In this document: one piece after another, positions 1 to 45,727 of the stretch | Numbering within the stretch: position 1 is the first letter of the stretch | How the letters are laid out: each line of letters opens with the position of its first letter | Notes under the pieces: generated by a model | The model's input: the letters and a program-made list of their open reading frames with translations, nothing else | Database searches by the model: none | What the model was told of the DNA's origin: nothing | Made by a program: the position numbers and the translations under genes | IMG/VR virus record: IMGVR_UViG_3300010885_010800 | Coordinates: 1 to 45,727 of that record | DNA length: 45,727 bases | Reading direction: 5' to 3' (one strand) | DNA from: a virus

Positions 1-849
1 ATTAAAAATATAGATACTACCGCAGAAGCATGGAAAAGTATTACAGGTTCTGACGATTTAAAACAAAAATATGCATATTTGTATATAAGAGAATCCACAA
101 ACAGAAAATATAGATTACCATATTTTGATAAAGGATATATTAATATAGGAAATGAATTTAGTGATACGTATAATAACGAAAACGAATTACAAAAAATGGC
201 AAAGGGGTTTTCAGATCTTATACAGAAAACCGCAGGAATGGTAAATCTTGCATCTATTACAGAACCCGGAATGTTTATACAAAGACCAAAATTTTACAAT
301 TTTGCCACAAATGAATTTTCTATAGATATTAATTTTTATTTATTTAATACTATATCTCCTGATGCATATATCAAAAATTTGGAATTAATAACCAAATTAG
401 TAATACAAAATACTCCACATAGACACAACAGAATATTAGTAGATCCTTCCTGTATATATGAGTTGTTAGTACCGGGCAGAGGATTTTATCCGTATGCCTA
501 CATATCAAAATTGGAAGTTACTCACGAAGGAACACGAAGAGTCATAGATGTAAAAGCAAGAGAAACTATAGTACCAGAAGCATTCAAAATATCAATTACA
601 TTAAAATCATTAACAAATGATGTTAACAATTTTATGATACCAGAAATGGGAAGAGCTGGGATTGATGTATCTAAAAAATATAATGCATTAAATAATCCTG
701 TAACAGATAGTGCAAATAAAACAACAATAGAAGTAACTAGTCCCCAAACTGGATCTTCAGGACCTGTGTCTATAATAGATAAAAGTACGGGAGCTAAAAC
801 TACAACATTTACACAAGCTGGATTCCTACCAAACGTAAAAACATCATAA
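1..849 (+). CDS. Baseplate tail-tube cap/initiator protein (T4 gp48/gp54-like), 5' partial
   Basis: The frame is open from base 1, so the true start lies upstream; at least 282 residues are visible. In T4, gp48 and gp54 sit on top of the baseplate hub and start tail-tube polymerisation. The visible part has a central stretch resembling this family: a GRGFYPYAYISKLEV segment, then VIDVKARE and VPEAFKISITLKSL, which is the tube-like beta-barrel ending common to these initiators. The C-terminal 60 residues are rich in Thr, Ser and Asn and look like a flexible tail. It is followed one base later by a gp53-like wedge gene, which fits a baseplate operon. It could match gp48 or gp54; I cannot tell which. 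Family assignment is by pattern recognition, not by search. Confidence 0.6.
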   Translation: MKNIDTTAEAWKSITGSDDLKQKYAYLYIRESTNRKYRLPYFDKGYINIGNEFSDTYNNENELQKMAKGFSDLIQKTAGMVNLASITEPGMFIQRPKFYNFATNEFSIDINFYLFNTISPDAYIKNLELITKLVIQNTPHRHNRILVDPSCIYELLVPGRGFYPYAYISKLEVTHEGTRRVIDVKARETIVPEAFKISITLKSLTNDVNNFMIPEMGRAGIDVSKKYNALNNPVTDSANKTTIEVTSPQTGSSGPVSIIDKSTGAKTTTFTQAGFLPNVKTS

Positions 850-850
850 T

Positions 851-1201
851 ATGGAAAAGGTAACTATAACACATCCTCCAGAAAGATATGAAAATATTTT
901 TAATATGTATCAATTTGATAATGATAATTCTGACACATATGTATTTTATAATATAGGATCCAAAATTACTTTACCATCAAACTTGGATGAAAGTATTTTT
1001 GAATATTATATAGTCGAATCAGAAATGCCACTTACTAATTTGAGTTATAAATTTTATAAAACCCAACATTTATGGTGGCTAATATTATTAGCAAACAATA
1101 TTAAAAATCCTGTAAAATTAATAAATGCAGGATCAACACTTAAAATAATAAGAAGCGAATATTTATCTATTATATATAATTCAATGAAACAAAAAATTTA
1201 A
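851..1201 (+). CDS. Baseplate wedge protein, gp53-like
   Basis: A 116-residue protein. The central pattern, an aromatic-rich YKFYKTQHLWWLILLANNI followed by NPVKLINAGSTLKI, resembles the LysM-like fold of T4 gp53, which joins neighbouring wedges during baseplate assembly around the hub. T4 gp53 is about 196 residues, so this is a short version lacking the C-terminal part. The ATG follows the upstream stop after one base, and its own TAA overlaps the next ATG by one base (TAATG), indicating translational coupling. No signal peptide or membrane segment is visible. The WW-LANN-NP-G motif makes the call reasonably firm, although short LysM-like proteins can also be other tail-completion proteins. 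Confidence 0.65.
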   Translation: MEKVTITHPPERYENIFNMYQFDNDNSDTYVFYNIGSKITLPSNLDESIFEYYIVESEMPLTNLSYKFYKTQHLWWLILLANNIKNPVKLINAGSTLKIIRSEYLSIIYNSMKQKI

Positions 1202-2745
1202 TGAGTACAGATCCTTCAAATAGTTTAGATCAAACACATTTCTATGCAAAATATGGAAATGAAGAATTTAATTTTTCTATATATATGCAAAACAACGAAG
1301 GATATTTTGCGTATTTAAATAGAAATTCATTAATGTATTTAGAAATAGATGATAATATTTTTAATTCATTCCATTCAGCAGTAATGATAATTGCTAATGA
1401 CCAGAATGTATTAGAAAAATCGTCATCTCCATATGTTTTTTTGGGTAATGGTAGAGATATAATAAATATAGAAATACTTCCAATCGTAACTGGTAATTTT
1501 GATAAAGATTCGGAAGATGATAAAAGTAAAGAATTTTTAAAATTACATTTTAATTTTGTAATAATAGAAGCAACGGAAATTGTTTATAATAATACAATAT
1601 GTAAAAAATTAGTATTAATTGAATGGGCACAATATGCTTTATCTGAAAATATATGTAATATATTTGGAATGCAAAAAGCTGGAGCAATTGTAGGGAATTA
1701 TATGGAAACAAATTCCGGAAATGGGAAGACTACTGGAGAAATCATAAAATCTATATTATATGAAGTATATAATGATGGAAAGGAAACCGATGATTTATTT
1801 TACAGAGATAATATATCTAACGATATTATATATGAAGAAGATGGCGAATCTACAATTAATTTAAATCCTTACGGAGTAATGTCATATTCCGAAGTGTTAA
1901 ATTATGTACTATCCTTCCACTCTTTTAAAAAATCTCCATGTATTTTAGAATATGATAGACACCAAAAAAAGTTTTTATTAATTTCTTTGGCAACAGTATT
2001 TAAAAATCATAAAAATAATGTAATAGAAACATTAAAATTTCCAGCACTGAGTCAATCCAATGATAATACTAATTCCAAAAAGGAATCTAGTACCATATCA
2101 TGGAATACATTTCCGGTTACTTTCGACGAGTCTAAAATAAATCAATTTTATATTGAATCTCCATCATGTAAAGATAATGTGGTATTAGCTGGAAACAGTG
2201 GAATATTATCATGTTCTAGATCTTATAAATCTATGGTATATAATTTAAAAACTTTAGATAGTAGTAGCTTTATGGATACATTCTACGAATTATTTGTAAA
2301 ACCTTTTAAAGACGAATTTACTAAAGATGGATCAGCAAAATATGAAGTATTTCCTAATTTTTATCCGAATCCAAATAAAAAAAATAATTATAATACCCAC
2401 AAAGGGAATCTTTCACCAGAATTAGATGAAAGAAAATTCTTAAATCAAAAAATGTCGTCGTTGTTATATTTAAATAATACATATCAATTTAAACTTGTAG
2501 GTAAAACTCATAGAAAATCATTAGCATTTATAGATGTAATAAAAACGGGAGAAAACAAAAATGGACAATTTTTTGCCACTAAATATGATTTGAATGTACT
2601 AGGCAGGCATTTAATTACATCGGTTAAACATATTTTTGAATTTAATACATATAGAAATGAAATAGAAACTATAAAACCCTATCGATTAGTAGATGGTACT
2701 GATAATGGAGTATCATTAAGCGACTTTTTAAAAGAAAAAATATAA
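1201..2745 (+). CDS. Putative baseplate hub protein (gp27-like fold), uncertain
   Basis: A 514-residue acidic protein with no obvious signature motif. The N-terminal 120 residues read as a beta-barrel (FNFSIYMQNNEGYFAYLNR, then YLEIDDNIF and VFLGNGRDIINIEILP), as in tail-tube-like hub domains. This is followed by LIEWAQYALSENICNIF and a TTGEIIKSILYEV helix, which recall the insertion domains of T4 gp27-like hub proteins. The gene overlaps the gp53-like gene by one base and ends one base before the next hub gene, so it is in the same operon. In T4 the hub is a gp27 trimer carrying the gp5 spike. Position and size (T4 gp27 is 391 residues) are compatible, but the assignment is inferred from context and predicted fold only. 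Confidence 0.4.
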   Translation: MSTDPSNSLDQTHFYAKYGNEEFNFSIYMQNNEGYFAYLNRNSLMYLEIDDNIFNSFHSAVMIIANDQNVLEKSSSPYVFLGNGRDIINIEILPIVTGNFDKDSEDDKSKEFLKLHFNFVIIEATEIVYNNTICKKLVLIEWAQYALSENICNIFGMQKAGAIVGNYMETNSGNGKTTGEIIKSILYEVYNDGKETDDLFYRDNISNDIIYEEDGESTINLNPYGVMSYSEVLNYVLSFHSFKKSPCILEYDRHQKKFLLISLATVFKNHKNNVIETLKFPALSQSNDNTNSKKESSTISWNTFPVTFDESKINQFYIESPSCKDNVVLAGNSGILSCSRSYKSMVYNLKTLDSSSFMDTFYELFVKPFKDEFTKDGSAKYEVFPNFYPNPNKKNNYNTHKGNLSPELDERKFLNQKMSSLLYLNNTYQFKLVGKTHRKSLAFIDVIKTGENKNGQFFATKYDLNVLGRHLITSVKHIFEFNTYRNEIETIKPYRLVDGTDNGVSLSDFLKEKI

Positions 2746-2746
2746 T

Positions 2747-4654
2747 ATGTTTTACCAGAATACATTCCCAAAATTTTTAGAAGCAATATGCATCGGACCA
2801 AATCCAGATTTTTTAGAAAAAAATACTAGTTTTTGTGATTATTTGAGTGCTTTTCCACAAGAAGTAGAACTTATGTACGACTGGAAATCCGTAAAAAGAT
2901 CTTCTAATCCAATGAATGCATTAAGAAACTTCGCCAAAAAATTTATAGTATATGGTCCAGATTTAGATGTACAAACTTTAACCTTTTTTGTCAAAAAGGT
3001 TAAAAATTTTCCAGAATATTACACCGAAACGATACTAAGAGAAGTGGGAGATGCATTTGATGCGGCAAAGGAGATACCAAATCCTACAGATATACCACCT
3101 ACACAGCAAAATAACACTCCAATACAAGGAAGTTTTATAAACAATAACACGTCAATTCATCAAGATAATAGTTTTTTAAATAAATTAGCACAATTATTAG
3201 CTAGCTGTAAAAGTCCTTGTAACTATTTCAAACCTACATCATCTAGTATAGGAACATTAGCAGATTTCGGAAGAGCTTTGAGTGATAGCGCATCAATGCT
3301 AGCAATAGCAGGAGATGATCTGTTGCATGCACCGGTAAATATATCGACAGGAATAGTTAATAGAATCAAACCAGCGGTTAGAACGGAATTTTTTAAATTA
3401 AAAACTGCTACACAAGAATTATATCGAAGCGGGGTTAAACCATTTTTTACACAATCTGATAAAGATAAAGTCAAAGCAAGTATTTCAGATGGTGGTAGCC
3501 CAGATAAAAATTATAATAGATTGCCACTGACCGGTGATACTGATACATATTATCATGTATCGCAATCACATTCTAAAATTCAGTCTAAAATTAAAGAAAA
3601 TTTAGGAGATTGTTATAGAACATTTGAACACGGACAAAGATTTAATCCATATGATCCAGCAATGAATGCTGCGTATGCAAAAAGAAAATATATGGGAGTA
3701 AAGAACGGAAATGTGAGTTCTTTAGTAGATATTACAGGTTCTGCTGCACCAGCAAGTTATGTAACCGAAACTACTTATGAAAATTCTTTAGATTCAGTTA
3801 ATAATCAAGAATATAAAACATACGAAGATGGGAAAAAGGCTTCTCAGTATAATACTTATGACGGTCCTTCAAAAGGAGCAGAAGCCGTAGTAACTGCTGG
3901 CGGATCCAAATCAATAAATCCAGCACAAGCGGCGGGTGCAATACCCCAAGCAGACGCAGGAGCACCAGTACAAGCTGGTGCTGGATTGGAAAATGTACCA
4001 AATACTGGAAAAGTATATGAGTATGGGTTCGGTGAAGTTAAAATAACTGCATATGGATATATGATGGATGAATGTCCAGACACGGGATCTGAAATGGGTA
4101 TAGGACATATGGATAATATGATAATACCCTTAAAAACTATTGCAGTATCGCCAGAATCTATTAAACAAGGGTTAGTAAAATCTGGAGACGTACTAATTAT
4201 TACGGTTACTGATAAAAAGGGAAATACATGGACGGAAAGAAGACAGGTAGGAGATACTTCAGGAGCTGGATTACAAGACGGTAAAATTAAATATAAATTT
4301 TTAATTGACGAATTCTTACCGACCAAAAAAGGGAGTAAAATGGCAAATAGAGCTAGTGAATTGAAACTTACTATTAGAATAGCAGATACTAAAGAAGCTA
4401 AAGCAAAATGGAATGTACAAGAAGCATCAACTTGTGCTCCTATGTTTCTATCCAGAAATGATTGGGAAAGAGCTAAATCCCAAGGATTAAAGAAAAAGGA
4501 TGGAACCTTAATGAAAAATATAGCACTTAAAATGAAATCCGGAGAGTATAATCAATACATAAAATGGAATGAGAACGAAACTTTATATCCATCGTTTGTA
4601 AATCATGGTGGTTGTACAGAATCCACGAAAGCGTGGACGAAACCAAAAGCATAA
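2747..4654 (+). CDS. Baseplate hub/spike-associated protein with 3D/double-psi beta-barrel (lytic transglycosylase-like) domain
   Basis: A 635-residue protein. The first 120 residues are mixed helical and unrecognised. A Pro/Asn/Gln-rich linker follows, then a middle region, an Ala/Gly/Pro/Gln linker near residues 385-420, and a domain at about 430-550. That last domain carries the marks of the 3D or MltA-like double-psi barrel: ITAYGYMMDECPDTGSEMG, then TIAVSPESI, a GDV turn, VGDTSGAG, and KYKFLIDEF with a later MANRAS. Such barrels cut peptidoglycan glycan strands in lytic transglycosylases. Coming after the hub gene, it could replace the lysozyme domain that T4 gp5 carries, helping the tail cross the cell wall. 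Residues 560-635 contain two Cys and are unassigned. The catalytic Asp candidates are in DTS and LID; activity is not proven. Confidence 0.5.
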   Translation: MFYQNTFPKFLEAICIGPNPDFLEKNTSFCDYLSAFPQEVELMYDWKSVKRSSNPMNALRNFAKKFIVYGPDLDVQTLTFFVKKVKNFPEYYTETILREVGDAFDAAKEIPNPTDIPPTQQNNTPIQGSFINNNTSIHQDNSFLNKLAQLLASCKSPCNYFKPTSSSIGTLADFGRALSDSASMLAIAGDDLLHAPVNISTGIVNRIKPAVRTEFFKLKTATQELYRSGVKPFFTQSDKDKVKASISDGGSPDKNYNRLPLTGDTDTYYHVSQSHSKIQSKIKENLGDCYRTFEHGQRFNPYDPAMNAAYAKRKYMGVKNGNVSSLVDITGSAAPASYVTETTYENSLDSVNNQEYKTYEDGKKASQYNTYDGPSKGAEAVVTAGGSKSINPAQAAGAIPQADAGAPVQAGAGLENVPNTGKVYEYGFGEVKITAYGYMMDECPDTGSEMGIGHMDNMIIPLKTIAVSPESIKQGLVKSGDVLIITVTDKKGNTWTERRQVGDTSGAGLQDGKIKYKFLIDEFLPTKKGSKMANRASELKLTIRIADTKEAKAKWNVQEASTCAPMFLSRNDWERAKSQGLKKKDGTLMKNIALKMKSGEYNQYIKWNENETLYPSFVNHGGCTESTKAWTKPKA

Positions 4655-4656
4655 TA

Positions 4657-5118
4657 CTATTCGCTAATAGGAGTTATATCTATAACTTTAGATTTATTCA
4701 TTAATTGTTTTAATATTTCGTCTCTAGAGGCAAGAAATGTAGTAGAAGCTTTTACTTCTAGTTCTTCGCGTTTACTGGCAACATCCATTTCTTTGATTCT
4801 AATAGAATTATTAAGTTTTTCTTTATTGATAACAATTTTATTTAAAATTTCTATCGCTCCAGATGTAGATTTTATTAATTCTGCTAAAGAGATAACATCA
4901 TCAGCAGTAGGAGCTGCTTGCACATTATCCTTTATATATTCTACGGATTCTGTTGCATTTTCTACTAATCTGCTAGCATATTGTATGACAAATTTCTCTA
5001 GATTTTCTTTAGTAAGATCTGAAGGCATCGTATTTAGCTTTTTGGCGACAACAGGAACCGTTTTTAATTGATCTAATATGGAATTTACAGTATCATCGAG
5101 GTCGCTATCGTCAGACAT
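4657..5118 (-). CDS. Acidic coiled-coil protein, possible small terminase subunit (gp16-like)
   Basis: A 153-residue protein on the minus strand, convergent with the hub gene (two bases between stops). It begins with an Asp/Ser-rich tail and is otherwise almost entirely helical, with a heptad-like stretch over about residues 75-125 (LAELIKSTSGAIEILNKIV, then NKEKLNNSIRIKEMDV). T4-family small terminases are about 140-165 residues, acidic at the N-terminus, with a central coiled coil that oligomerises on DNA. This layout fits, as does the VVAKKLNTMPSDLTKE opening, but no motif is decisive. Alternatives are a scaffold or another small coiled-coil virion protein. The start is preceded by a TAAATAAT element on the minus strand, similar to that of the other minus-strand gene at 6558-7127. 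Confidence 0.4.
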   Translation of the reverse strand: MSDDSDLDDTVNSILDQLKTVPVVAKKLNTMPSDLTKENLEKFVIQYASRLVENATESVEYIKDNVQAAPTADDVISLAELIKSTSGAIEILNKIVINKEKLNNSIRIKEMDVASKREELEVKASTTFLASRDEILKQLMNKSKVIDITPISE

Positions 5119-5121
5119 AGA

Positions 5122-5129
5122 ATTATTTA
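5122..5129 (-). promoter_or_regulatory. TAAATAAT element just upstream of a minus-strand start
   Basis: On the minus strand, CTAAATAATTCT directly precedes the ATG of the 4657-5118 gene. An almost identical CTAAATAATCTT precedes the ATG of the minus-strand gene at 6558-7127. The TAAATA core is shared with the T4 late promoter (TATAAATA) and with elements before many plus-strand fibre genes here. It ends only a few bases before the ATG, so it may act in translation initiation instead of transcription. Confidence 0.35.
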
Positions 5130-5141
5130 GGAGCTTTGGGC

Positions 5142-5170
5142 TTGCTTTCTAGTGCAAAGTATAGTATAGT
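5142..5170 (+). promoter_or_regulatory. Possible housekeeping-type promoter for dut and the clamp-loader gene
   Basis: TTGCTT at 5142-5147 and TATAGT at 5165-5170 are separated by 17 bases, a good match in spacing and a partial match in sequence to sigma-70 -35 and -10 boxes. It can also be read as a Bacteroidota-type pair, TTG and TATAGTTG (consensus TAnnTTTG), about 20 bases apart. The dut ATG is at 5180, so the transcript would be nearly leaderless. It lies in the 61-base gap between two divergent genes, where a promoter is expected. In such AT-rich DNA a chance match is possible. Confidence 0.35.
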
Positions 5171-5179
5171 TGTAAAAAT

Positions 5180-5647
5180 ATGCCATTCGTAGACTCTCAG
5201 TTCCCACATATTAAGATTTGTTTTGTAAAAACTAATGAACATGCTAAATTACCAGAAAGAAATAACAAGGATAACCTAGTAGGTGATACTGGATACGATA
5301 TTTATGCGGTAGAAGATGTAACAATCCGTGCGCATAGCACCATTACAGTGCCTATAGGGCTCGACATCGGATATATCCAACCCGGTTATTGGATTCGCAT
5401 CGAATCTAGGTCGGGAATGTTCTTCCGAAATGGTATAACGGCATTTCCGGGGGTTATAGATTGTTCCTATAGAGGAAAGCTAGGGGCTGCGTTGATTAAT
5501 AATACAGATATTGAATATCAGGTCAATAAAGGTGATAGGATAGCCCAATTGGTAGTATATAAATTGATAGAACCAGAAATTTGCTGGGTTCAAGATAAGA
5601 ATGAGACGATTCGTGGAGATAAAGGGTTCGGTTCATCAGGAAGATAA
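5180..5647 (+). CDS. dut: dUTP diphosphatase (dUTPase)
   Basis: A 155-residue trimeric-type dUTPase, which hydrolyses dUTP to dUMP and pyrophosphate, keeping uracil out of phage DNA and feeding thymidylate synthesis. All five family motifs are present in order: GDTGYDIYA (35-43), ESRSGM (75-80), GVIDCSYRGKL (91-101, with the catalytic Asp94 and Tyr97), GDRIAQLVV (118-126), and the Gly-rich RGDKGFGSSGR at the C-terminus (145-155) that closes over the substrate. Length is normal for the family. It begins the plus-strand part of a small non-structural block, and its stop is one base before the ATG of the clamp-loader gene, so the two are co-expressed. The second position after the motif III Asp is Cys instead of the more usual Ser/Ala, probably tolerated. 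Confidence 0.95.
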   Translation: MPFVDSQFPHIKICFVKTNEHAKLPERNNKDNLVGDTGYDIYAVEDVTIRAHSTITVPIGLDIGYIQPGYWIRIESRSGMFFRNGITAFPGVIDCSYRGKLGAALINNTDIEYQVNKGDRIAQLVVYKLIEPEICWVQDKNETIRGDKGFGSSGR

Positions 5648-5648
5648 T

Positions 5649-6584
5649 ATGGATTTTAATACTCTTTGGTGCGAGAAGTATAGACCAAAAACATTAGAGA
5701 CGTTGTGTGTTTCTGATGAAACACGAAGATTACTCGAATCATACAAAAAGAATCTAGATATTCCACATTTATTGTTTGTATCGACTCCGGGAACGGGAAA
5801 AACTTCTACCGCGAAAATTATAGTAAATGATATATTAAAATGTGATTATTTATATATAAATGCTTCGGATGAAAATGGGATCGATACAATCCGACATAAA
5901 ATTATCGGATTTGCTCAAACTAAATCCTTTGATGGTGGTTTAAAGGTTGTAATTCTGGATGAGGCAGACTCTTTGAGTGGAGATGGTGCCAGAGCACTCA
6001 GGAATGTGATGGAAGACTATTCTAGTACTACTAGATTCATATTAACTGCTAATTATAAGCATAGAATACTAGATGCAATTAGAAGTAGATGTATTATATT
6101 GGATTTTGATCATAATATATCAGAAGTAGCTAAACATTGCGCTAAAATCCTAGCAAAAGAAGGAGTATCGATCCCACCAGATCAAATTAGTTCATTTAAA
6201 ACCCTGATTAAGACTAGTTTTCCAGATTTTAGAAGAATATTGAACGATTTGCAGAAATATTCTACATCGGGGGTCTTGAATATACGGTCTACTGTAATTT
6301 CCGACGAATTTATTGAGGAATTATATAAATTATTACAAGAAGATGATGTAATTTCCATTCGAGAACATATCATCAAGAACGAAATGGTATTCCAATCTGA
6401 TTTTCATGCATTGATGAAATCGTTACTGAACATTTTATACACTAAAAATATAGAATCTATGAGAAAGAAGGAGTCGATATTGACGATTGCTCATCATATG
6501 GATAGACATTCTCAGGTAATAGATATAGAAATTAATACATTTGCTTGTATGATAAGCTTATCTAAGATATTCCATACCACTTAA
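5649..6584 (+). CDS. Sliding-clamp loader ATPase, large subunit (T4 gp44-like)
   Basis: A 311-residue AAA+ ATPase of the clamp-loader family. Clamp loaders open the ring-shaped sliding clamp and place it on primed DNA for the phage polymerase; in T4, clamp gp45 also activates late transcription. It opens with the typical WCEKYRPKTLETL. Walker A is TPGTGKT (46-52), Walker B is VILDEAD (101-107), sensor 1 is in LTANY (132-136), and the SRC box (146-148) supplies the arginine finger. T4 gp44 has 319 residues, so this is full length. I chose the ATG at 5649, one base after the dut stop, because 16 extra upstream codons would overlap dut and are not conserved in the family. The last 27 bases overlap the 3' end of a convergent minus-strand gene. 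Confidence 0.93.
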   Translation: MDFNTLWCEKYRPKTLETLCVSDETRRLLESYKKNLDIPHLLFVSTPGTGKTSTAKIIVNDILKCDYLYINASDENGIDTIRHKIIGFAQTKSFDGGLKVVILDEADSLSGDGARALRNVMEDYSSTTRFILTANYKHRILDAIRSRCIILDFDHNISEVAKHCAKILAKEGVSIPPDQISSFKTLIKTSFPDFRRILNDLQKYSTSGVLNIRSTVISDEFIEELYKLLQEDDVISIREHIIKNEMVFQSDFHALMKSLLNILYTKNIESMRKKESILTIAHHMDRHSQVIDIEINTFACMISLSKIFHTT

Positions 6585-7127
6585 ATACCCAGAAGTGTAG
6601 GATTCTTTACGAACCTTCTTACTTTTCTTTTTGGATTTGGGTTTAGAAACTGGAATTTTCGTATTTCCAGTGGGAAGTGAATAAGTAAGACCCTTTTGTC
6701 CACTTTCTACTTCTCCAAACTCTTTAGGCTGAAGAATTTCTTTGTTATCATAAGAAAATTCTGCTGGAAATGGAGCATAATTAGGATAAAAATCTTTAGT
6801 TACGCACAAGCACGAAGGAACTAATACATTATAATACCTTCTGCCGCCACCTTGATCAATAGCGACAGATAGAATGACATTTCCCGTCATGGATTCCGGA
6901 TTTCCGGGATAACGTAGCGGTTGGGTGTCATTAACACCAATAACACGAAGGTGTAATTTACTATTTACTAATTCGTCTAGATCTTTTTTTACATTGTCAT
7001 GTAATCTCTTATATTCTGGATCGGATTGGTAATTTTTAATAATTTCAATATAATCTCCTACTAGAAAACCTCCTCTGGTTGCTCTGGTAATATTAGATTC
7101 GATTAATTTGATAAACTTCTTTTCCAT
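6558..7127 (-). CDS. Conserved-looking hypothetical protein with Lys-rich tail
   Basis: A 189-residue protein of unknown function on the minus strand. It starts KKFIKLIESNI, then GGFLVGDYIEI, LHLRVIGVND, a GNPESMTGNVILSVAIDQGGG core and a YNVLVPS segment, which together read as a compact beta-rich domain over residues 20-125. The remainder is a low-complexity tail with a basic KPKSKKKSKKVRK stretch (about 163-175), suggesting nucleic-acid or capsid contact. The GGFLVGD and GGGRRYY patterns recall an uncharacterised protein often met in marine T4-like phages, from memory and not from a search. Its 3' end overlaps the clamp-loader gene by 27 bases, and it diverges from the gp25-like gene 32 bases upstream. 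Confidence 0.75.
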   Translation of the reverse strand: MEKKFIKLIESNITRATRGGFLVGDYIEIIKNYQSDPEYKRLHDNVKKDLDELVNSKLHLRVIGVNDTQPLRYPGNPESMTGNVILSVAIDQGGGRRYYNVLVPSCLCVTKDFYPNYAPFPAEFSYDNKEILQPKEFGEVESGQKGLTYSLPTGNTKIPVSKPKSKKKSKKVRKESYTSGYLSGMEYLR

Positions 7128-7159
7128 AAGATTATTTAGTGTGACTATTAAATATTTTT
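7128..7159. promoter_or_regulatory. Divergent intergenic region with TAAATA-type elements on both strands
   Basis: This 32-base gap separates the minus-strand gene at 6558-7127 from the gp25-like gene. On the minus strand it holds TAAATAAT (7131-7138); on the plus strand TATTAAATATTTTT runs straight into the ATG at 7160. Both resemble the T4 late-promoter core TAAATA. A divergent start of transcription must lie here or inside the flanking genes, but the distances to the ATGs are very short. Confidence 0.35.
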
Positions 7160-7639
7160 ATGGGAAAAATCTCTTTAGATAATCTACCATCATCACTGAT
7201 GGCTGCGCAGAATTACTTATATGCGGATTTACATCTAGATTTAAAAGACAGTTATAGCATAAATAATCTTTTATATCAAAATAATGAAGTAAAAGATTTG
7301 GAAGTAGATTTTGATGTAAATGCAATCATAAATTCGTTAAGAAATCTGTTTACAACTACACCGGGAGAAAAGATACTAAATCCACTATTTGGATTAGATC
7401 TTCGAAAATATATTTTCGAACCAGCTACTATAGAGGTAGCCGAGAGGATGAGATCGGATATATATATGCAAGTCGGAACCTTCGAACCTAGAGTAAAGCT
7501 TACAGATGTCAGGATTACCGTATATGAAGATGCAAACGAATTTGATATAGTAATATACTTTAGTATTCCTTCTATAAATATACATAACATATCATTTCTG
7601 GGAACAGTAAATAATAATGGGTATAATTACAAATCATAA
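7160..7639 (+). CDS. Baseplate wedge protein gp25-like
   Basis: A 159-residue member of the gp25/GPW baseplate wedge family, which forms the wedge core with gp6 and gp53 and touches the sheath. The hallmark section is VNAIINSLRNLFTTTPGEKI followed by NPLFGLDLRKYIFEP (about residues 55-90), with the conserved loop around PGE and the G-LR-FEP motif. ERMRSDIYMQVGTFEPRVKL and the ITVYEDANEFDIVIYFSIPS strands follow, as in the family. T4 gp25 is 132 residues; the extra length is an N-terminal extension. The gp6-like gene starts two bases after its stop, the same gp25-gp6 order found in many contractile tails. Confidence 0.88.
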   Translation: MGKISLDNLPSSLMAAQNYLYADLHLDLKDSYSINNLLYQNNEVKDLEVDFDVNAIINSLRNLFTTTPGEKILNPLFGLDLRKYIFEPATIEVAERMRSDIYMQVGTFEPRVKLTDVRITVYEDANEFDIVIYFSIPSINIHNISFLGTVNNNGYNYKS

Positions 7640-7641
7640 CA

Positions 7642-9471
7642 ATGAGCACTTCATCCTTTACTGAATTTAAACTACCAAGAAATGCATATGCAGCATTTGA
7701 TGCACTAAGTATTAAACAATTAATTACGAATCGTTTAAAAACGATGAATGTATTTCCAGATATAGACTATGAAGGAAGTAATATTAATGGATTAGTGGAT
7801 GTAGTAGCATATACATACCATGTATTATTGTTTTATCTTAACCAAACGGCAGCAGATGCTACATTTTCGCAGGCAGAATTGTTCGAAAACATGAATAAGA
7901 TAGTATCTTTGATCGGGTATAAGCCTACAGGGAATCATACATCAGCATTGAAAATAAATATGTACGGAACTGTTGGATTGGCAGTAGGATCATACTCCAT
8001 ACAAAGATTTTCATATATTATTATCAATAATATATATTATTCATTTAATAAAGATATATCTTTTCAAAAAACCACATATTCCATAGCAGATGAATATATA
8101 GAATCGGTGGGGATGAATAATCTATTATATCAGGGAACATTCAAAGAATATCCGTTATATTCAGCGATTGGAGAAAATTTTGAAGTATTTACATTGAATA
8201 TAAACTATCCATTAGACTCATCGTCTAATAAGATGATAGATCATGATAACATATTTATATATGTACAAGATATAGAAACTGAAAAGTGGACAGAATGGAA
8301 AGAAATAAATAGTTTATACTTATCTGATAATGTATCCAAAGTATTTGAAAAGAAATTGAATGAATATGGTCATTATGAAATTAAATTTGGAGATAATATC
8401 AATGGTAGACGTTTAAATCCAAGAGATAAAATTGCTATATTCTATTTAGAAAGTGATTCTGCGAATGGAATGGTAGGTGTAAACTCTAGTAAAGAAGGAA
8501 AAATACAAATATATAAATCTAGTCTATTTGATCAAATATTTAAAGATATAAAAGACGAAAATTCGAATTATTTGACCAGAGACGATTCGTTGACTTTGAA
8601 ATTTGACAATGAATATGCCTCAATTCCTCCTACTACGATGGAAACGGTAGGAGAAATAAGAAAAAATGCCCCATTATTATTCTCATCACAAAATAGAGCC
8701 GTTACTACGTATGATTATGAATCTTATGTAGTAAAAAATTTCGCAAATATCATACAAAGTGTAAAAACTGTATCAAATAAACAATATACTTCCGAATATT
8801 TGTCATATTTTTATGAATTGGGTTTGGAAAGACCTAATTTAGACGACAAAATGCTTTTCAACCAAGTATCATTCAATGATGCGTGTGATTTTAATAATGT
8901 ATATCTATTTTGTGTTCCAAAATATGGAGCGATACAAAATGAAACAACCCCAATTGATTTATTTTTTGCGCAAAAGCAGATATTAGTAGATAAACTGAAC
9001 ACAGTCAAGATGATAAATCATAATATTGTGGTAAGTGATCCAGTCTATGTTGCATTTGATATAGGATTACCGACTTTAAACGAAATTATTACATCAAATA
9101 TCAGAAATGAATCTATAATCAGAATCACACGATCTCCTAATCAGGTGATATCAAAAGATCAAGTCAAAAATACAATTTTTAATTTGATAAAACAATTTTT
9201 TGCACAGGAAAACAATGAATTGGGCCAATTATTAAATTTGACAAATTTGAGTTTTAATATATTAAACATCGAAGGTATAAAATCACTAGAAACCGTTCGA
9301 ATGGTGGGAAATGTAGAATATAAGACTCCTAATATAAGTTTTATATATTGGAATCCTCTATACTCTAGTGCAAATATTAATACTACAGCTCAAAATATGA
9401 ATTTGAATTTTTATCAGTTTCCATTTTTTTATGAAATAACAAATTTAATTAATAAAATAGAAATTATATAA
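7642..9471 (+). CDS. Baseplate wedge protein gp6-like (baseplate J family)
   Basis: A 609-residue protein corresponding to T4 gp6 (660 residues), whose dimers form the continuous inner ring of the baseplate. The N-terminus, with an LKTMNVFPDIDYEGSNIN segment and a helix VVAYTYHVLLFYLNQTAADA, is typical: gp6 and baseplate-J proteins begin with a helical bundle including the LFENMNKIVSLIGYKPTG stretch. KFGDNINGRRLNPRDKIAI and ESDSANGMVG (about 250-280) match the central beta domain, and RAVTTYDYESYVVKNFANII (about 350-370) is the well-conserved J-family motif. The C-terminal half is less distinctive. It is in operon with gp25 upstream and a large structural gene one base downstream. Confidence 0.85.
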   Translation: MSTSSFTEFKLPRNAYAAFDALSIKQLITNRLKTMNVFPDIDYEGSNINGLVDVVAYTYHVLLFYLNQTAADATFSQAELFENMNKIVSLIGYKPTGNHTSALKINMYGTVGLAVGSYSIQRFSYIIINNIYYSFNKDISFQKTTYSIADEYIESVGMNNLLYQGTFKEYPLYSAIGENFEVFTLNINYPLDSSSNKMIDHDNIFIYVQDIETEKWTEWKEINSLYLSDNVSKVFEKKLNEYGHYEIKFGDNINGRRLNPRDKIAIFYLESDSANGMVGVNSSKEGKIQIYKSSLFDQIFKDIKDENSNYLTRDDSLTLKFDNEYASIPPTTMETVGEIRKNAPLLFSSQNRAVTTYDYESYVVKNFANIIQSVKTVSNKQYTSEYLSYFYELGLERPNLDDKMLFNQVSFNDACDFNNVYLFCVPKYGAIQNETTPIDLFFAQKQILVDKLNTVKMINHNIVVSDPVYVAFDIGLPTLNEIITSNIRNESIIRITRSPNQVISKDQVKNTIFNLIKQFFAQENNELGQLLNLTNLSFNILNIEGIKSLETVRMVGNVEYKTPNISFIYWNPLYSSANINTTAQNMNLNFYQFPFFYEITNLINKIEII

Positions 9472-9472
9472 A

Positions 9473-12400
9473 ATGGAAAATTATCATAGATATATATATT
9501 TTGCTACATTAGATTATGCAGGGACGCCTACAACTACTGGATATGCACTACCGATTACTCCATTTACTTTTATACCAATATTTGATGACGGGGATAGTGT
9601 AGATTATTCTAAACAAAATATATTGTGGGATTTTGGAGACGGAACTACATCGAAGACAATTACTGCATCACATTATTACGAATTGCCCGGTTGGTATACA
9701 GTAAAATGTTATATATTAGGAAAAGAAGGAGCTGGATATGTAGATGCATTTTCTCAAAATATATTAATACATGATTATATTTCAGATTCATTAGCAATAC
9801 AAGGAGTTAACAGTAAAACAGACTCTGGATCTGACCAAAATCCATTTAAAGTATACCGTTTTAATAGTTTACATACGCATAAAATATTATCATCGGTAGG
9901 ATATACCATAAATCTACATTCTGACGGCAATGTAGCTCCCATATTAGATATGGAAAAGTATAATAAAGATGTATGGGCACATCTCAAGCCATCCTGTAGA
10001 TTTGAATCATACGAAATAAACCAAACAATGGGAACTTACGAGAGAATTCCAGTAAGTAAAATACAAACAGATAATAATACAGATATCTATGCTAGAGTAT
10101 TTAATAATAAATTGGAATTGTGTCCTGCATTCTATGACGGAGCATGTTTAGTAGGAACCTCTGGAAGTAAAGTAGTTTATTATATAGATGATATACCGAA
10201 AGATATTAATATAATAGAAGGAGAACAACCTATTAATATATATGCATCATTTGATACTAAAAAATTTAAGGATTTAGATTCTAATGGTAAGAATTATCCC
10301 GATAATAGATATTCTATATTGAATAATATATATAATTCCAACGGTCATTATATTATAATACAAAAGATAAATTCCGATCATTTAACCATAACTTCTAATG
10401 GTATAGATGATGATAATAATGGTAATTTAATAGATAGTTTTAATATATACCCACAGAAATTTATAGGACAAAAAATACCATTTGTAGTTAAAATTAAAGA
10501 TGCATTCGAAAAACCTTCAAAATATAATAACATATTACAGTATAATACAAATTCTAATTTAATTTCAGCGCAAATATATTTAGAACTAAGAGATAAAAAA
10601 AATAAATCTGTACCGAATGTCAAATTTTATTCAAATTATGGTGTATTATCTACTGAAAAATACGGAGGGTATTTCAAAGGTTATCTAATTGTAGACAAAC
10701 CTATATCAGATGTACATATATATGCTAAAGCAGTTCCATCAGTATCTAATAGCACTAATAAAGGATATAGTGTGGATACTACATATAGTCTAATAAATAG
10801 TCCACAAACATATAACATATATAATTTATCAATACGAAACGATGTTAAAAATAAACAAAGAAAAATTATAGAACAAACTACATTTAGTTCCAATGTATTA
10901 TCTGGGATATATTCATCTTGTGTAGTATCTAAAAGATTAAATGATGGAAGTAGTATATATTATGCATGGATGGTGGATTCGGATTCGGATAAGATATTAA
11001 AATATGATATTCTTAATAATACGGTATTGTATGACCAATATGTTTTACCAGAAAATTCATCTCCATCTGATATTTGCAGTGATAGAGATGGAAACGTGTG
11101 GGTAACATTATACGATTCAGTTAGTACAATTAGAATTAATAATCTATCTAATCAAATTGATTATATCATAAAACCTTCAATTGATAATACCGTAACCATA
11201 GATCATGGAAATACGGTAACTCCAGCATCTATAGATACAGATACAGAAAATAATATATGGATATCATATTCTAATCCAACATTATCATTTATTGAAAAAT
11301 ATAAATATGACGGGACATTCTTATTTAAGAATATATTATCTCCTAAATTAGAATCTACGGAAATTGTAACAGATCTGAAAGGAAATGCGTGGGGTATTGG
11401 TAAAGATACAACTACAAATACTAAAAAGTTATCATCATATAATGATAGAATTTATAAAATAGATAAAGATGGAACTTCGTTGATATATTATGCTGGTGCA
11501 GGGAGTTTATGGAATCTAACTATAGACGTATTAGGAAATGTGTGGGTCACTAAAAATATAAACGAGGTAATGAATATAAATTCGAATACCGGACAAATAC
11601 AAACATTTCGATTAAACGATAAAATATCAGATTCATATATAAGTGATTTGGAAGGAATTGCGTGTACAACGGATAATAATATAATTATAGTAGATAATAC
11701 TAATAAGAAACTATATTATTTTGATGCTAATATAGATAAGTATGGATTTCTCTTACAAGAAGTAAAAATAGATACTGAATTATCACCTGATGGTACAGTA
11801 CCTAAAATAGAAGCATATGGAGATTGGAACGGATTTAAATATATAAATAAATTCCAAAAAGGAAGAAAACCACCGGATCCTATATATGGGAAAAGTAATA
11901 CATTTAATATATATCCGTCAGACGAAGGAGAATACGAAATAAGAAAAGTTAATGAAAATTTTGATATGAAGAAACAAATGAAATCATATCGATTTCAGGA
12001 GTATTTATTAAATGCGGATTCTGTATTCGATGGATTCATGGGAACCGCATTAGGAACATTATCATCAGAACCAGAAGAATTAAGTAAAGTAATCTACGAA
12101 AAAATATCCAATTTTAATGATAATTTACAAAATATAGATACATGTAATATCAAAGCATTACAATCAATGTATGAAATGTTAGACGAGAGCTTTCTAACTT
12201 TTAACGATACTAGTTATAATCTACCAGCGAGATTATCTAGATTGGTGGATATATTTTCTATAAAATATTCAAAATTAAAAGGAAGTAAAGATAAATTTTC
12301 GGATAATTTTGATGACAAAGGATATAATAACAAAGCATTAAGAGAAAACAACCAAGAAATTTATTATGGATTTAATAAAGGTGATAAATTAGATTTTTTT

Positions 12401-12793
12401 ACTGGGATATTGACCGCAGGAAATAATATAATAGCTTTTGAAAAATATAGTGAAACATATAGGGTATTGAATACTGATATTCTAAGTTCTACTATAGGAG
12501 GTATACAGTATATTGATAATATTAATAGAACGTATAATCTAAGCTCGTATCATCCAAATTGGGGATGGTCTTTGATACTGCCAGATAATTACAACAATAG
12601 TCAAATACCATTATTTTATGATTTCTACGAATATCTAGTAGCATATTCGAACATACAAACAGAAGGAGTTATAAATTGGAACGATCCGCTAAACACTATA
12701 CCAGATAATATAAGTACAATAGAAGAATTGGATGGTATCAAAGAAAAGATGATTTACTATTCGTTAGTAAAAGGATTAGGAATCGTTAAATAA
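9473..12793 (+). CDS. Large baseplate structural protein with PKD domain and beta-propeller-like repeats (gp7 position)
   Basis: A 1106-residue protein in the position of T4 gp7, the wedge protein next to gp6. Residues about 30-100 look like a PKD domain: NILWDFGDGTTS, then HYYELPGWYTVKCYI. Residues about 495-760 contain blades of a lactonase or NHL-like propeller, for example SDICSDRDGNVWVTLYDS, a DTDTENNIWISYS blade, and VTDLKGNAWGIGKD, with the D-GN-W repeat. The C-terminal 280 residues are mostly helical (YRFQEYLLNADSVFDGFMGT, then IDTCNIKALQSMYEMLDESF) and probably anchor it to the baseplate. T4 gp7 is 1032 residues but has no propeller, so homology to gp7 is not claimed beyond position. 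Propellers often bind glycans or proteins. Confidence 0.6.
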   Translation: MENYHRYIYFATLDYAGTPTTTGYALPITPFTFIPIFDDGDSVDYSKQNILWDFGDGTTSKTITASHYYELPGWYTVKCYILGKEGAGYVDAFSQNILIHDYISDSLAIQGVNSKTDSGSDQNPFKVYRFNSLHTHKILSSVGYTINLHSDGNVAPILDMEKYNKDVWAHLKPSCRFESYEINQTMGTYERIPVSKIQTDNNTDIYARVFNNKLELCPAFYDGACLVGTSGSKVVYYIDDIPKDINIIEGEQPINIYASFDTKKFKDLDSNGKNYPDNRYSILNNIYNSNGHYIIIQKINSDHLTITSNGIDDDNNGNLIDSFNIYPQKFIGQKIPFVVKIKDAFEKPSKYNNILQYNTNSNLISAQIYLELRDKKNKSVPNVKFYSNYGVLSTEKYGGYFKGYLIVDKPISDVHIYAKAVPSVSNSTNKGYSVDTTYSLINSPQTYNIYNLSIRNDVKNKQRKIIEQTTFSSNVLSGIYSSCVVSKRLNDGSSIYYAWMVDSDSDKILKYDILNNTVLYDQYVLPENSSPSDICSDRDGNVWVTLYDSVSTIRINNLSNQIDYIIKPSIDNTVTIDHGNTVTPASIDTDTENNIWISYSNPTLSFIEKYKYDGTFLFKNILSPKLESTEIVTDLKGNAWGIGKDTTTNTKKLSSYNDRIYKIDKDGTSLIYYAGAGSLWNLTIDVLGNVWVTKNINEVMNINSNTGQIQTFRLNDKISDSYISDLEGIACTTDNNIIIVDNTNKKLYYFDANIDKYGFLLQEVKIDTELSPDGTVPKIEAYGDWNGFKYINKFQKGRKPPDPIYGKSNTFNIYPSDEGEYEIRKVNENFDMKKQMKSYRFQEYLLNADSVFDGFMGTALGTLSSEPEELSKVIYEKISNFNDNLQNIDTCNIKALQSMYEMLDESFLTFNDTSYNLPARLSRLVDIFSIKYSKLKGSKDKFSDNFDDKGYNNKALRENNQEIYYGFNKGDKLDFFTGILTAGNNIIAFEKYSETYRVLNTDILSSTIGGIQYIDNINRTYNLSSYHPNWGWSLILPDNYNNSQIPLFYDFYEYLVAYSNIQTEGVINWNDPLNTIPDNISTIEELDGIKEKMIYYSLVKGLGIVK

Positions 12794-12797
12794 TTAT

Positions 12798-15700
12798 GTG
12801 TCAGAATCGTTTGTTTTTTCCAAAACACTTCCGCTTTATTCAGTAGTAAATCCTAATGTACCTTCGGTAGATTATCTGGATAGAGAATCTCCATATACAT
12901 TTTTTGATTTTTTAAAATATACTAAAGCAGATTTATCACCTGCACAATTTAACAATTTATATGTAGATTACATAAAAGAATGGAATAAATTTAAAAATAA
13001 AAACGAAAAGGAATCAAATCAATCAATTCAAGATCGTTATATAGATTTAATAAAGCAGATAACAGTAAAATATACAACTCTAGAAGAGAAAAGATTTTTA
13101 AGTAATATAGATTATAACGATATTACTGATTTAGATATAGTATTGCCATTTTATTCTAAGAAAATAAAAGAAATATGTAAATTCTATTCTGATAAAAGAG
13201 AGAAGTTAAAATTTAAAATTCAAAAGAATAAAATAAAGGGTACTAGTACTAGTATAGAAAAAAGTATAATAGAAAGCATCACTGATGTATTATTTTCGGA
13301 TATAGTGGAGACTTCGACATATCAGAAAACAATATCACAAGAAGATTTGGTGAACAATCTAGGGATAGAAATCGAGGAATTATACGACATATATACGAGT
13401 TATTTGGACAATAATCCAAAAGAATCCTATGACACTTATGATGTTAAAACCGAATTGAGGAAGACGTTATATTCGGCTAATATAAACAAAATCGATGCGA
13501 ATATTTTTATAGAAATTGATCAAGCAATAACTGATCAATTATTCGAAAATATTAGAGTATTTTTAGTAGAATTTGGTAAAAACTTCACTATAAATTACAA
13601 TTTAAATGCGGTAGATTTAAATTGTAAACCAGACGCCAAATTATACAATTTAGTATCTCAAAATAAGCCAAAGGCTACTAGATTAGTGGATTTGAGAAAT
13701 GCTTTAATAAGAAAATATATAGGGAGTGACTTTTATTATATAAAAACTGGATCAACTATTTCTGATATAACAGAAGGGTTGTTGTTTAAAGCTGATAATC
13801 CCACTGGAAATTTATTAAATAGGAATTTCCCAACTACAGCTTCAATAGAGGAAGAATCCGATCTTCAATCCGCTAGAAGAATCGGGTTATTTTTTACTCC
13901 GGATAAAAATAGTATATTATATTATTCAGTCCCCGAAAAAAAATATAAAATAGATAATACTAAACTAGAACCAGATAAATTGTATATATATCCAGATCCA
14001 GAAAGATATGGTAATACAATAGGTTTATCTAGAACATTTAACGAAGAATATCCATTAATTCATATTTGTGATTATACTAATTCTATAAGAGGTCATAGTT
14101 ATAATGATATTTCTGGTGATATTAATAATACTCCATATAATCAAGATTATTATTCATATTTTTCTAGAAATCAGTTATCAGATAATTATATTACTGGAAA
14201 AGATGGGCTCAATACGAATCTAGCTTCTTTATACAATAAAGGAGTTATGACAAAATGGTCTAGTGATGTTTATGGTAATCAATATGGATTATTTAAATAT
14301 AGACCGAAAAAACAATTAATAGATAATAGTATCGTAATAGAGAAAATTGTTAAAGAATGTGAAGAGTATGATGGGGGTCCTATAACTTTTTATGAGAATG
14401 GATTCTTACCAGAAGAAGTCTTTGCTAGTAATGGTGCGTGGGTAAAGCCTAATATTTGGGCTTCAGATTATTATTATAACATTCTATTAGAAGGTGGTAT
14501 AGGTAAAATCATAAATGGTATAATGGAAAGAGGTATATTTAATACTGGAGTATTCGTAGATGGATTAGATATAAATAGAACAAGTATACCAGATAGTATG
14601 TTTGATTTGAATATAAATCCATTATCGGCAAATCAATATACAACTATAGACGGACAAGTAATATTAAATACTGGAATTTCTTACACTTGGGATTTAAATG
14701 TTACAAATAATAGTTATACCACTCCAGCAGTTTACAATATAGATGGTAATTTTTATGATAGACATCCTAAAAATAATTTAAAAGTAAGACCCATAAATAC
14801 AATAGATGGTAATTCTGTGGGTAGTGTATCAAATGCTGTTCCTAGTTTTAATAGAGATTATATATTATCTTCTATAAAATTTAAAGAATTTGATGGTGGA
14901 TTTATCGAGGATTTTTGTGAAACCGATTTTAATTTCGAAGAGCAATCAAAATTTGTAATACAACAAACACTTACATCATCAAGAACTATATTAAACGATG
15001 TAAATCCCGACGAGAAAATGATAAATCCATATGAACTAAAGAATTCATATGGAAACATATATATAAAAAATATAACTACCGGAAATGTATCGGTATTATC
15101 TTCTGGATTACAACAATTTATTAAATACAATATTTATAATTCTACTATACAATATGAATTATATAATAAAGTTTTAGATTTTAATATATATAATAACTTT
15201 TTATGGATAAGAACCAAAGAATATATAATTTTTGAAAAAATAACCTATGATAATTCGGGATTTACTGATAGTGGAACAGGTTTAAATTATATTCGTTATA
15301 AACGAGGTGATAATTTATCGAATATAACCAATCCATTTATATTCGAAAGTAGAGATTATGCAATGGTAGTGATGTTAACATCAATTAATACAAATTCCAA
15401 TTTATTTTCTATAATTCCAATTTTTTATAAAATAGATTATACTACAACAAAAATAGAAAAAATACAAAATTTAGCACCCAGTACCATATATCAAAATATA
15501 TCTAGTATAAATCCGGTAAAATTGAGTAAGATAAATCAACCAGTACTTACTTATAATACCAGAAATGACAAATATTGTATAATGACTACAATCGAAGATC
15601 CTAATGGGTTTTCATATATATATCAAATTAAGTTTAAGTACGATGGAGCCGAAATCCTAGATATTAAAATTAAAATGTATAATTTTAATATTCAAAAAAT

Positions 15701-15821
15701 AAAAACTATAAATTTTTATGATATTAATTCATTATATGATGCTAAAATAACAGAAAATGATATAACAGGAGATTCGTTAATAGATTTTAATAAATTAGAA
15801 GGAACCTTAATATTATCCTAA
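12798..15821 (+). CDS. Large baseplate/tail structural protein, GTG start
   Basis: A 1007-residue protein, not assigned to a named family. The start is GTG at 12798, four bases after the previous stop; the overlapping ATG at 12796 is in another frame, and there is no nearby in-frame ATG. The first 330 residues are helical and charged, with a notable LDIVLPFYSKKIKEICKFYS segment (about 114-133) of the kind seen in wedge proteins of T4-like phages. The rest is Asn/Tyr/Ile-rich and beta-like, with no signal peptide or catalytic motif. Its place between the propeller protein and a PKD-like protein marks it as virion structure, perhaps an arm of the baseplate periphery. Confidence 0.6.
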   Translation: MSESFVFSKTLPLYSVVNPNVPSVDYLDRESPYTFFDFLKYTKADLSPAQFNNLYVDYIKEWNKFKNKNEKESNQSIQDRYIDLIKQITVKYTTLEEKRFLSNIDYNDITDLDIVLPFYSKKIKEICKFYSDKREKLKFKIQKNKIKGTSTSIEKSIIESITDVLFSDIVETSTYQKTISQEDLVNNLGIEIEELYDIYTSYLDNNPKESYDTYDVKTELRKTLYSANINKIDANIFIEIDQAITDQLFENIRVFLVEFGKNFTINYNLNAVDLNCKPDAKLYNLVSQNKPKATRLVDLRNALIRKYIGSDFYYIKTGSTISDITEGLLFKADNPTGNLLNRNFPTTASIEEESDLQSARRIGLFFTPDKNSILYYSVPEKKYKIDNTKLEPDKLYIYPDPERYGNTIGLSRTFNEEYPLIHICDYTNSIRGHSYNDISGDINNTPYNQDYYSYFSRNQLSDNYITGKDGLNTNLASLYNKGVMTKWSSDVYGNQYGLFKYRPKKQLIDNSIVIEKIVKECEEYDGGPITFYENGFLPEEVFASNGAWVKPNIWASDYYYNILLEGGIGKIINGIMERGIFNTGVFVDGLDINRTSIPDSMFDLNINPLSANQYTTIDGQVILNTGISYTWDLNVTNNSYTTPAVYNIDGNFYDRHPKNNLKVRPINTIDGNSVGSVSNAVPSFNRDYILSSIKFKEFDGGFIEDFCETDFNFEEQSKFVIQQTLTSSRTILNDVNPDEKMINPYELKNSYGNIYIKNITTGNVSVLSSGLQQFIKYNIYNSTIQYELYNKVLDFNIYNNFLWIRTKEYIIFEKITYDNSGFTDSGTGLNYIRYKRGDNLSNITNPFIFESRDYAMVVMLTSINTNSNLFSIIPIFYKIDYTTTKIEKIQNLAPSTIYQNISSINPVKLSKINQPVLTYNTRNDKYCIMTTIEDPNGFSYIYQIKFKYDGAEILDIKIKMYNFNIQKIKTINFYDINSLYDAKITENDITGDSLIDFNKLEGTLILS

Positions 15822-15822
15822 C

Positions 15823-16317
15823 ATGAATTCATTATATTATACATTATCCGCTCCATCACTCAAAGAACAGGTAGATACCGTAATATACGAAGACCTTCGA
15901 GTATTTAAAGGTACTACTTCTATTACCTATGATTTACAGAAATTATATCCATATTCTCACGATATAATAAAACTAACGATAGATTTTGGTGATGGGAGCA
16001 TTCCTATAGTAAAAAATTACAGATTTGATGATATTACTGACCAAAATTTAGAAATATTAAAGAAACCTATAATACATGAATATATACCAAGATCAGATGT
16101 GGATTATGTAGTATATTATCCTACTTTAACTATGAGGTATTCAAATTTCAAGACTTTAACTATTGAAATGCCGATTAGATTATCGAGACCTTCGTACTAT
16201 ACGGAATATAGAAATTTAACAATTTCATCTATCCAATTCATAGATGATGAAAATGATTCGATTTTTACTACATTACAAACAGCTAATGGTGACATTCTAA
16301 ACTTAAAAATTAAATAA
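15823..16317 (+). CDS. Small PKD-like structural protein
   Basis: A 164-residue protein of unknown function, one base after the preceding stop. The line DIIKLTIDFGDGSIPIV, later IIHEYIPRSDVDYVVYYPTL, is the pattern of a PKD-type beta sandwich (DFGDGS and HEY), here probably making up most of the protein. The same kind of domain begins the 9473-12793 protein, so it may be a structural partner in the baseplate. No signal peptide, Cys pair or catalytic motif is visible. Confidence 0.6.
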   Translation: MNSLYYTLSAPSLKEQVDTVIYEDLRVFKGTTSITYDLQKLYPYSHDIIKLTIDFGDGSIPIVKNYRFDDITDQNLEILKKPIIHEYIPRSDVDYVVYYPTLTMRYSNFKTLTIEMPIRLSRPSYYTEYRNLTISSIQFIDDENDSIFTTLQTANGDILNLKIK

Positions 16318-16321
16318 ATTA

Positions 16322-18322
16322 GTGGAGATTATTAATTTATCATTTAACTCAGTCCCATTGTCAACATCTTATATAGGTGATGTCGATCTACAATTTATTA
16401 AAAAAACTGAAATTCTAGATCAAGGATATGAATTTATAAAAGAGAAGTATTTGGATTATGTGATGGATAACAAAATTAATAATTATTCTTCAATATATCT
16501 AACTAGTAAACAGAAATTAGATAAAATTTGCAATTTAAAGGCATTAGAACGAGATGAAGATATCCGTACATTCTCCACTACGATACAATATAATAAACTA
16601 AACATGCTTCTAACTGTATCTAACGAGGATATTGCGGAGTTGCCGTATTATTTTGCGGAAATAAATAGAAAATATGTAGATTTTGTAGATACGATGTTCG
16701 AAATAGTAATATTGGATACTATAACTACAAAAATAGTTCATAAAAACGCAAATAACGGTAAAACGTATTATTTACATTTCAACAATACTAATTTTTCGTT
16801 TTTATCTACTGACAATAATAGTGATACTACGTTTAACTACATTTTAGATAAATTTAGCAACAAACTCATATTATTTAAAAATAATAAAATCATTTCGACG
16901 TATAACAATCTGTTGACCGCATTAGATTATACAAATAATTATAAATATAATTATTTTACCGTAAATTATTACATACAAGATATAAACAACAAACCTAATA
17001 CATCATGGGTATCATATAATTCAAAACATGTAAATGTATATGACATAGATCCATTTAAAAGTAGAAAAGATTTGGAAAATAACTATCTAATATCTACTCA
17101 ATATAGTTATATTACAGGAAATTCTATAGAAGCAAACTTATTAGTATTAAAAAACCAAAAAACTAATAAAAATTATAATTATAGATCAGATTATACAGAA
17201 TTAGCTAACGATAATGTTCCGGTAGTAGATAGTAGGAATTATATAGGATTATTCACAGGAAATGATCAAGAAGGAGGCGATCATTCGATAACATTGAGTT
17301 ATGAGTTTTACAATGCTGATTACAAATTTAAAACGGATGAATATACGAGCTTCACATCTCCCGAAAGTTTGCATCCATATAAACAGATTAATATAAACGA
17401 TTTACAATGGAATTATAGAGGTGCTATGGCAGGGGAAACCCCATATTTATCTGATAAGATATTTCAAAAAAGATTATCAGAAAATAGTACTGAATATTTA
17501 TGTTCATGGTTATATAAAAATAGAAATGGAGAGTCTATATGGCTAGATAGATATTATTATCCGGAAAAGGTATCATATGTTAAAGCATTACAAACCAAAT
17601 ATAATTATGTATATATAGATCCGTTGACAGATTTATTGGATAATAAATTATCAGCATCTGAATACTATGATGTACCAGATTTATACAATTCCATACCAGA
17701 AGAATATTTACATACACCACAGACTGGAGAAGATGCATTATACGGAATAACATTTTTCGATAAACGGAGCGATTTAGTCATAACTCCGAATTCCGAATAC
17801 CTTTATCATAGGATAGGAAATAAATATGTACAAGATATTCTTTCAGAACTTAAAAAATACATAATTACTGATGGTCTAAATTTAAAAACTGAAAATAATG
17901 GAGACATTTATCATGCGGAAGTAGTAACAGATAAAATAAAATATAATTTAAATGGTAATGCATATGCAAGCATTGAGGCATACGAAGATATTAATAAAGA
18001 GCATCAATATACCATATCTTTTTGGTTTAAATCTGATGATTGGACTTCCAAATTCGGTCATCAACTCATAGGAAATTTAAATAATAAAGGATTTGCATTA
18101 TTAAATGACAGAAAAATAACTCCATTCATAACCATTCAAAATAAGAGTAAAATATATACATATAATACAAATTTCGAATCAATAGATATAGCATCTCTAG
18201 AAAATGAAAACCTAGAAGAATATATTATAAAGGATATATATAGAACAGATCATTTGGATTCATTTCATGCAATTAGTACTACTACTATAATACCTGAACA
18301 GTCTCCATATAATATAAAGTAA
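16322..18322 (+). CDS. Structural protein with N-terminal half of a LamG-like domain, GTG start
   Basis: A 666-residue protein starting at GTG (16322), four bases after the previous stop. The first 500 residues are unassigned, with mixed helical and beta segments and an EYTSFTSPESLHPYKQ stretch. At about 560-600 there is the front half of a concanavalin-like LamG sandwich: HQYTISFWFKSDDWTSKFGH, QLIGNLNNKGFALLND, then TPFITIQNKSKIYTYN. The back half is missing; matching strands occur instead in the next gene. LamG domains commonly bind carbohydrate, which would fit a role at the baseplate rim. The TAATTATG junction with the next gene (three bases apart) suggests coupled translation and a physical partnership of the two products. 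Confidence 0.55.
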   Translation: MEIINLSFNSVPLSTSYIGDVDLQFIKKTEILDQGYEFIKEKYLDYVMDNKINNYSSIYLTSKQKLDKICNLKALERDEDIRTFSTTIQYNKLNMLLTVSNEDIAELPYYFAEINRKYVDFVDTMFEIVILDTITTKIVHKNANNGKTYYLHFNNTNFSFLSTDNNSDTTFNYILDKFSNKLILFKNNKIISTYNNLLTALDYTNNYKYNYFTVNYYIQDINNKPNTSWVSYNSKHVNVYDIDPFKSRKDLENNYLISTQYSYITGNSIEANLLVLKNQKTNKNYNYRSDYTELANDNVPVVDSRNYIGLFTGNDQEGGDHSITLSYEFYNADYKFKTDEYTSFTSPESLHPYKQININDLQWNYRGAMAGETPYLSDKIFQKRLSENSTEYLCSWLYKNRNGESIWLDRYYYPEKVSYVKALQTKYNYVYIDPLTDLLDNKLSASEYYDVPDLYNSIPEEYLHTPQTGEDALYGITFFDKRSDLVITPNSEYLYHRIGNKYVQDILSELKKYIITDGLNLKTENNGDIYHAEVVTDKIKYNLNGNAYASIEAYEDINKEHQYTISFWFKSDDWTSKFGHQLIGNLNNKGFALLNDRKITPFITIQNKSKIYTYNTNFESIDIASLENENLEEYIIKDIYRTDHLDSFHAISTTTIIPEQSPYNIK

Positions 18323-18324
18323 TT

Positions 18325-20013
18325 ATGATACCGTTAACCACAAAATTTTATTCAAATGCCGCTATATATGATGCTATAGGAGATATACAAAACTATTATA
18401 TATCAATAATACCAGAAGAGAATTATATCTATTACTTAATGGATACATATGGAACAGTAATTCGATATAATATTATATCAGAAGAATTATTAAAATTGGA
18501 TAAAGTATATACGAAGACATACAATTTCGGTATGCCAAAGATCGATATCAACGGAAAAGTAATAATACCTCCTATTGGTTTCAAAGATTATCTAGTAGAA
18601 TCCTACCAATATGGTAATGATGCTTTAGTCCCCTACGGTTTAGATAATGATGCATTAACTGCTACGGAAATGATAGCAGAAAATTTCTTACCAATAAAAT
18701 CTATAATTATAGCAGAAAAAGAAGAATCTATATATTCCATCATAAAAGATAAAGGAAATATATATGGATTTAATGGATATGATGCTAAAAAATTTATAAA
18801 TAATTCAGTTTTATATATAAAAGATAATTCTGGATTAATACAAGAAACTTTTGATAGAAAAACCAAGGTTATTCATCTTACAAGTTCTACTGAGATCCGA
18901 GACTTTATATTAGATGATGATTTTAATTATTATGTAATACATAATGGTAATAAAATTTCTAAATTTACTAAAGACAGAATACCCTTGTATACTATGGATA
19001 TACATTCTTCTTATAAGAATGTATTTAATATGTTAGGAATACCACCGTATAGTAAAATTGAATTATTAAAGTTAGACATTGTACGAGAATATACTAATAA
19101 GGGATTAAGCTCATATCCTATAATTTTAGGATATTTGGGAGAAATTACAAATACAACACCTACAACACCTACAACACCTACAACACCTACAACACCGTCC
19201 AAGTTGACCGGTACGACATTGTCGGGTAATCAGATGTTTATAGCAAAAATAGACGAAATTAATAAAATTATTTATGATGTTAAATTTTTACCATTAATAG
19301 GGAAATATTATCCGTATGGAAACGAAAATAGACTAAATTATAATCTTACAAATTATAATTATCTTAAAAATAGATATGTAAATAAAAATGAATTAGTGTT
19401 TAAAGTCATGTTACAGAATTCATTGAATACTAAAGATAAAATTAAAATAGAAATACCAATAGATATTAATCTATTTAAATCAGAATATCACCATTTTGCA
19501 TTCAGAATTGATGGTATAGACGGTCTAATATCGGTATTTTGTGATGGTATTGAAATAAAAACTGTGAAATTCAATTCTGGTCAATATGTGTTCCAAGATA
19601 TTATTAGTGATAGTATTAATATAGGAAATACATATTTTTATAATAATCAATCTTTGAATCAATATCTAAAACAACCAAATTATTACTATATAAATAACTG
19701 CGAACTAAAACAATTCAAAATATATAAAAAGGCATTATCTAATACTGAAATAAAATTTCATGTATATAATGGAGTAGAAATGAGAGATTTGGTAGTATCA
19801 TTACCATGCGGTCAAAGAAATGAAATAGATGGAATAGAAAGACAATTTAAACTAGACACGACTGGTAATAAAAGTAACAAGATTAATATTATTATTAAAA
19901 AATCTCAGATAACTAATAATTTATTACAAGATAAAATAAAAGATATAGTAATAGGAAAACTTAATAAAGTTCTTCCTATTACTACCACCATCAACAATAT
20001 AGAATTTAGGTAA
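18325..20013 (+). CDS. Structural protein with propeller-like region, Thr-Pro linker and C-terminal half of LamG-like domain
   Basis: A 562-residue protein. Residues 1-270 resemble propeller blades (NYYISIIPEENYIYYLMDTY, FILDDDFNYYVIHNGNKI). A TPTTPTTPTTPTTPSK linker lies at about 278-293. Residues 385-485 supply strands typical of the second half of a LamG sandwich: YHHFAFRIDGIDGLISVFCD, GIEIKTVKF, and LKQFKIYKKALSNTEIKFH. The C-terminal VVSLPCGQRNEIDGIERQF segment is unassigned. The first half of the sandwich is at the end of the preceding gene, so the two chains may assemble one fold with a propeller inserted between its halves. The linker DNA is also present, identical over 47 bases, in the fibre gene at 23130-26135. 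Confidence 0.55.
   Translation: MIPLTTKFYSNAAIYDAIGDIQNYYISIIPEENYIYYLMDTYGTVIRYNIISEELLKLDKVYTKTYNFGMPKIDINGKVIIPPIGFKDYLVESYQYGNDALVPYGLDNDALTATEMIAENFLPIKSIIIAEKEESIYSIIKDKGNIYGFNGYDAKKFINNSVLYIKDNSGLIQETFDRKTKVIHLTSSTEIRDFILDDDFNYYVIHNGNKISKFTKDRIPLYTMDIHSSYKNVFNMLGIPPYSKIELLKLDIVREYTNKGLSSYPIILGYLGEITNTTPTTPTTPTTPTTPSKLTGTTLSGNQMFIAKIDEINKIIYDVKFLPLIGKYYPYGNENRLNYNLTNYNYLKNRYVNKNELVFKVMLQNSLNTKDKIKIEIPIDINLFKSEYHHFAFRIDGIDGLISVFCDGIEIKTVKFNSGQYVFQDIISDSINIGNTYFYNNQSLNQYLKQPNYYYINNCELKQFKIYKKALSNTEIKFHVYNGVEMRDLVVSLPCGQRNEIDGIERQFKLDTTGNKSNKINIIIKKSQITNNLLQDKIKDIVIGKLNKVLPITTTINNIEFR
19157..19203 (+). repeat. Thr-Pro linker repeat, copy A (9-bp unit, shared with copy B)
   Basis: A tandem 9-base unit (ACAACACCT type) coding Thr-Thr-Pro, ending in CCGTCCAAG. 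The 47 bases here are identical to 23944-23990 in an otherwise unrelated gene. It can serve as a flexible, possibly glycosylated linker in the protein and as homology for recombination in the DNA. Slippage could change unit number. Confidence 0.9.
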
Positions 20014-20014
20014 T

Positions 20015-21931
20015 ATGCAAACAAGATTTAATTTTTCATCCGGAGGGGAATTCGTATATTCTGATTCAACTCCATTTTCTGGTTATTTTAATATCAATGA
20101 TATACACGAATCATATACTGGAAAATATTTCAACGAAGACTCTAAAAAATTAATAAACTTAATTAGTAAATATTCTTCTGATTATTATAGATCCGATTAT
20201 TATAAAGATAGATTTGTGTTTGATTCTTTAGTATTACCATATAATCTTGAAAAGATTTTAATACAACCCAACGAAATTATAAGTTTCAATATTTTAAACA
20301 CGAAAATAAAATATTTACACGAAAATATTTTATATATGTATAGCAAAATGTATATGGGAAGTACCGATGTACCAGTAGATAATGACGTAAATACTTTGTG
20401 TAATCCTATTGCTACGAATCACTTCGAATGGACTACAAGACCGGCAGGGAAAATATTTGGATTCGGACCATTATCAGCAGTGGCGGCATTATCAGCATAT
20501 TCTGCATATGATAATATAAAAAGTTTTGTAGTTTTACCCCTTTCAGATAATGAAATTAGTATATTAGCTATATCAAATACTCATTTAATGGGATTGACTA
20601 GTACGATATCGAATCAAGGAAGATTATCAGGTGCTAAATTTGTTTTATACACGAATGTAATAGACAACTATTCATTAGAAACCTGTAAAAATTTAGAAGA
20701 TTTAACATTCGATGGAGAACATTTATATATTACTGATTCTAAAATAAATGGAGGCGGTCAAGTATTTAAATATAATATAAATACGTTTTTCACTAAAGAT
20801 TTAGTGTTTGAATATAAACGATTTCTAGTAGAAACTATAGGAGGAACAGGAGATAAAAATAGATTTAATAAATTCAATGGATGTAGTGTAATAGGATCCA
20901 ATCAAAAAACAATATGGGTATATGATTCGGGTAATAGTATTATTAAAATTTTTAATAAAAATTTTGTATGGGTTAAAAATATAAAAATACCAGATACACG
21001 AAAATATAAAATATTAAATATTAGAAACAGGAAAATAAACAATCATATGTATGTATTGTATGAAGATAATTATGATACAAATGAAATAAAATACGGATTA
21101 TTCGAATATGATGAAAATTACAATTTATTAAATACTTATATATTCGATGATGTATTATATCAAAATACGGATAAAAGCTTCAAAAGAATAGCATTCTCCG
21201 AGCAAGATTCTAATGTCTTTTATGCTATTACTAATAATACAATATTTAAAAAATTCTTTTCAAGACCAGAAAAAACCTTTGCAATATTTGATCGAAAAAA
21301 ATTCTATCCGGATGATACCTTCCAGTGGTTATTAATTGATGATCTGTGGGAGAATTTATTAGATTATCAAACATGGAATTATGCAGAATTTTTTACAATA
21401 AATCTAACAACTCATGATATTTTCGTAGCAGCTAGTGAAAATAATAAAGACAATTTGTACTTCACGGGAGATACCTATATTTCACATTTAAACGAGAGTA
21501 CAGAATATGATACCGTTTTTCGTCAAAGTAATTTACCATATTATACATATAATCAAATTAAATTCGAGAATATGGAATATAACCAAGCATTAACATTAAA
21601 CAAAGAATTTTTTAAATTATTTCAAAATGTAATACAATTTAAAAATAATATTAAAGGTAAATTTTTTGGTACTTTTAATAATTATGGAGATCTTTTATAT
21701 AAAGACTATACTTATATATCAAATGCCGAAATAAATGATTTAGATATCGAATTAGAATATAATTCATTTGTAAATGATAACGAATTGGTACAGCCTAATG
21801 TAATTAATAGAATTTTTACACAAATATACGATTTGCAAATAAAAATGTTGAAAATAACTAATCCAAGATTGAGAAATGTTAAAACATGGGTTGATTTAAA
21901 AAATGGAAGTAATGCCTATCCAATTCAATAA
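20015..21931 (+). CDS. Baseplate-region structural protein with propeller-like blades
   Basis: A 638-residue protein one base after the previous stop. Residues about 200-400 contain repeated short blades: LEDLTFDGEHLYITDSKI, then TIWVYDSGNSIIKIFNKN, HMYVLYEDNYDTNEIKYGL and NVFYAITNNTIFKKF, which fits an irregular beta-propeller. The C-terminal 200 residues carry TFQWLLIDDLWENLLDYQTW and a helical ending with VINRIFTQIYDLQIKMLKI. It is the last gene before the collar protein, so it occupies the place of T4 gp8-gp11. No direct homology to these is seen. A role at the outer baseplate or fibre socket is an inference from order. Confidence 0.55.
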   Translation: MQTRFNFSSGGEFVYSDSTPFSGYFNINDIHESYTGKYFNEDSKKLINLISKYSSDYYRSDYYKDRFVFDSLVLPYNLEKILIQPNEIISFNILNTKIKYLHENILYMYSKMYMGSTDVPVDNDVNTLCNPIATNHFEWTTRPAGKIFGFGPLSAVAALSAYSAYDNIKSFVVLPLSDNEISILAISNTHLMGLTSTISNQGRLSGAKFVLYTNVIDNYSLETCKNLEDLTFDGEHLYITDSKINGGGQVFKYNINTFFTKDLVFEYKRFLVETIGGTGDKNRFNKFNGCSVIGSNQKTIWVYDSGNSIIKIFNKNFVWVKNIKIPDTRKYKILNIRNRKINNHMYVLYEDNYDTNEIKYGLFEYDENYNLLNTYIFDDVLYQNTDKSFKRIAFSEQDSNVFYAITNNTIFKKFFSRPEKTFAIFDRKKFYPDDTFQWLLIDDLWENLLDYQTWNYAEFFTINLTTHDIFVAASENNKDNLYFTGDTYISHLNESTEYDTVFRQSNLPYYTYNQIKFENMEYNQALTLNKEFFKLFQNVIQFKNNIKGKFFGTFNNYGDLLYKDYTYISNAEINDLDIELEYNSFVNDNELVQPNVINRIFTQIYDLQIKMLKITNPRLRNVKTWVDLKNGSNAYPIQ

Positions 21932-21936
21932 TATGA

Positions 21937-21944
21937 AATAAATA
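21937..21944 (+). promoter_or_regulatory. AATAAATA element before the collar fibre gene
   Basis: AATAAATA differs at one base from the T4 late promoter box TATAAATA and ends five bases before the ATG at 21950. It lies in one of the few gaps in this operon (18 bases). It marks the border between baseplate and fibre genes. Whether it works as a promoter or as an A-rich start-site enhancer is open. Confidence 0.4.
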
Positions 21945-21949
21945 TATTT

Positions 21950-23122
21950 ATGGCCGAAGAAACGACACCAATATTAGCGGGATTTAGGGTTTCCACAACA
22001 TTTAGAGGATTGTTGCATTTTCCGCATAGTATAGACATGGCATTAGTCCAACAATTAGTATTCGACGGGTCAGGTACATCTACATCGTTATCGATAGGTG
22101 GAGCTAATAATGGAGCAACAATAACAGGTATATTAGATGTAACAGATGATACCAATATAAAAGGTAATCTATCAGTATCTAAAAATACCATTATAGATGG
22201 TGATGTTACATTGACAAATGGGGGTTTAATAAATGACGTTAAGGTGTTATCTTCTGGATCTGATGTATCAATACGATCATTGCGCACAGCGGAAGCAGGA
22301 AAACTAAGAATAAGAGATGTCGGATCAAATGATTACGAATTGATATTTGGTAATCCCGATGCTATAACGGTAAAAAATGTTTTTACTATAAAAGTCAATA
22401 GTACTACTTCGAAAAATTTATATATTAAACATAGATATGCAGAAGCAGATTTATTAGCACCATTATGGATAAATTGGACTACTGGAGAAGTTAACATAAG
22501 AAATTTAAGAGTTAGTAAAGTGGTGACAATACCAGATCCGGGAACTGTATATCCGCCCGGAAGAGATCCAGATCCACATAGAAGTGAAATCGCAATCGGA
22601 TCTATTATGATGTTTCCGTCCTTAACTATACCACCCGGATGGTTAGAATGTAATGGTCAAATATTAAATAGAGGTACATATCCCGAATTATGGGATGTCA
22701 TTTCTAATACTTATGGAGCAGGATCAGTTCCTGAAGAGTATAGAGTTCCAGATTTCCGTGGATTATTTGTTAGGGGATTAGATCATAAACGAGACGACGA
22801 AGCTACAAATTTATATCTAATTAATAGACAAGATCCACAGTCGGGACGAATTTTGGGTGCATCTACTCAATCAGATTCGATTAAAACTCACCATCACGGA
22901 ATAAGTAATACAGCATTGAATTCTGATGCCCGATGTAAATATGATGGTGGAGCAGGAGCTGGTGGAGGACCCGGAGGTCCCGTAGTAGTTGCCGTAAAGA
23001 ACAGTGCGACTGATTGTAAACAATTTATATTACAAGATTCCGCAGGATCTAATACTGGTGATACCGGAGATGTCGAAACTCGTCCTAAAAATATTGCTAT
23101 AGTATATTGCATAAAATGGTAA
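21950..23122 (+). CDS. Tail-collar domain fibre protein (gp12-like)
   Basis: A 390-residue short-tail-fibre type protein. Residues 35-170 are beta-rich repeats (GNLSVSKNTIIDGDVTLTNG) typical of fibre shafts. A phage tail-collar domain lies at about 215-275: GSIMMFPSLTIPPGWLECNG, then YPELWDVISNTYG, and VPDFRGLFVRGLD. The C-terminus contains THHHGIS (a His-rich metal-binding motif as in T4 gp12, where histidines hold an ion along the trimer axis), a Gly-rich loop, and the usual ending TRPKNIAIVYCIKW. T4 gp12 uses this region to bind the host surface irreversibly. It is shorter than gp12 (527 residues). The start ATG is behind an AATAAATA element. Confidence 0.88.
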   Translation: MAEETTPILAGFRVSTTFRGLLHFPHSIDMALVQQLVFDGSGTSTSLSIGGANNGATITGILDVTDDTNIKGNLSVSKNTIIDGDVTLTNGGLINDVKVLSSGSDVSIRSLRTAEAGKLRIRDVGSNDYELIFGNPDAITVKNVFTIKVNSTTSKNLYIKHRYAEADLLAPLWINWTTGEVNIRNLRVSKVVTIPDPGTVYPPGRDPDPHRSEIAIGSIMMFPSLTIPPGWLECNGQILNRGTYPELWDVISNTYGAGSVPEEYRVPDFRGLFVRGLDHKRDDEATNLYLINRQDPQSGRILGASTQSDSIKTHHHGISNTALNSDARCKYDGGAGAGGGPGGPVVVAVKNSATDCKQFILQDSAGSNTGDTGDVETRPKNIAIVYCIKW

Positions 23123-23129
23123 TATAAAA

Positions 23130-26100
23130 ATGAAATTTATAAAAAAACATTTACGAAGATTAAAAATTAGGAGGGGAAGTAATGAACAAAGAAAATTAAT
23201 TGTTTTTGAAGAAGGGGAACCCGTATATATAAAAGATAAAAAAAGTGTATTTATAGGAAATAATTATAAGAAAGGTGGGATATTAGTTTCGGTAAAAACC
23301 CACGAAACTTTGGCTATACAGATACCAGAATTAGCAAATACTTTTGATATAGTACATGATAGGGATAATAATGGAGGTTATCTTATAGAAAGTAATAATA
23401 ATTTAAAAGAAATATTCCCTTCGAATGATACTTTAAATAATATAAATAGAAAAATATCATATATAGATCATTTATTAGATAGATTAATAAAAGAATGTTG
23501 TAATCCAGATTTTCCATTAATAACAGATAGCGGAGAAAATATAACAATAGACGGAACCGGTGATTGGATTTCAATACGACCAAGCAAGCCTTGTCCTGTT
23601 GAAATAACAGTTCGACCACCTATACCTCCAACACCATTAATGTGGGATATGTCACCAGCGTTCATTAATACACCGGATACGGATTTTAAAGTTATTATTG
23701 GAGATTGGTTTAGTATAACATTAAGTGCAGTTGGTGCTGGAAATATTACATATCAATATTATAAAGAAACTACACCTAAACAATACGTTCCAGTACCCGG
23801 AGCTACAAATAATGTATTTATAATTCCAACTATAAATGCTACAAATTTAGGTAGATATTTATGTGTAGCGTCCTCAACACTAGTAGATTCTATAACCAGT
23901 CATACTAGAGGATTAGTAACCAATATTGTTACTTCCACTACATCACCTACAACACCTACAACACCTACAACACCTACAACACCGTCCAAGACTTGTTTAA
24001 ACAGTAGTGTATTTAATGTAGTAGATGACGATATTAATTTTAAATATGTTATTAATACCGTAACTTCTCCATGTTTAGAATTGACCAGATGTTCAACTTA
24101 TACATTTAATGTGGATGCTGGTGGTCATCCATTTTGGATTAAAACTGCCGCAGTTAATGGATCCGGATCTACTTATAATAATGGAGTTACCAATAATGGA
24201 GTTGATGGGGTAGGACATATAACATTTAAAGTTCCTTTTGATGCACCAAATACTTTATTCTATGCTTGTGGTAACCATAACGGGATGAATGGTACTATTA
24301 ACATTATAGGAACCGGGACATCATGCTCACCTACACCCCCAGTACCACCTACAACCGCACCTTTAACATGGTTTACTCAACCAGTAGATACCTCATCAGC
24401 ATTAGCAGGGACGGCAACATTTGATGTTAAAGCTGTCGGAGGAACAGGACTTATATCATATCAATGGTATAAATTACAAGGTACACCACCATCTTATACA
24501 AAAATAACAACAAATACAACGGCAGTATTTAAAACCTTAGATATATCGTCCGTGAATAATTCAGATATTACGGATTATAAATGCGTAGCATCAACAACGA
24601 CAGAAACTATTACTAGTAATAGTTCCAAATTAACTTTAACAACAACTGTTACACCACCAACAATTAGTAAGCCACTTCCAGACACAACAGATACCAAAGC
24701 ATTTCCCGGATATACTTTATACACTTCGAAAAAATTCAAAATATATACCTTAATAAAAGACTCCGCATCGTTTCCTTCTGGTGTACTAGATGTTGTTAAA
24801 GATGCAGTAAATAAATGGAGCAGTGTATTAAAAGATACAGCACTTCCAGATATAACTCAATCAACGGAAGTTACAAACTCTACAGGAGCAGAGATTAATC
24901 AATTAAAATTTCCTAATGATGGATATGTATTAGTAGTAGATAATCTAGCTATGAAAGATGCATCTGGAAAGCCTGATATGGGTACGTTAGCATTTGCAGG
25001 ACCAACACAAGTAAGATCTAATATACCTACTAGCAAATATCAACTACTACCACATACAGGTAGATGTATAATTAATTCAAATACTCAAGATTCAGCAAGT
25101 AAAAATATAATAGGAATTGGGGGAAAATCTGCATTATATTCAATAATACTACATGAATTAGGACATGCATTAGGTTTGGGTACTTTATGGTTTTTAAGAA
25201 ACGGTCCCGGCTTTTTAGCTAGAAGTTTTATAGTGGGAGCGGGTGATAATTCCACCAATACACATGGAGTATTAGGAAATATATTTTATACTATAGATAG
25301 AGGTCCATCTAATAATAGGGCTCAAACTGATGTAATAGATCCATCTTCATTGACGGATAGTCTACTATCTTCTAGAGGAGATGCCGCATTTACACATGCG
25401 TGGAATGGATTTTCTATAGTAGGAAATACATCTAAAGCAGTTGAGGCATATAATACAGCATTTGGACTAAGTCTAACCGCAATACCATTAGAAAATGCAA
25501 TGGGTTCTGGATCATATGGAGGACACTGGGCAGAAGGAAGGGAGCCAGATGGATTATTAAATACTTCTACTGGTCCAATTATAGATCCTGCTGGATCAGA
25601 CCAAAGACAATATTACGGTGTAGTATCACCCGGAGCACCAGCATTACAAGACGAATTGATGACTCCTAGAACACCCATATTTACTAGTGAACTGCCGTTA
25701 TCAAAAATTACCATAGGTGCATTAGAAGATTTAGGATGGGATGTGGATTATTCTCAAGCAGATAATTACGAACCATTGGTGCATTCTATAAGATATGCTA
25801 AAAGTGGTAATACTTTTGAGCTTAAGAAAAATAATTTTGGATCTTATTTTCCGTGTCATGATTCCGTAACAAATCCAGCTAGTACAAGTCATTCAGTTAA
25901 ATTACATTTAAGAAGAGGTACTAAATATAAATTTATAAACGAAACCGGAGAAACTTTATCTATACGACAACTAAATGGAACTCCTATTACTGCTGGAGTA
26001 ACAACTAGTACGGTGGGAGGAATAAATTTTCTCGAATATGACGTACCGTTAACATTAACAGTACTTACTATATTAATAGTAAGTACAGCATTTAGCAAAA

Positions 26101-26135
26101 AACCTAACACTGGAGTATTATTTGCAATAGGTTAA
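23130..26135 (+). CDS. Multidomain tail-fibre adhesin: Mtd-like N-terminus, Ig-like, cupredoxin-like, metzincin protease
   Basis: A 1001-residue protein. Residues 1-60 (KIRRGSNEQRKLIVFEEGE, then FIGNNYKKGGILV) match the N-terminal domain of phage tropism determinants, shared with four other proteins here. An Ig-like domain (about 170-265) is followed by a TPT linker (272-287) and a cupredoxin-like domain (288-397: YTFNVDAGGHPFWIK, then ITFKVPF and FYACGNHNGMNGTI). A second Ig-like domain (410-507) has the YQWYK strand. A zinc protease domain spans about 536-887: HELGHALGLG with His675, Glu676 and His679, a likely third ligand His799 in GGHWAE, and Met844 in DELMTP as the Met-turn, then ITIGALEDLGWDVDYS. 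The wide spacing resembles leishmanolysin-type (M8) enzymes. The virion may therefore carry a protease that cuts host surface proteins. The C-terminus is unassigned. Confidence 0.82.
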   Translation: MKFIKKHLRRLKIRRGSNEQRKLIVFEEGEPVYIKDKKSVFIGNNYKKGGILVSVKTHETLAIQIPELANTFDIVHDRDNNGGYLIESNNNLKEIFPSNDTLNNINRKISYIDHLLDRLIKECCNPDFPLITDSGENITIDGTGDWISIRPSKPCPVEITVRPPIPPTPLMWDMSPAFINTPDTDFKVIIGDWFSITLSAVGAGNITYQYYKETTPKQYVPVPGATNNVFIIPTINATNLGRYLCVASSTLVDSITSHTRGLVTNIVTSTTSPTTPTTPTTPTTPSKTCLNSSVFNVVDDDINFKYVINTVTSPCLELTRCSTYTFNVDAGGHPFWIKTAAVNGSGSTYNNGVTNNGVDGVGHITFKVPFDAPNTLFYACGNHNGMNGTINIIGTGTSCSPTPPVPPTTAPLTWFTQPVDTSSALAGTATFDVKAVGGTGLISYQWYKLQGTPPSYTKITTNTTAVFKTLDISSVNNSDITDYKCVASTTTETITSNSSKLTLTTTVTPPTISKPLPDTTDTKAFPGYTLYTSKKFKIYTLIKDSASFPSGVLDVVKDAVNKWSSVLKDTALPDITQSTEVTNSTGAEINQLKFPNDGYVLVVDNLAMKDASGKPDMGTLAFAGPTQVRSNIPTSKYQLLPHTGRCIINSNTQDSASKNIIGIGGKSALYSIILHELGHALGLGTLWFLRNGPGFLARSFIVGAGDNSTNTHGVLGNIFYTIDRGPSNNRAQTDVIDPSSLTDSLLSSRGDAAFTHAWNGFSIVGNTSKAVEAYNTAFGLSLTAIPLENAMGSGSYGGHWAEGREPDGLLNTSTGPIIDPAGSDQRQYYGVVSPGAPALQDELMTPRTPIFTSELPLSKITIGALEDLGWDVDYSQADNYEPLVHSIRYAKSGNTFELKKNNFGSYFPCHDSVTNPASTSHSVKLHLRRGTKYKFINETGETLSIRQLNGTPITAGVTTSTVGGINFLEYDVPLTLTVLTILIVSTAFSKKPNTGVLFAIG
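23944..23990 (+). repeat. Thr-Pro linker repeat, copy B
   Basis: Identical over 47 bases to 19157-19203. It codes the TPTTPTTPTTPTTPSK linker between the first Ig-like domain and the cupredoxin-like domain. The flanking protein domains are unrelated between the two genes, so the repeat sits exactly at a domain border. Confidence 0.9.
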
Positions 26136-26146
26136 TTAAATAAATA
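26132..26146 (+). promoter_or_regulatory. TTAATTAAATAAATA element at fibre-cassette border
   Basis: The 15-base string is exactly repeated at 29836-29850, and a shortened form occurs at 33267 and 36104. It contains AATAAATA (one mismatch to TATAAATA) and ends two bases before the ATG at 26149. It overlaps the stop codon of the protease-fibre gene. The constant position just before starts is more like a translation element than a standard promoter. Confidence 0.45.
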
Positions 26147-26148
26147 TT

Positions 26149-26334
26149 ATGACAAGAGACGAAATAAGACAATTAATACATGATAAAAATAATGGATTAA
26201 TTGAAATGACAGAATCACAAATTCAAGAAGCCTTAAAATATTATACTCAATTAGATATAGACGGTATGGTAAATATTCCATTTGATTATAGTTCATGTTT
26301 TAAGTGTAAATGTGATGAAAAAAGCACATCATAA
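26149..26334 (+). CDS. Small protein with C-terminal Cys cluster
   Basis: A 61-residue protein of unknown function between two fibre genes. Residues 1-35 are helical and charged (TRDEIRQLIHDKN). The C-terminus contains C50-x2-C53-x-C55 in SSCFKCKCDEK, which could hold a metal ion, although three Cys alone are not a standard zinc finger. It is probably real because it fills the gap between genes, has a normal start behind a TTAAATAAATA element, and no competing frame is better. It may be a fibre-assembly helper, but this is a guess from position. Confidence 0.6.
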   Translation: MTRDEIRQLIHDKNNGLIEMTESQIQEALKYYTQLDIDGMVNIPFDYSSCFKCKCDEKSTS

Positions 26335-26355
26335 TTAGATAAAACAAAAATAGTT

Positions 26356-26363
26356 AATAAATA
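26356..26363 (+). promoter_or_regulatory. AATAAATA element before fibre-adaptor gene
   Basis: The core sits within a longer TTAATAAATAAATTT tract and ends five bases before the ATG at 26369. It belongs to the same series as the elements at 21937, 26132, 29836, 33267 and 36104. The 34-base gap that holds it is otherwise featureless. Confidence 0.4.
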
Positions 26364-26368
26364 AATTT

Positions 26369-26953
26369 ATGGGAACGAAAATAGTAGAATTACCAGTAAT
26401 ACCTAGTCCAATAGGAGACGATGATATAATTCCAATTTCTAAGATTAGTAGTCTTACACGTAATACATATAAAACGACAGTAAGTGAATTAGGAATAGCT
26501 ATAACTGCTGATGTCAATACACGAATTAATAATCTCACAACGGCAACAGGATCATATTTACCACTAGCCGGTGGTACTATGAGCGGAAATATAAATTTAG
26601 ATGGCAAAAAACTTTTAAAATTCTCTGGTGAGATTAAAGTAGTAACGGCTGATACTACTTTAACTCCAGAATATAATGGATGTATTATATTAGTAGAAAA
26701 AGGACCAAGAATTTTACCGGATGATAGAGTTTTATTAAATATTACAAAAGGTTCTTTGCCTGTAGGTTTTAATGCAGTTGTAATACAAACTGGAGCTATA
26801 CAAGCAAAAATATCGACATTAGCAGCAGATGTATTTATTGTAAATGCAGATGATTCATTATCATCAAGACAACTATATTCTCAAATAAATATATGTGTAA
26901 TAAAATCTACAGCATTAGCTGATGTTGTTTGGATATCCGGAGATATAATTTAA
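26369..26953 (+). CDS. Tail-fibre adaptor/shaft protein (paired with downstream propeller fibre)
   Basis: A 194-residue protein. Its opening, DDDIIPISKISSLTRNTYKT followed by TVSELG, is the usual fibre N-terminal pattern, and YLPLAGGTMSGNI (about 69-81) is the classical fibre-shaft repeat. The C-terminal 100 residues (LTPEYNGCIILVEKG, then GSLPVGFNAVVIQTG, ending VWISGDII) are clearly related to the C-terminus of the protein at 33284-34255, which ends MLISGDLI. Both are followed within four bases by a gene for a propeller-like protein. The pair therefore looks like a two-gene fibre: a shaft or attachment protein plus a host-contact head. It lacks the Mtd-like N-terminus of its relative. Confidence 0.72.
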   Translation: MGTKIVELPVIPSPIGDDDIIPISKISSLTRNTYKTTVSELGIAITADVNTRINNLTTATGSYLPLAGGTMSGNINLDGKKLLKFSGEIKVVTADTTLTPEYNGCIILVEKGPRILPDDRVLLNITKGSLPVGFNAVVIQTGAIQAKISTLAADVFIVNADDSLSSRQLYSQINICVIKSTALADVVWISGDII

Positions 26954-26956
26954 GTT

Positions 26957-28093
26957 ATGTTTGCATCACCTACAAGTAGAACTATTTATAAAAAAAAGAA
27001 GAGAAATGTATTAGATCTATTTTCGGTAGAAGGGGAAGGTGGATATCTGAGTAATAATTATACATTCATGTTTAAATCTTCTGCGTTTTTTAATAATAAT
27101 ATAAAACCCACAGTAGAAGCTATAGTTTCCACGGGACATCATACTAAATCTCTTACATTTGGATCCGATACTTTTTATTATATAGATAATATATTAAGAA
27201 TATCATTAGGAAATAATAATGCATGCGTTATGTATAGAGATGGAAGTGTAGATATAGGAGGATTAAATACCTCATTTCCATATTTAGGTTCTGTGATGTA
27301 TAGTATTAGAGATACATTTACTCCTAGTACATATGCTACAGGAAATACTCAATATAAACAAATGCTATTAATGGAAAATGGCGATCTTATATTAATAGAT
27401 TGTTTTAATAAACTAAATACTACGTTATTAACAAAAGTTGATGAGTTTTTAACAAAAAATCAAGCTCATAGATGTGATGCAATAGTTGCACTAAAAACAG
27501 GAGAATTATATCATGTATGGATAGGACCATCTCCAGTTGGACCGAGTGCCGATCCAGATGGTAATGGAACAGATAGCGGAGTAGTATTAATACCGGGAAT
27601 ATTAAGAAAGGATGTATTATTTTGTTCATTAGGAGATGCACCGGGAATGGCGACAGTTTGTTTTAAAAAAGATAAACGAAATCTGTATAATTTTATAAAA
27701 GGTGCTGGTTTAAATTTTAAAATAACAGGTGTACAAACTACACCAATTGCTAAAATGGCACTCCCAGCGGGAGAATATTATGTAGATGGAATGGCTCAAG
27801 AATTTAATGGATTATTTTTAACAAATAAAAGAGTTATATCTAAAGATTCTGGAATTACATATGGTGCTACAGTAATGACGGATCATTGGACATTTGATCA
27901 ATCAAGTACTACAGGTTTGTTTGCAAAAAAAATAGCTACACCTACATCATATTCTATGATTATAGAAGATATTTTCGGAAAATTTTGGTTATGTGATAAT
28001 CCTAGTAATGTTAATCAACAAAAACCTGTAAGGTATACATTTTTTGATAATTTAAAAACCCATTTAGATCCAATAAGAAAAGCCATGAGATAG
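26957..28093 (+). CDS. Propeller-like fibre head protein (partner of the upstream adaptor)
   Basis: A 378-residue protein, three bases after the adaptor gene. It has a basic start (IYKKKKRNV) and then a repetitive beta-rich body with short blades, such as FYYIDNILRISLGNNNACVM, YRDGSVDIGG, and MLLMENGDLILIDCF, resembling degenerate RCC1-type repeats. It is related along its length to residues about 235-578 of the protein at 28103-29839: both have a GGY start, SSAFF or TSAFF, a KNQAH or KNKSH turn, and an ending of the form LKxxLDxIR. I infer a host-recognition head domain. There is no signal peptide or enzyme motif. Confidence 0.65.
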   Translation: MFASPTSRTIYKKKKRNVLDLFSVEGEGGYLSNNYTFMFKSSAFFNNNIKPTVEAIVSTGHHTKSLTFGSDTFYYIDNILRISLGNNNACVMYRDGSVDIGGLNTSFPYLGSVMYSIRDTFTPSTYATGNTQYKQMLLMENGDLILIDCFNKLNTTLLTKVDEFLTKNQAHRCDAIVALKTGELYHVWIGPSPVGPSADPDGNGTDSGVVLIPGILRKDVLFCSLGDAPGMATVCFKKDKRNLYNFIKGAGLNFKITGVQTTPIAKMALPAGEYYVDGMAQEFNGLFLTNKRVISKDSGITYGATVMTDHWTFDQSSTTGLFAKKIATPTSYSMIIEDIFGKFWLCDNPSNVNQQKPVRYTFFDNLKTHLDPIRKAMR

Positions 28094-28102
28094 AAATATC
28101 AT

Positions 28103-29839
28103 ATGATTATCAAAAAAATAGCTAAAATTAAATTAGAAAGGGGCAAAGAAGAAGAAAGACTAGATAAAGTTTTCCGGGAATCTGAATTAATATATAGTAT
28201 TGATAAAGAACGTATGTTTATCGGAGATGGGATAATAAAGGGAGGTATATTAGTTTCGAATCGAAATTATGTAGTAAATACTGTTAAAAATTTATATGAT
28301 GTACCATCAAATTCTTATTATGGAGATATTATAAATGACAATTCTGTAAATAAAACCTACATAATAGGTTACGATACAGACGGAAAAACCTTAAAGATGT
28401 ATCTAATCTCTGATATGGATTGTTTATATAAAGTAGCTAAAAGATTAGATGATTTATTAAATGAAATATTACCATTAACGGCATGTTTCGAGGAGCCGTG
28501 TGACGAACCGGTAGTACCTCCACCAAAATCTTTAGTATGGAAAACTGAACCTACATCTAAAACAATAGCAATAGGAGATAATATATCATTAGATGCTATA
28601 GCAGATGGAACGGGAACCATAAGTTATCAGTGGTACAAATATAATTCAGTATTTTATGATGCAATAGCCGGTGCCACCGGAGAACATTTAATAATAAATC
28701 CTATTAAAAATGCAGATTTAGGAAGATATATTAGTGTTGCTACTTCAACCACTAGTGATAGTATTACTAGCCGCGAAGCTATATTAGATAATCATCCATC
28801 ATTTATTGATGGTGTATATCAAATAAATGGAGGATATATACCAGAAACTTTTGTGTTTTCATATAAAACTTCTGCATTTTTTGATAAGTCTTTATTAACA
28901 CAGATACAAGCGATGGTAGTAGATCCATTAAAAATAGTAACTACTATTATAAATGGAAATACTTTACAATATATTGATAATCAGGCACGATTATCCTTCC
29001 GAAGTGCTGGAAGTTTTATTTTTAATTATGATGGAACATTTGATAGTGGTAAGAAAAAATATTTAAACGATTTTACACAAAATGTATTTAAAGATATTAT
29101 AGATGTATATATTCCAAGTTATGGAAATAATATGGCAATATTATTAAATAATGGAGACTTACTTAAATTTGATAACATATTTAAAGCTAAAGATTTCCAA
29201 ACCTATAAACCATCTGTATTAGCACATAATGTAGATAGAATATTATCTAAAAATAAATCACACACTTCTTCCGATTTTGTATTTGCAACTAAAAATGACG
29301 AAGTATTCTTTTCAGATATTAATACATTTACTATGGGCATATCCGGAATTTCCGCTTCGGAAATTCTATTTTCTTGTAATGGACTTAGTCCGAATATTTG
29401 TACCAACGCATCATATAACTATAGAAAAAAACTCGGAGATAGAACAGGTTTTGTTTTATGTAAAAAATCAGAGTTGCAAAAACTATATGGGGTAATGGTA
29501 ACACCCAGTAACAACACTGCAATATTTCCATTACCAGAGTATCAATTAACAGGATCCGAAATATATTTAGATGGAGCTGCGGGAGAATGCGGGATATTTC
29601 TTGTGACAAATCAACATCTGTTAACAAGAGATTATTATGAGCCATCTGGTATAAGAGATACTCCATATGATAAAAAAGGAAAAATTGCTGGGCATACTTC
29701 ATATACTTATTTGGTATTAGGAGAAGATAATAAGTATTATCTCTTTCCCGGAACATACGGTGAATCTTCTGCAAAACCAGCATTAATATATTTCAACAAA
29801 TTAAAACCTATATTAGATGTAATAAGAGGGTCACCTTAA
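28103..29839 (+). CDS. Fibre adhesin: Mtd-like N-terminus, Ig-like domain, propeller-like head
   Basis: A 578-residue protein. Residues 1-60 (IKLERGKEEERLDKVF, then MFIGDGIIKGGILVSN) form the shared Mtd-like attachment domain. Residues about 60-130 hold YGDIINDNSVNKTYIIGYD, very close to the same segment in the 29854-33258 protein. An Ig-like domain lies at about 145-235 (ISYQWYKYN, then NADLGRYISVATSTT), the same type as in the protease fibre. Residues 235-578 are homologous to the whole protein at 26957-28093. It thus joins in one chain what the previous pair makes as two. A single frame with no slippery site is seen. Role: probable receptor binding. Confidence 0.75.
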   Translation: MIIKKIAKIKLERGKEEERLDKVFRESELIYSIDKERMFIGDGIIKGGILVSNRNYVVNTVKNLYDVPSNSYYGDIINDNSVNKTYIIGYDTDGKTLKMYLISDMDCLYKVAKRLDDLLNEILPLTACFEEPCDEPVVPPPKSLVWKTEPTSKTIAIGDNISLDAIADGTGTISYQWYKYNSVFYDAIAGATGEHLIINPIKNADLGRYISVATSTTSDSITSREAILDNHPSFIDGVYQINGGYIPETFVFSYKTSAFFDKSLLTQIQAMVVDPLKIVTTIINGNTLQYIDNQARLSFRSAGSFIFNYDGTFDSGKKKYLNDFTQNVFKDIIDVYIPSYGNNMAILLNNGDLLKFDNIFKAKDFQTYKPSVLAHNVDRILSKNKSHTSSDFVFATKNDEVFFSDINTFTMGISGISASEILFSCNGLSPNICTNASYNYRKKLGDRTGFVLCKKSELQKLYGVMVTPSNNTAIFPLPEYQLTGSEIYLDGAAGECGIFLVTNQHLLTRDYYEPSGIRDTPYDKKGKIAGHTSYTYLVLGEDNKYYLFPGTYGESSAKPALIYFNKLKPILDVIRGSP

Positions 29840-29850
29840 TTAAATAAATA
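29836..29850 (+). promoter_or_regulatory. TTAATTAAATAAATA element at fibre-cassette border
   Basis: Exact copy of the 15-base element at 26132-26146. It overlaps the stop codon of the preceding fibre gene and ends three bases before the ATG at 29854. Identity between two borders with different flanks suggests either shared function or a trace of recombination at the border. Confidence 0.45.
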
Positions 29851-29853
29851 ACA

Positions 29854-32800
29854 ATGATAGATAGAAGGATGGGTCCAACTTTAGTAAGAAGAGGAACGGA
29901 TACAGAAAGAAAACTTTTTGTAATCGAAGAGGGGGAATTTATACATGTAACTGATAGAAAACGATTATTTATTGGTGATGGAACTACTGAAGGTGGGATA
30001 TTGGTTGCTAACAAAAATTGGATATCAGGTTCATTGGATACAACAACGATACCATTATACGAAGCGATGCATGGAGATTTGATCTTTAATTCGTTAGTAA
30101 ACAAAACATATATAATCGGATATGATTTAGACGGAGAAACCTTAATACCTATACAAATATGTAGTTTAGGTCTTTGCGAAGATTACAACACAAAAATAGA
30201 TAGTCTATCATCAAAATTCATATATATAAAACCATGTTTAGAAGAACATAAACGTAGAATAGATCTTATTAAAAGTGGTGGTGGTGGTACTGGTACTGGT
30301 GGTACTGGTACTGGTGGTACAAAACCTACGACACCTAGTGTTCCACCAATTTCTAATCCAACAGGCATTACTGCGGGTTTTTGCTTTCCACAAGGACTAG
30401 AATATTATTTTGACTTATATGTAGCAGATACATCTAACAATTCTATTCGTAATATAACAAAAGGTGGATCAGTTACAACTACATTATCTACATATGGTAA
30501 ACTTGATGGGGTAACAAACACTAAAATATTAAAGTATCCAACAGATGTTACATTTGATAATAATGGAGATATGTATGTAGCTAATAGCGGAAATCATAAT
30601 ATCATAAAAGTATCCAAAGGAGAAGCGACAACATTTGCTGGACTTTCTGGAATACAAGGATCTGTAGATGGAACAGGAACAGTCGCCAGATTTAATTATC
30701 CATCTAGTATTAAATATAATTGGACCACAGGAGATATTATTGTATTAGAATTGTATACTGTTCGTAGTATAACTAAAACTGGTATAGTAACAACGATTGC
30801 TGGAATGAATATGATGGCTAATTTAGCAGATGGTAATGGAATCAATGCAAGATTTCAATCCCCTAGATTTTTAGACATAGACAGTAAAGGAGATATATAT
30901 GTTACAGATAGTTGTACAATTCGAAAAATAAATATAAAAACCAAAGAAGTAACTACAGTAGCAGGAAAAATAGGAAATCCCGGAGAGGTCGATGGGAATC
31001 TCGTAGATGCCAGATTCGGATCTTTAGCAGGAATAACAATAGATACTGCGGGATCTGTCTATGTAGCTGATGCTCAATACAACACTATTCGTAAAATATC
31101 TTCATCGGGTATAGTATCTACTATAGCAGGAACTTCGAAAAAATCTGGAAAGGATGATGGCATGTTAAATATTGCTAAATTTTACATGCCATCTGGGATA
31201 GCAATAGACGATAAAACTGGCGATATATATATTTCAGACATGGAAAATTGTAATATTCGTAGAATAACTGAATCTGGTACTAATTCAGTAGCGGGATTAC
31301 CTGTTACAGTCAATACTAATGGATATACTTCAACATATGCAGGGATTGGAAAATGTGGATCTTCGGATGGTGATATAATAATACCAGCAACACCACCAGT
31401 ACCCCCATCACCACCCTCAACAACTCCGATAGATCCTTCTACCGTAAAAGATACAGGGATGTTATTTTTTGAAACCCAACCAGATCCGATTACTTCAAAC
31501 ATAGCAGAAGGTGATAATATAACTATTAATAGTACTATATGGGATTCGGTTTCGGTAAATTTAATACAAACTCCAAATACAAAAATAACAACTACTACAG
31601 AATGTAATTTACTTAGATTTGATTCTAGTAATAATATTATAACCTACGATGCTGCGGTATTCAAATTTAATATTATACAATCAATAAATCCAGTGATATT
31701 TAAGCCCCAATTGTTGGTAGTAAATCCTAAAATATCAGATGCGGGAAGTTATAAAATAGTAAGTAATGTATATTACAATACGGTTCCGGGAAATTTAAAG
31801 ACTATAGTTAAATCCATAACTAGTAATACAATTTTAATAAATATATCAGCAAAATCTACTAAACCTGTATTTGTAATACAGCCAAGCTCCCAAAATACCT
31901 TAAGTTTAGTATCTAAATCTTTTACAGTTTCAGCAACAGGTAGTAATCCGTTAGTATATCAATGGTTTAGAGATAAAATAAAACTTACAGGAGAAACTAG
32001 TCTTACTCATACTGAAATTAGTCCAACTAAATCAGTAACATTAATGTGTCAAGCATCCAATGCTGGTGGTATAACAGATAGTAGTGATGCAGTATTAACG
32101 ATTTTAACCGCACCGATTATAATAACTCAACCGGTATCTACTCAGACGTTATCGGTGGGTACAGCATTCACGGTATCAATAGTGGCACTAGGAGCTTCTA
32201 CATTAACCTATCAATGGTTTAAAAATGGTGTAATAATTGCCGGTGCAACAACAGACACATTTAACATTGCTTCCGTTGCACTAACAGATGCTGCAACTTA
32301 TACTTGCAAAGTCACAAATTCTTTGGGTAATGCAACAAGTTCTAATGCTATATTAATAGTTACTGTTGGCCCCAAAATAACAACTCAACCTACAGCAACA
32401 CAAACTTTAAATGTTGGTGTGGCATATTCAGTGTTTGTTAATGCTACTGGTACTGCTACATTAACGTATCAATGGTCTAAAAATGGCACACCTATTACAG
32501 GAGCAACCGGAGGTACATTTAACATTGCTTCCGTTGCACTAACAGATGCTGCAACTTATACTTGTAAAGTTACAAATTTAGTAGGTAATGTAACGAGTTC
32601 TAATGCGGTATTAATAGTAAAAGCTGTAGCTCCGACTATAACTGTACAACCAACGTCAACACAAACTTTAGTAGTAGGAACTAAATTTTCGGTTTCTATA
32701 ACAGCGGATGGTACACCAACTTTAACGTATCAATGGTCTAAGAATGGGACACCAATTGCCGGTGCAACAACAGACACATTTAACATTGCTTCCGTTGCAC

Positions 32801-33258
32801 TAACAGATGCTGCAACTTATACTTGTAAAGTTACAAATTTAGTAGGTAATGTAACGAGTTCTAATGCGGTATTAATAGTAAACAGCCCGACATTTAATCC
32901 TACAATTTCTAATAGATGTCAAATAGATGTAGAAGCAGTGCTTAAAGCAGCAGGATGGAATGGTGTAGTCAGTTCATTAGTTGGATATACACTAATCATT
33001 TCAGGAACAGTGGGAGGATGTTGTGTCGGAGGAAAGTTACAAAATACTTTTAATTGGGGATCTTTAGTTCCAGATGGAAAATCCTTTACGTTAGATATGC
33101 ATTTAAACAATGGTGCTACGTTAAATGGTAATAATGAAACAATACCCGGAGGTCTATCTATGGATAGTGGGGGAACAATCGAATTGAATGGGCTTAAATA
33201 TCTAGGAATCTTTAATGTTAATGGAACATTTAATATTGGAAACGCTCCAATCTGTTAA
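29854..33258 (+). CDS. Giant fibre adhesin: Mtd-like N-terminus, NHL propeller, Ig-like repeat array
   Basis: A 1134-residue protein. Residues 1-60 are the shared Mtd-like domain (LVRRGTDTERKLFVIEEGE, LFIGDGTTEGGILVANKNW). A Gly/Thr/Pro linker (about 141-170) leads into an NHL propeller (about 175-490) with clear blades such as DVTFDNNGDMYVANSGNHNI, SKGDIYVTDSCTIRKI, and DTAGSVYVADAQYNTIRKIS, each followed by TxAG. After a Pro-rich linker come about five Ig-like modules (535-1010); the last three are near-identical (YQWSKNGTPI, then DAATYTCKVTN). The C-terminal 120 residues (ISGTVGGCCVGG, LHLNNGATLNGN-like strands) look like a beta-helical tip. NHL and Ig domains bind proteins or sugars, so this is a likely long host-contact fibre. 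It lacks any enzyme motif. Confidence 0.82.
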   Translation: MIDRRMGPTLVRRGTDTERKLFVIEEGEFIHVTDRKRLFIGDGTTEGGILVANKNWISGSLDTTTIPLYEAMHGDLIFNSLVNKTYIIGYDLDGETLIPIQICSLGLCEDYNTKIDSLSSKFIYIKPCLEEHKRRIDLIKSGGGGTGTGGTGTGGTKPTTPSVPPISNPTGITAGFCFPQGLEYYFDLYVADTSNNSIRNITKGGSVTTTLSTYGKLDGVTNTKILKYPTDVTFDNNGDMYVANSGNHNIIKVSKGEATTFAGLSGIQGSVDGTGTVARFNYPSSIKYNWTTGDIIVLELYTVRSITKTGIVTTIAGMNMMANLADGNGINARFQSPRFLDIDSKGDIYVTDSCTIRKINIKTKEVTTVAGKIGNPGEVDGNLVDARFGSLAGITIDTAGSVYVADAQYNTIRKISSSGIVSTIAGTSKKSGKDDGMLNIAKFYMPSGIAIDDKTGDIYISDMENCNIRRITESGTNSVAGLPVTVNTNGYTSTYAGIGKCGSSDGDIIIPATPPVPPSPPSTTPIDPSTVKDTGMLFFETQPDPITSNIAEGDNITINSTIWDSVSVNLIQTPNTKITTTTECNLLRFDSSNNIITYDAAVFKFNIIQSINPVIFKPQLLVVNPKISDAGSYKIVSNVYYNTVPGNLKTIVKSITSNTILINISAKSTKPVFVIQPSSQNTLSLVSKSFTVSATGSNPLVYQWFRDKIKLTGETSLTHTEISPTKSVTLMCQASNAGGITDSSDAVLTILTAPIIITQPVSTQTLSVGTAFTVSIVALGASTLTYQWFKNGVIIAGATTDTFNIASVALTDAATYTCKVTNSLGNATSSNAILIVTVGPKITTQPTATQTLNVGVAYSVFVNATGTATLTYQWSKNGTPITGATGGTFNIASVALTDAATYTCKVTNLVGNVTSSNAVLIVKAVAPTITVQPTSTQTLVVGTKFSVSITADGTPTLTYQWSKNGTPIAGATTDTFNIASVALTDAATYTCKVTNLVGNVTSSNAVLIVNSPTFNPTISNRCQIDVEAVLKAAGWNGVVSSLVGYTLIISGTVGGCCVGGKLQNTFNWGSLVPDGKSFTLDMHLNNGATLNGNNETIPGGLSMDSGGTIELNGLKYLGIFNVNGTFNIGNAPIC
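30286..30320 (+). repeat. 15-bp Gly-Thr linker repeat
   Basis: Two exact copies of GGTACTGGTACTGGT (30286-30300 and 30301-30315) plus a partial third. It codes a Gly/Thr linker between the Mtd-like N-terminal part and the NHL propeller, again at a domain border. Copy number could change by slippage. Confidence 0.85.
32235..32306 (+). repeat. Ig-module repeat, 72 bp identical to 32754-32825
   Basis: This part of Ig module A is identical over 72 bases to the corresponding part of module C (32754-32825). After it the two diverge (TTGCAAAGTC against TTGTAAAGTT). It codes IAGATTDTFNIASVALTDAA and the start of the TYTC strand. Confidence 0.88.
32515..32621 (+). repeat. Ig-module repeat, 107 bp identical to 32776-32882
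   Basis: This part of Ig module B is identical over 107 bases to module C (32776-32882), a distance of 261 bases (87 codons, one Ig module). The identity includes third codon positions, so duplication or conversion was recent. Confidence 0.9.
32754..32882 (+). repeat. Ig-module C: mosaic of modules A and B
   Basis: The first 72 bases match module A exactly (32235-32306) and the last 107 match module B exactly (32515-32621), with an overlap of 50 bases common to all three. The pattern reads as a crossover or gene-conversion product between the two older modules. Confidence 0.85.
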
Positions 33259-33266
33259 TCTTATAT

Positions 33267-33278
33267 ATTAAATAAATA
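33267..33278 (+). promoter_or_regulatory. ATTAAATAAATA element before adaptor-fibre gene
   Basis: Twelve bases identical to the core of the elements at 26132, 29836 and 36104. It ends five bases before the ATG at 33284, inside a 25-base gap. Confidence 0.45.
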
Positions 33279-33283
33279 ATATC

Positions 33284-34255
33284 ATGGCAACTCCTACTAC
33301 AATAGATTCAATAATAAAATTACGGAGAGGATCGGATTCCGATAGGAGAACGATAATCTTTGATAATGGAGAAATAGTTTTTTCGGATGATAACAAAAAA
33401 ACTTTTATAGGAGATGGATCAACACGGGGAGGAATTGTAGTAGGAAATCATTCTACGATAGGAACTACACCCAACCCAAGTGCAGTAAAAGGAGATACTT
33501 TTTATGATAGTATAAATTGTTTAACTTATATATTATCATCTGAATCAGGACCAGATAATATATTAAATTATGCAAGAATAAATCCTGTAGTAGATAATAT
33601 TACTTTAAAATCTATAAATGGAGTTATTTCTATAAATCAGACATACTTTAATAATTCTGCTACTGGATTTGTTCATTTATCCGGAGACCTTATGTATGGG
33701 TTTTTAACTTTACATAGTAAACCTGTAAATGACATGCATGCAGCAACTAAAGGATATGTTAATGACGGAGTATCCGGTTTAAGTGCTAGTATAAAAGGTT
33801 TATTAGCAACTGATTATGTACATATTAGCGGAGATAACATAACAGGACCTATAAAAATTTCTAATACACTCGAAGTTACGGGAGGCACAAATTTTAAAAA
33901 TGAAGTACAATTTAATGATAATTTTATTAAAAGATTTAAACCCGTAGTAAAAATTATAGATTTAAATACTATTAGTGATACACACGTTTTAACTCCAGAT
34001 GATAATGGATGTATATTAATAATACAAGCTACTGATATTTGTTATATAGCAATACCAAATGGATTACCAATAGGATTCAATGCATTAGTTGTTAATAAAA
34101 GTACATTTACATTATCGTTTAAACCACAAGTATCAATAGCTGGGGTAGATATAGTAAATGTATATGGAAAAAATTCTATAGGATCCCCATATGGAGTCTG
34201 TAATATGGTTTCTATAGATAATGATCAGATGTTAATATCGGGTGATTTGATTTAA
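33284..34255 (+). CDS. Fibre adaptor with Mtd-like N-terminus (paired with RCC1-like head)
   Basis: A 323-residue protein. Residues 1-60 (IIKLRRGSDSDRRTIIFDNG, then TFIGDGSTRGGIVVGN) are the shared Mtd-like domain. Residues about 125-200 contain fibre-shaft patterns: FVHLSGDLMYGFLTLHSKPV followed by AATKGYV, and YVHISGDNITGPIKI. The C-terminal 100 residues (HVLTPDDNGCILIIQATD, GLPIGFNALVVN, ending LISGDLI) are homologous to the end of the protein at 26369-26953. It is followed after two bases by an RCC1-like propeller gene. It likely anchors that head protein to the virion, with the Mtd-like part as the socket. Confidence 0.78.
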   Translation: MATPTTIDSIIKLRRGSDSDRRTIIFDNGEIVFSDDNKKTFIGDGSTRGGIVVGNHSTIGTTPNPSAVKGDTFYDSINCLTYILSSESGPDNILNYARINPVVDNITLKSINGVISINQTYFNNSATGFVHLSGDLMYGFLTLHSKPVNDMHAATKGYVNDGVSGLSASIKGLLATDYVHISGDNITGPIKISNTLEVTGGTNFKNEVQFNDNFIKRFKPVVKIIDLNTISDTHVLTPDDNGCILIIQATDICYIAIPNGLPIGFNALVVNKSTFTLSFKPQVSIAGVDIVNVYGKNSIGSPYGVCNMVSIDNDQMLISGDLI

Positions 34256-34257
34256 TT

Positions 34258-36102
34258 ATGTACGGATTACCAATTTTTAGAAAAGAGACAATATCAAATC
34301 CTCCACCACCATGTCCAAGTTTATTTGGATGTTGCGTAGGTCCCGGATGCCCACCTCCATTTTTAAAATCAGCACTTAAATTAGTGCAAATGGTAGAAGG
34401 ACATTATTGTATAATTATAGGAGCAGACATGAAAACGATTGCTGCATGGGGTGGAGCCAATAGATTTGGTCAAACCGGAGTAGCATCAAACCCCAAAAAG
34501 CCTACAAGTGCAATAATAAATTGGAAATCTGGGTTACCACAATATATATCTAAAGTATTTTCACTTGGATATAATAATTTTACAATATTTCGAACAGAAG
34601 ATAATCAATTATACGGAACAGGAAATAATAATAATTATATATTAAATAAACCGAAACGAATAGTATATCCCACATATAATCAAATTGCAGATAAAGTTAT
34701 AGATTTTTGTCCTAGTTATAATAGTTATTTATTATATGTAAAATCGAATGGAAAAGTATATGGTTTAGGTGCTTCTAATGTAGGATTCGGATTTCCGACT
34801 TCTGGAATGAAAGATTTAACCAAAGATGATGGAGCTGATTCGAATTATTTGGGAATAGATAATGCGACAAAGGTATTTACTACCTCACCACTTGGATCTA
34901 ATCATAAATCTTTTATTCTCAAAAAAAATGGAACCGTAATGGCATGTGGATATAATACAGATGGATGCTTAGGAGTTAATAAAACTGACGCAATTGTAAA
35001 TGTATGGTCAGAAGTAAAGACTTCGGTAGACGGAGGTGTAACATTTCATACATTATCGGGAGTAGTAGATGTAATAACATCTAATTCTGTAACAGCAGGA
35101 GGAGCAAACGGATCAACAGAAAGATGGGCTGGAGGTGGTCCAAGTGGTCATATGTCTAGTTATTTTTTAACAAATGATGGTTCTGTATATACATGTGGAA
35201 ATAATAAATTTGGTCAATTGGGGATAGGTTTATCAAATACCACTACTAGGAATTATGCATCCAAAACCACAATATCCAAAGGATCATCTATATGTACTAC
35301 TGCTGGTGGTACTAGTGTTTTAGTAACAACTACAGACGATAAAGTTTATACTTGGGGTAATAATCAATGGGGCCAGTTAGGTCATGGAACTAGAACAGAT
35401 ACATTTACATGTACTCAAGCTACATTTCCTTCGAAAAAAATATTAATGGCACATGGTGGTGGTATGTACGGAGTAATAAATGGTGCGTTTTTAGTGGTAT
35501 GCGCAGACGGGACGGTATATGGAGTAGGATTTAATGAAACCTTTGCATTAGGAATAACAACAGCAGGAGTACCTAATGCAGGTCCTATAACAACATTCAC
35601 AAAAAATGAATATTTTGGAGAAAATCCAATTCAAAATCAAGATCCCGAAAGATATCCATTAATATTATCTGGTAGTATTGTTACGACAGATTTTAAAATA
35701 AGAAGTGCTCAATTATTTACTAATAAAGTTGTACTGGGAACAACAGAAGCTGTATATGTAACAAAAGGAATGTCGGTTAGTGGTATTGGAATCCCTGCTG
35801 GCACGGTAGTAAATTTAGTAGATTTAAAAACCAATGAAATATTATTATCTAATCCTGCTACAGTGACTAACACTAATGCAACATTAAGATATGATAAAGT
35901 TGTTAAGGTATATCAAGCAGATTTATGCGGATATGGAACTGAAATGGCACAAAAGGTAGTAACATCGGATGGAGATTTATATATGAGTGGATGGAATCAA
36001 GATTTGACTTCATATTTTACTGATGGATGGAATTTTAATTATTATGTAGCAACACAAAATGTACAAGTTCCTACGTTTTTCGATGCCAAAAAATTTCTAT
36101 AG
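34258..36102 (+). CDS. RCC1-like propeller fibre head protein
   Basis: A 614-residue protein. It begins with a Pro/Cys-rich segment (PPPPCPSLFGCCVGPGCPPP), then has RCC1-type blades: IAAWGGANRFGQTGVASN, VYGLGASNVGFGF, VMACGYNTDGCLGVN, VYTCGNNKFGQLGIG, VYTWGNNQWGQLGHG, and VYGVGFNETFALGI, covering about residues 60-450, enough for a seven-bladed propeller with inserts. Blade VYTWGNN-GQLG-G is the eukaryotic-style RCC1 signature. A beta-rich insertion (about 480-540) precedes a last blade (DLYMSGWNQD). Two bases separate it from its adaptor. RCC1-like heads occur in phage fibres and probably bind a surface protein or glycan. Stop codon is TAG, unlike most genes here. Confidence 0.8.
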   Translation: MYGLPIFRKETISNPPPPCPSLFGCCVGPGCPPPFLKSALKLVQMVEGHYCIIIGADMKTIAAWGGANRFGQTGVASNPKKPTSAIINWKSGLPQYISKVFSLGYNNFTIFRTEDNQLYGTGNNNNYILNKPKRIVYPTYNQIADKVIDFCPSYNSYLLYVKSNGKVYGLGASNVGFGFPTSGMKDLTKDDGADSNYLGIDNATKVFTTSPLGSNHKSFILKKNGTVMACGYNTDGCLGVNKTDAIVNVWSEVKTSVDGGVTFHTLSGVVDVITSNSVTAGGANGSTERWAGGGPSGHMSSYFLTNDGSVYTCGNNKFGQLGIGLSNTTTRNYASKTTISKGSSICTTAGGTSVLVTTTDDKVYTWGNNQWGQLGHGTRTDTFTCTQATFPSKKILMAHGGGMYGVINGAFLVVCADGTVYGVGFNETFALGITTAGVPNAGPITTFTKNEYFGENPIQNQDPERYPLILSGSIVTTDFKIRSAQLFTNKVVLGTTEAVYVTKGMSVSGIGIPAGTVVNLVDLKTNEILLSNPATVTNTNATLRYDKVVKVYQADLCGYGTEMAQKVVTSDGDLYMSGWNQDLTSYFTDGWNFNYYVATQNVQVPTFFDAKKFL

Positions 36103-36103
36103 A

Positions 36104-36115
36104 ATTAAATAAATA
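36104..36115 (+). promoter_or_regulatory. ATTAAATAAATA element directly before a fibre start
   Basis: The same 12-base core as at 33267-33278. It ends one base before the ATG at 36117, too close for a T4 late promoter to make a message containing that ATG with any leader. This site argues for a role in translation initiation, or for leaderless transcripts. Confidence 0.45.
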
Positions 36116-36116
36116 T

Positions 36117-37331
36117 ATGGCTAACTTTTTTAATAATTCCGAAACAGTAAATTCCGTAATAAAAGTAAGACGAGGACCAGAAATAGATCGAGTAACTAAT
36201 ATATATGAAGATGGGGAATTAATTTATTCTAATGATAAAAAGCGTTTATTTGTTGGTGATAGTGTTTCTGATGTAGGTACATTCGGAGGAATTTTAGTAG
36301 GTAACAAGACATGGATAACAGACAGTTTTGATAAATTACCTAATATAGAAAAGTATGATTTAGTATATAGAACAGATTTGCGTGGATTATTTATATTAAA
36401 CGGAGATGTAATACTAGATCCTGCTAGTTATATTTTGATAGGAGGATCCCAGATAGTATTAAATAATCTTCCTGCTGTTGCTAGTTTTACATTACCACCT
36501 GCAAATAATAGTTCATTAGGAGGAATAATAGTAAAAGAGGGTCTTGCCGTAGATTCTTTTGGGGTAACAACCGTTGATATTGATACTAACACCATGCAAT
36601 TAGTAGGAAATAAAATATCCGTAAAATCTAGCATGTTAGGCGGAACTACAACTAGTACGGCTTCATATACTGTCGATGGTATATTAAGAGTAGAACAAAA
36701 TAAAGGGTTGGCAATTGATAGCGGTAAATTAACCTTAAAGATAGATAATAAGACTGTTAAATTATCAGCAAACGGTCTAGATCCCTCGATATTATATGTT
36801 GATGGATCTGGGATTACGCTTCCAATTGCAGCATCAAGTACGTTAGGAGCTATTAAAGTTGGTGATGGATTGTCGGCCACTAATGCGGGCGTATTAAATT
36901 TAAAAAAAGCATCTTCTGGGGATCTAGGAGGAATAAAAGTTGGTTCTGGATTAGATATTGATCCTACTGATGGTATGTTGAGTGTAGAAACTCTAAGCTC
37001 TGGAACTAATACTGTTGGGTTATCAACTAATGGGTTTACCTTTTTGCCAAATGGATTTATTATGCAATGGGGATCATTTAACACTGGAGTAGGAGTATCT
37101 TCAGTAAAGGTAGATATTAAATTTCCTTTAGCATTTCCTACACAATGTTTTAGTTTCACTTCCAGTATAGGTGTACATATTGTTGATTATGATGCTACAC
37201 CAAATTACAGACAAGATAGACAATCTATAAGTTATGGAATAGCATCGTTATCTGGGGTGGAAGGGCAAGCATTTTTGGAAAATAACACCTCGGATGACAG
37301 GAGAGTGCAATGGTATGCTATAGGAAATTAA
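36117..37331 (+). CDS. Tail fibre with Mtd-like N-terminus and gp53-like receptor-binding C-terminal domain
   Basis: A 404-residue protein. Residues 1-65 (VIKVRRGPEIDRVTNIYEDG, then LFVGD and GGILVGNKTWI) are the shared Mtd-like domain. Residues 120-305 are shaft repeats with the STLGAIKVGDGL and GDLGGIKVGSGLDI motifs usual in fibres. The C-terminal 100 residues (PNGFIMQWGSFNTGVG, IKFPLAFPTQCFS, ending VQWYAIGN) match a widespread fibre-tip domain of the putative tail fibre gp53-like type, which forms trimers and binds receptors. It is the last of the five Mtd-like proteins and closes the fibre operon; the next gene belongs to nucleic-acid metabolism. Confidence 0.83.
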   Translation: MANFFNNSETVNSVIKVRRGPEIDRVTNIYEDGELIYSNDKKRLFVGDSVSDVGTFGGILVGNKTWITDSFDKLPNIEKYDLVYRTDLRGLFILNGDVILDPASYILIGGSQIVLNNLPAVASFTLPPANNSSLGGIIVKEGLAVDSFGVTTVDIDTNTMQLVGNKISVKSSMLGGTTTSTASYTVDGILRVEQNKGLAIDSGKLTLKIDNKTVKLSANGLDPSILYVDGSGITLPIAASSTLGAIKVGDGLSATNAGVLNLKKASSGDLGGIKVGSGLDIDPTDGMLSVETLSSGTNTVGLSTNGFTFLPNGFIMQWGSFNTGVGVSSVKVDIKFPLAFPTQCFSFTSSIGVHIVDYDATPNYRQDRQSISYGIASLSGVEGQAFLENNTSDDRRVQWYAIGN

Positions 37332-37370
37332 TATTCTTGCAAACTTTTTAATTTGTGGTATGATGGTCAA

Positions 37371-38084
37371 ATGCCTGTAAAACTAGACCACGATACGCAT
37401 GTATATACAAACACCGAAACTGGCGAGAATTATACTAGTGTAACGACTTTAATAGGAACCTATAAAAAACCTTTCGACAAAGATAGATGGAGTAAAGTTG
37501 TCGCTCAGAGAGAGGGTGTATCACAAAATGAAATCCTAAATAAGTGGAGTAATATCACTGTTACTGCTCAGAATAGAGGAACTAATGTTCATTTGGTGAT
37601 GGAAAATTACGTAAAAGACAAAAAAATTGAAAAGGGGTACGAAGAATTGATCGATTCTTTCGTGAAAAAAACTAATGGAGTTATTTTACCAAATTCTAAT
37701 ATCCTTAGTGAAAAATTGTTATATTCTCACGAATATAAACTAGCAGGAATGGCGGATCTAGTAGTAGAAAATAATAACATCTTTTATATCTTAGATTTTA
37801 AGACTAACAAAAAGTTTAATTATATTAATAAGTACAATGATTACTTCTATGAACCTATCGATTATCTTCCTCAATGTGAATTTACTACATATTCGATTCA
37901 ATTGTCTATTTATGCATGGATGCACGAACAATTGACGGGAAAAAAGTGTGGAGGATTGAAGATATTCTATCTTCGGGAATTTACCGACAAAACATTTTGG
38001 CAGGAGATCCCATGTCCATACATGAAAGCTTCGGTAGTAGATATTTTAAATAATAAAAAAGCAAAAGATATGTCATCTACTTGA
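37371..38084 (+). CDS. PD-(D/E)XK superfamily nuclease (Cas4/RecB-like)
   Basis: A 237-residue protein from the ATG at 37371; the TTG at 37353 would add six residues and is less likely. The motifs of RecB/Cas4-type exonucleases are visible: NRGTNVHLVME with His74, a Glu at about 114, AGMADLVVE with Asp129, ILDFKTNK with Asp142 and Lys144, and SIQLSIYAWM with Gln177 and Tyr181. These enzymes cut DNA with two metal ions, often 5'-3' on single strands, in recombination or repair. No Cys cluster for an iron-sulphur centre is visible, unlike Cas4. It may act in DNA degradation or recombination during replication. It lies 39 bases after the fibre operon and starts a new functional block. Confidence 0.83.
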   Translation: MPVKLDHDTHVYTNTETGENYTSVTTLIGTYKKPFDKDRWSKVVAQREGVSQNEILNKWSNITVTAQNRGTNVHLVMENYVKDKKIEKGYEELIDSFVKKTNGVILPNSNILSEKLLYSHEYKLAGMADLVVENNNIFYILDFKTNKKFNYINKYNDYFYEPIDYLPQCEFTTYSIQLSIYAWMHEQLTGKKCGGLKIFYLREFTDKTFWQEIPCPYMKASVVDILNNKKAKDMSST

Positions 38085-38096
38085 TTTCTAAGATAA

Positions 38097-38140
38097 ATAT
38101 ACTAAAATAATATTCATGGAACACATTAATTTTAGTATAT
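38097..38140 (+). promoter_or_regulatory. 12-bp inverted repeat directly before a start codon
   Basis: ATATACTAAAAT (38097-38108) and ATTTTAGTATAT (38129-38140) are perfectly complementary, with a 20-base loop. The right arm ends one base before the ATG at 38142, so an mRNA hairpin would hide the start. The left arm overlaps GATAAATA (38092-38099), one mismatch from the T4 late box. It could be an operator, a translational switch or a weak terminator of the nuclease gene (no U-tract follows). Confidence 0.6.
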
Positions 38141-38141
38141 A

Positions 38142-38636
38142 ATGCAAAAAGACATAATCAACAAATATGGGAAAGAAGTAATACAAAACTTCTGGATTTT
38201 TATCGACACTTTAAAATTCGATAGTAAGATACAAGATGCCGCAACAGTAAGAGCATCAATTCTAAAGAAACTGTCACCATCTTTAGCCGAAAAATATAAA
38301 GAAATAGGAGACGAATTGGCATTTTCGTTATATCGACAGATATTTTTTGATAAAAAAAATACATATTTGTATGCATCGTTTGAAGTAGTATCAAAAGGTA
38401 GTAATTTTTACGATGCTTGTTGGTTAGATAGTTCTAAAATAGAGCAGATAGTGGAGGGATTGGATCAATTTAATAATTTCAGTACAGTTCTACCAACTGA
38501 AGACGATTATTTTAATATTAATTCTCCAACTCCCCAAGAAGTATGGGACGAATATGAAGATTACGATGGACATCTAGAATCTATTGGAAATAAAAAAGGT
38601 AAAAAGAAAAATAAAGAAGTTATACACGAAGATTAA
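38142..38636 (+). CDS. Acidic hypothetical protein
   Basis: A 164-residue protein not assigned with confidence. Residues 1-110 are mostly helical (KYGKEVIQNFWIFIDTLKF, LAEKYKEIGDELAFSLYRQI), with a YLYASFEVVSKGSNFYDACW core, faintly like DUF4240-type domains (F-W start, later D-C-W), but this is weak. The C-terminus is acidic (WDEYEDYDGH) and then basic (KKGKKKNKE), suggesting disorder or protein binding. The start lies one base after a perfect 12-bp inverted repeat, so its translation may be controlled. The following gene starts one base after its stop. Confidence 0.65.
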   Translation: MQKDIINKYGKEVIQNFWIFIDTLKFDSKIQDAATVRASILKKLSPSLAEKYKEIGDELAFSLYRQIFFDKKNTYLYASFEVVSKGSNFYDACWLDSSKIEQIVEGLDQFNNFSTVLPTEDDYFNINSPTPQEVWDEYEDYDGHLESIGNKKGKKKNKEVIHED

Positions 38637-38637
38637 A

Positions 38638-38919
38638 ATGCAAGAAAATACAGAAACTAAAAAAAGAGGAAAATATATCACTAAAAAAAAGCTAGAATTA
38701 GCAAATTTATTAATAGCAGCAAAAGAATTTCAATTTCAACATAAGAGGGAAGCGACCCCAGTAGTAAGAAATGCACAAACTATTGCAGAATTCACAAAAG
38801 ATTCATGTATGTATCCTTCACGTTATTTAAATAATGATGATACATGTGTAAAATGCGATATTTATGAATATTGTGCATGTAGTATTAAAAATTTAGGAAA
38901 AAGAAAACGTAATGAATAA
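38638..38919 (+). CDS. Small Cys-rich hypothetical protein
   Basis: A 93-residue protein. I chose the ATG at 38638, one base after the previous stop, over an upstream in-frame ATG at 38584 that lies inside the previous gene. The N-terminus is basic (KKRGKYITKKKLE). Five Cys (57, 70, 73, 79, 81) give C-x12-C-x2-C-x5-C-x-C in a SCMYPS, DTCVKCDIYEYCACS context, which could bind zinc or an iron-sulphur cluster. The function is unknown; the basic N-terminus and metal site would suit a nucleic-acid-binding regulator. It overlaps the next gene by eight bases. Confidence 0.65.
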   Translation: MQENTETKKRGKYITKKKLELANLLIAAKEFQFQHKREATPVVRNAQTIAEFTKDSCMYPSRYLNNDDTCVKCDIYEYCACSIKNLGKRKRNE

Positions 38920-39187
38920 TTCTGAATTAATTCTCAAAATTCATAGAATCGAAAATGAAAAGGGAGAATGGATGCCTGCAATTGAGGATGTAAAATCTCA
39001 TGACATCGATCCCATGTGGGTGGCTGGAGTTGCATTTTTGCTTATCGATAGATATGTAAATGCTATTGAGGAATCAGAACAAAATAATTTTTACGAAAAG
39101 GTTATGGACTGGTTTAATAAAATGACAAAGGGTGGTAGTGCTATAGGATATGTAGAGAAGATTGATCTACCTGAGTCTATGGAATAA
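38912..39187 (+). CDS. Small hypothetical protein, overlapping upstream gene
   Basis: A 91-residue protein of unknown function. It has an amphipathic start (SELILKIHRIENEKGEW), a hydrophobic DPMWVAGVAFLLIDRYVNAI stretch (about 33-52, too polar at the ends to call a membrane helix firmly), and an acidic end. The eight-base overlap with the upstream gene indicates coupled translation. Nothing in it points to an enzymatic role. Confidence 0.6.
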   Translation: MNNSELILKIHRIENEKGEWMPAIEDVKSHDIDPMWVAGVAFLLIDRYVNAIEESEQNNFYEKVMDWFNKMTKGGSAIGYVEKIDLPESME

Positions 39188-39193
39188 ATATAT
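39183..39193 (+). promoter_or_regulatory. AATAAATATAT element before the glycosyltransferase gene
   Basis: AATAAATA (39183-39190), one mismatch from the T4 late box, overlaps the stop of the preceding gene and lies nine bases before the ATG at 39200. The spacing is the longest of the series, so this one is the most plausible as a promoter. Confidence 0.38.
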
Positions 39194-39199
39194 GTAAGT

Positions 39200-42073
39200 A
39201 TGGATAATTCCAAAATACGTTTACACATTCCAGCAATACCTTATACTATAACTAGAGACGAGTATAGTCACGATGCTTTTACTGGAAAGGTGAAGAAGTT
39301 TTCACCGATGATGCGTAGTTTGGGATTTGAAGTATATCATTATGGGGTAGAAACATCCGAAAGTGGAGCTACTAAAGATATACAGTTATTTACAAAAGAA
39401 GAATGGAATAATTTAAGAATACAAACTTTTCAATTTTTAAATAAATGTTCATGGGAAGAAGCTGTAAAGCAAAATAATGATGAAACAATTATAGTTAATA
39501 AATTATCAAATTGGTCATCTCCTTTAGCTAAAGAATTTAACAAAAGATTAAGAGAAAAACTAATAGAAAACTATAGAGGTGTTACTACCGATATAGTTTG
39601 TTTACCTTTAGCAAGAACATATCAGGATGCTGTAGAAAATTTAAAATTAGTTTTAATTGAATTTGGTATAGGTTATACTGGATCGTATTTAAATTATAGA
39701 ATATTTGAAGCACATACATGGTTATCCAGAACATTAGGATCGGAAAATAAACAACCTAGTAATTATTGGTATGTAGTCCCTCATGGATTTGATATTAAAG
39801 AGTTTGAGTTTTCTAATAAACCAAATTCTTTAAAAGTTGGATATATGGGAAGACTTACCGAATTAAAGGGGTGTGGTATTATTAAGGAAATTGCTAAAAA
39901 CTTTCCAAATGTAGAATTTGTTATGTGTGGGCAAGGTGATCCAACACCATTTTTAGATCCTAAAGTACCAAATGTAAAATATAAAAAGCCTATTCACGGA
40001 AAACAAAGATCGGAATTTTTAGGTGAATGTGTAGCTTTCATACATCCTGTAAAATATTTAGAACCATTTGGATGTGGACCTGTAGAAGCACAATTATGCG
40101 GTACTCCAGTAATATGTTCCGACTGGGGTGGTATGATAGAAACTGTAGAACAATATAAAACAGGATTATTATGTCATACATTAGCTGATTATTGTCATGG
40201 TATTCAAATGGCACTAGACGGAAAATTTGATAGAAAGTATATTCGCGAAAGATCTGCAAGTTTATATGATATGTATAAACTGGCTTATAATTATGAATAT
40301 ATTTTTAAATCCATATTAGACATATATAATCCTATTAAAAATGGATGGTATTCTCCAGATAGACATATATCTAAATTAATTGATAAAAAATTGGAAGTCA
40401 AAAAACAAAGAATTTATTTGTTTATGCCTTATTATGGCGAATTTCCGAATTATTTTCAATTATATTTAGATTCTTTAGCAATTAATAAAGATTTATTAAC
40501 CGTCTTTTTAATTAGTGATGCTGATATCAGTAATTATAATGTTCCTGAAAATTTAATACAAATTAAATTGACATTAGAAGATATCAAAAATCGAATATCT
40601 AATGTAATATATAAGACATATGGAAAGCACGTATCTCCTAATGATATAATACAAAAATTATATAAAATCGTAGATTTCAAAATAATGTATCCTGTATTAT
40701 TTGAAGATTATATAGAAAAATACGATATAAAGGAAAATGATTATGTTGGTTGGGGAGATTGTGATTTGATTTATGGAAAATTGTCAAATTTTATAAAATT
40801 TGAAGAAGATTATGGAATTATTGGTGGTTGGCATGGACATTTTACAGCTATCAAGAATGATAATAATTTTAAAAATAATTTCACATCAATACCAAACCTA
40901 TTAACTTTATTATTGGACAATAGTAAAGCATATGGAACAGATGAAATAGCTTATAGAGAACCTTTGATAAAATATTTGGAAACTAACAAAATTAAAATGT
41001 TCTACATGAACCGATATTTTTGTGATATAGTTCCTCCTAAATTTTTCTATTTATTTAGAAAAAATCATCAAGAATGTGAAAAGAATTTTTTTGATGTAAT
41101 GAATTCAACAAAAAATATAAATCATTTATATTATGATAAAATAAATTCAAATCTTACCGTAACTTATGATGATGGTTCGAGTAGAGAAGTTACATACGTT
41201 CATTTACAAAAGAGAGATATGGAATTGTTATTTGATTCGTATGACGAAGGATTCTGCATAAATGATAATTTATTTTATTTAAAAAAACAAATCATACCGT
41301 ATAAGGTTTGGATAACATGGCATACAAAAGATTTACCACCTAAGTTAAAAGAATGTGTAGATGAATTGAAACTTCAAAATCCTGAATTTGAATACAATTT
41401 ATGTGATACTAATGACTGTAGAGAACTAATAAAAACTTATTTTCCTCAAGAAATATTAACTGCATATGATTCTCTTATACCATTAGCTTATAAAGCAGAT
41501 TTATGGAGATTATGTGCGTTATATATTCATGGAGGAATTTATTTAGATATAAAGATGAAATTTGATAATAATATTAAATTAGATTCGTTTGTTGATAAGG
41601 AATATCTAGTATCTGATGCATTTTTTCAATTTAATGGTAAAACATATAGTTCGATATGTAATGGATTAATTACCTCGAAGAAAAATAATAAATTCATTTT
41701 GAATTGTATTATTAATATTGTATATAATGTTGCTAATAAATACTATGGAATATCTCCTTATCATCCAACAGGTCCACAGTTAATGGGAATTAATTATGGA
41801 AAGTTGTTAGAATCAACATATTATAGACATAGTGGTAATTGGGATATGCAATATATTTATACTTCTGATAATGTTAGAATTTGTACTCAATATCCAGAAT
41901 ATAGAGATGAACAATCAAAAATTAAAGTCAATGGTGTATATTATAAAGACTTATGGAAAGAAAAGGCTATATATTTAGATTGTGATATAAATTTAGAAAA
42001 AATATATGATAATAAAATATGGTCTGACGAATTTCATGATAGTTTAAGTATTATTTTAAATAGGAACAAATAA
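39200..42073 (+). CDS. Three-domain glycosyltransferase (GT4-like + DUF6625-like + GT32-like)
   Basis: A 957-residue protein. Residues about 190-375 form the donor half of a GT-B (GT4) enzyme: VGYMGRLTELKG, FVMCGQGDPTPF, and the E-x7-E motif in EPFGCGPVEAQLCGTPV (288-296 for the Glu pair), then SDWGGMIETVE. Residues about 403-605 resemble a DUF6625-type GT-A domain: IYLFMPYYGEFPNYFQLYLD, with the DCD candidate metal motif in GWGDCDLIYG (about 520). Residues about 700-800 are a GT32-like domain: VWITWHTKDLPPKLKE, LAYKADLWRLCALYIHGGIY, LDIKMK; the usual DxD is here DIK. The three transferases together could build an oligosaccharide on one acceptor. Targets may be virion fibres, DNA or host glycans; unknown. 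The first 190 residues are the acceptor half, only weakly conserved. Confidence 0.85.
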   Translation: MDNSKIRLHIPAIPYTITRDEYSHDAFTGKVKKFSPMMRSLGFEVYHYGVETSESGATKDIQLFTKEEWNNLRIQTFQFLNKCSWEEAVKQNNDETIIVNKLSNWSSPLAKEFNKRLREKLIENYRGVTTDIVCLPLARTYQDAVENLKLVLIEFGIGYTGSYLNYRIFEAHTWLSRTLGSENKQPSNYWYVVPHGFDIKEFEFSNKPNSLKVGYMGRLTELKGCGIIKEIAKNFPNVEFVMCGQGDPTPFLDPKVPNVKYKKPIHGKQRSEFLGECVAFIHPVKYLEPFGCGPVEAQLCGTPVICSDWGGMIETVEQYKTGLLCHTLADYCHGIQMALDGKFDRKYIRERSASLYDMYKLAYNYEYIFKSILDIYNPIKNGWYSPDRHISKLIDKKLEVKKQRIYLFMPYYGEFPNYFQLYLDSLAINKDLLTVFLISDADISNYNVPENLIQIKLTLEDIKNRISNVIYKTYGKHVSPNDIIQKLYKIVDFKIMYPVLFEDYIEKYDIKENDYVGWGDCDLIYGKLSNFIKFEEDYGIIGGWHGHFTAIKNDNNFKNNFTSIPNLLTLLLDNSKAYGTDEIAYREPLIKYLETNKIKMFYMNRYFCDIVPPKFFYLFRKNHQECEKNFFDVMNSTKNINHLYYDKINSNLTVTYDDGSSREVTYVHLQKRDMELLFDSYDEGFCINDNLFYLKKQIIPYKVWITWHTKDLPPKLKECVDELKLQNPEFEYNLCDTNDCRELIKTYFPQEILTAYDSLIPLAYKADLWRLCALYIHGGIYLDIKMKFDNNIKLDSFVDKEYLVSDAFFQFNGKTYSSICNGLITSKKNNKFILNCIINIVYNVANKYYGISPYHPTGPQLMGINYGKLLESTYYRHSGNWDMQYIYTSDNVRICTQYPEYRDEQSKIKVNGVYYKDLWKEKAIYLDCDINLEKIYDNKIWSDEFHDSLSIILNRNK

Positions 42074-42081
42074 GGTTAATT

Positions 42082-42927
42082 ATGACAGAACCAAAAATAC
42101 ATTTTATAATGTCTGATAATAGAGAATTATCAGATGATAAAAATTTATATCATAACTTATGCACTTTTGCAAATTATGAAGCGTGTAAACATTTTGGATA
42201 TGAATTTAACTATTATATTCCATATTTAAATTCTAGAATAAAACATCCTGCTAATATATTACATAATTGTATAGGAACTCAAAATAATATAAGACACGTT
42301 TCTTGGTCTAAAATATTAATTTGTTTACATCATTTAAAAAATAATAATTGCGATTATTTAATATACTGTGATTCGGATTGTTTTTTAATAAAACAAAAAC
42401 ATATTTTAGATCATTTAAAAAATTATAATTTTAATTCTGACGCTTTTTTTGTTAATGATATTCCATGGCATCATCCAGATATGCCTTGTGGTGGATTTTT
42501 TGTTCTTAAAAATAATCCAAATACTATAAAATTTTTAAATGATTGGTGGTTACATCCTGCTGGGTATTTAGATACGGGACATCCTTGGGAGCAGCAAGCA
42601 TTAAGAAATATTTTAAAAAACCATTCTATAATGGTGGAACCACTACCATATAGACACTTTGTAAGTGCGGCTAGACAATTTTCTTCATGGAAAGATTGTG
42701 AAGATATACCACCACATCAAATACATAATGGATTATGCTATCACATGGCTAAATGTTTTTTTGGTTTTGATCCCCGAAAACATTTAAATGCTATTAAAGA
42801 ATTGATATCTAAACATTATAATTTAGACGATTTTAATGTAAATGAATATATGAAATATGTTCAAAAATTTGACACGGATCAAGATGACAAAGAATTGATA
42901 GATAAAATTACAATTCGTTTAATATAA
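42082..42927 (+). CDS. Glycosyltransferase, GT34-like (galactosyl/xylosyl type)
   Basis: A 281-residue GT-A fold enzyme, eight bases after the large transferase. It has WSKILICLHHL, then the metal-binding DSD in YLIYCDSDCFLIK (Asp97, Asp99), a PWHHPDMPCGGFFVLKNN loop, and a WEQQALRNIL helix, all in the order of GMA12/MNN10-type (GT34) proteins, which add galactose, mannose or xylose to glycans. A GLCYHMAKCFFGFDPRKH segment near the end supplies a late His as in the family. Length is near normal. It follows the three-domain enzyme and precedes a terminator, so both make one glycosylation unit. Confidence 0.8.
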   Translation: MTEPKIHFIMSDNRELSDDKNLYHNLCTFANYEACKHFGYEFNYYIPYLNSRIKHPANILHNCIGTQNNIRHVSWSKILICLHHLKNNNCDYLIYCDSDCFLIKQKHILDHLKNYNFNSDAFFVNDIPWHHPDMPCGGFFVLKNNPNTIKFLNDWWLHPAGYLDTGHPWEQQALRNILKNHSIMVEPLPYRHFVSAARQFSSWKDCEDIPPHQIHNGLCYHMAKCFFGFDPRKHLNAIKELISKHYNLDDFNVNEYMKYVQKFDTDQDDKELIDKITIRLI

Positions 42928-42948
42928 AAATTTTATATATGTTAACAA

Positions 42949-42980
42949 AAAAAACCCCCAGTTTTCACTGGGGGTTTTTT
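42949..42980. terminator. Strong bidirectional intrinsic terminator
   Basis: A hairpin with a 14-bp stem and a TTTC loop (42963-42966). The GC core is CCCCCAGT paired with ACTGGGGG, flanked by six A:T pairs, so each strand has a run of T after its stem. It lies in the 74-base gap between the convergent glycosyltransferase and collagen-like fibre genes and should stop transcription from both sides. This is the only clear strong terminator I saw in the window. Confidence 0.93.
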
Positions 42981-43001
42981 GTTACTTAGTTTGTTATTTT
43001 A

Positions 43002-45113
43002 TTAACCTAATATGGTTACTTTATATTGTTCCGTTGTTGGAACATTATTAGCAAAATCTACTGTAATTGTATTATCATCAGTCACTTCAACACCAACAAT
43101 AATAACAGATTTACTTCCAACATCCATAACAGATACGGCAACATCAGATGTAGATAAATTATGTGATACTGTAAATATGCTAGATGAATTATCTCCAATT
43201 AATTGACTATATTTATAATTAAGAGAACCATCTTCTCCTCCTTCTGTTCTTAAATGAGATGGGAAACTATAATTTATTTTTAGATTATATGAATGTCTTT
43301 GTCTAAGTGGACCCACCCCTTCCAGTGCGGGAGATATTGCTACATTTTGATTACTATATAAAGTTACCCAAACCATTTTTGATAAATATCTTTGAGTATC
43401 AAAGTATGCTTGTGTTATAGGTTGATTATACTCATCTACATAAGGAACCACACTACCCACCCGTGTCACATTGGGATATCCATATAATTCTTCAGGAACT
43501 GATGATCTTAATGATAATTGTGCAGTAGTACCAAGATTAGGGTCTATAGTAAGAAGTATTGCCGATAAATTCATACCACCAGCAGTATATAATCCATATT
43601 CAGAATCAAAGTGTTCAGATACATATTCAATTGGATAATAAACGTGACCATCATAACCTATATGACCATTTGCACCAGTATCACCTTCGTGACCATTTGC
43701 ACCAGTATCACCTTCGTGACCAGTTGATCCTGTAGCACCTTCGTGACCAGTTGATCCAGTAGCACCTTCGTGACCAGTTGATCCAGTAGCACCTTCGTAA
43801 CCAGTAGCACCAGTATCACCTTCGTGACCAGTTGATCCTGTAGCACCTTCGTGACCAGTTGATCCAGTAGCACCTTCGTAACCAGTTGCTCCAGTAGCAC
43901 CTTCGTAACCAGTAGCACCAGTAGCACCTTCATGACCAGTAGCACCAGTAGCACCTTCGTGACCAGTAGCTCCTGTAGCACCTTCGTAACCAGTTGGTCC
44001 TTCCCAACCAGTAGTACCTGTAGCACCTTCGTAACCAGTTGCTCCAGTAGCACCTTCGTAACCAGTAGCACCAGTAGCACCTTCATGACCAGTAGCACCT
44101 GTATCACCTTCGTGACCAGTTGCTCCTGTAGCACCTTCATGACCAGTAGCACCTGTATCACCTTCATGACCAGTAGCACCTGTATCACCTTCATGACCAG
44201 TAGCACCTTCGTAACCAGTTGCTCCTGTAGCACCTTCGTAACCAGTTGCTCCTGTATCACCTTCATGACCAGTTGCACCTGTAGCACCTTCATGACCAGT
44301 TGGTCCTTCCCAACCATTAGTACCTGTAGCACCTTCGTAACCAGTTGCTCCAGTAGCACCTTCATGACCAGTAGCACCAGTAGCACCTTCATGACCAGTA
44401 GCACCAGTAGCACCTTCGTGACCAGTTGCTCCTGTAGCACCTTCATGACCAGTAGCACCTGTATCACCTTCATGACTAGTAGCACCTTCAGCAGTGAATA
44501 TTTCCCATGAAGCTTCTGTATCTGGAGAATTACTTGTGCTTATATCACTAGAAAGAATCCATGTACTATTGTTATAACTAATTATATCAGAACGAGTATA
44601 AGCATTTAAATTACTATAAGTTCCTCTATAATTTGAATTAGTAACTAGATTATGTGTACCATATATAACTTTTGTTGCAGATATACTACCAGCAACAGTA
44701 AGAGCTTGATCTGCATTTGTGGTTTTAACCCCAACATTTGCTGGGCGACCACTAGTACCATCAACATATAATGCGATGGTGGATTCATGATCGTAAAATG
44801 CAGCAACTGCATTTTCTCCTTCTTGTGTAACACTTAATGCTGGTCCAGTACCAATATTAGTTACTGACAACGAACTGGTAGCTTCAAATGAGGTATCTAC
44901 AAATGATGCACTACCAGTACCAGTAATAGTTCCATCAATGATTACATCACCATATATTGTAACTGGTGTATACTCAATTGTTGGTCTAATATTTTGTAAT
45001 GTTACTTCGCCCAAAGATCCACTTAATGCGTTAACATATTGAACACCCATGTTGTCCGTAGAGGACATAGGGGCATAGAATGATGTATTATTAAGAATTC
45101 TAATTTTAGCCAT
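43002..45113 (-). CDS. Collagen-like fibre protein
   Basis: A 703-residue protein on the minus strand. Residues 1-205 are a beta-rich head domain ([37 protein letters not shown]) like the shaft or peptidase-anchored regions of fibres. Residues about 208-490 are some 94 uninterrupted Gly-x-y triplets, mainly in nine-residue units GATGATGHE or GDTGATGYE, with Glu in y and almost no Pro. Such repeats form collagen-type triple helices in phage fibres. Residues 490-703 are a C-terminal domain ending [19 protein letters not shown] and QYKVTILG. The same ending (QYRVTIIG) occurs in the next minus-strand gene, so the two are paralogues. Thr in the repeats could be a glycosylation site for the nearby transferases. 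It is probably a fibre or a surface decoration. Confidence 0.83.
43658..44490 (-). repeat. 27-bp tandem repeat array coding the collagen-like stalk
   Basis: About thirty units of 27 bases (three Gly-x-y triplets each) with small variation in the x and y codons. Two Trp-containing units (GWEGPTG) at about 43996-44010 and 44302-44316 are 306 bases apart, which shows a larger repeat of 34 triplets. The array invites slippage and unequal crossing over, so stalk length may vary between isolates. Many unrelated frames stay open through it on both strands. Confidence 0.9.
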
Positions 45114-45136
45114 ATAATTATAAAATTTAAACTAAA

Positions 45137-45727
45137 TTAGCCAATGATAGTTACACGATATTGATCAGTATTAGGAGCTTCTGCAAATACTACTGTTACC
45201 ATATTTTCATCAGTTACTACCAATGAAGGAATAACAAGTTCTTTTGTAATTAAATCTCTTACAGAAATAATAACATCTGGACTTTCCACCCAGTGTTCAA
45301 TTTCATAAGATGTATGTATAGAATCTCCTATTGTTTTAGAATATTTTCTTGTCCATAATGGAAAAGTGAAATTATAAGCTCTGATTAGATTTAAACCATC
45401 TGGATGATTACTATCAGTATGAGTTATTATAGGAGTTTTAATTGAAGCACTAGAAGATAATGATCCTACTGCAATTTCATAAAATTGTCCTTCATAACCA
45501 GTAGGTCCTTCGTAACCAGTAGCACCAGTAGGTCCTTCGTAACCAGTAGCACCAGTAGGTCCTTCGTAACCAGTAGCTCCTGTATTACCTTCCCAACCAG
45601 TAGCACCAGTAGGTCCTTCCCAACCAGTAGAACCTGTAGGTCCTTCCCAACCAGTAGAACCTGTAGGTCCTTCGTAGCCAGTAGCACCTGTAGGTCCTTC
45701 GTAGCCAGTAGCGCCAGTAGGTCCTTC
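45137..45727 (-). CDS. Collagen-like fibre protein, 5' part beyond window
   Basis: The minus-strand frame is open from the window end (45727) to the TAA at 45137-45139; 196 residues of the C-terminal part are present. It begins inside Gly-x-y repeats of the form GPTGATGYE and GPTGSTGWE, here with Pro in the x position, unlike the neighbour that mostly has Ala. A C-terminal domain follows with [38 protein letters not shown] and the ending [18 protein letters not shown]. The last 60 residues align with the end of the 43002-45113 protein. The two genes are separated by 23 bases and are probably co-transcribed from a promoter outside the window. Confidence 0.85.

Follow-up and report, generated by a model that had tools for sequence, protein, structure and literature searches.

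Five adhesins with Mtd_N-family N-termini and exchangeable heads form a modular cassette in a viral genome fragment

The window analyzed here, i.e., the whole stretch of 45,727 nt, contains a probable host-adsorption locus with five adhesin genes that start with an Mtd_N domain (ORFs at 23130, 28103, 29854, 33284, and 36117, termed slots 1 to 5). The same cassette also includes the two head genes 26957 and 34258 and the adaptor gene 26369, which lacks an Mtd_N start. All genes and motifs described below lie on the plus strand. The upstream border is formed by a baseplate-region protein (20015–21931), whose 38–62% identical homologues occupy the corresponding position in relatives. It is followed by a gp12/collar-type short-fibre protein (21950–23122; Pfam Collar, 2.6e-17), which opens a putative unit that also includes slot 1. 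The downstream border is a PD-(D/E)XK exonuclease (37353–38084), likewise conserved in relatives. Between these two border genes, the order of the cassette is kept in the relatives, in which the number of slots rises stepwise from two to five. As single-protein queries against viral contigs, 21950 and 20015 returned no match, so that alignments were needed, and no relatives of 20015 were found among the named phages or species genomes searched. The cassette is best explained as belonging to an uncultured T4-like myovirus lineage.

Alignment of the first ~65 residues of the five N-termini revealed 12 invariant columns. All ten pairwise local alignments were far above shuffled sequences (Z = 15.8 to 23.7, 0/2000 shuffles reaching the real score), and blastp among the window proteins concurred, with E-values mostly between 1e-8 and 1e-22 and the weakest, obtained in one direction, between 1e-3 and 1e-5. 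The Pfam family Mtd_N (PF18454) weakly matched all five N-termini, including that of 28103 (E 0.18), and two of the five sockets passed the curated Mtd_N cut-off in a DNA-level search. When N-termini from the window and its relatives were considered together, 25 of 28 matched Mtd_N at E ≤ 0.01 (best 2.8e-9). The socket of slot 1 (residues 1–136; 23130–23537), comprising an Mtd_N-fold domain and a helix, was modelled with a pLDDT of 84. A blind Foldseek search with the predicted domain placed Mtd variants at the five best PDB positions (E 1.7e-3 to 4.5e-3; probability 0.99–1.00, TM-score only 0.30). The fold search against viral structures gave 17 matches at E ≤ 1e-3, the top one annotated as Mtd_N; a PDB sequence search with the socket returned no true relatives. 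The sockets thus belong to the Mtd_N family by profile, and the slot-1 fold is Mtd-like. This agrees with the preliminary description of the locus, which had proposed homologous N-termini resembling those of phage tropism determinants, i.e., an attachment-type domain in common to a multi-adhesin cassette with swapped heads.

Downstream of the sockets, the proteins differ in composition. Slot 2 (28103–29839) combines its socket with an Ig domain and a head homologous to the product of 26957 (26%, E 2e-21), as identified by Pfam and blastp. Slot 3 (29854–33258) carries NHL repeats, an Ig array, and a C-terminal domain according to Pfam. Slot 4 (33284–34255) bears a head-bearing adaptor module, and its RCC1-type propeller head is encoded separately (34258–36102; Pfam WD40_RLD, 7e-53), with homologues of 51–53% identity in the relatives L006 and L035 and 36% in L073. 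Slot 5 (36117–37331) consists of socket, repeats, and a gp53-like tip (Pfam). The adaptor without Mtd_N (26369–26953) starts with MGxKIxxLP and ends in a C-terminal module homologous to the one found in slot 4 (28%, E 1e-7); in L073 (8264–9361, E 1e-24), this module rides a slot-5-type socket. Its separate head (26957–28093), putatively of propeller type in the preliminary description, has homologues in L036 (59%), L006 (52%), and, partially, L073. The combination of conserved N-terminal sockets and exchangeable heads is that of a modular multi-adhesin cassette. The swapping of heads was anticipated correctly; that the five heads are unrelated does not hold, since the slot-2 head resembles 26957, the slot-4 adaptor resembles 26369, and Ig domains are common to 23130, 28103, and 29854. 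Sequence comparison shows that heads move from one slot to another and alternate between fusion and separate gene: the 26957-type head occurs both as a separate gene and as a slot-2 fusion, a metzincin-like domain resides in slot 1 of the window and in the neighbouring adaptor in L035 (38%, E 1.6e-67), and RCC1 is found on slot-4 partner genes and, by sequence reading, also on slots 2 and 3 of L013/L035.

The slot-1 protein (23130–26135) has the most elaborate head, in which Pfam and PHROGs scans and sequence comparison identified an Ig domain, a cupredoxin-like domain, a further Ig domain, and a metzincin-like region. Residues 308–393 (24051–24308), which we take to be cupredoxin-like, matched the C-terminus of phrog_677 (E 2e-17), and the motif His...Cys-x2-His-x2-Met could be read directly. 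The metzincin-like region (24675–26132) contains HELGHALGLG, GGHW, and ELMTP in this order, so that HExxH-x2-G, a distant third His (~120 residues on), and a Met-turn are all present. It is 41% identical to L013:2426–3823, in which the metal-ligand and Met residues are kept. No confident family match was obtained (Matrixin 0.25 in Pfam; NF038122 0.001 for the L013 homologue), PDB sequences gave no match, and the structure model was of low confidence (pLDDT 33). Beyond the L013/L035 contig, no relatives were detected in the phages, species genomes, and viral contigs searched, leaving one other phage with such a domain. Of the proposed virion-borne protease, the motif residues and their retention in L013 were confirmed, and neither family and PDB-sequence searches nor the fold model added a confident match; judged by its motifs, the slot-1 protein is a likely protease. 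In seven relatives, slot 1 is a headless protein of 128–158 aa, which suggests a connector role and not a competing adhesin. Downstream of slot 1 lies a small ORF of 61 aa (26149–26334), and a 60-aa ORF likewise follows the protease gene in L035. Its candidacy as a conserved protease partner (inhibitor or chaperone) was dropped, as 1030 of 5000 shuffles aligned equally well to the L035 ORF.

Phylogenetic analysis of the sockets separated them largely by position. In the first tree, the sockets of slot 1, slot 4, and slot 5 grouped into a single clade each across relatives (support 100/98, 100/96, and 96/88), and the four slot labels needed 3 changes, the smallest number possible, compared to a shuffled mean of 13.9. 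Addition of seven rows from more divergent phages again required 3 changes; in this enlarged tree, slot 1 was still starred, support for slot 5 was down to 83/87, and slot 4 was not one clade. The trees were built from 72 columns and contain several long branches. Slots 2 and 3 represent one duplicated socket type, which gives four classes (slot 1, slots 2/3, slot 4, and slot 5), whose order is kept across phages. The earlier notion of one type of socket has to be given up accordingly, as three of the four classes were separate, position-kept clades in the first tree, with weaker support for slots 4 and 5 in the enlarged one.

Most modules are preceded by a T4-type late-promoter-like motif. 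In the window, TAAATAAAT was located before the small ORF 26149 (26137–26145), the 26369 adaptor (26358–26366), slot 3 (29841–29849), slot 4 (33269–33277), and slot 5 (36106–36114); slot 2 (28103) has no such motif. Exact TATAAATA was not enriched in the window, and the useful core is TAAATA. Counted within 22 nt of start codons in the window and its relatives, TAAATA preceded collar genes in 7/8 cases, adaptors in 8/8, slots 2/3 in 9/12, and slots 4 and 5 in 4/4 each. It was absent upstream of slot 1 (0/8) and of the second genes of two-gene modules (0/7), and the background frequency before ATGs was 2.1%. A gp55-like gene is present in a 236-kb relative.

We consider it probable (roughly 0.7) that the locus is a host-adsorption cassette with four ordered socket classes and exchangeable heads, which is co-expressed late and mounted on the same virion. 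The Mtd_N-fold start of each adhesin would form trimers and dock to the baseplate or a neighbouring fibre, while distal heads (RCC1, NHL, 26957-type, Ig, collar, gp53-like tip, metzincin-like) are replaced and moved between slots. T4-type late promoters would probably have the modules transcribed together late in infection, and co-mounting would then equip one virion simultaneously with several tools for binding or surface digestion. The preliminary description had also considered alternate expression of the adhesins; phase variation or a diversity-generating mechanism would in this case leave one kind per virion. This has the general precedent of Mtd, the target of a diversity-generating retroelement, and is very improbable here. 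No strong flanking inverted repeats were found over the cassette, the strongest being imperfect 21–37 nt arms; no recombinase or reverse transcriptase was seen among the window proteins scanned (part of the ORFs of a genome fragment); and most modules are each preceded by a promoter-like motif of the same orientation. Together, these observations argue for joint late expression over switching.

Two further explanations concern where the adhesins would sit. The five Mtd_N domains may be interchangeable and all vie for a single baseplate port, giving a random mixture per virion, with slot sequences that only record old tandem duplications. Fold and key residues are indeed the same in all slots, slots 2 and 3 are of one type and probably share a port, and the slot clades could have arisen if old tandem duplicates with no difference in docking site were inherited vertically. 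However, the N-termini of slots 1, 4, and 5 remain distinct and in order across phages whose baseplate protein is only ~60% identical, and the headless slot-1 proteins point to a connector, which makes full equivalence unlikely. Slightly less likely still is that some of the cassette products (the slot-4/5 pairs and the proteins with Ig and RCC1 domains) are mounted away from the baseplate, at other virion sites such as neck whiskers or the head. The Ig domains match Hoc-like head-decoration families in PHROGs, and wac adjoins gene 12 in T4; yet the Mtd_N, collar, and gp53-like domains belong to tail fibres, and the cassette directly follows the baseplate and gp12-like genes.

As a tentative extension of the ordered, co-mounted cassette, the four classes might mark fixed positions on a hetero-branched apparatus, similar to a plug-and-socket board. 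A headless Mtd_N connector would be present in most members, and most head modules would be autonomous, each with its own late promoter whose first transcribed base is the start codon, and neighbouring modules would be unaffected when one is inserted, fused, or lost. In the window, the connector would have gained a metzincin-like head, and a protease would then sit where the fibre array is anchored. If active, such a head would be a surface-digesting protease with a chemistry other than that of the usual polysaccharide depolymerases. With the series from two to five slots in the relatives, the growth of a multi-receptor apparatus can be followed. The slot classes provide a direct rule for the place of each head, and a concrete candidate for the connector is the headless slot-1 protein.

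Several known systems allow for comparison. Mtd of the Bordetella phage BPP-1 is a single protein, whose C-type-lectin head is varied by a retroelement. Its socket is of the same family (PF18454) and fold and is also N-terminal, with the receptor-binding part at the C-terminus; in contrast, the cassette described here has several slot classes and swapped non-lectin heads, and neither a lectin-C head nor a reverse transcriptase for BPP-1-type switching was seen in the proteins scanned from this incomplete genome. T4, S-RS29, ACG-2014i, Pelagibacter phage Mosig, DLP6, and Mel-JY01 share gp25/gp6/gp44 relatives with the lineage, and T4 and S-RS29 also the T4-type late-promoter motif; none of these six genomes matched the socket profile. 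The tailspikes TSP1-4 of Ackermannviridae likewise comprise several receptor-binding proteins with conserved N-termini of fixed role and exchangeable C-termini, and are assembled together (PMC11414711). These branched tailspikes dock via T4 gp10-like XD and TD1 domains and carry polysaccharide-recognising heads (PMC11414711), whereas Mtd_N would serve as the docking domain here, with propellers, Ig arrays, collar/gp53 tips, and a metzincin-like region as heads. General Pfam/PHROGs scans reported no gp10-like domain in the ten cassette proteins. Klebsiella jumbo phage phiKp24 bears many hyperbranched fibres per virion, graded by N-terminal length on one primary hub, and its 14 depolymerase fibres dock through T4gp10-like domains; the part of that report available mentions no shared Mtd_N socket (PMC9700779). 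Multi-adhesin phages of these two studies, as far as the available text describes them, thus dock via T4 gp10-like domains, and the lineage described here appears to use the Mtd_N fold. The modular multi-adhesin design itself is already known, and the present cassette is a variant of that design.

Five reading frames, starting at 23130 (slot 1), 28103 (slot 2), 29854 (slot 3), 33284 (slot 4) and 36117 (slot 5), are present in 23130-37331, and the shared N-terminal attachment domain proposed for them in the preliminary description was borne out: their first 65–68 residues align with 12 invariant columns, every pair reached a Z-score of 15.8–23.7, and 0 of 2000 shuffles reached the real score. 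The same description gave the five proteins unrelated heads, either together on one virion with a single socket type or expressed in turn. The proposed likeness to Mtd likewise held. Pfam Mtd_N matches are weak in the single window proteins (E-values of 0.18 to 2.7e-5; two of the five over the cut-off in a DNA-level search), and the profile matched 25 of 28 N-termini of the wider family at E ≤ 0.01 (best 2.8e-9). Structure prediction gave a confident model of the slot-1 domain (pLDDT 84), whose top five PDB matches were the five Mtd variants (E-values of 1.7e-3 to 4.5e-3, probabilities of 0.99–1.00), followed among weaker matches by phage hyaluronidases. TM-scores to the Mtd variants were low (0.30), perhaps reflecting an extended trimer-forming domain modelled as a single chain. 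In a viral structure library, the top match was an Mtd_N-annotated protein from an uncultured phage.

The 45.7-kb virus record encodes relatives of gp25, gp6, and gp44 and is therefore T4-like, with the closest named gp44 relatives only ~35% identical. For the baseplate-region protein at 20015, no match was found in named phages; homologues occur in eight other virus loci at 56–62% and in several more at 38–39%. A socket-profile search of the whole records of T4, S-RS29, ACG-2014i, Mosig, Mel-JY01, and DLP6 retrieved no socket, and one each was detected in Aeromonas phage MQM1 and Stenotrophomonas phage RAS14. Elsewhere in the window, the gp7 position is occupied by a 1106-aa protein with a PKD domain and weak propeller matches (9473-12793).

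The same row of slots recurs in related virus loci (L numbers), bounded by 20015/21950 and the exonuclease gene at 37353. Slot 1 is headless (128–158 aa) in 7/7 relatives showing it (L005, L032, L033, L035, L036, L039, and L040), and only in the window does its frame extend into Ig, cupredoxin-like, Ig, and metzincin-like domains. The following gene encodes an adaptor (26369 in the window) starting with MGxKIxxLP, the head of which is a separate 26957-type protein in the window, L036, and L006, a collar domain in L033 and L039, a gp53-like tip in L032, and a metzincin-like domain in L035 (38%, E 1.6e-67). Slots 2 and 3 combine Mtd_N and Ig with varied heads; in slot 4, an Mtd_N adaptor is paired with a head encoded by its own gene (RCC1 in the window, L006, and L035; of a different type in L036), and slot 5 joins Mtd_N to repeats and a gp53-like, collar or glycine-rich tip. 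In L073, a slot-5-type N-terminus (42%, E 2e-18) is fused to the 26369 adaptor module (35%, E 1e-24), and a 26957-type head comes next (39%, E 8e-62). Contigs L032 and L033 carry slots 1–3 only, and the distant relatives L008, L030/L034, and L074–L076 have two slots, flanked by these same border genes in the loci that show both borders. L006 holds three extra collar-domain proteins, two with their own TAAATA motif, and one glycine-rich protein between slots (L006:3019-6775). Adjoining the window's cassette are genes for a large multi-domain glycosyltransferase (39200-42073; GT group 1, DUF6625, DXD sugar transferase) and a nucleotide-diphospho-sugar transferase (42082-42927). The opposite strand of the window encodes a 703-aa protein with collagen triple-helix repeats (43002-45113; Pfam Collagen 1.9e-41).

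A maximum-likelihood tree of 38 socket domains placed slot 1 (8 rows, 100/98), slot 4 (4 rows, 100/96), and slot 5 (4 rows, 96/88) in single clades; slots 2 and 3 form one type, their clade not being rejected (p-AU 0.36). The four slot labels required 3 changes, the minimum, compared with 13.9 for shuffled labels. A second tree including L073–L075, which carries a long-branch warning, supported slot 1 (99/96), slots 2/3 (91/90), and slot 5 (83/87); in it the divergent L073 row divided slot 4, and the total was again 3 changes. Sockets, unlike heads, are thus conserved by position. The supposed single type of socket applies only to slots 2 and 3.

Within slot 1, region 24675-26132 contains the motifs HELGHALGLG, GGHW, and ELMTP, an arrangement that we take to resemble M8-type metzincins, and the key residues are kept in the one homologue found. 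Family and PDB matches to this region were absent or weak and its fold model was unsuccessful; by its motifs, it is a likely candidate metalloprotease. The cupredoxin-like domain (24051-24308), whose set of type-1 copper ligands appears complete, gives a match to the C-terminal part of phrog_677, a family of baseplate/fibre connectors.

T4 late promoters carry TATAAATA at -13 to -6, with the core TAAATA, and Aeh1 uses CTAAATA (PMC1524935). Counted within ≤22 nt upstream of starts, TAAATA precedes collar genes (7/8), adaptors (8/8), slots 2/3 (9/12), slot 4 (4/4), and slot 5 (4/4), and is absent before slot 1 (0/8) and the second genes of two-gene modules (0/7), against 2.1% of other ATGs; this contrast is exploratory, as the gene classes were defined after viewing the upstream sequences. 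The pattern suggests the expression units collar plus slot 1, adaptor plus head, slot 2, slot 3, slot 4 plus head, and slot 5; in the window, no such motif precedes slot 2, which would be transcribed with the adaptor unit. Against the alternate expression of heads also considered in the preliminary description, inverted repeats in the cassette are weak and imperfect, no recombinase was seen among the window proteins scanned, and TAAATA stands before most modules. Motif placement, the weakness of the repeats, and the lack of a visible recombinase favour joint late expression of the adhesins, which may be mounted together on one virion.

Of the 12 window genes having TAAATA (the gene starts concerned include 7160, 12798, 16322, 21950, 26369, 33284, and 36117), 9 carry it at a distance of exactly 5 nt from the start codon, as do 46/76 on a relative's contig (L033, L049–L058), compared with 0.1–0.35% of background ATGs; SD-like sites are few (12/231 genes). 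Late-motif spacing is mostly ~12–29 nt in T4 and S-RS29. With the T4 start site, the 5-nt spacing would make the start codon the first transcribed base, and leaderless late mRNAs are apparently a genome-wide feature of the lineage. The same contig encodes a 500-aa gp55-like late sigma factor (L048:280-1782, near 104749) that appears interrupted by an intein-like insert; the insert starts with CVDEETEAL, ends with YVYITGN ahead of an S residue, and matches Pfam Intein_splicing at a level short of the cut-off (E 7e-6).

The cassette is a real and informative example of a known design, that of modular multi-adhesin phages, with the virion steps of this reading being those we infer. It uses a docking fold that differs and has slot rules that can be read.
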